DNA of 64,000 bases from Tachypleus tridentatus (taxonomy: Eukaryota > Arthropoda > Merostomata > Xiphosura > Limulidae). The position numbers and the translations under genes are program-made. The DNA lies in NCBI RefSeq assembly GCF_004210375.1, contig NC_134825.1, positions 65,215,558-65,279,557 of the forward strand. Reading direction: 5' to 3'. Numbering within the stretch: the stretch's first letter is position 1; each line of letters starts with the position of its first letter. Below are positions 1 to 64,000 of the stretch, in pieces. Under the pieces are notes generated by a model, which ran no database searches, was not told the origin of the DNA, and saw only the letters and a program-made list of their open reading frames with translations.

Positions 1-1954
1 AATATGATTATTTTTGCAACTGTTACAATCTTGTCAGTATTACTCCACCATCTCATAATTAATATGCTTGATAAACATACAACATCTTTCTAGTTTTTAT
101 TAGCTGCTGTTCCACTCTTTGGAACATAAACTCCAGTTACAAACAACTGAAAAGCTTCCTCACGTCTGTAGCTTTTATCGTAGATGCATTTTTGTTTCAA
201 TATTTAGGTTCTGGTGCGACGCTGAACATTAGTTAATGTTAGCACCTGCACAACTGTCACAGGCAAGAGATGAGATGGATTAATGTCCATTGAAGCCATT
301 AGAGCACCAATAGATCTATTTTTAAAAGAGATATATTTTACATTGTAATATGTGTACGTTTTAGCAGATTCTGGTTTAGATTTCCAACCAACGAAATTGT
401 ATCTTCTGCTGGTTAATAACTACTTTTGTACAATGGTTTGACTTTCTTAGAATTTTACTCGACTTTATATTGAATTCATATCAGCTCAGTTTGTCTCGTT
501 TTTAGTTTAACCTTACTTCAACTTTCATTCATCTTTGTCTACTGTGTTTGTATTCCACGTATATTGTGCTTTTATCTTAATTCTACCCGTTTCTTAAATA
601 CAAAGTCTGATCTCTTCACCTCCCATATACCAAATATTTTGTTTGTCCACATTTGTTTACAGAATCTTCGATCTTCTAGTTTCTTAGTCCGTTTCGTAAA
701 AGTTTTTCCTTGGAATATCTGTATTACCACTTTATATGCAAAACAATATAAAACACAAGTATGGTCATCCGCCATGTTTTCAAACAATGGTGTTTGATAC
801 CGAATTTGTCAAAACGCCCCATAGTATTTGAAATTGACAATCTTATTTTGAATGTCCTATCTATTTATCTATATTATATAATATAGTTATTTATCCGATT
901 AAGAAATGTCATTAATGAAAACAATTTATTGCAAGCTTACAAAACTACTTGAAAAAGTAAGACAGAAATTATGCACACACATATTTTAGTGAAATACCTG
1001 ATACTCTATCAGCGTACGTAATGTCTCAAATTAGAATTAGCCTGAATACATTAATAAAACCAGGGACTTTAGACCTTGAACAATCGCAGTATTTACTAAA
1101 CTATCGACGTTATTACACCCCATTTTCCGATTCACTAAGTGCAAGTAGAGAGAAACAAAGAAGCCCTTGTTTTGTGATAATGCCAAACCACTAAACCAAG
1201 TTAAAACTAAGTTAAGACTACATCTAAATGCCACTAAAGCAGAAAGTTTAATTTCTAAAGTTTCGACTCATGTGCTATAGGAAGCCCAGAAACACAAACT
1301 CTCTCTTCTGGCCCGAAATATAAGGAACGTGATCCTGATAAGGAACCGAAGAAGACTTAGGTGTGCAATCCAGACGCCCCAAAACCTCAAATTATTCGGT
1401 AGCTACAACTATCAGCGACTCAACCTCATTCTACTATAGACCTGTCGACAGTATTTGTTACCTACTTATGTAACTGTGGTGAATCAATACAGGTGAACTT
1501 ATCTTCAAGGAAATCTTAGAAGCACTAAATTAAAGAGCCAATCAGCGTAAAGCTATTATCGTCGAATGCATTATCGTGTACATGTTGAACCTGTAGTCAC
1601 AGACGTTATAAACATCGTAAATAATAATGAAAAAACAACAACAACAAAAACTGGATCGCACAGCTCACGTTACCCAACGCAATAGCAAACACTTCAAAGT
1701 ATACCGAATTCCGAGCTATTATGAAACAATATTTCGTCTATTTTAATTCTTTTTATTAAAAATACACAGTTTTTAAATAAGACAAATTAAAAATAAGTTT
1801 TTACCCTCTATATGTGCATAAGTGATATGTCCTATAAGAGAAGGTTTTAACGCTAGTGTCTGGACATGTTGATCAGCAAGTTTACAATGGTAGTTCATAA
1901 TAAACGTTTTCTTGTATTCAATACAGAATACGTCTAAATGTCGCGAACATTTCC
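1..1954. other. Intergenic, nothing recognised
   Basis: AT-rich with normal CpG frequency. Only short open frames occur and none resembles a known protein. There is an A/C-rich run near 1626-1650. Confidence 0.6.
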
Positions 1955-2093
1955 TAGCCCCAGTGGTTCAGCAGTAACTCTGAAGGATTATAACACTAAA
2001 AACCACGATCAATACGTATGGTGGGTACAGAACAAATAGCTAACTGTTTTGTAGCTTTGTGCTTAACTACAAACAAACCAAACCATTTCGGGA
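1955..2093 (+). mobile_element. tRNA-Val-like SINE, long-tail subtype
   Basis: The head cccagtggttcagcagtaa resembles a box A. A decayed middle follows, then the tail tgtagctttgtgcttaacta with a short CAAA-rich end. It is diverged. Confidence 0.7.
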
Positions 2094-3322
2094 ACAACGC
2101 CCCATTTTGCTACTCAATTCTTATTCAGTTATGTTCCATATATTCGCTTTTAATAACATTACAGGCCAACAACCATTGAATAGCATAAACATAAAACAAA
2201 TAAAAGAGCAATACAGTACTTAAGTTGAGATGAAAAATACCTATCTCGAGAGATTTTTTTTAATACTGATTTATGAATTAGAGTTTTATTCATCTAAATT
2301 GCATTAAAAATATATCTGTAGATTGAAATGACTGTTATATATTAATCATAGTGTTTGGACGTGTTTTACTTTTTTATTAAGTGTGTCAAACTGAGGTTCC
2401 AGATGTGATGCCATAAATATGCTCCTTACTTTCAGCTCTAGGCGCGTTAAGAAAATGACAGACAAATCTTTTGTTCTGTTTAAAGCCAGGATGTTGCTGA
2501 TTGGCCTCTTGTGAATAGTTTAACATTAGAAACAGTCATATCTGAGTTCTAGAGGTTTCTGATCTGGCTGTTTAACCTGGATACACGTGAGGTGCTATTC
2601 AGGTTTTAAGATTACAATTTGTATCATGAAAAAAAAATTACACATCACATATTTGGAACTCCATATATAAGTTCCACTATAACAAATTATTATAACATTT
2701 AAATTGAACTATTTTCTTGAAATTTAATCTCCAGCTTTAAGCCGTAAATGAAACCAGCTCATAATTGAAACTTCAGAAGAGTTTTTTTTATTCAGTGCCA
2801 GTAAATTAACTCAACTTTTAATACTCTCAGTTAAAATCTGTATTTCGTTCCAAGTGGCACAGTCGCATATCTGCGGATTTAAACTCCTAGAAAATTTGTT
2901 CAGCAACAGTATTTCGTGTGGCTTAATAACAGACATGTATATTTCAGCCGCCCTCTAGGGAACACGAAAGAAAATAAAATTACAATAGCAATTGTAAAAG
3001 TCAGTGAAAAATAGTATCTAATTATTTTTCAGAATACATTACCTCGGACTAATAATTTATATTCAAAAGGGAATTTCTGTACTGTATGGTGTAAGTGTTA
3101 AAAGTCAAATTATTTTTTTTATAATTCTGGCGGCTACGTGCTGGATTCCCACAGAGAAGCTTACATTTATTATAAAAATGGTAACAGAAAAATTTAAATG
3201 TATTTATTTTTCTCAGTAAATAAGCAATCTAAACTTAAATTTCGGAAATTTAATTACTATCTTCAAAACTGCCAAAGCCTGCCTACACTATAAAAGTTGG
3301 GAAACGGTTTGAATGAATAACG
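2094..3322. other. Intergenic, nothing recognised
   Basis: AT-rich. No gene or repeat assigned. Confidence 0.5.
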
Positions 3323-3421
3323 ATTTGTTTGAAGCACAATGAGCTATCTGTGCTCTGCCAACCCTAGGTATCGAAAAACGATTTGTAAGGTTATAATTCC
3401 GCACACCTACCACTCTGCCAC
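3323..3421 (-). mobile_element. Decayed tRNA-Val-like SINE
   Basis: It reads on the plus strand as tail (gaagcacaatgagctatctg), middle (tgctctgccaaccctaggtatcg) and a degraded head near 3400-3421. It matches the order of the copies at 21663 and 21401. Confidence 0.65.
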
Positions 3422-4073
3422 ATAAATAAAGAAGAAACTTTATCATAAATGTACAACGTGTCGACAAGATTACGTCATCACACAAGTCGTCTCCAAACTT
3501 TTATTTTCTAAAAAGTGGGTTCCTCATCATCAAAAGTAATTGTTATACTAATAGAATTACTAAATTATATAAAATAGCAATAACATTCACAAAAAAACAT
3601 TCAATCAGCTTTCGAAACAACTCACTAAATGTATCTTATTCAAGTAGGAATTAATAAACTTCATTTTATGGTAAAATAAAAGCCAATGTATTTTATTTGG
3701 TTGTACTAACGTTGCCTTATCGAATTGAGCTGAAAGTGTATCACCTACCTTCAGTGGTTTTATTAATTTTTTCTCTTTTAAATTCTTAGATCGTAGAGAT
3801 GAGTTTAATATTAAAGTACAGAGTGAGTATTTGTTTGTTGTCGTTTTGGAGTACAAATTTGTACAATGACGTTACGTATCGTGTTCGCCAAGGGTATCGA
3901 AACCTGATTCTTAGCCTTTAAATTTAGTACTGTGCTACTTATAGAGGGTCTATGTGAATTATGAGGTTAGTGGATAGAAATATAAAATGTTCTATCTTAT
4001 TTGTCAATTACGTGTAGGTGAAAGCGAATCTGTTATTCAAAATGAGGGAAATTATTAAGCAATGGTACAGGGC

Positions 4074-4349
4074 TTTGTTTTGTTTTAGAATTTCGCGCAA
4101 AGCTACTCGAGGGCTATCTGCGCTAGCCGTCCCTAATTTAGCAGTGTAAGACTAGAGGGAAGGCAGCTAGTCATCACCACCCACCGCCAACTCTTGGGCT
4201 ATTCTTTTACCAACGAATAGTGTGATTGACTGTAACTTTATAACGCCCCCACGGCTGAAAGGGCGAGTATGTTTGGTGCGATTGGGATTCAAGCCTGCGA
4301 TCCTCGGATTACGAGTCGAACGCCTTAACACGCTTGGCTATGCCGGGCC
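4074..4349 (-). mobile_element. tRNA-Thr-like SINE, full length
   Basis: The 3' tail (ttagaatttcgcgcaaagct) comes first on the plus strand. The body (cagtgtaagactagaggg) follows, then the reverse tRNA head with B box, CGT anticodon loop and the terminal gccgggcc. CpGs are largely kept. Confidence 0.93.
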
Positions 4350-4460
4350 TGCTACAGGCCCCTATTAGGACTTATTTCTCGATATTGACGGTTCTTTATT
4401 CTAAAAACAAAACAACTTCTGTTGAGTGTTTTTTTCAAGTTGATTTAACCATACCTGACA

Positions 4461-4820
4461 GCTATAAATGATTATACGTGGTATCGTTGAAATGAACGGT
4501 ATTTTACATGGTAGTTAATATTTTAAACGTGTGAAAATAGATACTAGTAAGTAACAACTATGGTATAGATTATAATTAAAAGAGGCCATATTGTACATAG
4601 CACTTCATATTGTACTACACCTGTAACAGTGTTATACTAATAGCTATGGTATCATTGAAATGAACCGTATTTTACATAGTAATTAATATTCCAAGCTTGT
4701 AACTATGGTGCAGTTGAAACAATATTTGTTCAAGTAGTTGATGATATAAATAGCGTCTCAACCATTACTTTTTCTGTCGTATCTTATATGGCCTGAAGAA
4801 CCCCGTATTGGACGAAAGTC
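4461..4820 (+). repeat. Direct-repeat block with a Penelope-like 'CTGAAGA...GAAA' motif
   Basis: A roughly 50-bp segment (tatcgttgaaatgaacggta then ttttacatggta) near 4480-4525 recurs near 4648-4693. It is followed at 4793-4817 by CTGAAGA, an imperfect stem and CGAAA. This spacing resembles the conserved boxes of hammerhead-type sequences in Penelope-like element repeats. No reverse transcriptase was found here, so the family is uncertain. Confidence 0.35.
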
Positions 4821-5169
4821 CTCATTGGTACTGGATATGATCGATATGTTGTGATTGACATATTATTAGATTCTTCTTTGCTTTTAGCCATAAGTTCTTA
4901 TAACGGTAGTAGCTCCAAGAGCAACAAGGATCCTGAAACATCTTCTCGGTATAAGCTGTTTTTGATGTTGTAGTCTCAATGGTAACTAGAGGGAGTTGCG
5001 AATCTTAATGATGACGTAAATATCAGAAGATTTAATAAGATAGGCCTAGATTATCTATAAAACTATAAAGAAGTGATGTAAAGTTCTAGAACATACGTAG
5101 CTAAACTATAAATACGAGTAATTGTGAACTATGAAGTTTAAAGATAGATGAACCAATCAGTGCGTAGCT

Positions 5170-5790
5170 AATTCAGTTATTTAATGTCATCAAAGAAGGG
5201 CAGCAAGAGGGATGAATCTTTATCCATCCATTCACTCTGGAAATGGTTTCACACTTAGTCTAGTATAAATTCCACGCTACCTTCCTATCATAGTCTGTTT
5301 CTCTACTGATTAATGCTGAATTCTGGAAGTGGATTTGGTAATATCATAGCTGGAGTTGTACATGAATATTCCTCTGTAACAGATGGAAAAGAAGCAGTTT
5401 CCTACCTCATATCTGGTGTTAGATGTTGTTTTAGACTGGAGGTCTTGAGTGGCTGATTTAATAATTCATCTTCCATATGTTTTATTCTGTCACTAATGTT
5501 CTTTTCTCCCTAGTCAATTTTGTCATTACATCCTATCTGCACTTCATTCATGTTTCCCTGCATTTCTTCGAACTTGTTGTTGTGATTTCTCTGTATAATT
5601 TCAATAGTTTCATCGAACTTGTATTCAATAATATTTGTTTCAGTTTTAATTCTTCTTTGAATCAAACTACTTTCATGTTTTCCTGACCTTCTTTTATTTT
5701 TCTCTGTATTTTCTCAATTTTATTTTTATTTTTTGTCTCTCTTCAAATTTTCAACGTTCCGCTCCATCTTATCACAACAATTTTCGTTAT
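5170..5790 (-). pseudogene. Gypsy-like Gag remnant
   Basis: Minus-strand frames show a coiled-coil part (KFEEMQGNMNEVQIG, then GEKNISDRIKHMEDELL), a linker rich in Pro, and YDRKVAWNLYTRLSVKPF. The last resembles the conserved YDGK-x-W-x-x-Y block of arthropod Gypsy-type Gag. Frameshifts and stops interrupt it. Only the early Gag region is present, with no protease or polymerase nearby. Confidence 0.55.
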
Positions 5791-7842
5791 CTCAAGTGAC
5801 TCTTCACTCTCACTATTTGACCATATCATCAACGTCTTCACAGTTCAGGTTCAACCTCAGAAATATTCAGAGCTCTATTTTATTTTCACACACAAAAAAA
5901 GCCTCCCACTTTTGAAATCATTATTATATATGTTCTTTCGCTGGTGGATGCTTAAAAGTTATCTCATAAAAATAGAGCAATTTTCAGTCCACGTAACTAT
6001 AGTAAATTACTTTATTTACTCCTTTAACGTTTCTACAAACTTGAACACTTCTACGCTGCCTTAACTTGCTGTAGGCCTACGTTACAAATGTGGTTAGCTA
6101 ACGTAAAACAAATCATCTTACTTGTATGAAGTAACCGCGATAGCTATTACTTTAATTGATTCATTATTTTGAAATCACTCCACACGCTTCACAGCTATTT
6201 CGTACTTATGATATCGCTTCAAATGTGCTAGAACACTTTACGTCACATTCTTAAAAGTTTTCTGTATATTCTAGGCTTGTATTATTAAATCTTCTCCATT
6301 GTGACTTGCAGTTAACATTTAACATTTAAATTACATTGGATATATATATTTTTACACAGGTACTTTACAGAGTGTTAAGTAGCACAACTGTTTATACGAA
6401 TACATTTTTTTCTTACAGAAAATAAAATGACATTTTAGGAGTTATATCCTTAGTCTATAAGTGATATTAAACGTTTATAATGTGAAATGACCATAGGTTA
6501 AGTAATAAATTTCTCCTCAAGTTTATGTTGTTACTAATTTACATTTTCTGTGATTCGTAATTCTTGTTTTCGACATACAATATTTCGTCTAGCTTCATTT
6601 ACCACATCTTTAAATTCCCATAGAGATAGCTTAAATACTTGTATATTTGAATTTCCAAGGTGAACCGAAGCGAAACATTGAGTGAAAAACAATAACAAAA
6701 ATACACATGGAAAGGCGTGATAAATTCAGATTTTGAAGGTCAAACTTTTAAAGAACTGAGAAGTGGAAAATAGGATTAATATCTTATGAAAAATTATGAG
6801 CGATGCTAATTTTTTTTTTTCTGGTTTATGATCATAGTCAGTTGCCGAATAAAATGTTTGTTTCCCAAGCATGGCAACAAAGACGTTTTCACGCTCGGTC
6901 GTTCTGTCGAGGGTGGAGTTCTTATCACAACCTTATGCACGAGTTGTTCTTACACTACTCTTTTCGTTGAAGCCAAAATTAGTGCCACTACCTTACCTCT
7001 CTTTTGTTTTCAACGAAATGACGGTGAAGTTTAGTCTTGTACTTTCTCATGACTATTGGTTTCGCAACTATCCGGTTTCCTGATGTGAGAAACAAAGCAA
7101 AAAAATTGGAGCTTAGTTCGAAACTAATTACACATGATAAAAATAACATTGTTATGAAAACTGGTTACTACACTGTATTCATGCGTGAAGTGAGTATAAC
7201 GTAAAATAATGAAACCGGTTTTGATGTACGAAAATAGTAAGAACAGATTACGCAGTGCGGCCGAAACCAATTAATATGACGTCTTCGCTCACGTTTCTGT
7301 TAAATTCTAGTTTTCTTTCCAATGTTCTAACGAGCTGTGCTGGTACTTATAAAGATATATGTATCGTTATTACTGTATTAAATACGTTGTTTTGTCTCCC
7401 GTGTCATTCTTCATGTAACTCACAAACTTTCGGTCAGTATTAGAAACTGCCTTCAAGTATTTCAGTTTTCAAACAAGGTAAGATTTAAAGAATATTCGGA
7501 CTCTTTGTTTTACATAACTGTAACGATAATCTAGTGTCAATGTACGAAATTTCATGGCAATAATTTTATGTTATTAAACGAACACGTTTTAATCACGTTC
7601 ATATAAAGGCCACAAAAACATCTTTGTCATAACACATGTAATTAAAACTCACAAAGTTTTAAGGAGTTTGAAAGAACTTAAGCAACGTTTACTTGTAATG
7701 TTACGAAGAGGTGAGGTGTTTGTCGGTGTTACAATCTTGGAAAATCGTCTACTCAAAAGAAAGCTGTGAAATATATAACGTTTAGGTTTGTGTTAGCTTG
7801 ACTTATTAAAAAGGTGTTACTAAAAATAAGTAAGGGGCAGCT
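5791..7842. other. Intergenic, nothing recognised
   Basis: Two overlapping short open frames at 6828-7083 have no recognisable domain or splice support. The rest is AT-rich. Confidence 0.5.
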
Positions 7843-7843
7843 A

Positions 7844-7910
7844 ACCCTTTAGCTTGGTTGGAAGAGCATCGTTTTTCGTTTGAATAGTCAAGGATTCAAA
7901 TCCTACCCAC
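7844..7910 (+). pseudogene. tRNA-like fragment
   Basis: It has an A-box-like agcttggttggaagagc and a B-box-like ggattcaaatcc at tRNA spacing. The anticodon stem does not pair well and the acceptor ends match poorly. It is likely a tRNA pseudogene or the head of an unseen SINE. Confidence 0.4.
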
Positions 7911-8687
7911 GGGAAGCACAAATATTTAAACTATTACAAACCACAGCAATACTTGCTTAGGTGTTAAAGTATCAAGTATTTAGGCTTAATTTTCTTAGTT
8001 GCTTTAAAATTGGTGAACATTTTGCCTGAAGTAACTGAGAATATAAATCTCACTGTCTCAAATTGTGGAATTTAAATTTTTAATTATTCATAAATTTATC
8101 AGATAGGCGGCAGCACGGTTAATGTAAGGATCGCTCGGATTGTTCATCGAAATAGTATTTTAAATACATTCTCAATAGGTCATCAGAACTTTACAATATT
8201 ATATAATGTTTTTTTTATAAAAAAATATATGTAGTGATCCAGTCACAAGTTATTGGAATATCTGTTACTATCACAGCTAAAAGTTTGGATTTCTTTCTTA
8301 TTCATGTCCGGTCCACAGATATAAGTGTTTAAAAGTTTTATTTTGTAATATAACGAAAAAAACAAAACAAAAATCTATTACATTAACAGTATTGCCCGAC
8401 AATTATATATTACATAGTTTTGTATGTAATCTCTGTGAACACAAATATTCTATTACATATTCCATAATTTACAGCGACCTGAAAAAAGGATACGTAAATT
8501 AAATTCAAATGATGTGAAATACATTACATCACCATAATTATTATACCAAAATACGTTATTCACCATAACTTGCAAACATAAAAAATGTTTTATACTTTAA
8601 AAAAATATTATAAATGTTTTAAATGAAATTTTCCAATAATAAATCACTTTGTATTTCATAAAGTTCGACGTCTGTAAATATAGCTGT

Positions 8688-8810
8688 GTCCCTTAGTTGT
8701 ACAGCAGTAAGTCTGAAAACTTATAACGCTAAAATCCGGGGCTCTGTTCCTGCGGTGGACACTGCAAATAGCTCAGTTTGGCTTTGCTACAAAACAAGCA
8801 CACACAAATA
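8688..8810 (+). mobile_element. tRNA-Val-like SINE (first arm of an inverted pair)
   Basis: The head tagttgtacagcagtaagtc and a TTATAACGCTAAAA middle are followed by the tail ggctttgctac and cacaca. Confidence 0.8.
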
Positions 8811-8821
8811 TGTATGTGTAT

Positions 8822-8926
8822 TATACCAAAGCCACATCAGGCTATCTGCTGAGTCCACCGAGGGGAATCAAATCCCTGATTTTAGTGTTGTAACTCTGTA
8901 GACTTACCGCTGTACCAGCGGGAGAC
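8822..8926 (-). mobile_element. tRNA-Val-like SINE inserted in the tail of its neighbour
   Basis: It is in opposite orientation to 8688-8810. An 11-bp target-site duplication, cacacaaatat, lies at 8811-8821 and 8927-8937. The two copies form a tail-to-tail inverted pair that could fold. Confidence 0.88.
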
Positions 8927-9030
8927 CACACAAATATATAATTATACACTATGCTTCGAGTCCTGGTCAGAAATAATTATTATAACAACATTTCTTAATT
9001 CAACTTTTTGATCAATACTTATATCACAGG

Positions 9031-9275
9031 TCGGGTGTGGCCTAGTTGTCAGTGTGCCTGACACTAACTCAATAGGTTTATGGCTCCAAGCCTGTTGCTG
9101 CAAATATGTGATCCAGTCTTTGAAATCATGAACTCTTTATACCAACGACAATCAAATCTCACAACTTAATCAGACAAGTGTAGTCTAAGAGTTGGCGATA
9201 GGTGCTGTAGACTAGCTGTCGTGCTTGTAATCTATCAGTTCAAAGGATGGTTAAGCACAAAGTTATTTGTGTGAA
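9031..9275 (+). mobile_element. Divergent third SINE family
   Basis: The head tcgggtgtggcctagttgtc is box-A-like. The body gtctaagagttggcgatagg is a decayed version of the GAGTTGGCGGTGGGTGG body of the Thr SINE. The tail ends ttaagcacaaagtta. It matches the element at 57552-57770. Confidence 0.6.
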
Positions 9276-10360
9276 AGTGATGAGAGAAACGTAGTCCCAT
9301 ATTGGTTAGAATTTATGGTGTATATGAAATTGTGAATAAAATACAAACAGTTGTGTTTCTTTGATTTCAACTTTATCTTTCTGTCTATATGACAAAATTT
9401 ATTTCAATATTTGTTATAAAAAGGTTCCTTAAAATTAAATAAAATGCAATAGTGAATTAGTTAAATTAATTCCAAATGTGCAGTGATTTTTCTTTTCCAC
9501 TCATTACAGTGATCTGCTAATTTTGTAGCTTTATGCGAACCTAAAGCCAAAAAATTAAAAATCTGTTACAAATTTAATATTCATGGTATAAAACTTAGAA
9601 CCCGTGACATGAACATGGAGGGTGATAAAGAAGGGCGTCGGTTTGCAACAGTAATATGAAATGTGCAGTTCAAAGGAGCGTGACAAGTAATTAAAGAAGT
9701 TTCTGCAATATGGTGTGTATTCAGTAGAATTTACTGTTAACTTCATTTACCGACTTTTAAACTTTTTTTATTTTTAGTTCTTGGAAAGATAACACGAATT
9801 ACACATAGAAAATATTGTTGAAAAAAGAAACGTGTTCTATTGTTAAAAGACATGTGAATGGTCATTTCATTACGGCATCTATTATTATGCAATCGTCGTT
9901 CGTCCCATATCGCATAAGATTTTAAGAATAATTCTCTGTGAAAACATCAAGAAGACTGACCAGTGTCCAAGTTTTTCTAACTTAATTATAATAAGTGCTG
10001 AAACGTTCATATAATTTTTCACATCGAAGTAATTAATAAAAATGTACCTTGAAAGAAAACTGAGAAACTTTTTTGTAACAATGCCATCAAGCGTGTTTCT
10101 TTGTGTTTTTGCTTTATTCAAATATGGGACAAGACACATGTGGCTTCGAAAAATACTTTATTTCGTAAGCTTTTTCACAAACTCAGACAAAAAATTAAGA
10201 TATATAAGGTTTCTGTTTTGTCTGTTGGTCTCAAAATTTCACGAAAAATTGTTCAAGGATTATCTATCCATAGCTTCCATAATCCCGATCTGAAAGGCAA
10301 GCGAAATAGATTTACTGCTATACACTTATTTTAGTATCAACGTTTGTTTCCATTTAATGC
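9276..10360. other. Intergenic, nothing recognised
   Basis: AT-rich. Short overlapping open frames at 9885-10334 occur on both strands and look random. Confidence 0.5.
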
Positions 10361-10978
10361 ATGTAATGTATATTGTTAAATATGTATTGCGCAAGTCCCA
10401 CCTGTTCTTTAAATTTGTAAAATATTCTCAAGAGTAAGAATCAACCACATATGCTTTACAAAAACACTAACATATCTTCCAATACTGTGGGATCAACTAA
10501 ACTTTCTAGAACTTCGCCTAACTATTATAAATCGACACGCTAAGAAACAGTTTAAGTTTATTGTTTGGTCTGTACAGTCAGTAGCTATAATTGCGACAAA
10601 CGCTTATTCATCGGAAAACTACAAATATTTGACCAAGAACGCTTGTAGATTTCGAACATTACAAACTTCAATTAATTAACATCAAACGTTAGTATTTCTA
10701 GAAGGACATCAGATATTTTCGTCGGTAAAAAATGAACTTATAAACCGTGTGAGGCCAACCAAGGATAGAGCTAGCTAGCTTTCCCGTCAAGTGTAACGAT
10801 ATCAACTCAGAATTAAGTTGCTCATTAGGGACCTGGATCGTCGATAAAATACTCAGTTCCAGATCTGATGAAAGACTAAATATTGTTTGTGAGTTTGTAA
10901 ATTTTTTGTGTATAAATCATTATTTATAATAACAGTTACCATAAATTATATTGTTGTTTGTATATTAAAATATATTTC
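10361..10978 (+). repeat. Roughly 620-bp interspersed repeat, copy 1 (possible solo LTR)
   Basis: It aligns with 45945-46581. The first half is diverged but shares gtattgcgcaagtcc, aactttctagaacttcgc and atttcgaacattaca. The last roughly 230 bp, starting ataaaccgtgtgaggccaac, are nearly identical. No protein is encoded. The length suggests a solo LTR, but no clear TG..CA ends or target duplication were found. Confidence 0.7.
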
Positions 10979-11475
10979 TGTTAAGAAAAAAAATATCAAT
11001 CATGTAGACAAACATCATAAACTTAATACACATCGACATTTAATTAACTTCTAAATTAAAATTAAAATTTCCCGCTGTTTGAAATAGTAGCACGTAACAT
11101 AATTAATCGGAGACTCGTTCAAGATAAATTATAAAACATAGCACAAAAAACAGAACAACTATTAATTCTTGACATATCACATTAACGACCTCAATGTGCG
11201 GAACTCTTTCTGCTGGCAACAGACGACAATACACTAACTTTCAGCATCACAGTCCGGACACTTAGGTGTTAGGCCACGCTTGGTCTGTGGTATAAGATAT
11301 CCTACACCAGAGATTATATGTGTTTAACATAGACTTGGTTACGTTTATTATGAATGAGTTTGTATACTATAGTAATGATTTACAAGGGACATTTTCGCTT
11401 CTTTTCGATAAATCTTTCCCGATAAAAAATGATGTATGATTATGAGTTGGATAAAATAGTGAATATGCATACATG

Positions 11476-11748
11476 TTTGTTTTATTGAGTTTCGCGCAAA
11501 GCTACACGAGGGCTATCTGTGCTAGCCGTCCCTAATTTAGCAGTGTAAGACCAGAGGGAAGGTAGCTAGTCATCACCACCCACCGCCAACTCTTGGGCTA
11601 TTCTTTTATCAACAAATAGTAGGATTGACCGTCACATTATAACGCCCCCACGGCTGAAAGGGCGAGCATGTTTGGTACGACGAGAATTCGAACCCACGAC
11701 CCTTAAATTACGAGTCGAACGCCTTAAACCACCTGGCCATGCCGGGCC
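11476..11748 (-). mobile_element. tRNA-Thr-like SINE, full length
   Basis: Complete tail, body and head ending ggccatgccgggcc. CpGs are mostly kept. Confidence 0.93.
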
Positions 11749-11814
11749 ATGTAGACATGTATAGCTTAAACCTAACAGAACTTGCATGGTTTTACACAGA
11801 TTTGAGAGCTCATA

Positions 11815-12110
11815 TATGTCCGTTTGTAAAGTAATTCACAATAAGATTTTCTTAATAAAGTTCACAGACGGAAGACCTCAATGAGTCTTTGTTTACAAAC
11901 GTTCACAAAATTAAGATTTCATTAGGGGATTCTGTTTGGAAAACGTTCACAAAGTAAAAATTTAATAGTTTTCTGTTTGTAAATCGTTCACAAAAACTAA
12001 TGTATTAATAGATGTTTGTTACAACTGCCCGTAAAATGAAAACTCTCACAACCCTTACTTTTCTAAAACTGCTCACAAGACACAAGGTGTGGATTTCTGA
12101 CTTTTGTTCA
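11815..12110. repeat. Degenerate tandem array of a 'gttcacaaa' motif
   Basis: Units of roughly 50-60 bp share a form like tgtaaa..gttcacaaaatta followed by a T/A-rich spacer. Four to five diverged units are visible. Confidence 0.4.
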
Positions 12111-12497
12111 TGACCTGAAAGTTTGGATTCCAGAAGCAGACGTCTCCCTAAAATGAAAATATCAGCAGAACTATAATGTACATAGATTAAACGTTATCCC
12201 AAACTCATTTGCCTCTGATAAATTAACCAATTCATTTATGTTGGTATTCACTCTATCATTACACTATTATAACGCACGTTTCCTATTTATAAACCTCTCA
12301 TTCTTCACGAAAAAAATAGTTTCCAAATATGTAAAAACAGCTTCTTCTTTCCATTTACCACTAAACTGTTTTCTTAGTTTTATAGGGAAGTCTTTTAATT
12401 CAACTTTATGTGTATAAAAGAAAACAGCTAATAGTTTTCCCTACTTTTGATCATCAACTGATTTGGACGAAACGACTAACATTGTTATTTGTCATTT

Positions 12498-12559
12498 TGA
12501 ATTTCGCTCAAAGCTTTGTTTGTTTTGTTTTTGAATTTCGCACAAAGCTACACGAGAGG
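12498..12559 (-). mobile_element. Two truncated Thr-SINE tails
   Basis: gaatttcgctcaaagct and, directly after a TTTG run, gaatttcgcacaaagctaca are two successive tail fragments. They abut the repeat that starts at 12560. Confidence 0.7.
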
Positions 12560-12647
12560 TAAATTTATTCGTCTTTTAACATTTCCTTCAAACTTCCCGT
12601 ACAATGATACTTAATGCTTAGCTGTTTATCACAACTTTTCTGTGTTT
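12560..12647 (-). repeat. 88-bp SINE 3' flank shared with 47991-48071
   Basis: Near-identical sequence (for example tatgcttagc-type core near 12617, atttcctt, tatcacaacttttc) precedes both this SINE and the one at 48072. Since both SINEs are in minus orientation, the shared flank lies just past their 3' ends. Confidence 0.75.
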
Positions 12648-13036
12648 GGTTTGTTTTGAACTTCGCGCAAAGCTACAAGAGGGCTATCTGCGCTAGCCGT
12701 CCTTAATTTAGCAGTGTAAGACTAGAGGGAAGGCAGCTAGTCATCACCACCCACTCTTGGGTTACTCTTTTACCAACGAATAGTGAAATTGACCGTCGCA
12801 TTATAACGCCCCCACGACTGAGAAGACGAGAATGGTTGGTGCGACCGGGATTCGAATCCGCGATCCTCGGATTACGAGTCGAACGCCTTAACACTTTGGG
12901 TGCGTTTTTCTTATAGCAAAGCCACATAGGGCTGTCTGCTGAGCCAACCGAGGGGAATCGAACGCCTGATTGTAGCGTCGTAAATCCGTAGACTTACCGC
13001 TGTACTAGCGGGGTGCGCGCCTTAACACACTTGGCC
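12648..13036 (-). mobile_element. tRNA-Thr-like SINE split by a nested SINE
   Basis: The host runs 12648-12894 and resumes at 13018-13036 with cgccttaacacacttggcc. An internal deletion removes part of the CCACCGCCAACTC block. Confidence 0.9.
12895..13017 (-). mobile_element. tRNA-Val-like SINE nested in the Thr SINE
   Basis: An 11-bp target-site duplication, cgccttaacac, lies at 12884-12894 and 13018-13028. It has the tail cttatagcaaagccacat, B box ggggaatcgaa, middle cgtaaatccgtagac and head accgctgtactagcgggg. Confidence 0.93.
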
Positions 13037-13405
13037 TAACATTACTTCCACTGTTACACTAATTAGGTACAACTGTTTAATTTCTTTATAATATTCTTAA
13101 ATATTCTTTGTATTTATTTATGGGTGTGAGCTAACATTTTTTTATAAAACAAAAATTAAAACTAAATTTTTAAAGCAACATAAACTGTCAATTTTCTAAT
13201 TTCGTTTAATATTCGGACGATGCTCTTGATAAAAAAAGAGAATAAAAACCATTATGGACGTTGCCATTCAGTAGTGACCATTAATTTGCCTGAACGAATG
13301 ACTAATATTTGTTTCTTCAACGTTTTAATTATTGTTAATTATATATTCATTCAACAACCGCTAGACATTTATATGTCTTAGGCATGTATATGTCTCCTAA
13401 TTCGT

Positions 13406-13676
13406 GGCATAGCCTGGTAGTTAAAGCACTCGACTCGTAATCTGAGGGTCGCGGGTTCGAGTCCCTGTCACACCAACTATCATCGCCCTTTCAGCCGTGT
13501 GGGCGTTATAATATACCGGTCAATCCCACTATTCGTTGGTAAAAAAGTAGCTCAAGAGTTGGCGGTGGGTGGTGATAACTAGCTGCCTTCCCTCTAGTCT
13601 TACACTGCTAAATTAGGGACGGCTAGCGCAGATAGCCCTTGTGTAGCTTTGCGCGAAATTCAAACCAAAACCAAAC
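13406..13676 (+). mobile_element. tRNA-Thr-like SINE, full length
   Basis: The tRNA head ggcatagcctggtagttaa, the anticodon loop actcgtaatc and B box gggttcgagtccc are followed by body and tail. It ends in CAAACC repeats. Confidence 0.93.
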
Positions 13677-14880
13677 TTTTTAACTAATAGCTCTGCTATC
13701 TCTTGACCGAGCTGTAATGTAATTACAACTTTGGATAAAGGAAATCAAACCCTTCTGTTTGGTGTACTTGACCACGCCCAAAGCTTCATAGACTAATTTA
13801 CTCTAATCCTGCCTAAAGTAATTTAAATTTAAAGATAGGATGATAGAGATCCTGGTGAATAATAAAATCAAATCAGGCGTAGGTGCGCCCCACGTTTGGT
13901 GTTGCTGGTGCAACAAAATATAACTAACAAAATGGGGATTAGACGGTCTTATAAACTAATTTATCCTAGTCCTATCTAGAAGAATTTCAACTGCCTCAGC
14001 TATAAAGGATTCCCTCTTGTTTTATTGTAATCAGTGCAAAGAGTGGTTTCATGTTTCGAATCGTTCTCAACTAAATTCGCAAAAGTCGCAATTTGTTTTG
14101 TATATTTTGCCATTTTTTTACAATGCAATGAATAGATAAATAATGGAAACAAAAACACACCTGAAAATGTGTATTTGTTATGTGGGTAAAAGCCTTCAAT
14201 AAAGTTATTGAAAAATAAAGGAAACCCTCAATAAAATAAAACGAAAGGTATTGAAAACAACAGGATGCATTAGTGACTAATTAACGCTCATCTGCTTACA
14301 AATCATCTCATGCATAGTATTACAAGTTAAAATTAGAAGGAAGTGAGTGAGAACCTTTAGAAACCCAATAATTTGAAGATTTATTTTGCACTTGCAGCTC
14401 AGTTCATTTATTGCTCATTCAATACGCCTATTTAATTAAACTTTTCCTGTACTAGATTTTTGTTCAGGAAATGTCTCACGGTGAACTACAAATAAGTTAG
14501 TAAAAGTTACAAAGTAGACTCTCCGTCCGTGACTCCTTCCTGCCGATAGATGGAGACACGCTAAAACAAAACAAATTGCATCCTTTGGGTGTGCGTAAAT
14601 GCTTGAAGCTCGCGGTTAGGTTTTATTGTGCTTGACTTTCAGGTTTCAGTAATCGATTACTCTGAACCACGTAAATTTACGCCAATAAACAATTCATTAT
14701 TCTAAGGCACTGAATGTGTCCACTCTTTTTAGCTTCAGGGAACGGTTACATGCAAAATCGCACACTGCACAATAGAAACAGCATGGAAACATCTAACATC
14801 CTGTAAGGCAATTAATAAACTATATATCTAAGTATTGTCACCAAGAGGTAGACTGTATAAAAAAAGCCACCTATATTTTA
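13677..14880. other. Intergenic, nothing recognised
   Basis: Mixed AT-rich sequence with no gene or repeat assignment. Confidence 0.5.
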
Positions 14881-15276
14881 CCTCGATACATTATTTTTAC
14901 CAAGCTTATAATACCCACCACTCTCATTACCCACCACTACTCATCAGATTCACGTTACTCACCATTTTCATTCCCTTTCATTACCCACCGCTACTCATCA
15001 CATTCACGTTACTCACTACTTTCATTACATTCACATTAACCACCAGTGTTATCACATTGGTATAAACTGTATCATTTAACATACTCATGTTACTCACCAC
15101 TCTTATCACATTTGTGTTATTCACTACATTTAACACCCCCATGTTATCTCATTAAACTTATCACACAAGTATCACTCAACCAGACTTCTCACACTCATGT
15201 TACACCGTCACATTTGTCATACTAATATCACCCCACAAGTCTTATTACGCTAATTATACATACATACATATATATA
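14881..15276. repeat. Decayed TCAC-rich satellite, left part
   Basis: The plus strand is G-poor and built of variants of cactcatgttac, tcatcacattcac and similar words. It continues at 16357-16795 and leads into the regular 45-bp array. The Tc1 element at 15277-16354 interrupts it. Confidence 0.65.
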
Positions 15277-16354
15277 CAGTCATGTGAAAAGGTAAGGACG
15301 CCTTATGAAAGCCTGTGTATTTTTGTAACATTTTTGGATAAATGGATATTTAATCTCAATTTCAACAATACTTAGAGATTATAGGAATATAACTAAACAA
15401 TTAAAACTGAAGAAAAGACTTTCCAAGATCTTCTGTAAATGTAATTCTACAAAAATGCATATTATAACTGAGGGAAAGTTAGGACACCCTTCTCCCTAAT
15501 AGCTAGTGTTACCCTCTTTGGCTGAAATAACTGCAGTGAGACGCTTCTTGCAGCCATCTACCAGTCTCTGACATCGGTCTGAAGAAAGTTTGCCCCGCTC
15601 CTCAATGCAGAATTCTTTCAGCTGTGAGATGTTTGAGGGGTTTCTTGCCCGTTTCAAGTCACCCCACAGCATCTCAATGGGATTAAGATCTGGGCTTTGA
15701 CTCGGCCATTCCAGAACTCTCCATTTCTTAGTTTTCAGCCAGTCCTTGGTGGATTTACTGGTATGTTTTGGGTCATTGTCGTGTTGCAGGGTCTAGTTCC
15801 GCTTCAGCTTTAATTTTCTTACAGATGGTCTCACATGATCCTCAAGCACCCTCTGATACACAGTAGAATTTATGGTGGATTCTATGATTGTGAGTTGTCC
15901 AGGTCCTGCTGCAGCAAAGCAGCCACAAACCATGCCAATTCCACCTCCATGCTTCACAGTTGGTATGAGGTTCTTTTCCTGGAATGCTGTATTTGGTTTA
16001 CGCCAAACATGCCCTCTGTTCTGGTGTCCAAATAAATCAATTTTGGACTCATCTGTCCAAAGAACATTATTCCAGAAGTCCTGGTCTTTATCTACATTCT
16101 CTCTGACAAACTTCAGTCTGGCCTTGATGTTTCTCTTAGAGAGCAAAGGTTTCTTCCTTGCACACCTCCCATGCAAGTTAAACTTGTACAGTCTCTGATT
16201 GTAGAGGCATGCACTTTCACATCAACAGAAGCCAGAGCCTGCTGTAGGTCCCGTGATGACATGTTAGGGTGTTTGGGTTAAATATCTATATATCCAAAAA
16301 TGTTACAAATATACACAGGCCTTCATAGGGTGTCCTAACTTTTTCACATGACTG
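15277..16354 (-). mobile_element. Internally deleted Tc1-type transposon
   Basis: The element is flanked by TA (15275-15276 and 16355-16356). Its terminal inverted repeats are about 64 bp and start cagtcatgtgaaaa, with about six mismatches. The minus-strand transposase keeps the DD34E catalytic part: VLWTDESKIDLFG, HDNDPKHTSKST and SPDLNPIEMLW. One in-frame stop (TAG at 15793-15795) splits it between KLKRN and TLQHDND. The N-terminal DNA-binding part is missing. The frame fades out near 16255, only about 35 bp inside the inner edge of the right TIR. Confidence 0.9.
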
Positions 16355-16356
16355 TA

Positions 16357-16795
16357 TATACCACATTATCACATTCACGCTTCCGCTTACTCTTAACACA
16401 TTCACGTTATCCCATCATGTTTACCACACTAGTTACTCCACCACTCTTATAACACTTACATTGCCTAGCACAATTCTTGCATTCATAGTGTCTATGATAT
16501 TTACTAAAGCCATGTTTCATGCCAAACTTATGAAACTAATATTGGCTTTCAGAATTCACGCCCTTTCGCTTAGCACATTTATTACACTCACAATACCCAT
16601 CACTCTTAACACACATATTATCCCACCGTACTCATCACGCTAGTTATCCTAGCACTCCAATACACGTATGTTTCATACCATATTTATCTCACTCGTGTTA
16701 TTTACCAAACACATTGCACTTATATTATTTACTACACTTACATTGCTTATCATTATTATTTCATTCATGTTGCTTCATTCATCATTGTTATCACA
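16357..16795. repeat. Decayed TCAC-rich satellite, right part
   Basis: It continues the same word set as 14881-15276 (tcacgttatccc, cactcttataacac, attcatgttgc). Its order becomes increasingly regular towards 16796. Confidence 0.6.
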
Positions 16796-17335
16796 TTCAT
16801 GTTACTGACCACACTCACTTTACTCATCATTCTTATCACATTCATGTTACTGACCACACTCACTTTACTAATCATTCTTATCATATTCATGTTACTGACC
16901 ACACTCACTTTACTCATCATTTTTATCACATTCATGTTACTGACCACACTCACTTTACTCATCATTCTTATCACATTCATGTTACTGATCACACTCACTT
17001 TACTCATCATTCTTATCACATTCATGTTACTGACCACACTCACTTTACTCATCATTCTTATCATATTCATGTTACTGACCACACTCACTTTACTCATCAT
17101 TCTTATCATATTCATGTTACTGATCACACTCACTTTACTCATCATTCTTATCATATTCATGTTACTGACCACACTCACTTTACTCATCATTCTTATCATA
17201 TTCATGTTACTGACCACACTCACTTTACTCATCATTCTTATCATATTCATGTTACTGACCACACTCACTTTACTCATCATTCTTATCACATTCATGTTAC
17301 TGACCACACTCACTTTACTCATCATTCTTATCACA
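16796..17335. repeat. 45-bp minisatellite, 12 units
   Basis: Twelve contiguous units start ttcatgttactgacc and contain acactcactttactc and atcattcttatcaca. This looks like three 15-bp subunits. Units differ at only a few positions (C/T in atcaYatt, gaYcaca). Because 45 is a multiple of 3, several frames stay open on both strands and give 15-residue repeats. I see no evidence that it is translated. Confidence 0.95.
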
Positions 17336-17615
17336 TTTAATCTTATCACATTCATGCTACTCCACTAGACTATTTCTTATAATACTCATTTTAAATCAAC
17401 ACTTACACTTTTTGAACAAATGTAAATGTATATCTCACAGTGTTTCTTAACACTAGAGGGGTACACCTTATAGCGTTCCTTAGTCCACGCATACTATCTA
17501 CCGTACTATTACTTACTGAATTCACCAGTCTTATTTGACATGCTCATTCTACCATAATACCCACGCTTATTTTTATCACACGCAAACAGTAGCACCAACA
17601 TTTCACACGTGTAGT
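17336..17615. other. Right edge of the satellite region
   Basis: The array decays into the TCAC-type words over about 250 bp. No gene. Confidence 0.5.
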
Positions 17616-17700
17616 CCAGGCCAGGTGTGGCTGAATGATTAGCATCTTCGAACTGTTGCCTTAGTAACGCAATCCACGGCTTTTGATAATATTTTAGAGC
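17616..17700 (+). mobile_element. Head fragment of the third SINE family
   Basis: ggccaggtgtggctgaatga then ttagcatcttcgaactg resembles the head at 9031 (tcgggtgtggcctag). The body is absent. Confidence 0.4.
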
Positions 17701-18871
17701 GATGGTAAGAAGAGAGTCTTGTTGAGGCTGAAATTATCCCAAAATGAGGCTAAGCCTCCCTTGTAGCCACCGCATCCAGCGAAAAATTCGAATGTCATTT
17801 TGTTTTATAAGCATTACAGTACGTGTGCCTACAAGAGTTTGAGTGCATTTCCCTCAATTTTTTCTGCCCAGTGAACTTCAGTCTTATAGTTAAATAATAG
17901 TATAGAATGCTAAACGTGACAACGATTGATAGTCGATCACCAAATCCTTACCTAAGATAAATTTTTATCTTATTGTTTTAAATTGAACTTGTAGCTCTAC
18001 CTACTCATAGTCAAAGAAATTATAGCAATAGAAATAATTATGAAATAATCTTCGATATTTTAAGTATTTGTTGTGCCACTTCTGAGATTAATAAAGTACG
18101 ATTCTTTGCTGCGAAGTCACAAATAAGACATTGAAAATGGAAAGTTATTGTACAGTAAAGTCGCGTGATACTGAAAATTCCATGCTACAAAAATTATTTG
18201 CAGGAAGAGTAAAATTTTCTGGAAACAAATAATGTTAGGGAAATATTAGTAAAATACCAAAATTAGTTACAAGCAACAAAGAATTATTTCTAGTTTCGAC
18301 TTTGTGCTTTTTAAACTTTTTGTAATAAACGGTATACTGTTTTTATAAGCCTTAATGCACTTGTAACTCGTCACTTGCTGATGGAAATACTACCATCCAA
18401 ATAAGCCTGTCTCATTATGAGAATATTTCACAAAAAAAAGTGGTTTTATCGGTCATTAAAGATACATAAAAACAAAAACTTACTAAAAGTAAAGCCATGC
18501 TAAAACATTTTAACAATGTGATAACATCTCGATTAAAATACTAACAATAAAAAACACGATCAAATATATTAATCGAATCTGCAACATATCATTAAAATGT
18601 AATAAAACGATAGAATAACACAATGTATTTTAAAGATTCAATCAATGAAACTATTTAAGTATTGTTTTAAAATCCCATAGTGTAACTGTATTTCTGAAAA
18701 CAATTTTGTACGTGATAGAGGAAGAATATGTATAAATACATGAAACATTTCTGTATTTAGACATCGTAATAGCGTTTACTCATCTAATACTTTCGCAAAT
18801 GAACATCGAAACTTGATAACTTACGATTTTCCAGTACTTTGGGTGAGTGACTCATTAAATTACAAAATTAT
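17701..18871. other. Intergenic, nothing recognised
   Basis: AT-rich, without a readable gene or repeat. Confidence 0.5.
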
Positions 18872-18980
18872 TTTGTCCTAGTACATAGCCACACAATGGG
18901 CTATCTACTCTTTGTCCATTGAGAGGATCTAAATTATGGATTTTAGTATTGGAAGCCTTATTGCTTACCCACTGGGGAAC
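18872..18980 (-). mobile_element. Decayed tRNA-Val-like SINE
   Basis: catagccacacaatgggcta, ttgtccattgagaggatc, gattttagtattgg and cttacccactggggaacg follow the family order. Confidence 0.65.
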
Positions 18981-19144
18981 GTGTTTGATTTTTACACAAT
19001 ATTAATTTTTACAAAATGAACATATACTAGTAATAAATTGTGACAGGATTGTAGATAGTGATCTGGAATGAACAGAAACTGTCACACCTTTCTTTAACAT
19101 TTATATAAGTCTTGTCTCGATGACGAGAAACCCACTTGAAGTTA

Positions 19145-19206
19145 AAATGTATCTCAGAACGGCTGGCTTGGGTGTTAACACATACCAGCCGTTCTGAGAT
19201 ACATTT
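19145..19206. repeat. Short perfect hairpin (22-bp arms, 18-nt loop)
   Basis: Arms 19145-19166 (ending cagaacggctgg) and 19185-19206 (starting ccagccgttctg) are exact reverse complements. In size it resembles a microRNA precursor or a transposon end. Confidence 0.9.
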
Positions 19207-19891
19207 ATATAGATAAATTTATATAAGAAATACTTATAGAACATACAGGCAAAATTATCTTAAAAAACTAGACTCTTCTTAAAACAACATTCAAGACTTT
19301 TTATCTCAATGGCTAAGACTACTAAAATATTAATATCATCAAAAAAGCTGATTTTTCGATTGCTAGACAAAATTCATCCATTTATTCTTCATATGGTTAA
19401 TTATTCATATTATTCTTGTCCCACAAGCCTACAGACAAAATTGGCTATGAATATTTTATTAAAAATTGGAAAAACATACACAAAAAATCTTGTACACGAC
19501 ATAAGACTACTTTTATGTTGATTTTCAAAAGAAAAGGAGATATTTTTATCGCTACCGGGCAAGTTTCGCTTCAAAGCCATTCAAACACCGAAACCTATAA
19601 TAAAAAAGGCTATATAAACAGAACCAAAATCTATGTACAGCTACTAAACAATCTTCTAAAAGATTGTAGAGCTATTTTTAAATTTATTTTTGAAAGTCGA
19701 GATTCCACCCTCTAAGATTTTCTAAGTTCTTCTTCGCTACCAACATAGGCTACTCAAGCATCACAAAAATGTAGAAGCTATTTAAGCATCCTAATACTGG
19801 TTGGAAATAATCCATTTTATTAGTTAGTTAGTTATCACCATTAGATTTCATCTAGGAACAATCGCTTGCGGATTCTTCAACAAGACTGCAC
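19207..19891 (+). other. Unassigned stretch with overlapping small open frames
   Basis: Open frames at 19309-19521 and 19416-19715 are Lys/Asn/Ile-rich. They lack splice sites or a recognisable domain. Coding status is doubtful. Confidence 0.4.
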
Positions 19892-20117
19892 TGAGCCGTC
19901 CCTAATTTAGCAGTGTAAGACTAAAGGGAAGACAGCTTGTCATCACCACCCACCGCCAACTCTTGGGCTACTCTTTTACCACCGAATAGTGGGATTGACC
20001 GTCACATTATAACGCCCCCACGGCTGGAAGGGCGAGCATGTTTGGCGCGACGCGGGCACGAACCCGCAACCCTCGGATTACAAGTCGCACGCCTTACGCG
20101 CTTGGCTATACCAGGCC
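19892..20117 (-). mobile_element. tRNA-Thr-like SINE, tail-truncated, CG-rich subfamily
   Basis: Body and head only. It carries the subfamily changes ggctggaagggcgag, ttggcgcgacgcggg and gtcgcacgccttacgcgctt. Confidence 0.88.
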
Positions 20118-20395
20118 AATCTATTTTATACCAGTATAAAACACTTTGTTGTATCAGAATAAACAATATGCATATTTATAATAGTGTTTACAACCTTAAT
20201 AGTATTTGTTATAATTTTAAAAGCCGTTACAGAAAGGAAAAGCCTACAAATATCTTACTAAGTTCTTCACTTTCCGCCATTAAAAAAATCTGGTATTTTA
20301 CTGATGCGAATTAATTGGAAAACAATTTGTGCAACTTTTAGCGCATTAATTTAAAGCTGCAACGTTGAAAATTTATCATTTCTTGAGTTCTGTAT

Positions 20396-20510
20396 CCCAC
20401 AGTGGAACAGCGATGCCTTTGAATTTACAACACTCAAATGAGGAGTTCAGTTTCCCTCGGTGGACACAGCAGATAGCCCGATGTGGTTTTATTATAAGAA
20501 AACACACACA
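20396..20510 (+). mobile_element. Decayed tRNA-Val-like SINE
   Basis: cccacagtggaacagcgatg head, aatttacaacactcaaatga middle, ttccctcggtggacacagca, and the tail cagatagcccgatgtgg. Confidence 0.75.
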
Positions 20511-21400
20511 TTTTTCGAGTTCGCTTCTCTTCATTGTTTCTCGAATACCCTGCTATATTTTCTCCTTACAGAGTTTTCTGCGACTATTTCAGTGAGTTTT
20601 TTTAACAGTAGACGATCACCATAGTAGATTTATTTACTGTTAAGACGAACGATTTATTCAACTGATTTCGTACTTCACTGAAAATGTGAGTACGTATTTT
20701 ATTATTTGTTTTATTATTATTATTCATATCTTTGTTTCACAAGTCTACAGCAAATCAATTGACTATCTTGTACTAAAACCAAGGTAGATATGTTATATGA
20801 CACATTGCGAATGTTCATCACCTATTTAAAAGTTTGATTCTTTTACATTGAAGTTGGTTCAGGTGGCTATAAATACATAATATATGCGATGTTGTTGTGA
20901 ATGGATTCCTTTGTAATCGGCATTTGTTAAACAGGTGTTGACACGAAACCTCAGACATAAAACCACCTAGCTCAGTAAATAACTGTTGGGTGAAAAAAAA
21001 AAGTAAACTGTTAACAAACATTTAACTGAAACTTAAAATTTATTCTCCATAAATAGAAATAAAATAAAGAAACCTTAAGAAACGAGATAACTAATTTCAG
21101 AAGGGGAATAGGCATCGTCCGTAAGTATAGAAACATGTTGAATCACAGTGCAAAGATTGTATATTCAAGCCAAGAAATAAGGACTCTAAAGAAGTAGACA
21201 ACTGGACTGGAAACAGTGCTCCTTATTTTCTCAAGCTACAAATATTTATATTGCCTTCATGTCTATAGCGCTTTTCAATTTAAGCGGAGTCAAAATAACG
21301 ACTTATAGCTTTAAAAATAGTATAGACACTATTTGCAGCTTAGTTTGTTTAGAGTCCCCAGTTGTAGGATTGAAAATGGAACTTGGCATTTTGATTCAAC
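20511..21400. other. Intergenic upstream of TMX1, nothing recognised
   Basis: AT-rich. No gene. Confidence 0.5.
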
Positions 21401-21518
21401 TTGTTTGTTTGTAATTAAGCACAAAGCTACACATGAGGCTATTTATGGGTATCTCAGGTATCAAAACCCCGATTTTAGTGTTGTAAGTCTGCGGACATGC
21501 CGCTGCGCCACTGGAAGG
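21401..21518 (-). mobile_element. tRNA-Val-like SINE, long-tail subtype
   Basis: aattaagcacaaagctacac tail, tcaaaaccccgattttag middle, and ccgctgcgccactgg head. Confidence 0.85.
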
Positions 21519-21662
21519 CTAAGCTTGTTTTTGGACTTTTTGACGAACGCTATTGATTTTTTCTTAAGTTAACAAATTTTAATTAATTTACTGCAGTATG
21601 TTAATTACATTTTTCTATTTATTATTTTTAAGGTACTTGGAAAATGGCATAAAACAGTTATT

Positions 21663-21785
21663 GTTGTTTTGAATTAAGCGCAAAGCTACACAAGGGGCTA
21701 TCTGTGCTCTGCCCACCACGGCTATCGAAAGCCGGTTTTTAGCGTTGTAAGTCCGCAGACATACCGCTGAGCCACTGGGGCGCGA
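21663..21785 (-). mobile_element. tRNA-Val-like SINE about 200 bp upstream of the TMX1 ATG
   Basis: It is flanked by a 15-bp direct repeat with one mismatch (cataaaacagttatt at 21648-21662, cataaaacacttatt at 21786-21800). It is antisense to TMX1 and probably lies in its promoter region or 5' leader. Confidence 0.9.
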
Positions 21786-21985
21786 CATAAAACACTTATT
21801 TTACTTTATATTAACATAATAAAGCTAACTACAACTCAAACAATATATACCATAGGCAAAAATATTTTGTGAAAATAATCGCAATGTATTATTGTACATA
21901 CATGTGTTTAAAATAGTGTTGTTGTCTATTCACTTATTAATCATACTGGTAAGGCGCTGCTACATAACATACTAAAAAAAGCAAC

Positions 21986-22191
21986 ATGGCTACTTGGATA
22001 ATGAGTAATATGAAGAACGTTGTGAACGTCTTACCCCCATGTCATTGTTCGAGAAAGACTGTTTTGAGAAGTTTGGTTTTATTGACCTGTTTCATAAATT
22101 TATGCCCTACAGTCTTAGGCAAGGGACAATTGTTGTCATTGGATGAAGATAACTGGCAAGAAATGCTTTCAGGAGAGTGGATGGTTGAATT
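21986..22191 (+). CDS. TMX1: TMX1 exon 1 (signal peptide, start of thioredoxin domain)
   Basis: The ATG sits in a fair context (aacATGG). It encodes a 26-residue polar N-terminus, a hydrophobic core (LRSLVLLTCFINLC) and a probable cleavage near VLG-KG. The mature chain starts with LDEDNWQEMLSGEWMVE, which matches the opening strand of TMX1. The exon ends in phase 2 at the donor gtagga. The long N-region leaves Met6 or Met9 possible as the true start. Confidence 0.9.
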
Positions 22192-25100
22192 GTAGGATTA
22201 TTTTAAACTCAATTTTGAAGTTAAGCTTGAAAGTTTTACTTCAGTTAAGAGTAGCAAACAAGCTTTTGCTTAGGCTTAAATGAATTAAATTAGGTCTATG
22301 TGTACCTTTTTATCTTGAAATGTTTATTTTCCAGAAAGCTGGGTATTTAATAAAACTTTATGAATTACTTGGAAATGGAAAGGCATCTTGAACTTGGAAC
22401 TTCGGTTTTATGATAGAGCTTTTTCTTCTTTGATGGTAGTATCCCTATTTATTTTGTGTATTGAGGCTTCCAAAAGTTTGACAAGACTTTTTACAGCAAA
22501 TTAATTAGTATGTTAGATCTTAGTGAATTGAAGAAACCCAAAATATGGTTTAAAAATTAGCCTGAATTGGGAAACAGAGAATGAAGGTAAATGGTCATCA
22601 TTCCATTTGGGATAATGTCACTATTACTTGAGTGGGTACCAGAAGGTTGTAGTTATTTTGGGATCTGTTTTTCTTTGTTATCTCTGCAAATGATATGGAC
22701 TATACTGTAAAATCAATATGATTTGTAAATTTGCTAATGGGAAAGTTTGGATTTTTTGATTATGCTTTTATTATGCAGGAGTTGAGTTTTGTTAATGAAC
22801 TGACATGTGGAAAATGAGTTGCAATATTGATAAACATGAGGGGGCAAGTAAGGTATGAACATTTGTAAATCCCTTATTTTGTATACAGAAGAAATACTTT
22901 CAGTCTGAAGAAAGAGTAGAATTTTGGTTGGGTGATTGATAAAAGTCTTTATCCTTTAGCTGAATACTTGGAAGTATTGAAATGAGCAAATAGTGTACTG
23001 GAGTCTATTTACCAGAATTTCGAATTCAGGAGTTCTAAGGTTATTATTACACTGCATGAAGCTCAGTTGGATGTTGTAATATTGTGTTCAACTTTATTGT
23101 CTAATTATAGAAAAAAATACCAAATTGCTTTAAAAAATTTGGAGATGGACTACTAAACTTTTGAAATATTTAAGCTTTGAAGAGATGCAATGACTAGAAC
23201 ATGTTTTACCTAGAACCTAAAAGTATTACAGATGACTTGATGCTAATATTTAAAGTCATTAGGAGTTCAAATAAACTGTTTATGATAGGTTTGCTGGAGT
23301 GGTGAGAGGTTAAGAATGAAGATGAAATTCTGAATACTAGAGTTAATAAGTCCTTATCCAGACTGGTTATTTGGAAATATATTTCCTTTGTTAGAATTAT
23401 TAACTTGTAGAATGTTTATTAGATGATGTGATGATTTAAGCATTGTGTGGATCATGCATTCAGTTTTGGCACCTTGTATTTTAAGAAGGATGTTGAACTG
23501 TTGGAGATAGTTCAAAGGAGAGCTACAACTGTGCAGTGAATCCAATTATGTATTGCTTATAATGTGTAAGTTGGTGAAAATCTCTTTTAACTTGTTCTCT
23601 TTTGGAAAGTGATGGGGAAGGGATGATCTAATTGAAATAGTCAAAAGTATGATGAGAATTAATAACATTGGTGGATCAATTTTTTGTGTTCAATTCTGAG
23701 TGCAGTCGTAAATCAGAAAGATCAGACACATTTCTATTTGAGACAGGTTTATTTTGCCAGTAAGGTTATAAATTTGTAAAACAACTTTCTATCTATTGTA
23801 GCACAAAATACATCTTTATGAAAAGCTTGATGGATATTTGGAATCATTGCTGGATTCAGCAATTAATTTTCTGTTTGTTGATGGCAGTTGGAAGTTGATA
23901 TTTCTTATGGGTTTATAAGATCCCACAGTATCCTGTATAGTTATAGTATTTGTTGTTTTTACTTTCTTTTTAAGGTTTTTGGATAATTTTATTATTGTAA
24001 TGGTTTATATTTAGATTGTGTGGGTTTCTTTGTTTGTTCTGTAAAAATATCATGTAATTTGTTTCAAGCTTGGTGTTAAATCTTGTAGTAAAGGAAAATA
24101 GAAAGATAATAAATGTAAGACCTTGCTTGCTTAATTGCTTGCTTAAGGTTATATATACTGCAAAAATTTAGTGTATTATATACACTACAGCCAAGTTTTA
24201 TTTATTTGAAATTTAATCATTGTCAATTTTTAATTTTTAAAATTATATTAGAGTACACACTTAAAAGTTATTCTTTATTCTACCACAGAAAGTACATGTC
24301 TGATATGAAATAATACTGATAGATTTTAGAAAATAAAAGTTGCCCAGGTTAAAATAAAATTATTTATGTAACAAATTCTAAAGATAATATCAGATAAATT
24401 TTTAGGTCCCATTTTAATTTTACTCTTTCTGAAACTCTGCATTCATGATGGAATGCATACATTGCAATAAATATTATCCAGTTATCTACAGTTTATAATT
24501 TAGAGACACTATACTTGTATTCTACTACTTGGAAGAAGGTTTTAAAATTTTATAATTCTAAATATATGAAACAAGTTATTTTTAGTTTTCTATGATGTAA
24601 AGAAACCTAATTCATAATTTCCAGTCCCATTTTTTATATTTTTCTTACCTGTTTGGTATTTAGGCTAATGACAGTCAGAGATAAAAAAAATCCTTCATCA
24701 GTTATTAAAATAGAATCATGTTGTAAAGAAGAATGTGAGAAGGGAGCCTAACCTGTATGTGAATAATAGTTAAGACTTCTCTTCATAGTTATGATTGTTT
24801 AATAGGCAGTAATTTAATTTCTGAATTGTTAAATTTACAATGAGTGAGTTGTTAAAATTGGTTATTTAGATTTTAAAATCCTTGGTTTTCTGTGATCAAC
24901 TTAAAAAGCTTGATATGTAACAATATTACAAATTACATGAAGGTAATGTATCTTTCCCATTGTTTTCTTGCATGTATAAGCATTATTCTATTTGTGTATA
25001 AAACATGTTATTTCACTGATGGTTTTTTTTCACAGCTTTGCACCATGGTGCCCTGCATGTAAGGCTTTAGAACCTGTTTGGAAAGAGTTCTCAGACTGGA

Positions 25101-28100
25101 GTGATGATTTGGGAATAAAGATTGGAAATGTTGATGTTACCCAAAACCCAGGTATTATGTACTCTAAATGATTATTTGATAAAAAGTGTTTGATATTTGT
25201 GAATGTGTGTGTAAAGCTCTTATCTTGCATTTGGATTTTTTATAAACTGATTTTTTTTGTTCAGTACATAATACTGTTTTAACACTTAACTCCTTTTGGG
25301 TATAACCAAGACCACTTTTTAAAAACCAGTTTTGGTAAAATAAAGCAAAACCAGAAAGTATTTCATTCAAGAGGGTGTACAAAATTAGTCATAATTTACA
25401 TTATTAATGAATAACACATGTAAATTAATAAGAAAACTATAAAAAATGTTTTAAATGACCATTCACTTATTTTGTCAACTTTTAATTAAATCTTTATAGC
25501 CAATAACTGTAAGGTTCCCCATATGTACCATGGATTTCTTATTTTGGAAATTTCAAAAACCTGAATGTGGATACTACAATCTCTTACTTGTTCATGATAA
25601 TTTTAATGGAAATCCATGTATACATTCATAATAATCCACAAACTCCTTGACTCTAGTGTAAAGGCTTACATTTGAAAATGTCTAAAATTCGAATTTAGAT
25701 CATTTTGTCTTTAGTTTCTTCTGCAAATACAGATTTTCAAGTAAAATTGCTCATTTAAGTCATATAACCTCAAAAAAAATAAACATTTACCTCATATATG
25801 GAACCCCTCAAAACCTTAATTTGTTGTTGTATATATATCAGGAACCAAAAAGCCTGTGTACAAAATTTCAAGTCATTTTATCAAAAATTGTGGAAGTAAC
25901 TTCAAAATGATTAAATCATAGGTACAAAGTTATTCAGATATATACAATAATTTCAACTTACTCTATCTTATGATGTAATTTATCTTCTTACTCTATAGTT
26001 GATCATTCACTGGTATTTGTGTTATTTTTCTAATGGTGACTCCTCTTCTTGGACAATCTTTATTTTCCCCTGAAGCTGTCATTAGGTAGAATATTAATCT
26101 AATTTTAATTCATTAATGGACATAGCATTACTAAAATAGAAAATTTGTCTATAAACTCTTGTTTAAGCAATACATTTTTGAGATATCTGAAAATACTTTT
26201 TCAGGTGGAAAGATCTGAATTGCTTTATTAAAACTACTTTTGCTGACTCCATTTCGTTGAGTGAACAACTATTTTGGCAATTAATAATAAACATTTGGTA
26301 ATAAAAAGATTAAATTGTACTTTATCTCTGTACTTTTTTAAACCAGAAACTTTTCTTTGCAAAGTAATGTATTTATATTAATTTTTTGTAGAATGTTTTA
26401 AATTTTAATGTTTGCTATTTAATATACAATTGAACTGTTACTTAGACAAGAACCAGGTGACAACAGGTGAAGTACTTGTCCATTATTGGTTGCTCTGTCC
26501 TTGTCAGTAGTTGTTAAGCAAAAACAGAATAGTCCGTAACATACATGCATGATTGCTCCCACAAGTCTAATCTAATTTGAAAATTTCTTCAGTAAGAAAT
26601 AGATCAGCTCACAACTAGAAAGTCATAATCAAAGTTAAAATTAAAGAAAAGTGAAAGGACAGTCATGACAACAATGTATCATAATAGATTGGTTCAGAAC
26701 TGTATAATTAAAAATGAATTAGTTTAACTTATGACTGGAGGTTTACAAACTTGATGTCATCACAACATTCACATCAATCAATCACCTGTTGGTTAATTCA
26801 GTTGGAAAAGTGCAGTCAAGTTTTCAAATTGACTTACAAACCCTAATTATATACATTTTAGAAAGTTTGGTTTTTTGATAATAAACATGTGTTACTCATT
26901 TGTGTATGTTTGAGTTTAACATGCCTTTTTGCAGGAATGAGTGGAAGGTTTATGGTGACAGCATTACCAACAATCTATCAGTAAGTCTTCTTGCTTATAT
27001 CTTAATTGGAGATTTGAATAAATGTACATGGTAATGGTTTTATCTGTTGTAATTCCTATTATAATGGAGCTGGTGATTTATACATCCAAAACTTGGATCT
27101 GAGAAACTACTGATCATCACCAATCATAACTAGATAATATTTTTATAACTAGACAGTAATTTTATAGCTGAGCAATTCCGACAAAAATAGTTATTTTTTC
27201 TGATTTAACCAGTAAAAATTACAGACAAAAAAGGAATAAGTTTTGTATTTAATTGATTAAAAATTAAAAATAAACAAAATCTACAAAGAAATACTTCAAT
27301 AAAATCTACTCTGTGATATAATGCTGTAATTATAGCTAATTTTTAAACTAAAATTTCAGTAATGTCATTTTTCTCATGGATGGTAAACATTATTGAATGT
27401 TGATTGTACATTGTTGTAGACGTGTCAGACAGTTACAGAAAAACTCCAGTCCCGATAGTCCTCTGCAAGACCAAATAGTCATACCTGCCTTCCAGACAGA
27501 TATTTCTACTAGTATTGTTATTGAAAGCAGTGTGATTAATAGAACACTAAAATACTTTAATATTATGTAGTTGAGTGTATGAGTAATAAAAAGAAACATT
27601 TTCATACTTTATATGTTATGGTACATTATAGACATACTCCATAAATCACTGATGCAGTGAGATAAATACAGAATTATAGTATTATATATTCTGTATCAAA
27701 TATACTTAATTGAACTACATACAAAATAAATTTAGTTATATATATATGAAATCTAAAGTTTATTGTCTGTGGTTTTAGTGTCATAGATGGACAGTTTCGA
27801 CAATACAAGGGATCTCGTGATAAAGTTTCATTTATAAACTTTATAGAAGAAAAGAAATGGACTAGCACTGATCCTGTGTCATGGTGGCAATCACCCCAGT
27901 CCTTTATGTAAGTAATCAACAATTCTACTTTAATTTCTTATGATAGCCACAAACACTCATATTATAAAAAGTATTAAAAATTTCAGAAAGTTTTCAACTC
28001 CATTTGTTTACTTTCTTCACATGTGTTTGAGCTTATTTCACATACATTTGTACTCTCTACTTCATTAGAGTCCTGGTAATTGTTTCACATTTGTTTCCTT

Positions 28101-31100
28101 ACGTTAGTTGAGCTGTTTCACCAATTTCTAATATTATTTCACATTACAGATTATCAGTTTAATAGGACTTCTGAAGATACAGTATGTACAATTTATGCCA
28201 TGAAATATTTTAACTTTTTTTCCTATATTGCATAGGTGCATTTTTATCATTAAGCTTAAAATATAAGTTTTTGATGTGTACTTAAGTTGTATGCTTTCAT
28301 GACTTCAAGTGTTTTCTTGTTTTTGTCTAGAATGTCTACTATCTCCTATTTTTTCAAACTGTCTATGGCACTGAGAGTGAGTATAGTTTCTTTTTGCACT
28401 TAGGTTTTTAATAACAATTTCAGTGTTGTTTTTTTAAAACTTATTATTTGTAGTTAAGTGTTTAAAAGCAATAATAGATGTAGTCATTTCAATACTTTTG
28501 TAAGTCCTAGGTTTTAAAAAAAATTATGTCAAAGTCTTTAAACAAAACAGTTATAAAAACAGAATATTGAAATAGAATGTTTTCTGGCTTGTTGATGACA
28601 TCATTATTAACTCTTTCATCACAGGGTCAGTCCTTGAATCCACTCCATAACTAATTTATGCTTATTATAATTTTTGTGCTATGAATTTTAAATTAGTAAG
28701 CATGTGTTCATGACATTTGGCATATTATCAGTAAACGTTAAAAGGCTGTCATATGCAAAATATCAGATTTTTATAATTAAATCTTAAGGTTTGTTAAACA
28801 GTGTGTTTCTCATGCCTTTTTTATTTTTGCGTGTTGCCCATCCGATGGGAAAAGTAATTTTAATTTTAAGATTGAAAATACTTTTATGTATCAGAAAATT
28901 TTCAAATTTCACAAACAAAATCCTTATAATGTTCATATATTTTTATCAAATGTGTCTTAAGAAAAAACTGTTATTTTCGCTAACAGATATCTGTATAAGT
29001 TCAGTTAGTTTGACCAATTTCATAATCACCATGTAAAATAAGGAAATGAATATACATTATTCCTTTTTCATTCTAGAATGACTACAGATTATAAAATGAA
29101 AACATAAATGTTTAGACTAAATAGCTTAAATCTTGTAACATTATACATTTATACGGATTTATTATTTTATTATATTGACACTTTAGCCATGCCTAGATAA
29201 CAATACAGAAGTTACAATAACATGGCACATGTACATTCATGTAACTGTATCCAGTAACATAAAACTGGACCTTTAGTTTCTACAAAATGACCTAGCTTGG
29301 CTGTGTTTTATTGAATTTGGATTAGGTGAAATTAGTCATATTTCAATTATTATAGATTGTGTATATATATATAGATTATTACTATTTATAAACAAGTTCT
29401 TAAACTTATTTGTCTTAAAACATAAAATAGTAAATAAAGAAATAAAGCAAACAATTATCTCTTCTAGTTATGACTGTTATACTCATTGCTGCTTGTCTTA
29501 GTCTTAAGAAATTTTGCACATGGAGGATGTGACACAAAATCTTTTTTTTTTTAAATCATAAATTACTTTATCAGTACAATAGAATTACATTATAATTTAT
29601 CAAGTTTAATAACTAAGCTGTATTTGTATCTTAAAAAATATGAAATCAAAAACAGATTAAAGATGCAACTTTCCAGTTTGAAGGTCTGTCTTGAAAGAAA
29701 GAGAGGATACTGTTATCTGTTATATTTATAAATGGCTGAGAAAATCAGTAAGGGAACATTCTAGGCTTCTGAGTGGTTATTCACATGTCAATACAATGTC
29801 AATATAAATGTATACAAGGGACCATTTCCAAAAAGGGCAAGAGATGAGTAAGGGAGCCACTGTGTTTGATTCACTAAATATAGTGATAGCTTAGCAAATA
29901 GAGAAGATAAAAATATTTTTATTTTATATTCTAGCATGTTAATATTGGTAATTAGAGTCCCTAATTCTTTCAAAACTATAAACGTTTTTATTTTAACATC
30001 ACAAACATTTAATTTGAACCTATGCTGCATTCAGTAAACCATGTGACACAAAAAATCAATGTTTAGTTGTGCCTGTTTAATATTTACTTTGAAATTAAGA
30101 AATTAAATAATGTATAATATGAAAATTTGAATTATAATCTACAGATTGATACCAAACTTAAGGAGATAAATTGATAAAATATTAGTTCAATAAAATTTTT
30201 AATGTTTGTCGAAAAATATAATAAATTAGCTTTTGACCTGTGATTCATCTGGAAAAGGAAGTTAGTATTTTGTGTGTGTATGAATCATGGTAGGAATTTA
30301 ATTTTTTGCCCTAGACAGTACTTTTTTCACAGAGAAAGTGGTAGCAGGAAATACTACAATGAATCAATTGAAGGTATATTGTTGCATTTAACCTCACTCA
30401 AAGTAGGTCATTGTCCAACTTACCAATGTTAAAGTGACTCTCTGCACTCAAAAATTAATTTTTACAAGAGACACTACAACTATTTATTTTGATAACATAG
30501 CTCAGAAATATTATTCAATAATCCATTTGTTTGTAAACAAAATAAAATGGAAATTCTTTTTGGTAACAACTTGCAAGGGTTTATTCGTTCGGTTTAGTTA
30601 ATCAATGGAAGAGGTGTTCATCTCTGTAGAAAGCTACTTTGTTGCCTGCCGTAAGTGCTTTTAATACATAAAACAACAACAATATATATATTTTATATAC
30701 AAAAAAAATTAAATCATTATTTGTATTGGCCTTTTATGTAGGAAACTGCTAGTTAAAGATAAATTATATATATATATCTTAAAGAATTCTAATAATGGAA
30801 ATTTTTTTATTTAGCAAACAATGACTGTTCTTGACCTGCCCATCTGAACATGCCTACTGATAATATCAAGACTTGCACTTGGACTAACTTTCTTGTATAA
30901 ACAAACGTCATGTTTTAAAGATACTAATATTTCTATGGATCTTTATTTTAGTTTACTGTGACTTGTTATGACTTTTGCATAAATCACTCTTGTGACCTCT
31001 TAATATCTGTTGTGGTTTATGAGTACTCCTGGAATGTAAAGGTTGTTCTGAAAAAAAATTCATAAATCAGTACCTGATGCAAGTTTACATTATTTTAAGA

Positions 31101-34100
31101 ACATGTGTAGTAAACTGATACCTGCTAGTTAGTGAAGGTACTTTGTGGTTGGTAACTATCACTTTATTCCTTGTTCTGATCAACACCTACTTAACTGTTG
31201 TGGAGAGTACTGATTACTGAATGACATATCTAAAGAAAATGTGTACTTATTGTAAGAAATAGCTGTTGCAAATTGGAATGTAAGTATATGAATTATACAT
31301 ATTATTGATTAAATTTCCCATTGTGAAGATTTCTCTGTGAAAAATCTTCTGAATTGTCAATTTTTGGACTAACTGCATACTCAAACCATTTTTATTTAAG
31401 TAAAAATCGTTCCTAAGCCTTACTAACTCTCACAAAATACTGTAAAGAAAATTCCTGAATATTTCAAATATTCAATTTAGAACACAAAAAGTATATTGGT
31501 CATTTGAATAGGATGCCCCAAAATTAATACAGTTTATCTTGATTCTAAGCAAACTAGAAATAGGTTAAACAATTCTACTGCTATTTGAAGCAATAAACCT
31601 GATTAATACAATCCAGGTAATTCTCCTTGATTAATGGCTTACAGTACCCAAATATCAGATTTTGTATTATTGACATTTCAAGTTTCTTAATTTCAAGAAG
31701 AAATATTTAATTTCAAACAGTTAGAAACAAACTATACATAGCTACAATAAATAATCTAAAATTAACTTCTTGCCCTCTTAATCTGATAATTGATAATAAA
31801 GTTCAATTAAATTATGAATATAAGACTAAAAGGGCATGATATGCATTTTGACCCATGGAAAGGAAAGGTTGTACCAAGAGAATTAAATGCTTGCTAAGAC
31901 TAATAAGCTCAAGTTATTGAAAGCTTGTTAAATGTATTTGTTTCCGAAGTGTGTATTAGATATATCTATCTGGAATATTTAATATGTTGATATATAATTG
32001 TGTGGCTTAAGATGTAATTAATGTATTTCTTAACTTCATACCATAAGTATAGATATATATACATACACACACAGATTATATACTTGTTTCATTTTCTTCC
32101 ACAGAGTGCACACAACAAAATAATTGAAGAGTATGGAATTCCTTACTGGGGATCATATATTATATTTGCACTAGGAACCATTGTATTAGGTGCTATACTG
32201 GGTTTGGTAAGTTGTGCTGTTTTCAATCCCAGTAGAGTTTGAAATACTTGATATTTGTTATATCAGAAAAGTGTGAATTCCATTTTTTCTTTTATATATG
32301 GCATTGACATTACTATCGTGAATATCATTAATACCAATTAATAGAGGAAATTTGAAGCTAGTTCTAGGTCATAAAATTTGTTAATCCATGAAAAATAGAG
32401 TTCACTTTCTACAGTGAATACATAAAGATTGAAGAATTTATAAAAGGGTGTGATAAGATTTCCCCCACAAATTATATTGTCATTTAATCTTACTTTTATG
32501 GTGGGAGATAATTGAGAAAGTCTAATAAAAAAGAACCTTTACAAAATCAGTTGGTGAAATATATTATGAAAGAAAGCCAGTATAGATTCACCATAGAAAA
32601 TCTTGCCTCTCTGTATTTTGGTAATAATCGTACAAGAATTTAAAAGAAGTGAGGGTTTAGATTTTCAGTTTTCTCAAGGGTGCATGTGTAAGAACAGCCT
32701 TTAAGGACCAAATGGTTCATTGTTGTCTGCATGTTGTTATTTTACATTTTATTGTGTAAAAGCCACTAACTCTCAGTATTAAAAAACAAAAAATGAAAAA
32801 TTGAGTAAGCTGATAATATGAACATTTATTAGCACTTCTCTAATAACTACCACATTCCTCATTCAAAATAAAGTGCTTAGCATTGTTATAATATTCTTTT
32901 TAAGCTTAACAGTTTCAGTTAATAACTAAATAAAAAAAAATTGCATAGTTAAAATTAATTTTAAATGTTAAATATGTTTAAGAAAGTGTAATGGTCTCAT
33001 AAGGATAGTTATCTTAACACATCTGATTAACTTTTTTCTTGCTTTGTACAGATCTGCTTTAACTCTTCTGGATACATAAACTAAGAAGAAACTATGTAGT
33101 GATGTACAATAAATTTTATGTTAGAAAAATAGAAAAATATTTTAAGTGGAAATACAGAAAAAGAAAAACTTTGTACTTTGAAAGATCAGACATAATCTTC
33201 ATACCTTTTATCAAACTGGTTTTGTGGCCAATAGCTATTTCATCAATCAGAATGTATTGAGTAGAACATCATGTAAAATATTAAAAGTGTATAATTGTTT
33301 GTTTGTTTTTTTCCAAAACTCTAAGTTGTTAGAGGGCACTATACTTTATTATGAAACATTTTTATATAATATGATTAACTATTTTTTATTACTTGTAATA
33401 AATCCATAAACAAAAGTCTTTTAAAATCAGACTGAAAAAAAGATATTAATAGATACAAATGTAATCTCAGTTGATAACTTGTGTGTTATAATATTTAAAA
33501 AAAACTTAGTGATTTTTTTTTCAGTGCTGAGTCAGGGTACTGTTGTTCTCTCTTTGATTTAATTATTTAAATTAGCAATATTCAGAAACTTATCAGGATT
33601 CCTACATGTTTCCCATACATGTCTGAGCAGAATATTTTTATGTCCCTACTATGAAACATTATAAAGTGAGACATGTTGGTTTTCCTCTGTTTATACCAAC
33701 ATTTTAAACAAGATATTTTAATATTGGATGGATGGGTAGTTTATGACTACTTATTCAACTAGTGCTAAATACAAAAATACAGATTTGATCAATTTTTCAA
33801 GGCCATGAGTCAGGAGATCACAAACTTTGTGGATAAAATATTTCAGTATAAGGTGAATAGTTATTGACCAGATCCATAAAATGTATTAAATATAAAGTTC
33901 TAGACCTTCTCAAGTTATTAAAGATGGGGAATTAAAAGATCACTTGTACAAAGAAAATTCATCCAGTCATGTGGACAGTTCCTACATAATCAAATGAAAG
34001 GGTAAAGCATTCAGGAGGCCCAGCATGGCCAGGTGGGTTAAAGTGTTCGAGTCATAATCTGAGTGTCATGGGTTCGAATCCCCATTGCACGAAACATGCT

Positions 34101-35945
34101 TGCCCTTTCAGCCATGGGGGCATTATAATGTGATGGCCAATCCCACTATTTGTTGGTAAAAGAGTAGCTCAAGAGTTGGCAGTGGGTGGTGATGACTAGC
34201 TGCCTTCCCTCTTGTCTTACACTGCTAAATTAGGGATGGCTAGCGCAGATAGCCCTCGAGTAGCTTTGCTCGAAATTCAAAAACAAAAAACAGAGCATTC
34301 AGTATAACATTATTGGGGGTATAAATGTTTCATAAACACAGTTTGAACCTTTTTTTTTCTCTTTAAGACCAGTACCTAAAACATTTGTTTTTTTGTATAA
34401 TTTCTCTTCAGAAATTTTTTTTTATAATACAGTTTTATAAGATTTTACACAAAAAAGAAACATTTGTTGAATTATTCTTTGTGATCAAAGTCCACTAGAG
34501 GAAAGACTACAATAAACTTTGCCATTAAGGTTGGATGTAATTAACTAATCTGGTTAAACTTTATTCTTTATCTTTCATCTTTTTCATTGTACCCAAAATT
34601 ATTAATGGTACAATTTGTTAATTAGTTTCTTCCTGTTTTCAAGTTAATTGATAAGGGAAAAGCATTATCACTGCAAACTAACCATTTTGTGAATCTGTTG
34701 ATTTGGCACTCAGAAAAAATATTATAAGGAAAGTTACTGATTTTGTTGGGTTTCTTTCCAGCTTAATTATTAAATACAGAAATAAGTAATCAACATTCTT
34801 TCATTGATCGTTTTGATTTTCAAGTACTTTGGACCTGCAGGCCACTTCCCTTCAGCCATACAGCACCCACATAGCTAGCAAATTAAGGTTTAAGATGTAA
34901 TTAATGTATTTCTTAACTTCATACTATAAGTATGAACCCTGAATATTTTTTTCATTTTTTTAACAGTTTGCAACTTCCAGTTAATCCAGTTGCAACTTCA
35001 CAAATAAATTGTTTTTATTTTTTTAAAATTAATTGTTCAGATGAAATTTATATGATGTATGATACGTAATAGCTGAAGTTTTAATAATAAAGTTATTTAT
35101 ATAATTTGTGAAATACTTATTTTCCTTTCAGATGATTGTATGTATTATTGACTACTTCTTTCCTCCAAAAGTGTGTACACAAGAAGTATCTGAAAAGATT
35201 CATCCACCTGAAGAAGAACTGGATAATGGTGATTTGGTGAGTATTATAAATATACAGCTTTGTTTTTCAGTAGTTCTGTAATTTGCTCATGATAGTTTGT
35301 TTGTTTTAAAGTTTGCTAGATATTGCATAGCCACAGAATACCATTGAGTGTCAGACATGTATTGAAATTTTTGAAATTCTATTTCAGGATCAATTGTTAA
35401 GAGACAGTTGTCATTAACTTACCGTACCAGTACTGGTTTCATTGTAAAACAGTTTTATCACTTGGTAGCAAATCTTCTTACTTAGTATCTGAAGTCTCAT
35501 GCACCAGTCACACAATAATATAGTTTTCTCTTGTAAAATGAATCAGTTGGCATAAGAATATACAATACAAAAACTTTTTCATGGAAGAGAAGCTAAGATA
35601 AAAGTAACTGTTTGTGCAGTGTTTGAATGTTGGTCTACAGTAGCTTCTCAGCCAATAGCAACACAGGAGCATGATACTGTTTAGTAAATAACACTTTTAG
35701 TGAAATCTTGTATGAAAAATGTTTATTATTTGTTGTTTAATTTACAACTTTTTTGTTTCTTCATGTCTCAGTAGAAATATATATTATTCTTAAACGTTTT
35801 TCGAACTACTCATAAGTTTTATGTTAATATGACGAATGAGATTTAACCTTTTTAGGAGGAGGAAGATGTGATTGAAGATGATATTATCAAAGATAATCAA
35901 GAACTCAGGAGAAGAAATATTGAAACAGAGCAAGCTGAAAAATGA
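21986..35945 (+). CDS. TMX1: TMX1, thioredoxin-related transmembrane protein 1 (8 coding exons)
   Basis: The coding exons are 21986-22191, 25036-25151, 26935-26980, 27779-27907, 28331-28376, 32105-32206, 35132-35236 and 35856-35945. All introns are GT-AG, and the exons sum to 840 nt (279 codons plus stop), close to the roughly 280 residues of vertebrate TMX1. The product is an ER membrane thiol-disulfide oxidoreductase. Residues about 27-45 form a hydrophobic signal peptide. The thioredoxin domain runs from about 47 to 150, with WCPAC (Cys74, Cys77) as the TMX1-type active site and the cis-proline in ALPTIYH (Pro119). After a lumenal linker there is one membrane span at about 198-223. The cytosolic tail is acidic (about 242-258) and ends after a triple arginine at 268-270, a possible ER-retention signal. 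Cys219 and Cys230 sit beside the membrane, as do the palmitoylated cysteines of vertebrate TMX1. In-frame Met6 and Met9 are alternative starts. The family call rests on the full-length match to remembered vertebrate TMX1. Confidence 0.95.
22440..24130 (+). mobile_element. CR1-like LINE reverse transcriptase remnant in TMX1 intron 1
   Basis: Frameshifted pieces of one non-LTR reverse transcriptase follow in order. They are a KFDK-like block A near 22470, a decayed VPQGSVLGP block (VPEG plus downstream) near 22640, CKFANGKVW in place of KFADDTKL near 22720, and AFSFGTLYFKKDVELLEIV followed by QRRATT near 23450-23530. A C-terminal block FASKVINL..NNF..KLDGYL lies at 23740-23860. It sits in sense orientation to TMX1. 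The likely 3' end is the cttgcttgctt repeat near 24130. Many stops make it inactive. The assignment to the CR1/L2 group rests on the KFADD and VQRRATK style motifs. Confidence 0.8.
25036..25151 (+). CDS. TMX1: TMX1 exon 2 (CPAC active site)
   Basis: The acceptor ttttcacag and donor cag|gtatta bound a 116-nt exon. It encodes FAPWCPACKALEPVW, then NVDVTQNPG. This is the redox site of the TMX1 subgroup, with CPAC rather than the CGHC of PDI. Confidence 0.95.
25152..26934 (+). other. TMX1: TMX1 intron 2
   Basis: AT-rich intron between exons 2 and 3. CpG is very rare. I recognise no repeat family or internal gene in it. Confidence 0.8.
26935..26980 (+). CDS. TMX1: TMX1 exon 3 (cis-proline loop)
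   Basis: This 46-nt exon lies between tttttgcag and gtaagtc. It encodes MSGRFMVTALPTIYH. The Leu-Pro-Thr-Ile stretch carries the conserved cis-proline facing the CXXC site. Confidence 0.93.
26981..27778 (+). other. TMX1: TMX1 introns 3 (26981-27778) and 4 (27908-28330)
   Basis: Two short AT-rich introns with consensus donors (gtaagtc, gtaagta) and pyrimidine-poor but valid acceptors. Nothing else is recognised in them. Confidence 0.75.
27779..27907 (+). CDS. TMX1: TMX1 exon 4 (end of thioredoxin fold)
   Basis: The acceptor ggttttag and donor gtaagtaa bound 129 nt. It encodes DGQFRQYKGSRDK and FINFIEEKKW, the last strand and helix of the thioredoxin fold, then the WW-containing lumenal linker. 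Confidence 0.93.
28331..28376 (+). CDS. TMX1: TMX1 exon 5
   Basis: This 46-nt exon between tgtctag and gtgagtat encodes MSTISYFFKLSMALR. It matches the MS..SALFQLSMWIR region of vertebrate TMX1 and closes the frame to phase 0. Confidence 0.88.
28377..32104 (+). other. TMX1: TMX1 intron 5
   Basis: A 3.7-kb AT-rich intron with almost no CpG. Its last 98 bases contain a 44-bp segment (32007-32050) that recurs in intron 6. I recognise no mobile element in the rest. Confidence 0.75.
32105..32206 (+). CDS. TMX1: TMX1 exon 6 (membrane span)
   Basis: This 34-codon, phase 0-0 exon follows cttccacag and ends at gtaagttg. It encodes EEYGIPYWGSYIIFALGTIV and continues hydrophobic into exon 7. The open frame continues into the intron to a stop at 32242, which would give a short intron-retention tail. 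I regard that tail as read-through, not coding. Confidence 0.93.
34015..34293 (+). mobile_element. tRNA-Thr-like SINE in TMX1 intron 6
   Basis: A full-length copy with a 9-bp target-site duplication, agcattcag, at 34006-34014 and 34294-34302. It is in sense orientation to TMX1. Compared with intergenic copies, about a dozen CpG sites are TG or CA, including the anticodon-loop CGT (now CAT), the CGCG after the anticodon arm (now CATG), and the sites in the GGCGGTGGG body and the GGGACGGC block. Confidence 0.93.
34890..34933 (+). repeat. 44-bp direct repeat of the intron 5 acceptor flank
   Basis: It is identical to 32007-32050 except at one base. It is followed, as in intron 5, by a T-rich tract and an AG (ttttttaacag ending near 34967). 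It lies about 200 bp upstream of the true exon 7 acceptor. It is probably a duplicated pre-acceptor region and a potential decoy splice site. Confidence 0.75.
35132..35236 (+). CDS. TMX1: TMX1 exon 7 (end of span, juxtamembrane cytosolic part)
   Basis: This 35-codon, phase 0-0 exon lies between ctttcag and gtgagtat. MIVCIIDYFFPP completes the membrane span. It is followed by two lysine-containing stretches and the start of the acidic tail (PPEEELDNGDL). Confidence 0.92.
35856..35945 (+). CDS. TMX1: TMX1 exon 8 (acidic tail and stop)
   Basis: The acceptor ctttttag opens 29 codons plus TGA. The encoded tail is EEEDVIEDDIIKD, then ELRRRN and a final Lys. An acidic cytosolic tail is typical of TMX1. 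The RRR cluster could serve as a di-arginine ER-retention signal, which is an inference. Confidence 0.92.
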   Translation, partial: EEEDVIEDDIIKDNQELRRRNIETEQAEK

Positions 35946-36254
35946 AAATGTTACTTCTTTGTTTTCCTAATTTTATAATTGCCTTTCAGCAGGAAAAATG
36001 TGGGTCTGTTTTCAGTTACTAAGAAATGATGTTGGACTGTGTACAATCTTGTATTATTCAAAGGTTGATCTGATATGTAACTGATTAGTAGCAATTTATG
36101 GGAAATGTTTGTGTGATAATTGTTGCATCAGCATGTTTAATGCGTTGCTGATTCTGTTAATAAGAAATAATAGTGAACTGTGTACAACTCAACACCAGGG
36201 GCATGTGGTGATTTGTCTTGACAGGGAAGCATAAAAAGTGGATTATTAAATAAA
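35946..36254 (+). promoter_or_regulatory. TMX1: TMX1 3' UTR with candidate poly(A) signal
   Basis: AATAAA at 36249-36254 is the first canonical poly(A) hexamer after the stop. A second lies at 36404-36409, inside the hAT remnant. An imperfect direct repeat containing actgtgtacaa recurs near 36035 and 36177. Confidence 0.5.
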
Positions 36255-36364
36255 AATATGTACAGAATGGCCAATAAGGTAAAATTAATTACATGTAGTA
36301 ATTAATCATATTTAGTATTAAGTACTTCCAATTAATGACAAACACAAGACATGTTTGACTACTT

Positions 36365-37720
36365 ACTTTATATGTTAATTCCATTCTCTTTTCATTTTCA
36401 TTCAATAAATTTATTACATCGTAGTAAAAACTAACAGTCTTTATTTCCTTAAGGAGATTTTTCTCAATCATGATTAATACTAAACTTCCAAGTCTTTCTT
36501 GTCATTGTGCATTTTTGGTCTATCTGTGTATTATTTTTAAATGAAAGAAAGAATGCTCAGCTGAGGCATTGGTAGCTGGAAGAGTCGAGGTTAACTCACA
36601 CACCTTTGTAAGTTGTTGCAGGATGCATCTAACTTGGAATCTTGCAAACAAAAAGTAATTCATTCACTAGTTTTCCTTTCAAATCAGCATCAGTGTATAA
36701 AACCAAAAGTTCACTTTTCAAGTGATGAATATCAAATTGTTTTCCATAATTATTTTGTAATGATTTTAATATTAATTCAGGAAATATTTTTTTTGTCTTC
36801 CTGTTGTTTAGTGTCAAGAAGCTCAAGGAATGATATGTTTTTCAGCTTTGAAACCTAATTTCAATTTGGCTGCCCAAAATTCATCAAACTTGTTTCTCAT
36901 TCTTTGCAGAACAGTCACCATTTCATTTACTTTATTCGTACAGTAAGATATGTTAAATATCCTATTCTGTAGAACATCAAATATAACATTTGTATATGAA
37001 AAAATACTGGCAAATATATTCAACAAGAAACTGAACTCAACATCTCAGATCCAATGGAAGTGCTTAGGCACAAGGAAAGGTTTCAGTATCTCAGTTGCCA
37101 AAATTATCAACAATATTTTGAAAGAAATCAACATGTTTTCCTTGTATTCCAAGACAGTTTCAGCAAGATGGTGGTTATAATTCCAACCAGATGGGGCCAC
37201 TTTTGAGAATCTTTAGTATCTAAAAGGTGTACATGCTTTGTTGATTTTGCAAAAAAACGAAGGGAATGATGTACATTTTGCAAAAATTCTGTCACACTCC
37301 TTGATCTTCAGCAAAGATTGCGACAATACTAAATTCAATCTGTGTTATATACAATGAATGAAAAGAACTTTTGGATACTTGTCTACAACTTTCTTTTAAA
37401 GCCCATTCAGCTCACTGGGCATCACGTTTGCCCCATCATAGGCAAATTTTAACTCAATATTTAATTCCTCGACTAAATTAAACACTATGTTAGATATACC
37501 TACAACTGTTCAATCTGCACTAACATTTGTAAACTCCAGGTATCTATCACAAATTTCACCATCTGTAGTCACAAACTGTACAACACTAGAAAGCTGAGAA
37601 ATGGTTCTTTATTTGTTGTTTCATCTTAGCTAAGAGCCACAAATGGAGAATCACTTATTTCACTTTTACTTTTATTGAACAATCTTCCCTACACAGTTAA
37701 TTAGATTGTTTTGGATTTTA
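36365..37720 (-). pseudogene. DUF4371/hAT-type transposase remnant (ZMYM1-like)
   Basis: Frameshifted minus-strand frames give, in order from high to low coordinate, FVTTDGEICDRYLEF, FAYDGANVMPSELNG, LFIHCI..RLNLVLSQSL, IKECDRIFAK, NEMVTVLQRMRNKFDEFW, LKSELLVLYTDADLKGKL, TLPATNASAEHSFF and MIEKNLLKEIK..ERRMEL-like text (as EKRMELTYK). These are the DDE-side, RNase-H-like and C-terminal dimerisation regions of hAT-type proteins annotated as zinc finger MYM-type 1-like. Multiple stops make it a pseudogene. The N-terminal zinc-finger part is not recognisable. It ends about 420 bp from the TMX1 stop, on the opposite strand. Confidence 0.82.
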
Positions 37721-38630
37721 TTTGACAAGCCAGAAAACACTTGAAATGTTTATTGGAAGTACGTTTTATGCATTAGTGTAAAAATGCTTGATGGGTTAAA
37801 GTAGCAGTGAACAAAGTGATAACTTTGGATTTGCACTTTTATCTGAGGTATGGAACACTAGTGTGCAACTTTGTTTTTTTAAAGAGGTGCTAAAGATTTG
37901 ACTTATGCTGAATGTTCTTGTGGTTTAAACCACATTTGGGAAATATCTTCCTCAACATTTTTTTTTCTACCAGACGTGCACTGTGGTAAAGTATTTTAGC
38001 AATGAGAAAAATGCCTCAAAATCGCTTCTAAATATGTAGCTTATAATTATTTTGTCCGTTAAACACTGAATGATACATTATTGCTTGATAAGTACTTTTG
38101 CACATGATAAACCAAAGTTGTTATTAAAATTAAGATTTCTCTTCATTTCAAGCTATTGAATCTTCATTACTTTAAATGAAGTGCAAATCAGTGAATAAAA
38201 TTAAGACTAACACTGCAGACTTAAAATTACAATTTTCTGTTTCTTACTTTTATCTATACTTGTTGAATCATGAGTTGTCTCACCTAAATCATAAGTTATT
38301 TGTACTTTAAAATATGAAACAGTTAATGTATGTTTTGTAAATCCTTAATTTTAAAATTACTCAAAACACATAAACATGTTTAAATACTTTTTACCATTTC
38401 CATAAAAATGTGTAAAATTATTTGTTTGGTTAGTTTTTGGTAGGTTTATTAATTACAAGTTTTTTTTTCACTTAAGAAAGCTTATTAATATCTAATTAGC
38501 ATGCAACAGAAAATGTTATTAATTACTGTATTTGAATGCTTCTGTGTGCATGTTTGAAGTTTTTGCAAGATAAATTGATATATACTTTACTGTTATCAGC
38601 TTCAACATTGAAGAATATCCCTATGAAAAA
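37721..38630. other. Unassigned AT-rich stretch
   Basis: This is probably the decayed N-terminal part and flank of the hAT element at 36365-37720. I see no readable motif in it. Confidence 0.4.
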
Positions 38631-38686
38631 AAACACATCAGTAGTTATTGTGTGTATTAAACACATCAGTAGTTATTGTGTGTATT
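38631..38686. repeat. 28-bp tandem duplication (2 units)
   Basis: Two identical 28-bp units, each starting aaacacatcagtag and ending tgtgtatt, lie directly in tandem. The identity implies a recent slip or a local duplication. Confidence 0.9.
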
Positions 38687-39120
38687 AAAAATATCAATTA
38701 TTGATTGCTACTAAGATCTTTCACAACCATTTGGAATTCATAAGCATTAATGGGATGCATTTAAGGCTATATCACAACTGGTAAATTACCAGTTTGTGTT
38801 AAAAGATATACCATGCATAACTTTATTTTCAATCTATTAATGGGATCTTGGATCATTTCACTTTTCTTGTTCATGATTAGAGTAGTAATGGTTATTTTAA
38901 CATCCTAAATCAAATGTAACCATTATAAAGTAAGAAAATTATTTAATAAGTTACTTCCTAGTTAATAACTTTTTGTTAATACATTGCTAGGATTTCAAAA
39001 CTTGACGTCACAGAACAAACCTGCATTGTAATGCTGGGTGGCTAATTATTCAACATTCATTGGAGTGGTTGTTTTTCTCCAGAGACTAAGCTATTTAAAG
39101 CTTCTCAATGACTACTTCTC

Positions 39121-39284
39121 AATGAATTTGAAATAAATCTCAAGAATGATGACATTTTGGCTTTCTTTTGCCTCAAAAACAAACTTTTTTTCAAACAACT
39201 TCCTTTGGATATTTTAAAATGTTTGTTTTTGAGGCAAAAGAAAGCCAAAATGTCATCATTCTTGAGATTTATTTCAAATTCATT
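39121..39284. repeat. Perfect 64-bp inverted repeat with a 36-nt loop
   Basis: The arms 39121-39184 and 39221-39284 are exact reverse complements over 64 bp. Pairing breaks at both outer and inner edges. A transcript would fold into a long perfect hairpin. No TIR-transposon motif is recognised in it. Confidence 0.95.
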
Positions 39285-40553
39285 TCCTGAAACGTAACAG
39301 CTGTGCAAAGGTCAACTTTTTCTATCAACTATTTACAGAAATAACCTGAATCTACTATACTTTTTGTTATATAAAAGTATCTTTTTTATTTAAAGTTTAA
39401 TGTTTACTAATTTGATATGATAAAAATATTGAAGTAACACAGTTGTAGTTCTGGTTGTTTTACCCCAGATTCTGTTTATGACCTGCACTTATAAAAATAT
39501 TTTTTTTTTTTTTTTGCTGGTGTTTTGTTTTTCCTGATTTAAGTTATGATATAATCAGGAATAATAATATAATCACACAAGAATTGTGATATAGTTGAAT
39601 CTCATGCTCTTATGTTTTATATAAGAAGAAATATTTTGAATGTCAATATATATACACACATATATATAAATGATCTGTTTTTAATTTTCAAGTGCTTATG
39701 GAAGTACGCATTTGGCATTCTTCGCTTCACAAACATCGTTAATTTGGGAATTGTTGGTAGATATTTGAATCCAAAATAAATTGACTTGAGCTCCAGGCTT
39801 ATTTGTCATACCATTTCTGCTTCATCATTAATGAAAAAAGTTCTGTATTTTAGAAAGTGTGTCACTACTACTGAAATATAACTTGCACTATAAGTGCTTA
39901 TTGTAATGCTGAAAAACTGAAATAAAGATTTACTTACTTTTTTGGGGTAAATTCTTGTCATGTGTCTTTTAATTTCAAGAAAATAAATTTCTGTAATCTA
40001 ATTTTAATGATATACCAGAATATAACATAGAATTTAAGAACAATTAGAAACCTGTTTGTCCATCTAGACATCTCAGCAGCTAAGTTAAACTTGAAAAAGT
40101 TCCCAAACCACCTTTCCTGCGACGTTAATCAAAGTTTGAAATATGAGTTAGGCAAGTACCACACACACACAAGGCCCTAGGATCGATCTCGGGTGAAAAC
40201 ATTTTAATCCAATTCATTTCTATACTGTTCGATATTTAAAAAAGTTTCTTTGAAAAATTAAATTAATTACTAAATTCAAAATGGCTAAAAAATTCTGAAA
40301 TTAATATTAGAGTAATCCCACTGTCTTATCAATAGTCAATTTAAATTTAATACTTCTAATGCATGTTTCATTATTTGGATCTGTCACATCTTTACACATC
40401 AGCGACAGAAACATCTTTGCATATCAACAACAACCACTGGAAGAAGAAAAAAAGTGAAAAAGACCTTCACAACTTTCTCTCTAAAACTTCCTGTCAGCAA
40501 TTCTAAACGCAATTATAATTATAGTCACTGTAGTTAAATGTTTTCTCTCACAG
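39285..40553. other. Intergenic, nothing recognised
   Basis: AT-rich sequence with a poly-T run near 39500-39515. No gene or repeat family was recognised. Confidence 0.6.
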
Positions 40554-40601
40554 GATGGACTGTAAAAAAAGGTTTTCGAACACCCCTAGTGGGAAGAGCA
40601 G
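40554..40601 (+). other. Exon-like 48-bp segment (uncertain)
   Basis: The segment lies between a good acceptor (ttttctctcacag) and donor (gcag|gtaaat). It is open in one frame as WTVKKGFRTPLVGRA. No partner exon and no family is recognised, so this may be chance. Confidence 0.15.
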
Positions 40602-40898
40602 GTAAATGTCACTTTGTTTTGTCTTCCTTCAAACAAGATTCCTGTCACAGTTGGTTTTTGTTTTGTTTTTTTACACTCAGACATTTTTTTCTAATGATTC
40701 AACTTAACCCCCTACTTATTCAAATCATTTTTAACAAGTCATTGATCTAATTTGTCATTTCTAAATTTAAAATGGCTAACAGTTAGTCCTCAAATAACAG
40801 CTCAAGATTTAATTAGCCTTTTTTTGTGGCACGTTGTCAGATGCTTTGTGAAAATCCAGACGCACTAAATCCGCACGCTTACCTTTATTTACATAAGC

Positions 40899-41181
40899 TT
40901 TGTTTGTTTGTTTGTTTTGGAATTTCGCACAAAGCTACTCGAGGGCTATCTGTGCTAGCCGTCCCTAATTTAGCAGTGTAAGACTAGAGGGAAGGCAGCT
41001 AGTCATCACCACCCACCGCCAACTCTTGGGCTACTCTTTTACCAACGAATAGTGGGATTGACCGTCACATTATACACCCCCACGGCTGGGAGGGCGAGCA
41101 TGTTTAGCGCGATGCGGGCGCGAACCCGCGACCCTCGGATTACGAGTCGCACGCCTTACGCGCTTGGCCATGCCAGGCCCC
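40899..41181 (-). mobile_element. tRNA-Thr-like SINE, CG-rich subfamily
   Basis: A perfect 12-bp target-site duplication, atttacataagc, lies at 40887-40898 and 41182-41193. It has the subfamily features ggctgggagggcgag and gcgggcgcgaacccgcg. The exact duplication suggests a young insertion. Confidence 0.95.
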
Positions 41182-41193
41182 ATTTACATAAGC

Positions 41194-41836
41194 AGTAACC
41201 TGTTCAAAGAATATCAAAATATTAGTAGAACGAGATTTTTCTCTAGTAAAACCATCTTTACTATTTTACAAAATTTTACATTGTTAAATGACTTTGTAAA
41301 GCATCGTTATGAGACTTTCAAGAACTTTTCAAATTACTATTGATTTCAGATCAATAAGCCTATTAATGCCCGAACAATTTTTTATCACCTCACTTCAAAA
41401 GGAATTTTCTATAATTGGCCAAAAGTACAGAAGTGGTGCTTGCCGTCGGTGTTATGAGCACTCACTTTAAATTTAAATCGCTCTTAAAAACTGCTTGAGT
41501 CCTATTACTTGTGGGTGAGTGTGTGAAGAATCTGTTTTAAACAACTATGACGCTGTAAAACTGGTTATATAAACCTATATAAAACACGATACAATGACAT
41601 TATTCCTTTTAGAAAATACAAGATATGTGTTTGAGTCCGCAATGATCACATCTCAACTATTTATAGATTCTGTAGAAGACATTCAATACACCATATTTCA
41701 CGAAAAGGATAGAGAATGACGCTTCATCGTGGTTTGTTTTTATTAATAATTCTAATTTCCTTTCGTTTGAATACTACACACATCTAATAGTCGACAACCT
41801 AGTTTATCCAATATTAGCTTCATATAAAAGGTTTTT
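41194..41836. other. Intergenic, nothing recognised
   Basis: AT-rich. No gene. Confidence 0.5.
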
Positions 41837-42073
41837 GTTTGTTTGTTTTAACTTCGCGCTAAATTATATGAGATATGTCTGCGTTAGCCGTCCCTAATTT
41901 AACAGTAAAAAAACTAGAGGGAAGGCCGCTAGTCACCATCACCCACGACCAACTTTTTTATCAACAAATAGTGGGATTGAACATAACTTTATAATGCCTC
42001 CACGGCTGAAAGGGTTAGTGGGTTTGATGGAACGGGGATTCGAACATACGCCCCTCAGATTGGTATGCCGAGC
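41837..42073 (-). mobile_element. Decayed tRNA-Thr-like SINE
   Basis: aacttcgcgctaaattatat tail, gccgtccctaatttaaca body, and a degraded head (ggggattcgaacatacg). A TTTC microsatellite follows near 42125-42150. Confidence 0.85.
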
Positions 42074-42462
42074 TTATAACAAAAGATACAAAATCAAACC
42101 ATGACCCCCATCACACTCTTTGATTTTCTTTTTTCTTTCTTTCTTTCTTTCGAGCATCACATATTATAAGATTTTTATCATATGTAACTTCCATAGTTTA
42201 AAGTTAAATAACAGTAAGAAATTTTGTTTGAACAATTAAATAACAAAACATATAACTCAAGTACTCTGTGGGATTAAACATTTTTAACGAGTAGTAATGC
42301 TTCAAACGTTAAATAAACTTTAAAAACGCAGAATAAAAATATTTCAATTAGAGATAATTTAATGATACTAACATAAAAAATATTATTTTTGGATGTTATA
42401 CAGATACACAGGTCATAGACACCTGGTGCGAGAGTGCTGGAGTACTTAGCAAAAGATATTAG

Positions 42463-42645
42463 TTTCGAATTTCGCGCAAAGCTACACGAAGGCTATCTGC
42501 GCTAGCAGTCCTCAATTTAACAGTGTAAGGCAGCTAGTCATCACCACCCACCACCAATTCTTGGGTTATTCTTTTACCAACGAATAGTGGGATTGACGGA
42601 CACATTATAACGCCCGTACGGCTGAAAGGGCAAGCATGTTTAGTG
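42463..42645 (-). mobile_element. tRNA-Thr-like SINE lacking the tRNA head
   Basis: Tail and body are present and the copy stops after gcaagcatgtttagtg. A 15-20 bp body segment is deleted (actagagggaag). Confidence 0.88.
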
Positions 42646-42687
42646 TATTTAGTATCAATGTGTGGAAAGAGGGCTTTATCCGTTCAG

Positions 42688-42960
42688 TTTGTTTGTTTGT
42701 TTTGGAATTTCGCACAAAGCTACTCGAGGGCTATCTGTGCTAGCCGTCCCTAATTTAGCAGTGTAAGACTAGAGGGAAGGCAGCTAGTCATCACCACCCA
42801 CCGCCAACTCTTGGGCTACTCTTTTACCAACGAATAGTGGGATTGACCGTCACATTATACACCCCCACGGCTGGGAGGGCGAGCATGTTTAGCGCGACGG
42901 GGGCGCGAACCCGCGACCCTCGGATTACGAGTCGCACGCCTTACGCGCTAGGCCATGCCG
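42688..42960 (-). mobile_element. tRNA-Thr-like SINE, CG-rich subfamily
   Basis: A perfect 11-bp target-site duplication, tatccgttcag, lies at 42677-42687 and 42961-42971. It is nearly identical to 40899-41181. Confidence 0.95.
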
Positions 42961-43485
42961 TATCCGTTCAGTATCCCTCTGGTTTTATAGGTATGTACAT
43001 GTGCATTTCTTGGTAACTAAATAGCATGTTTTATTAGAAAAGCAAAAATTTGTTCTTGACATTTATAAGTACTATCTAGTGGCATTTTCAAACATAATTG
43101 TCTTTCAAGAATAGTAAATTTTTAGCAAAATATCTTACTACAAATTGTACCATTTATCAGACATTCTGACAGTTATTTGGCTCATAATACAAAAGAGTTC
43201 ATTCATTGGATTTTGAAAATCTACGAATATGTTGCATGAGTGCCTCTGATTTTTTGGCCGCTGGTATTGGGACCAAAGTGCCAATGGAACAAAGAACCCA
43301 TCTTGGTCCCAGGATTCCCAGAAATTTTGGGCATCTACCGTTACCTCGTTTAGTAGAGTTTTCATCAACAAATCAACATAGTTTATAGGAAGAGTTTAAC
43401 ATGTAAAAAAAGTAACAAAATTGCATTGAATTATATTAGTGTATCTATGATGTAGTTTTTCTCATAATTTGCTTTTTTCCCCTTG

Positions 43486-43769
43486 TTTGTTTGTTTTTGA
43501 ATTTTGCGCAAAGCTACACGAAGGCTATCTGCGCTAGCCGTTCCTAATTAAGTAAAGTAAGACTAGAGGCTAGGCAACTAGTCATCACCACTCACCGCCA
43601 ACTCTTAGGCTACTTTTTTACCAACGAGTAGTGGGATTGACCGTAATATTATAACCCTCCTCCCCCCACGGCTGAAAGGGCGAGTATGTTTGGTGCGACA
43701 GGGATTCGAATCCAAGACTCTCAGGTTACGAGTCGAACGCCTTAACCCACCTGGCTATGCCGGACACCG
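43486..43769 (-). mobile_element. tRNA-Thr-like SINE
   Basis: A perfect 11-bp target-site duplication, ttttccccttg, lies at 43475-43485 and 43770-43780. It is older than its neighbours by substitutions. Confidence 0.94.
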
Positions 43770-44116
43770 TTTTCCCCTTGTAATAGTAATAAGTATATTG
43801 AAACTTCTATGTTAGTGCAGACAAAAATGACTCAATCTCAATGTCCTTACTGAATAATGAATTAACGTTTTTGGCTTGAAAACTGTTTCCTCCTTTCTTC
43901 CATCTAGGGAAACAAATAATGAATACTGGTTGAGACTCCAAATTGACTATCTGCTTTCTCACTGTAATGAAGCGCAGCAAGGCACACGCTAGTTTGTTAA
44001 AGATCGCGATCTTCACAGTTTCTTTACGTTAAGAGATTCTTATTTGTTACGTAATTACGTATTTTCATTAATATGAAATAGTTTTGATAAAATTCCTAAT
44101 TTGAAGAATAACTCAC

Positions 44117-44309
44117 CATGTGAGTATGCCATTTAACAAAAAGTGTACACTCTCTGGGGCGAACTGTGTGGTAAGGCTGTAAAAAGCCTCCACACTGGAA
44201 GTCTGTTTCACAGAACTCAGCGTGTTTACATATAAATAAACAAACTTTACACCTTTGACCATTCTTTTCTTTGCAATAAGGTCGATAAGTTTCTCACAGA
44301 CTTTTGTTT
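44117..44309 (-). CDS. Candidate exon of an unrecognised gene
   Basis: On the minus strand, a strong polypyrimidine acceptor (tttttttttcag at 44310 onward) and the donor G|GTGAGT at 44116-44111 bound a 193-bp segment that is fully open. It reads VCEKLIDLIAKKRMVKGVKF, then YLYVNTL, then SVEAFYSLTTQFAPESVHFL. The composition looks like an ordinary helical protein. I do not recognise the family. The nearest downstream acceptors (for example at 43910) give a stop in the required phase, so no partner exon could be joined. Confidence 0.35.
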
Positions 44310-44745
44310 CTGAAAAAAAAAACAAATTATATACATATATCTTTTTTCCGAATACCTTGGAACTAATTTTCCTACTTTGAGAAACAGTATGGATTTGTTT
44401 GTTGTTTTTTCTCCAATGGTGCCTATCCATTACCATTAAGACATTTAACTTTTTAAAATAATACAGTAAAGATAGACGGCAAGAATCATACACATTTGTT
44501 TTAAGGTACTTTTTGGTTGTTAAAGGTTTAAACTCGTGCTCGTGTCGTGGAAAAAGTTCTCCAAAGCCCTTGTGTTTATTCTGGATATGATTACTTAGAA
44601 ATATCTATTTGCATCAGCCAAGTGGATCTAACCATTAATTGAATTTACGCACTAGTAAAAGTGATTGGATATACCTTTAATTCAGTCAGTCAGATCTGAA
44701 CAGTTCTACTCCTTTGCCAATCGTTCGACCTTTCAGATGCAACCT

Positions 44746-45490
44746 ACAAAACTATTGAATACAAGTCTAAGTAAGAGAATTGATAATGTCAATGCATTAG
44801 TCTTTTATACTTAATAGTGAGAAATGGTAGAACTAAGGAACATAAATATTTAAAGATAAGTCATTTTAGCCCAGACAGTTTTAATTTTCTAATATGGTAG
44901 TTGGTTTCTGTAATAGAGGACTTTCAAATGATGGAAACGTTTAAGGAAGGCTTGATGAATATTTAAGTGATAAGAACTACCTTTTATTTTAGTATTTTAT
45001 ACTTTAGTGGTTGGACCTGCCTAGATGAACCAACAGCTATTTTTTGTTATTATTCTTAAATGCTAATTTATGTTAAAAGAACACTATAGGTTTTATAATC
45101 TGTATCATCTGTCTTAATTGCTAAAGTAATAAATATCTCTTTCTGTTTACATTGTGACAGGTTATTTACTAACCGTAAAATGAACTATTGATTGATTTAC
45201 TTTTATAAATGTTATTATCTGTGGAACTTTATGTAGTTGATTTTAAATTCTTGTAATATGCTGAAGTTGCATTAACCTAAAATTATTAGAAAAATTTTGC
45301 AACATGCCAAACATCAAAATAGCAGCGAGTATATTATATATTTTCTCGGATTTACTTCTCAATTTGAGGATGGTGATCAATGATAGTGATGGCGACATAT
45401 AGGTATGTTATGACAACATTTCCCTAGAATATTTTGTTAACTATTTAACGGATAAAGTTGTTCACCGTCTTTACATTTTCAAAACCACAT
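44746..45490 (+). mobile_element. CR1-like LINE 3' end, shortened copy
   Basis: It aligns with 51573-52645 in the same order, lacks one roughly 180-bp block plus several 1-17 bp pieces, and is otherwise almost identical. It includes the ORF2 C-terminal segment (ggcttgatgaatatttaagt) and the 3' UTR-like sequence. Alignment continues patchily to a shared cattttcaaaacca. Confidence 0.75.
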
Positions 45491-45760
45491 TGATACTAAA
45501 TACAATTTCATTGCTCTGCAACGAGAAAGCTAAACAAACTATTATATACAAAAAAATGAATGTATTGCCATACATTATGATTGAAACCATTAAATCACAT
45601 AAGTTATCTATAGTATTCACCTGCACCAACTGAATTTCGATGGCTTTGTGTTGAGGCACAATTCCTTCACAGTATATGAACCATATTTTGCGCTATGGCT
45701 AGGACTGTCGGCTCTTCCATCACCATCAAGTTGAAGCCCACCCTTCCATCTTCGCAAACT
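45471..45760 (-). pseudogene. DDE-type transposase-like remnant with an intron-like insert
   Basis: The minus strand reads QLDGDGRADSPSHSAKYGSY, TVKEL, then (after a frameshift) HKAIEIQLVQ. A 106-bp insert follows (45515-45620), bounded by CAG|GTGAAT and TTGCAG|AGC, and the frame resumes as SNEIVFSINVV. The DGRxDSPGxxAKYGxYT..IQLVQSNEV text is a conserved block I recall from many metazoan transposon-derived proteins. The exact superfamily is uncertain. Confidence 0.6.
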
Positions 45761-45944
45761 ATTATATAAGACCTTGTCCTTGGTTCATCCAAACACAAAG
45801 TTCAAGAAACACACGCTTATACGTTTTGTACATATTTTGCAAGATAATGCAACTTTTGGCGGTATCTATGACTTATAGGTGTAACGAATTTAATATTATT
45901 TTAATTAATGTGTTTGTTTCAGTTTAATATATATTTAGAAACGT

Positions 45945-46581
45945 ATGTAACATATATCGTTAAATGTGTATTGCGCAAGTCCTGCTTGTTCTCTGAATTT
46001 GTGGAGGAATCTCGAGCGTAGGACTCAACAATGTGGTAGGTATGTAATGTAACACTGGTGATTGGCAGTATTGTTGCCAAGTAAACTTTCTAGAACTTCG
46101 CTTAAAGATTAAAAATCGATGCGCCAAGAAACAATAAATGGAATATTGTTAGTGTACTACAATCACTATGCTATAAGTCTCGGAAGCTATAAATGTGAAA
46201 AACGCTTAATAATCGAAAAACTAGATTTATGACCAGGAACGTTTATAAATTTCGAACATTACACATTTCAGTGAATAAACTTCGGAGGTTAGTATTTGTA
46301 CGAGGACATTAAATTTCCTCCTTGCTAAGAAGTGAGATTATAAACCGTGTGAGGCCAACCAAGGATAGAACTAGCTAGCTTTCCCGTCAAGAGAAGTGTA
46401 ACGATATTAACTCAGAATTAAGTTGCTCGTTAGAGACCTGGATCGTCGATAAAATACTCAGTTCCAGATCTGATGAAAGACTAAATATTGTTTGTGAGTT
46501 TGTAAATTTTTTGTGTATAAATCATTATTTGTAATAACAGTTACCATAAATTATATTGTTGTTTGTATATTAAAATATATT
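45945..46581 (+). repeat. Roughly 620-bp interspersed repeat, copy 2 (possible solo LTR)
   Basis: Counterpart of 10361-10978. Its final part (ctggatcgtcgataaaatac onward) is almost unchanged between the two, while its first half is strongly diverged. Confidence 0.7.
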
Positions 46582-46628
46582 CGTGTTTTTTTTACTTTAA
46601 TTTTTTTAAATCACGCTAATCGTGTAGC

Positions 46629-46930
46629 TTGTTTTGAATTTCGCGAAAAAACACACAACGGCAGTCTGCACTAGCCTTCCCTAGTGTAACAGTGATTTTG
46701 TTCTTTTTTTAATTTCGCGCAAAGCTGCACGAGGGCTATCTTCGCTAGCCGTCCTTAATTTAGCAATATAAGACTAGAAGGAAAGCAGCTAGTTATCACC
46801 ACCCACCACCAACTCTTGAGCTACTATTTTACCAACGAATAGTGGAACTGACCGTCACATATAACGCCCGCACAGCTGAAATGGCGAGCATGTATTGTGT
46901 AATGGCCCTATCCACTCGGCTATGTCGGGA
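46629..46930 (-). mobile_element. Two Thr-SINE remnants in tandem
   Basis: A 65-bp tail fragment (46629-46694) is followed by a longer copy from about 46700. That copy has a deletion in the head, which lacks the B box and anticodon arm and ends at ggctatgtcggg. Confidence 0.85.
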
Positions 46931-47618
46931 CGAAATCACAAGAAACTTTTGATTAATACAATATTGTTAAACTGTATATATGCTAAAACTAAATATGCAA
47001 TCAAACTTATAATTCAATTTATCACTTGTCACTTAGGTTATTACACATATTTCCTACTCTGCTGTTAGTTTTGAGTAAAGGTGCTAGTCTAATAGATGAA
47101 ACTATTAGCTCTAATAATAAATATGTCTTTTAAAAACAACATTTAAACATTCTGTTTATTGTAATGATTTTCATATGAAACATTTAACTACAAAAGTTGG
47201 TATCCTGCCTTTCTGTCATATATATTTAATCAATGGAGAGAAAGCTATGAGAATCTCACACTTTAATGGTTTGGCACTATGCATATGCTTGACTTCAGCA
47301 TAAATTGTGGTGATGGTTGAAAAATCTTCAGATTTCATCTTTTCATAACGAGAATAGATTACACATGTGTCCAGGTGTATCCAATAACATATTACACGTG
47401 TATCCAGATGTATCCAATAACATATTTTCCACTTTTTAAATGCAGTTTTGCTGTATTTAGTTAAGCGTTCTTGTAAACAGGATGTAGATAGCTGTAGATG
47501 TGCTTTGACCATTCTAAGACTAAGGTTATACTCGTTTGACCAGTATCTTTACCCCTGAATTGTGAATTATACTTTAGTAATGGATGCGTAATAAAAATGA
47601 GTTATTATACAGGTAATC
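46931..47618 (-). other. Unassigned stretch with a 98-codon open frame and a 33-bp duplication
   Basis: A minus-strand open frame (47216-47512) contains two tandem 33-bp units at 47359-47391 and 47392-47424, giving a repeated CYWIHLDT motif. No family is recognised. It may be a transposon remnant. Confidence 0.35.
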
Positions 47619-47624
47619 TAGAGT

Positions 47625-47748
47625 GTGTCTGTGCACTTTCTTATAGCAAAGCCCCATCAGGTTATCTGCTGTGTCCGCTGAGGGGAATCGAACCCCTGAT
47701 TTTAGCTTTGTAAACCAGTAGACTTACTGCTATTCCACTAGGGGACTT
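47625..47748 (-). mobile_element. tRNA-Val-like SINE
   Basis: cttatagcaaagccccatca tail, ggggaatcgaacccctgat B box, gtaaaccagtagacttac, and the head ending ccactagggga. A possible short duplication, gagtgtg, flanks it. Confidence 0.9.
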
Positions 47749-47990
47749 TGGAGTGTGAGAAACCGAATTAGAAGTTTAGCCTAACTTAAGAGTACGATAT
47801 TATCAAAATTTTACTGTTCCTTGTAACGCAATGTTATCTCTTTTTATCTCTAGCAGTAAAAAAGAATTCAGAAAGCTGATGAATCAATATAAGATTCCAG
47901 CACGTTTTCTGTGTAAATGTATGGGATGATGGTGAAATAAATATTCTACGTTTTACATTTGTATTCGAGCCCTTCCTTCAGTGTCTGTGT

Positions 47991-48071
47991 TAAATTTATT
48001 CGTCTCTTAACATTTCCTTTAAACTTCACGTACTATGATACTTAATGCTTAGCTATTTATCACAACTTTTC
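47991..48071 (-). repeat. SINE 3' flank shared with 12560-12647
   Basis: Same sequence as the flank of the SINE at 12648, about 90 percent identical by eye. It ends in acttttc, which is also found right after the SINE (48354-48360). Confidence 0.75.
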
Positions 48072-48353
48072 GGTGTTTTGTTTGTTTTGAACTTCGCGCA
48101 AAGCTACAAGAGGGCTATCTGCGCTCGCCATCCGTAATTTAGCAGTGTAAGACTAGAGGGAAGGCAGCTAGTCACTACCACCCACCGCCAAATCTTGGGT
48201 TACTCTTTAACCAATGAATAGTGGGTTTGACTGTCACATTATACGCCCCCCCCCCACGGCTGAAAGAGCGAACATGTTTGGTGTAACGGGGATTCGGACC
48301 CGCGACCCTCAGCTTACGAGTCTAGTGCCTTAACTACCTGGCCACGTCGGGCC
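48072..48353 (-). mobile_element. tRNA-Thr-like SINE
   Basis: Full length. The 7-bp acttttc at 48065-48071 and 48354-48360 is a probable target-site duplication. There is a run of about ten C in the body. Confidence 0.9.
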
Positions 48354-49025
48354 ACTTTTCTTTGTGTAGTTTATAATAGGAAGGAAAAAATATACCTTAC
48401 TTTCTTTATGTATTTTGGAGTATGTTTAGATAAAGTGTTAATGATGAATTTTACATTATAACAAATTTTCAAAATCTAATCGTCGTTAATTAATGGACTT
48501 GGCAACAGTAGAATATGTACATTTGATGGATGAGGTTCATTTGTGTTTACACAACAAATTCATTAATTTGAGAAACACTTTGTAATCATTTGATGAAAAT
48601 AAACAAATAACAAAAACGAAACTACACTGTTTATTTGATTTACTACTTGCTTCTAGTGAATGCAGATTTGGAAGATGATACCATATTTTATGATATATAG
48701 ACACACACACACTCAAAGAAATGCTTTATTAACACTTCTTTCAAAAGGTAGTTAATTATCTTTTCTCTAAAATAAACTTTTTTTCTTTCTAGATCAATGC
48801 TAGCATTAAAATGGAAGGTTTAAGTGTAACTTCATAACTTTTATGTTTTATAGTTTTTTTCAAAGACAGACATACGAATCAAATATCTTAAATAATTCGA
48901 GCACAAGAAAGTTATTGACCAAGACTTTTATCAAAATAAACAGAATGAATTCCCAAATATATAAAACTAACTCATACAATACAAACAGAAGGAAATTTAT
49001 GTTGAAATACTGTCTCGAAAATATT
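48354..49025. other. Intergenic, nothing recognised
   Basis: AT-rich, with a CA run near 48703-48712. Confidence 0.5.
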
Positions 49026-49157
49026 TTGTTTGTTTGTTTGTTTTTAAGCACAAAATCACACAGCGAGTTATCTGTTTTCAGCTCACTAGAGGTGTCTAAA
49101 TTTTATTTTTAGCGCTATAAGCTTATACCATGATTTGCCGCTGCGCCATCGAGGGGC
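49026..49157 (-). mobile_element. Decayed tRNA-Val-like SINE, long-tail subtype
   Basis: TTTG repeats, taagcacaaaatcacacag tail, tttttagcgctataagc middle, and gccgctgcgccatcgagg head. Confidence 0.75.
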
Positions 49158-51220
49158 ACCTCCAGAATGAAATAAAGGTAACTTGTTATGTTGTACATTT
49201 TTTTCAATATTACAGCTGATAATACAACCTTACTGCTTGGGAAACTACATTTTAGTTCCCTCATTGATAGCGAACGCGTTGGAACATTCGCAGCAAAATT
49301 TTAATATAAAATATAATGAAAATGTACCATATTATACCATAAGTGTAAATTGAGATCAGACGATATGCTCACCTGCCAATTATTTTGATTACCGCTAACG
49401 CAAATCTTTTACAGGACAATGTGACCCATTAAATAACAATAATAAAAAATTCTATAGCTAAAGCACAGAAAATTGCATTTTCAACAACGACAATAATAAC
49501 AAAAAGAAAATAAACGAGGTCTGACTTTTACTATTTAGATGATTGGTATATTTCAAGAGTTCTGTTAAATTTTACCCTTAACAACTAATGTAGCGACGAC
49601 CGAGGATTACAACACTGAAAGACGGCATCTTTTATGATTAAAGTGTTTGACCAGTAAACAGTCACGATTCAAAATCTGCCCAGTCTCAGTTTTTACTTCA
49701 TAAGAAGTTGTACCCATTCATAGAATCGGTGTTACTACAGTAACAACACAAATACAAAGACCTATGTTTTAATTAATATTTTATTTCATTTAATATAGAA
49801 ATAACATACCAAATGATGGAATCTGTGACATGAAGAACAGCGATCAAAATATGGAAAAGCCTTTATGTATCCAAAGAGCTTTATGGTCCGAATTACGAGC
49901 ACTTATCACAGCTACAGTGACTAAAATTTAATTTAGAGTAATAACAGTAAAGAGAAAAACACTAGTAAAGCACACCATAAAATGTAATATTTATATATAT
50001 TCAAAAAATGAAGAAATTACACTTTTACCTAATTATTTTGTGAACTCTTTATTGCCACTTTGTTGGTGAAATATACAAAAAATAACAATATATGTTATGG
50101 AATTACATTTTATTATATATCATATGTTAACGTGACATTTATAACAATTATTTGTACAGATTAAAGTTGACAAAGAAACAACAAAACAAATTTATTTTTG
50201 AAGAATATTTTATTTTTCACATTCGTTGTACCATTACTGAGAGGGGCAAGTATCTGTATAGTAGCATGATATCAAGTTTTGTTGATAAGGGCAACGTGAG
50301 TAAAGAACTTCTGTATTATTTTATCTATACTGATGAGTATAGATAGAGAGATTAATTTATTTATTTATAACTTTACTGCTGTAGTTAAGTGGTATTAGTT
50401 TAGAAGAACTAGTATTTAGAAAATTGATACAGTTGTCGAACCAGTGTCAAGCATTTTTAAGAGTTTTCGTATGGTATAAAATTTTGGAACATATGGAATT
50501 TATAATTATAAACTCTTTAATTTTAAGTGTGTACATGCAGTGTACGTAACTTCACCAATTATGTAGTGAATTAGGCTAAGTTTGCTGTTATTGTTAATGC
50601 TAATGTTATAGTTTTGTTGTTTTATTCGAAATGGTCTCAGAAAAATAATTAGTGCTACTACTAGTATAAGAAACCGTAACTATTACACTTCATAGAAAAG
50701 TGTCTGAATCTTGAAAGCAAAAGCAACTATTTCTGCTCGACTATGCTATTCTTAGTAATAAATAAGAGTTTTGTTGATCATTCTTGAAATGTTTAAAAAA
50801 TTTGTTTTAGTGGCATTGCAAATATCTGAATTTATGCTTATCTTTTGAAAAGTTTCAAATATATATATATATATATATTTCAATACTAGTATTAATATTG
50901 ACCTACCAACATCATTCTTTTTGTAACTTAGCATTGTACTAGACTATATTTGTTACTTGAATTCATAACAGTGGTATTACTCGATATAACTGTGAGCAGA
51001 ATAACAGAATTTAATACACTGGTGTAAAAATACTGATTATTTCATTATATCAGCAATCAACTTAACTCCAAGGAATTCAGTGTAAGTTTAAAAAGTGTAA
51101 AAGACTGTGGTAGTGCATTGGTTTTTTGTAAATGTAACAATTTGTTAGCAGTATTATATTAGTAATAATATTTTTTCTAAATTTTTGTTTTTTGAGTGTT
51201 TTTAGTTTAAGCATATAAGA
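49158..51220. other. Intergenic, nothing recognised
   Basis: AT-rich. An AT microsatellite lies near 50859-50878. CpG becomes rare after about 50.7 kb. Confidence 0.5.
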
Positions 51221-51229
51221 ATTTATGAA

Positions 51230-52346
51230 AGAAAGTAAATAGCGCTATATCTGCTATATGTTCAATGTGGTCTTTTGCCCAATGCTGGAGCTTATCAAGA
51301 TGGGTCAGATATGACACATACATTTGTAGTTTAAATGCCATCTATATCATCATGTGTTCAAACAACACAGTTTCATTGGGGGTAAATCCTGGGAAATAAA
51401 AATTTAAATGGCTTTTAACTGTAACAAATGCAAGGTAGTGCTTGTGAGTTACTTAATTTAAATTATACTTTTTATGGGATCTTGGTGTCATGGTTGATCA
51501 GTCTTGTAATCCATCCAAGCAGAGTGCCTTTGCTAGTGGTAGAGAAAATATGATTTTAAATTGTAACTACAAAACTATTGAATACAAGTCTAAGTAAGAG
51601 TGGTTGGGTAGGCTACATGTGGAATATTGTGTTCAGTTTTGGGCTCTCATCCTCAGGAATAACATTCAGTTGTTGGGGAAGTATCTCACAGGAGAGATAC
51701 TGGGATAGAAAATTGTCATGAAGAACAAATTAAGAACTCAGAAAGTATTTTTACTTTATAAAAGGAGAGTTAGGGATTGTTCAAGGAATTGATAATGTCA
51801 ATGCATTAGTCTTTTTATACTTAATAGTGAGAAATGGTAGAACTAAGGAACATAAATATTTAAAGATAAGAGTCATCTTTAGCCCAGACAGTTTTAATTT
51901 TCTAATATGGTAGTTGGTTTCTGTAATAGAGGACTTTCAAATGTGATGGAAACAGTAAATTTAAGGGAGTTTAAGGGAAGGCTTGATGAATATTTAAGTG
52001 ATAAGAACTACCTTTTATTTTTAGTATTTTATACTTTAGTGGTTGGACCTGCCTAGATGAACCAACAGCTATTTTTTGTTATTATTCTTAAATGCTAATT
52101 TATGTAGGAATTTTTTAAAAAAGAACACTACAGGTTTTATAATAGCCTGTATCATCTGTCTTAATTGCTAAAGTAATAAATATCTCTTTCTGTTTACATT
52201 GTGACAGGTTATTTACTAACCGTAAAATGAACTATTGATTGATTTACTTTTATAAATGTTATTATTTGTGGAACTTTATGTAGTTGATTTTTAAATTCTT
52301 GTAATATGCTGAAGTTGCATTAACCTAAAATTATTAGAAAAAATAT
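51230..52346 (+). mobile_element. CR1-like LINE, C-terminal reverse transcriptase and 3' UTR
   Basis: Broken frames read WDLGVMVDQSCNPSKQSAFA, VEYCVQFWALILRNNIQLLG, and GFCNRGLS..ETVNLREFK followed by GRLDEYLSDKN. These match the order DLGV..LKPSKQ, LEYCVQFWSP..RKDIELLE and FKxRLD of CR1/L2-type ORF2 C-termini. The 3' UTR-like part recurs at 44746. Confidence 0.8.
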
Positions 52347-52799
52347 ATAGAAAAAGCCAAAAGTAAACATACAAGTGATTTTTAATATTGTGCTTCTCAG
52401 AAATAAGTTAATTGTATCAAATAGTGTAAGAGCAATATATTTAGTATTTATCAAACCAGAGGACGTGTTTTGAGCCAAAGATAACATCTGTCAAGGTATG
52501 TTATACAGACAACATTTAAACTAGAATATTTTGTTAACTATTTATGACCTGTGTGTACATTTATGTTACATGTAAAGTTGTTCACACTTTTGTTATCATA
52601 ATGCAATAATTTTTGTATACATTTTCAAAACCAGAATTCCTCTTGAATGGGTTATTAGATTAAGTGTCAACTGATAAATATAAAAACAAGACATCTTAGA
52701 TTTCTACTAATCATGTAAGAACTGACTGTTGGTAAATACTCATAGAACATAGAAAATTAAACTATTTAATATTGCAATACAAAGGAGAAGTGAACATGA

Positions 52800-53480
52800 A
52801 CAAAAAAACCAACAAAAAATAAATGTTGTGCATCTGATATAAAAGCATTACCTGTTAAGAAGGTGGAGAAGGTAGTGTGATGGTTTGGAGGTGCTCTTCT
52901 GCTGAGGTGATAAGAGATATCTACAAAATAGATTGAATAATGGACCATCAGATTCTGATCTGTCATGGTATACTCAGTGGTTTGCATATTATTGGTAAAG
53001 GATTCTACTACCAAGAAAATGATGACTCCAAACATTCATACAACCTATGCAGGTATTACTTAGTTAATAAAAATGCTGCTGGAGTTAATCAAATGATGCA
53101 GTAACCCGCATAGAGCTCTAATCTCAACCTAATGCAGCAGACCTGAGATTTGACAGAACAAAAACTTTACAAATCAAAAGAATCTTCCAAAGAAACCTTA
53201 TGAGGGGTGTATTACAGACATTTGGAGTAAAATTCCAAAGGACACTGTGGTTAAATATGTTGCAACAATACCTTGTAGATCATCTGCAGTTATTAAAACA
53301 AAAGAGACACAAAAAAAATATTAACTGTTTGCTGAACTCAAACACTTCCACTGAGTTTCTGTTGTACTAAATATGAAGAGTAATGAAATTTTGATATTTC
53401 TACTTTATTTTACCTTCCACTGTTGTTTGAAAGTAGTCTGAAATCTAATTTTTGCCTTTTTCCCAACACCTTTGCACAGT
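52800..53480 (+). pseudogene. Tc1-like transposase remnant
   Basis: The plus strand reads EGGEGSVMVWRCSSAE, a decayed KHGGGSVMVWGCFSA. It continues with YYQENDDSKHSYNLCRYYL (from QxDNDPKHTSK) and NKNAAGV. It then reads IWSKIPKDTVVKYVATIPCR and SSAVIK, matching the C-terminal AWNNIPxEVLxKLVESMPRR..AVIKAKGG. It ends with acctttgcacagtattgta, a typical Tc1 terminal sequence. The 5' end is not recognisable. It is a different lineage from the element at 15277. Confidence 0.8.
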
Positions 53481-53864
53481 ATTGTAAATATGTGAATTAA
53501 CAATGTCAGTCTGATTTAAACTGAGAAGTGATGGAGTGTAAGGTAATGTTCATGTGGAGAATAAGAATACTTTTGTCCATTGTACAGTTTGCATATTGCA
53601 TTTCCATTAACTTTGAAATACATATCTCTAGTTTGTTTAGTATCTCTTTATATTGTATCCTGTATTTACTCTTTTCTAGCGCAAACTTTTGGCAAATCAG
53701 TGGTGTAGGGTAAAAATGAATAGTTGATAACTTTGACATGAGGTGTTGAACAGCAGTATGTGGAAGGTTGTGGATTACATAGTTTGACCATGTGTACACA
53801 GGTGTAAAGAAACATTGTACTGGAGTCAAAAGTATAGATCACATGCTTAGATGTGTGTTTTCTT

Positions 53865-54060
53865 GATTTCTGCCCAGTGCTCTGAATGTCAAAGTGAAGA
53901 AATTCAACCAAGCGCAGGTAAACAGCATGAGTAACTATGACTCTCTTAAAGTAGTCAAGTGCCTTGCCATCTAATTAGTGATGAACATGAATGGATTAAC
54001 AAGGTTCCCACTTTCCCTATCTACCATCTAGTGAAACCACAGCCAAGGCTTGGAGAAATC
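53865..54060 (+). pseudogene. 28S rRNA gene fragment, decayed
   Basis: It begins gatttctgcccagtgctctg and continues aatgtcaaagtgaagaaatt, then reaches ctctcttaaagtagtc (the universal CTCTTAAGGTAGCC of the R2 insertion region), tctaattagtga, atgaatggattaac and gaaaccacagccaagg. Most differences from the universal 28S sequence are at CpG (ACGGCGGG to acagcatg, GACGCGC to gatgaac, AACGAG to aacaag, AGCGAAACC to agtgaaacc). It is a single short segment with no other rDNA clearly attached. Confidence 0.93.
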
Positions 54061-55400
54061 TTTATTTTTAGTTGCAATTTCAGTCTGTATTACAAATTAA
54101 AAAAAGTTTCATCAATAAATTTATGCATTTAATATCTAGTTTGAAACTCATTGATAAATTAATGTTACTGTGATCAAACTTTAATAACAGTATTAATACT
54201 TTCTAGACTGTAGACTATAGCTAGCATAATAATTTATTCTTGCCAATCTCTATATAAGGTTTGAAGTTTTGTAAGCATTGATTCCTTGTATGTATCCAAT
54301 GTTTAGTCAGTTACTTTTTGGTTAGCTCTTATTATAGCAAACTGTACAAATAAAGGAAGAGAATACTTTATTAATTTATAGTTGGATAGTGAGCACCTTG
54401 AGAGAATATTGCAGAATTATCACTTGTATGTATGGTCATATCAGAACATTTTCGTAATGTCTGTATGTGTTGAAGGTGTGAACTGCTTTTGTTGTGATGG
54501 GCTTTTCTGATCTTCTTAATTTCATTAACATAAGTACTTTCCATCAAACATTAGAATGTATCTTGTAGTTTTCAATATACGTGAAGTGGAACAATGGTGA
54601 ATCCCACTGGAGGAGATTACAGAGGTGTGTGATGCAACAAATTTGATGATTATCTTACACTTGTGACGTCATGTTATGCGAGTAGTGGCTGGTCTCCACC
54701 TCTCATGTCTTTGATCAGACCCATAATTTTGTTGTTACTGTGATTTTGTTGCTCACTTGTTTAAGAGCTAATGTTGTTGGACTTAATCTGTAATACAGTT
54801 TGTGATGATCTGTGGGGTGTGTGTTCTTAATCATTTTATTCCAGGTAAAGCTCTTCTCAATCATGATTAGTTCATCATACTCTCAAGTGAAAAAATATGT
54901 TTGTTTAATGTGAATTTGTTAATGTATTCTCATTATATCTATTATTTGACTACACAGAGATGATGCAAATGCCATTTTTACTATTTTATTTGGAATGTTT
55001 TTGAAAGATTAATATTATCCATCTGTACATTTACTTTTTGTTTATAAAAGTTTTTCTTTTTTTACTTACAGAAATTTGTAGTGGTAACTACAGAACATTT
55101 AAGATGATTTACAATGATTACAAATATCTACCAATGAGAGCAGCACTTGTTACAATATAGTGCATGATGTAATGTAGATCATTATTCTAGCCAAAGTAAA
55201 ACATAAATTTATATTACTGCATTTGTTGTATTTATGAATATTGTAAACCAATGAAGTGCTGCTAATCTATCATTATTATGTTTGATGCTAGGAACTTGCA
55301 CAATAGTCATAAAGAATAGCAAGTATAACCTAACGTTACAATCACACACTAGTATGTTGTGTATACTACAACGTTACAAAACTCAGTATTGAGTGTCAAA
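54061..55400. other. CpG-poor stretch, nothing recognised
   Basis: AT-rich with very few CG dinucleotides. No exon or repeat family was recognised. Confidence 0.5.
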
Positions 55401-56253
55401 GTACTTGCAATTATTTCAGTGCTGTGAGAGATGCAAAGTTTCTACGAAATAAATATATAAGGTTGTTATTCTAGTCTCAGAACTAACGTCTTTATCGTTT
55501 ATACAATAATAGTCCTCAATTAATAGACTTATTTAGCGCATTTCTGTAGCTTGTCTACACTACCTACTCTTTTCTAGTACGTGTTCGGGACTGTCCAGCT
55601 TCCGGTAGGGTGAAAACAACTCTCAAGTCTGAAACAGATTTGTGATTAGCATTGCGCTTCTGCTTTTGCTCTCGAAGATCATACTCTGTCTTCGGTTTAT
55701 CCGTCACTTTTTACCTTTCTGTTCGTGTTTAGGTTTTTGTATTTTTTCATGTATAACAAGTCAAAAGAGCACTTGATATTCTCCAATGTTTTTATTGTGG
55801 AAACTGGATAACACAGAATAAGAAATGATCTCGCTTAACGCATGTAAGCAATAAAAGAGAAAATTATAAAATCAGCATGAAAAATATTGAAATAGATTGT
55901 CGTTTCTATAGGAAATTCAGGGATTGTAGGGATATAGAGAACACTGGACAGTGAGCCTGGCGTTGGAGTGTTAAATAAGTTATAATACCAGTATCTCGCG
56001 TTTTAACACTAGAACCGTACATTCAGTATTATTTTAAAGCTTCCTATTATAGCTAGATTTAAGATGATTAAAAGCTAGAAATGATCTAACACTAGCCATG
56101 CAGTTAATCCATACTTTTTTGAAAGGATTGAACACAAACTTAGTACCAGGTTATTTCTAGGTGTTTAGTGAAACTGACATTTAACAATTTAAAGAAAGAA
56201 CAAATCAAATAAGTTTCAGTATTCTACTAGTTTCACCATGATTAACATTAATA
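55401..56253. other. Intergenic with renewed CpG content
   Basis: CpG becomes common again from about 55.48 kb (for example 55570-55700). This could mark the edge of a methylated domain or a promoter. No gene was recognised. Confidence 0.4.
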
Positions 56254-56492
56254 CAGGGTGTTCTGAAAGTCACTGTGCACTTATATATTTATTAACAGAC
56301 ATGTTTCAATATAGAATACAGGAGGTAAATAAGAATAACAATTATAAACAATGTTGAAAGTGACCTCCGTTGACATCAATACAGACCTCGGTCCTTCTTA
56401 TTTTGTTTCTAAACACCACTACAGTTGCTGGCTTGAAATATACCGAATAAAATATGATTACAAAACTGCACAGTGACTTTCTGAACACCCTG
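56254..56492. mobile_element. Mariner-like MITE
   Basis: Terminal inverted repeats of about 26 bp start cagggtgttctgaaagtcac and end gtgactttctgaacaccctg. They are flanked by TA at 56252-56253 and 56493-56494. The 239-bp interior has no transposase frame. Confidence 0.92.
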
Positions 56493-57551
56493 TATTAGAT
56501 ATTGGTTAGTGTTTGCTATTTAAACTAAAATGTTAGATCTGTTTTTTTTTTCTTAAATCGTCACACCACAAGCACATGGATAAACACGCATCTGAAGGTT
56601 ATTTTGAATAGGGTAAATTGTTGTTGTTTCGGAATTCTCATATTATATTAATGAAATGTGAATTAACACAGAATTTATTTAAAAACATTCTTAAGTGGAA
56701 CTGTACATAAGTCAGTTTAACTAAAATAGTGAACATTAAATGATAACAGATAAAATCATTCTCTTAACTGTACAGATAACAACTTTCAGGATAATGTGTT
56801 ATTATTTGAAAGTAGAATAACGAAAGAAATTATGTACGGTGTACGGTAAATTTTGCTGTGTACAACTTACGAAAGTTTTTCTGTGTTCGTTATTGAATAT
56901 TCTAAACGTCTCTTATACCCTTCGCTTCTAGGTAATCGTGAATTTTTTATGTGCACAATTATTAGTTTCACTGTTCCCATTCACTACCAACGTCATAACC
57001 CATGTTGCAGTCAGTACGTGAACGTTAACGAATCAACCATTTGTCACATCGGTAGTGTTGCTTCACGTTACAGATGCGTGACTGTGGACACGTGCGTTAT
57101 GTCAGGTGAATCTGTTGTTATTTTTTTCAATGGCGGGCACAGACTAATTTTTATGGATGTCCCGCAAAATAGATATACAGGAAAATGTTTATAGTGCTTC
57201 ATGAAAGGATAAGAATGTTTAAAGCTTACAATTTTTAGAAATAATGGATATTATTTACAGTTATTTACACCAGCATTAGTATAAGCTATACCGTATTAGA
57301 CGATGTTCAGTGATATTAGGTTTTGCATGACTGAAACATATATTTATAATAGGCTATCATAAATTTGGCAGTTGATATTTTTCATTTTTTTTATCCCACG
57401 CTTTTCAAAATTCAACCAGTTTTGTATTCTCTAACAAAATATATGCATATTGGTTGAACGCTGCTGGTTTAAATATTGTTCAAATTAGTTTGTTTTTTCC
57501 CTAAGGTTTACGAAGTAAAAACATTTCAATTATAAAATAACAACTTAAACA
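56493..57551 (+). other. Intergenic with a 113-codon open frame of doubtful status
   Basis: The frame at 56853-57194 is Cys-rich but has no recognisable domain, signal or splice context. Confidence 0.35.
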
Positions 57552-57770
57552 TCTGTGGCCAGATAATGAACTGTAGTTAGTGTGAAGTTGAAGGTTCATG
57601 GTTTGCGTTCCGCTACCGCAAAATCACGCTGCGCACTTTACGAGTATAGATGCGATATAAGAGTGACAGTCAAATACCACTAATCGATTAGAGTAGCCTA
57701 AGAGTAGGTGGTGAGTGTTGTTGGAAAGCTTTTCTTTCTCTGGTCTATCCGTTAAAAATTAAGGGGTTTG
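57552..57770 (+). mobile_element. Divergent third SINE family
   Basis: The head tggccagataatgaactgta and B-box-like ggttcatggtttgcgttcc are followed by gtgacagtcaaataccacta and gagtagcctaagagtaggtg. The latter is the diverged central body of the Thr SINE. Confidence 0.6.
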
Positions 57771-58073
57771 GTTTAGTCAACTAAATATATAATAAATAAA
57801 AGAAATGAAAGAATCGAAGTTGTTTTTTAGTACATTTACCAACAATGTTTCACTATAATAGTTTGTGCAAATATTCGAAATAAACAAAATCTGAAAATGA
57901 GAAAAGTAAGTATTTTTTACGAGAGAAACCCTGATTAGAACAACACAGAATTAGGTGTTTGGACAGTTGGATTTGGTATCACATATAAAACGAAGTTCAT
58001 GTATAGCGGAAGATGGTCCTTGTCATTTGAATCTACGTTTCTGTAGGTCATTAACTATTCATTGGCTGATAAC

Positions 58074-58548
58074 ACTATGTAAATTTTTGTTCCTGGATAG
58101 TATGTGTTATTTCTTAACTGCTTGTGTTGTAAAGGCACACAAAATGGCCATTATACCCTTCAGACTTTGCTTTTGTGACATGGATAATGAAATTTAGAAA
58201 TTGACCTGTTTTCTATGTAAAAACGGACAAATTTGCACATTTTCATTTACATAAGATCTTAATAAAACAACATATGAATCAAGATTTACATGCATTTATA
58301 CTGAAGTTATACAAAAATGTTTTGAAGTGAGTAGTTTTTCGAGATTTGCGACAGTAATGTAAATCACTTTCACATATCAGCCCCCAAATATAGTCTTCCA
58401 TCATGTTTTCATTATACGCTCCCAGGTCACAAAAGCAAAGTTTGAAGAGAAAAATAGGTCTTTTCCATTTACTTTATGGATAAGCAATTGGGAAATAACA
58501 CTTTCTGCCCAGGAACAAGAAAAAGTAAAACTTTTGTTACATAATGTA
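58074..58548. repeat. Diverged inverted repeat pair
   Basis: 58074-58195 and 58408-58548 are similar in opposite orientation. Shared words include gttcctgg, gtgttattt, aactttgcttttgtgacc (in one arm) and its complement ggtcacaaaagcaaag. Both may be copies of one unidentified element. Confidence 0.5.
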
Positions 58549-59505
58549 ATTATCGATAAATAGATTGCGTTGCAGTTCTACAAATACATTAAAACAGTAG
58601 AAATATATTTTACTGACACTAAAGAACTAAAGATATACATCTGTTATATTTTCTTTATTATTTGGTGAAATAATAATTTTATGTGCGAGGCTTCAAAAAT
58701 ATATTTATTTGGCTTGGAAAAATTATTCTACTGTGTTAAGTTGTAATAGTGGTTACTAGTATGTGGAGTTAAGAGGGTAAATTACTTTGTATAAATTACA
58801 GTTTTACATTTGAATGGAACGCTAGTTTGATCGTAATTAATATTAAATTCTTATCAAGGCAAGATACCTGTATAGATCAGGTTAGAATGCACTGTTTTTC
58901 AGTTGGGTGCTTTCACTTTTAATTGTATATATCTCACAAAATTCGATCAGTTTATGAGAGTTATGTTAGTCCTCAACCAGCTAAGCTAATAATGTAAACT
59001 AATCCGCATAATGAAAAAGTGTATATAATATTACATTTGGAAAAAAATAAAATTATAGATTTCTGGCCATTACTATTAATGAAAATAATATTAAAGAAAG
59101 AACGTAGTACAGATTGCTTATTGTTTACGTATGTTCGTCTGCATCCTTATATCTTTGTGTAATTACAAAACTGACTTTAATTATTTTTATGTTTGACTAG
59201 TGAGAATATAGAAGACCTCACCTTAGGAGTATTAACAACTATAGATAAATATCAACAAACGACACGTGTGTGTCTTTTCTCACCAATGTACAATTGAAAA
59301 ACACAAGATACTGAATATAAACTTGGAATGTGGGTAAGTACCTGAAAGGAGTTTGTATGAGATGTACAATTACTAGGTTACAACCTAGTTGTTATTTTTT
59401 GTCTAAATATCATTTTGCTTGCTTTTTTTATGTTTAATGGTATTGTAACAATAAGATATGAATAGAAGATTACCAATATTTGTAATGCAATTTATGGATT
59501 TACTG
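58549..59505. other. Intergenic, nothing recognised
   Basis: AT-rich. No gene. Confidence 0.5.
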
Positions 59506-59506
59506 T

Positions 59507-59766
59507 TGGCATGGGCAAGTAGTTAAGGCACTCGACTCGTAATCTAAGGCTCGGAGATTTGAATTCCCGTCACACCAGACATGCTTACCCTTTGTGTCAT
59601 GGGGGCATTATAATGTTACGGTCAATCCCACTATTCTTTGGTAAAAGAGTAACCCAAGAGTTGGCGGTGGGCCGTGATGACTATTTGCCTTCCCTCTAGT
59701 TTTACACGGCTAGCGCAGATAGCCCTTGTGTAGCTTTGCGCGAAATTCAAAACAAATCAAACCAAT
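59507..59766 (+). mobile_element. tRNA-Thr-like SINE
   Basis: ggcatgggcaagtagttaag head, actcgtaatc loop, body with a deletion before ggctagcgcagatag, and normal tail. Confidence 0.9.
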
Positions 59767-59916
59767 TTGTCTTAGTTAAAAGCAACAAAAATAAGAATGA
59801 TTTTGCCATTGAAATATCTCGTTGTCTGTTAGAAGTGAACAGTTTATAAAAATCAGTTTTATAGTATAATGTAATGAAAGCATATTTCTTATTCGCTTTA
59901 AATACAAACGTGTAGA

Positions 59917-60154
59917 CCTGGCATGGCGAGGTGGTTACGATGTTTTACTCGTCACCTAAGGGTCGCAATTCGAATCCCCATTACGTTATAATGTTATGGT
60001 CAATCCCACTAGTCGTTGGTAAAAGAGTAGCTCAGAGTTTGCGGTGGGTGGTGATGACTAGCTGCTTTCCCTCTAGTCTTTCACTGCTAAATTAGGGACG
60101 GCTAACGCAGATAGCACTCGTGTAGCTTTGCGCGAAATTCAAACCAAACCAAAC
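59917..60154 (+). mobile_element. tRNA-Thr-like SINE with a head deletion
   Basis: cctggcatggcgaggtggtt head and ttcgaatcccc B box. The segment between head and cgttataatg is missing. Body and tail are intact. Confidence 0.9.
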
Positions 60155-60412
60155 TTATCAAAGCTCTTATTATGATTTATGGTATTTTTTTTTATAAAGT
60201 TAAACATCTGTCATGGTAAACTATAGCTTTCTGTAGCTTGATACTTTCTGATACCCTTTGTACTACTGTATGCAACTTTTACCTGTTTCAGTTACAAAAT
60301 AAAAAGGTTTATGATATTTACAACCCGTGTTTCGAAGACTGAATTGATATACTGTTTTCATGTGTAACTCTTCCTTTATTTGTGGTTTGCGATAGAAATC
60401 TCGAGCTGCATT

Positions 60413-60739
60413 GTTTGTTTGTTTGTTTGTTAAATTTAGCGCAAAGCTCATCAAGTAATTTAGAAGTCATAAATTAGAAGGATATGTGTATGTGTTTTTC
60501 TTATAGCAAAGCCACATCAGGCAATTGCTGTGTCCACCAAGGGGAATCGAAGTGTTACCGTTGTACCAGCGGTGGACAGATTAGAAGGAACGAAGCTAGT
60601 CAACATTACCTGCCACCAATGGGATCGATCGTAATATCATAATGCCCTTACGACTAAAAGAACGAGCATTTTCGGTGACGAGATTCGAACTCACCGAATG
60701 CAGATTACCAGTCAAGTGCCTTAGTACCATGTCATATTA
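60413..60739 (-). mobile_element. Decayed tRNA-Thr-like SINE split by a nested SINE
   Basis: The tail at 60413-60450 (TTTG repeats, tttagcgcaaagct) and the body and head at 60590-60739 (aacgaagctagtcaacatt, gagattcgaactcaccg) are separated by an insertion. Confidence 0.8.
60483..60579 (-). mobile_element. tRNA-Val-like SINE nested in the Thr SINE
   Basis: A 10-bp target-site duplication, attagaagga, lies at 60473-60482 and 60580-60589. The middle of the copy (CCTGATTTTAGCG part) is deleted. Confidence 0.9.
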
Positions 60740-62152
60740 GATATTTCAACGTTTGAGTGCTGGTTTTGATTAATAATTTGTTCTGCATTCGTTGTTTCTG
60801 TCTATGCGAACAAAAAAAATTAAAATTAACCAACACTAAATGTAAAGTTTATTTTTCTTTTGATTATTTAGCATATAACGCATGATAAACAGACCCTCCA
60901 AGATATAACAATACCTGCCATTTTCTCAAGCAATGTAAGAGCCCAGAACAACGAGATTCCATTGTGACTTGATATTTTTGGAATGTTTGGGTGGAGTTTA
61001 TTTTGGATCAGATGTATTCATTCATGTTACTAAACAGATAAGGGGCGTTTTTAACAGCTTCCATAATAATAAAACTGTGTTCGAAGTACAGTTAATTGTT
61101 TTATTTGTAGAGTTCATTCCACGCCAATAATTATTTTGTATGTCTGTCTGTGACGAAATAATATATATGACAAGAAGACTGACAGCAAATAATTTACCTT
61201 TGTTTGCTGTATTCAGAATCTTTCCTTTCGTACAATTGTGATTTAATCACTTAATGACAAAAAAACATACGAGTTTCATACCGATATATCGCTGAAAATC
61301 GTGAAAAGTGGTGTTTATAATTCTGCCTGAACTGTAACTAACCTTTTATTTTTATGATTTATTTGATATTTTAGAGACAAAAATAACCAATGATGTTTAT
61401 ACTCTGTTATAGACGTTACCTTTTGTGAAGTTTCAGTTCGCTTACATTCAACAATTTTATCTTATAAGGAATCTTAGCAAGGCATGTATGTATTATTACA
61501 ACAGTATTATTATACAACTGACAAGTCACGTAGTTTTGCACAACGTTCACGATTTGATTTCGTGCCTAATACTGGTTGCTTCGCTTTTTCTATTTAAAAA
61601 ATTCTATAAAAAAAATGGAAAAGGTGCTTTGAAACAGTTGAGTATGTTAAAGATTTGTTGTTCAGAAGTCACGCCATGTAGATTCTGTTTGATATCGATC
61701 CATGTTTGTTACTTCCTTTTCGAATTTCCAAACATTTCCTAGAAATGATGTGCAAGTATGTTATGAAAACGAGTTAAATGTATTTTAAATTACAAGTCTC
61801 CCTTTCTCACTCTTCTGGTCTGTGTAACATGTATACCATCAGACTAAAATGCTTTTCATAAACTCATTGTTGAACAAAAAACGACTTCGAATTTAAGAAA
61901 AATAAAGAAGTGATGTAGCTTATTATTATTATTAGTTGATATGGCTGTAATTATAAATGTGATCCATGAGTTGTGTGTTTGTGACTCGATCACAAAGTGT
62001 ATTGAAGTTCATGGTTCCCCTCATGCTCTTCTTTGGCAGGTCGAAAAAATGATCGACTCTTGTTGTCCTTCTGAAAATAAGACTGTTCGAAATCATTTTG
62101 ATTTTTAGCAAGTATTTTGCGCATATTCTTTGACTATTGGTTATATGCACGT
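60740..62152. other. Intergenic, nothing recognised
   Basis: A 105-codon frame at 61425-61742 is hydrophobic but has no recognisable domain. The rest is AT-rich. Confidence 0.45.
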
Positions 62153-62164
62153 TCCAAGAACCCT

Positions 62165-62433
62165 GGCCTAGTGCGTTAAGGCGTGCGCTTCGTAATCTGA
62201 GGGTCGCGGGTTCGCGCCCCAGTCGCGCCAAACATGCTCGCCGTCCCAGCCGTGGGGGCGTTATAATGTGACGGTCAATCCCACTTTTCGTTGGTAAAAG
62301 AGTAGCTCAAGAGTTGGCGGTGGGTGGTGATGACTAGCTGCCTTCCCTCTAGTCTTACACTGCTAAATTAGGGACGGCTAGCACAGATAGCCATCGAGTA
62401 GCTTTGTGCGAAATTCCAAAACAAACAAACAAA
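62165..62433 (+). mobile_element. tRNA-Thr-like SINE, CG-rich subfamily
   Basis: A perfect 12-bp target-site duplication, tccaagaaccct, lies at 62153-62164 and 62434-62445. It has the subfamily features gcgttaaggcgtgcg, ttcgcgccccagtcgcgcc and ccgtcccagccg. The tail is (AAAC)n. Confidence 0.95.
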
Positions 62434-62445
62434 TCCAAGAACCCT

Positions 62446-63033
62446 ACCTCCATATGGAATAGGCTCACCTTTTGGGGTCAGTGTTTTTATACCCAGGCAA
62501 CTGTGCAAACTTTTGGATAGTTTCTTAGGAAGTAGAGAAGTACCTATTCTACTTTACACTACAATCAAATGTTTTTTATGGTCCAACTTTTTAACGAGCA
62601 GTTGTATATTTATTTATATTTTTTTAAATGTTGTACGTTTTATCCATTTTCTCGAAAAGACTGCGAAATATCTATCTACAGAGGAAGGACAGTCTAGATT
62701 TTTCTCATAAAATTCAAACTCTTTATGTGCGCCACTGTGAGGTGAAAATAGGAAATAAAGTTGCTGTATTTAGATAAATCTCTTCTAGGTACGCCTATCT
62801 TAAAAGTAACAGACGCGGATCTTTGATACAGTATGGATTATTGAAGCCGAAAAACCTTTAATACACACAGCATGTCAATTAATTAAAATATGATAATATC
62901 AACATATTTCAATTATTTTCATTTAACTAATTCATACACTCGTTTCGGTGGATGAATATTTTTATTAATATCCTGCTAACGAAGTTTCTTTTTGTCTTTA
63001 GCAAGTGACTTCTAATTATTCTATTTATGTTAT
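62446..63033. other. Intergenic, nothing recognised
   Basis: AT-rich. No gene. Confidence 0.5.
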
Positions 63034-63156
63034 GTGTGTGTTTGTTTTCGTATAGCAAAGCCACATCGGGCTATCTGCTGTGTACACCGAGGGGAATCGA
63101 ACCCCTGATTTTAGCGTTGTAAATCCGTAGACTTACCGCTGTACCAGCTGGAGACT
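63034..63156 (-). mobile_element. tRNA-Val-like SINE, well preserved
   Basis: tatagcaaagccacatcggg tail, gaggggaatcgaacccctga B box, gtaaatccgtagacttacc, and ctgtaccagctggag head. Confidence 0.92.
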
Positions 63157-63270
63157 TCTACTTATGGGCAGGTATGTTCTGATTGTACAATGTGCATTCC
63201 GGAAATGCACGTAAAAAGAGTGATAAAAATGTCCTAATGAGTGAAAAAAAAACCCTCTGTAGAAAGTGTT

Positions 63271-63400
63271 CCCCAGTGGCTCAACGATAAGTCTGCGGAA
63301 TTATAACGTTAGAAGTTGGATTTTAGATACCCAAGATAGGCACATTACAAGGGGCCCATTGTGTAGCTTTGTGCTTAGTTACAAAAAAAAACCAAAAAAC
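63271..63400 (+). mobile_element. tRNA-Val-like SINE, long-tail subtype
   Basis: ccccagtggctcaacgataa head, decayed middle, and the tail gtgtagctttgtgcttagtt with an A-rich end. Confidence 0.85.
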
Positions 63401-63650
63401 TGTTTCAGGTATTTTCAAACTGTGAGTCACGACAACTTGTGGGTCGCAAAAAATTGTTTGGAACTTGGAAATATGCAAAAAAAACTCACATAAATACTGT
63501 TATTGGGATTACGGCCGTAAATATCCGTAACAGCAAGGACACCTAACTGCTACATTATTACTTCTTTTATACATTTCCTAGTTAGATTGGTACACTAGTG
63601 CAGTGTTTATTGTATTTGAAGCTTGCTTATTGGAATTTACTGATACAGTT

Positions 63651-63914
63651 TTTAATCTTGCACAAAGCTACACGATGGCTATCTGTGCTAGCCGTCCCTA
63701 ATTTAGCAGTGTAAGACAAGAGGGAAGGCAGCTAGTCATCACCACCCACCGCAAACTTTTGGGCTACTCTTTTAACAACGTATAGTGGAATTGACCGTCA
63801 TATTATGACGCCCCCACGGCTGAAAGAGCAAGCATGTTTGGTGTGACAGGGATTCGAACACGCGACCCTCAGAATACGAGTCGAGTGCCTTAACCACCTG
63901 GCCATGCCGGGCCC
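63651..63914 (-). mobile_element. tRNA-Thr-like SINE, full length
   Basis: Tail, body and head to gccatgccgggcc. It is moderately diverged. Confidence 0.93.
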
Positions 63915-64000
63915 CTAAAAGAGTTGCTTTACTTGTAATTGTGCTGCATGCTCCCTCCTTTCCATGTTTTTAAGTATCCTACAAATAGCACTTGTTCTCT

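Follow-up and report, generated by a model that had tools for sequence, protein, structure and literature searches.

A SINE copy in intron 6 of TMX1 (34015..34293, plus strand) now carries TG or CA at 13 of the 19 CpG sites of its family, while copies of the same subfamily elsewhere in the window (i.e., the whole 64-kb stretch of DNA that was analyzed) show no CpG decay in excess of the background rate. We attribute this difference to long-term germline methylation of the TMX1 gene body, with the SINE probably methylated owing to the site where it landed (estimated probability, approximately 0.86). The same interpretation had been proposed in an earlier examination of the bare sequence (referred to below as the sequence-only reading), and CpG-specific decay in the TMX1 copy, with none in excess outside, makes it the best supported one.

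According to the proposed mechanism, the TMX1 transcription unit would have carried germline CpG methylation for a long time, and most of the surrounding DNA would not. A SINE inserting into intron 6 would acquire the methylation of its surroundings, and its methylated CpGs would then deaminate to TG or CA at roughly 11 to 20 times the rate of ordinary C/G transitions. The sister copies outside would remain unmethylated and mutate at the background rate.

TMX1 gene model

TMX1 is a transmembrane thioredoxin of the endoplasmic reticulum. A tblastn search with the human TMX1 protein as the query recovered pieces of five exons, collinear on the plus strand (E values: exon 1, 0.004; exon 2, 2e-13; exon 3, 0.002; exon 4, 1e-10; exon 6, 1e-8). 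Exon 1 extends from the ATG to the donor site at 21986..22191 (start and donor placed by eye). It is followed by exon 2 (25036..25151), which encodes the CPAC active site (FAPWCPAC), and by exon 3 (26935..26980), exon 4 (27780..27908; start approximate), and exon 6 (32105..32206), which encodes the transmembrane part; the splice sites of exons 2, 3, and 6 were set by eye. Exon 7 (35132..35236, plus strand; beginning with MIVCIIDYFFPPKVCTQEV) was identified by eye from splice signals and from its likeness to human TMX1, and exon 7 alone had no match in the PDB. The probable last coding exon (exon 8; 35856..35945, plus strand), also found by eye, encodes the acidic tail EEEDVIEDDIIKDNQELRRRNIETEQAEK and the stop codon. 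Exon 5, expected to be short, was not found between exons 4 and 6.

The model thus has the traits of TMX1 (i.e., a thioredoxin domain with a CPAC active site, one transmembrane stretch, and an acidic tail). When exon 2 was compared with the PDB, thioredoxin domain containing protein 1 (1x5e) ranked second among 47 distinct sequences (E value, 3e-13), and the best match was TXNDC5 (8eky; E value, 9e-20; three matched stretches), not TMX1. A Pfam scan of two plus frames of 21.9 to 36 kb returned nothing despite the TMX1 exons in this region, which indicates that short exons are easily missed by frame-wise Pfam scans.

SINE copies in the window

The boundaries that the sequence-only reading gave for the TMX1 SINE proved exact: 9-bp target-site duplications (AGCATTCAG) abut both ends (34006..34014 on the left and 34294..34302 on the right, plus strand). 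Since the duplication borders both ends, the element is an ordinary retroposed copy (this is the one copy for which target-site duplications were examined). It is bracketed by exon 6, which ends at 32206, and exon 7.

Profile searches of the window yielded 17 good SINE copies. A second profile search gave 26 hits with E < 0.02, including 20 longer than 150 bp; nine fragments or weak hits were left out of the counts. The family shares with the tRNA-derived SINEs its dispersed copies (the 17 good copies in the 64-kb window), which have one body in common and end in an A-rich tail. The tails are visible by eye in most copies, with none in the truncated copy at 19875. The SINE contains GGTTCGAATCC, which we take to be a B-box-like motif, and no tRNA was predicted in any of the 17 copies by ARAGORN (bacterial code). 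Among the matches listed, the literature held nothing pertinent on horseshoe-crab SINEs.

Grouped by eye, four copies (at 19875, 40900, 42687, and 62157) form a subfamily with a CpG-richer head, and the TMX1 copy belongs with the other 12 intergenic copies. The latter include those at 13401..13676 (plus strand; 15 of the 19 CpG sites still CG and 4 TG or CA), 4073..4351 (minus strand; 15 CG, 3 TG or CA, and 1 other), and 11472..11750 (minus strand; 16 CG and 3 TG or CA), which ranks first among the full-length BLAST matches of the TMX1 copy (87%). The SINE family serves as a good internal control, with copies of the same subfamily compared inside and outside the gene. Only one of the two control copies named by the sequence-only reading was of the proper kind, however: 13406-13676 is in the TMX1 copy's subfamily, whereas 40899-41181 (mapped here to 40900..41181, minus strand; 21 CpGs; CpG observed/expected [o/e] ratio, 0.99) is in the other one. 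As a sole comparison, the latter copy would overstate the decay because of its CpG-richer head; the results presented below are independent of it.

CpG decay in the TMX1 copy and its sister copies

A consensus with 19 CpG sites was built only from the 12 intergenic copies of the TMX1 copy's subfamily. Beyond its 13 sites with TG or CA, the TMX1 copy retains CG at 5 sites and has another state at 1; the sequence-only reading had estimated about a dozen losses among roughly 17 sites. The 12 intergenic copies have 43 TG or CA, 145 CG, and 22 other states at 210 sites, and the corresponding counts at 73 sites in the other, four-copy subfamily are 13, 57, and 3. The difference between the TMX1 copy and the intergenic copies in decayed versus kept sites is significant (Fisher P = 3.8e-5), and the occurrence of at least 13 decayed sites among 19 has P = 7e-6 under a beta-binomial distribution fitted to the intergenic copies. 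Per copy, CpG decay amounts to 0.68 in the TMX1 SINE and ranges from 0.00 to 0.32 in the 12 intergenic copies. The decay affects both CpG strands (6 TG and 7 CA), as expected under symmetric CpG methylation.

A consensus-free comparison with all 16 other copies gave the same picture: in 160 instances the TMX1 SINE has TG or CA opposite a CG in another copy, compared with 13 instances of the opposite arrangement. The corresponding counts for intergenic copies extend from 74 to 26 (the next after TMX1) down to 6 to 60. Consensus circularity was considered as a source of the decay and rejected, with leave-one-out, consensus-free, and strong-site counts all concurring. The leave-one-out figures refer to the 12-copy subfamily and were not used for the four-copy subfamily (type A).

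There is a slim chance that the TMX1 SINE derives from a source element that was already CpG poor, in which case its changes would predate the insertion and say nothing about TMX1. The comparison covered only copies within the 64-kb window, and at 3 of the 13 decayed sites (consensus sites 27, 52, and 66) CG is preserved in only a minority of the subfamily copies, so that these three may not be losses of the TMX1 copy. On the other hand, CG persists in half or more of the subfamily copies at the remaining 10 decayed sites, and none of the other 16 copies, with 0 to 6 TG or CA sites each, comes near the combined pattern. Without sites 27, 52, and 66, the TMX1 copy has 10 of 16 sites decayed versus 29 of 178 in the intergenic copies (P = 1.3e-4). 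The non-SINE intron around the insertion is, moreover, depleted independently.

Background mutation rate outside the gene

The intergenic copies of the subfamily have lost CpGs at about twice the rate of their ordinary C/G transitions. Their CpG decay is 43/210 (0.205), compared with 0.192 for twice the non-CpG C/G transition rate and 0.201 (2 x 117/1,164) for the leave-one-out expectation; the ratio of decay to expectation is 1.06 (bootstrap 95% range over the 12 copies, 0.73 to 1.54). There is thus no measurable CpG-specific excess in the intergenic copies, as expected in the absence of a methylation effect. Assuming an 11- to 20-fold higher mutation rate at methylated CpGs, the upper bootstrap limit would place the time-averaged methylation of the intergenic SINEs at 5% to 3% at most.

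Inside TMX1, CpG decay of 0.68 compares with 0.057 expected from the copy's own non-CpG C/G transitions to T/A (3/105, a small count). The per-cytosine hazard of CpG transition is approximately 20 times the copy's own non-CpG rate (based on the same small count of 3/105) and approximately 11 times when the non-CpG rate is scaled by age. The sequence-only reading had named equal CpG transition rates inside introns and between genes as an outcome that would refute it; equal rates were not seen (0.68 versus 0.057 inside; 0.205 versus 0.192 to 0.201 outside).

The remainder of intron 6 has 4 CpGs in 2,637 bp (o/e ratio, 0.082), compared with an o/e ratio of 0.38 for the SINE itself. The SINE was therefore probably inserted into a block that was already depleted, and it is probably part-way to CpG equilibrium. 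These values also bear on the proposal that the SINE was methylated through its recognition as a transposon, and not through the host gene. Element-directed methylation is described for intronic transposons of cnidarians, which are methylated above their background (PMC8857917), and for Strigamia and Planococcus (PMC7343188). At this locus, however, the sister copies outside the block lack excess CpG decay, and the flanking nonrepeat intron is more depleted than the SINE, which makes such recognition a very unlikely cause.

CpG-depleted blocks

The CpG-depleted block that contains TMX1 extends from 22101 to 40700 and holds 64 CpGs, compared with 388 expected from its composition (o/e ratio, 0.165). 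A two-state segmentation returned this block together with CpG-poor segments at 15101-17400 and 50801-55300, and a fixed-rate model returned 15301-17400, 22101-40800, and 50801-55300. Shuffling of bases within 500-bp blocks yielded a depleted block in 0 of 100 trials. Across TMX1 (22051-35236), the CpG o/e ratio is 0.131, versus 0.823 in SINE-masked CpG-normal DNA. Inflation of the outside value by SINE richness was also considered and rejected, since the ratio is still 0.82 after masking.

The left edge of the block lies in exon 1 of TMX1. The three CpGs of this exon (22018, 22027, and 22050) survive and are the last before the block, and only two CpGs occur in the following 1 kb. The 5' end is thus spared, with depletion starting just inside TMX1 as measured from the start codon. 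The right edge lies 4.8 kb beyond the stop codon (35945), and the CpG o/e ratio from exon 7 to 40.7 kb is 0.239. Past the stop codon, the G-over-C skew is gone within the block (-0.004 and -0.038); the overrun of the stop codon without a skew would reflect a long 3' end or else methylation that extends beyond the gene. A six-frame Pfam scan of 36.0 to 40.7 kb found no family at E <= 1. A hAT-like relic considered at 36.5 to 37.6 kb was set aside, being without Pfam support.

A second block (50801..55300; 11 CpGs versus 104 expected; o/e ratio, 0.106) shows the same degree of depletion as TMX1. Within it lies a Tc1/Sleeping Beauty-like relic (52811-53146), which matched the Sleeping Beauty transposase in the PDB (E value, 1.3e-4). 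This was the one sound hit when six frames of 50.8 to 55.3 kb were compared with the PDB, the four others having E values of at least 0.11. A six-frame Pfam scan of this block found no family at E <= 1, and ten single frames from 36.0 to 40.7 and 50.8 to 55.3 kb gave two weak Pfam matches, both below the cutoff. The Pfam and PDB frame searches thus identified no gene in the second block. Pfam scans of 40.8 to 50.8, 55.3 to 60.3, and 17.5 to 22.5 kb returned nothing at the curated cutoff.

The third depleted block (15101..17400) consists of a Tc1 element (15271-16360) with 83-bp inverted repeats and a tandem array (45 bp x 12) with zero CpGs. It is probably not a gene-body footprint, and its low CpG level may be the Tc1 element's own composition.

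The sequence-only reading had described CG as nearly absent over TMX1, which the o/e ratio of 0.131 bears out, but it had placed the end of the depletion at 36 kb, and the block reaches approximately 40.7 kb. The accompanying rule of a depleted gene and normal intergenic DNA is likewise only approximate: it fits the contrast between 0.131 and 0.82 and does not cover the 4.8-kb overrun or the two depleted blocks in which no gene was found.

SINEs are rare in the depleted DNA. The two long depleted blocks hold 1 of the 20 SINE hits longer than 150 bp, versus 7.5 expected by length (P = 0.001), and a second intronic copy that could serve as a replicate is therefore absent; the depleted blocks hold just 1 of all 26 hits, and there is no replication at the copy level. 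The copy at 40900..41181 lies 100 to 200 bp outside the TMX1 block. As a second inside/outside control, a repeat pair at 44.8 and 51.8 kb was uninformative because both copies are CpG poor.

Strand skew and base composition

A G-over-C skew can be a sign that DNA has long been transcribed in germ cells. In TMX1 intron 1, the first 2 kb (22201..24300, plus strand) are almost CpG free and have a strong G-over-C skew, which reaches +0.43 per 300-bp bin (+0.31 over 2 kb; z, 7.9) and has its onset at exon 1. Such a skew with near-zero CpG is as expected for strand-asymmetric deamination in a germline-transcribed gene, and it supports the view that TMX1 is transcribed in the germ line. The skew of the second block (+0.14; z, 5.1), which begins near 50.1 kb, approximately 0.7 kb before the CpG drop, hints at a possible plus-strand transcription unit. 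Skew alone is no proof of a gene, since CpG-normal DNA is also skewed (1 to 15.1 kb, -0.058 [z, -3.9]; 55.3 to 64 kb, +0.051 [z, 2.4]) and the tandem array has the largest skew of the window (-0.39).

The strong skews in the 5' part of TMX1 and over 50.8 to 55.3 kb are also what favors a methylation-free explanation, in which the non-template strand deaminates while single stranded during transcription. This process would, however, strike all non-template cytosines and would be one sided, whereas the decay of the SINE is CpG specific and two sided (6 TG and 7 CA; 3 of 105 other C/G sites). In addition, the skew around the SINE is faint (+0.08 and +0.05 in the two surrounding 2-kb bins) and cannot account for such decay. 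We consider transcription-linked mutation highly improbable as the cause.

The dinucleotide composition of the TMX1 block is that of CpG loss accompanied by a further difference. The TG and CA o/e ratios are 1.27 to 1.29 in the block versus 1.09 to 1.10 outside, and the GpC o/e ratio in the block is 0.97. The G+C content is 0.289 in the block versus about 0.34 outside. Per 100 bp, CG is lower by 2.21 in the block and TG plus CA is higher by just 0.85, and GC and CC are also lower; CpG loss is therefore not the whole of the composition difference.

The non-CpG divergence of the TMX1 SINE is 12/223, the lowest among the 13 copies of its subfamily (pooled intergenic copies, 247/2,499; leave-one-out, 258/2,499), in agreement with the comparatively few other changes mentioned by the sequence-only reading. 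The possibility that the SINE is merely old or sits in an AT-biased region (through biased repair or AT-biased mutation) and lost its CpGs with the rest finds some support in the lower G+C content and in the drop of GC and CC, but it is practically negligible, since the lowest divergence of the subfamily rules out age, the 3 changes at 105 non-CpG C/G sites rule out a general AT bias within the SINE, and GpC in the block is close to its expectation.

Discussion

From the CpG specificity of the decay, its confinement to the copy inside TMX1, and the stronger depletion of the flanking intron, we infer that 5-methylcytosine caused the losses, that it was present in the germ line, and that it came from the host gene and not from recognition of the element. 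Against germline gene-body methylation stand the single intronic copy, the 4.8-kb overrun, an equally depleted block in which no gene was found, and the best PDB match of exon 2 being TXNDC5 rather than TMX1. In addition, the majority of the arthropods studied methylate exons above introns (PMC7343188), and kilobases of intron are depleted here.

A broader proposal would be that, in this genome, germline methylation does not recognize mobile elements in their own right and reaches them only inside a transcribed unit, that intragenic SINEs are dated recorders, and that 50.8 to 55.3 kb is a plus-strand germline transcription unit. We advance it tentatively, at somewhat less than even odds. If it is true, the non-CpG divergence of a SINE would give its age, and its CpG loss would give the duration of host-gene methylation. 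With repeats of a known family on either side of a gene boundary, mutation driven by methylation can be told apart from age, composition, and selection by using the assembly alone. Genome-wide use would show, gene by gene, how old and how persistent germline gene-body methylation is in species without methylomes, and it would distinguish gene-driven from element-directed methylation.

The phenomenon is already known in invertebrates, and the TMX1 locus is a clean new example of it with a good internal control, since elements in the methylome of a spider are already seen to follow their host genes in methylation. Elements of Stegodyphus dumicola are hypomethylated between genes and share host-gene methylation within them, and methylation is about as high in introns as in exons (Liu et al. 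2019; PMC6409797). Methylation in that spider was determined by whole-genome bisulfite sequencing (PMC6409797), whereas its mutational consequence in one element is described here. Unlike the bisulfite data, the mutational record of one element speaks for the germ line over evolutionary time.

An older paper on Ciona (Simmen et al. 1999) is said to describe nonmethylated transposable elements. In the account of Suzuki et al. (2013; PMC3827831), gene blocks of Ciona are sharply methylated in sperm, promoters and intergenic DNA are unmethylated, transposons are often unmethylated, and intergenic DNA between convergent genes can be methylated. The evidence for this tunicate comprises direct bisulfite and affinity data (PMC3827831), whereas ours is drawn from CpG loss. 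In Limulus polyphemus, the highly methylated fraction is given as 0.117 of 342 elements and 0.265 of 7,227 genes; element annotations without Pfam domains were removed from that analysis, so that SINEs were presumably not covered (Lewis et al. 2020; PMC7343188).

Among the matches listed, the open-licence literature contained no SINE-by-SINE CpG count in an arthropod. A related approach is the use of CpG o/e ratios across Ecdysozoa as a proxy for historical germline methylation (PMC8821070; first author, Engelhardt). As described there, that approach shares our reasoning from CpG depletion and uses gene-wide values of coding sequences (PMC8821070), whereas the TMX1 locus offers an insert of known family sequence, with the copies outside the gene as controls.

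Distribution of SINE copies

The SINE is scarce in the CpG-poor blocks that two-state segmentation placed at 22101-40700 and 50801-55300, which together hold 1 of the 20 matches longer than 150 bp (7.5 expected). The copy in TMX1 intron 6 (34015-34293) retains its remaining CpGs with a bias toward the 3' end: TG or CA stands at 13 of the first 15 consensus CpG sites and at none of the last 4, a pattern observed post hoc. Two fragments at 21402-21729 match the 3' part of the SINE only and adjoin, as judged by eye, a tRNA-like head unlike that of the SINE; they perhaps belong to a second SINE family with a common tail.

Other elements and protein-like traces

A Tc1 transposon (15271-16360; CpG observed/expected ratio, 0.22) is bounded by 83-bp inverted repeats that are 90% alike and contains a 142-aa open frame, which is overlapped by a DDE_3 match (8.9e-14) extending beyond the stop of the frame. 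A tandem array at 16779-17337 (12.4 copies of a 45-bp unit; 97% matches) contains no CpG. By eye, minus-strand frames at 36523-37509 resemble a decayed hAT-type transposase, and Pfam gave no support for them. The region at 56822-56908 carries a scrap resembling the RAWUL domain of Polycomb RING finger proteins (E = 9e-4, under the curated cut-off), with stops within the matched part; a tblastn search with PCGF3 as query reached an E value of only 1.1.

Strand skew and a repeat pair

A marked excess of G over C on the plus strand runs from TMX1 exon 1 across 22201-24300, weakening after 2 kb, and CpG loss occurs alongside it. The segment at 50101-55300 is likewise G-skewed and largely CpG-poor, and no gene was identified there; it may represent the 5' portion of an uncharacterized transcription unit on the plus strand.

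Two repeat copies, one in CpG-normal DNA (44744-45447) and the other in CpG-poor DNA (51567-52544), are 92.6% identical over 557 bp with gaps. Inspection by eye indicated approximately 2 clear substitutions versus approximately 8 short deletions of 1-16 bp each, as well as the absence of a block of approximately 185 bp from the 44.8-kb copy. This richness in deletions is unusual.
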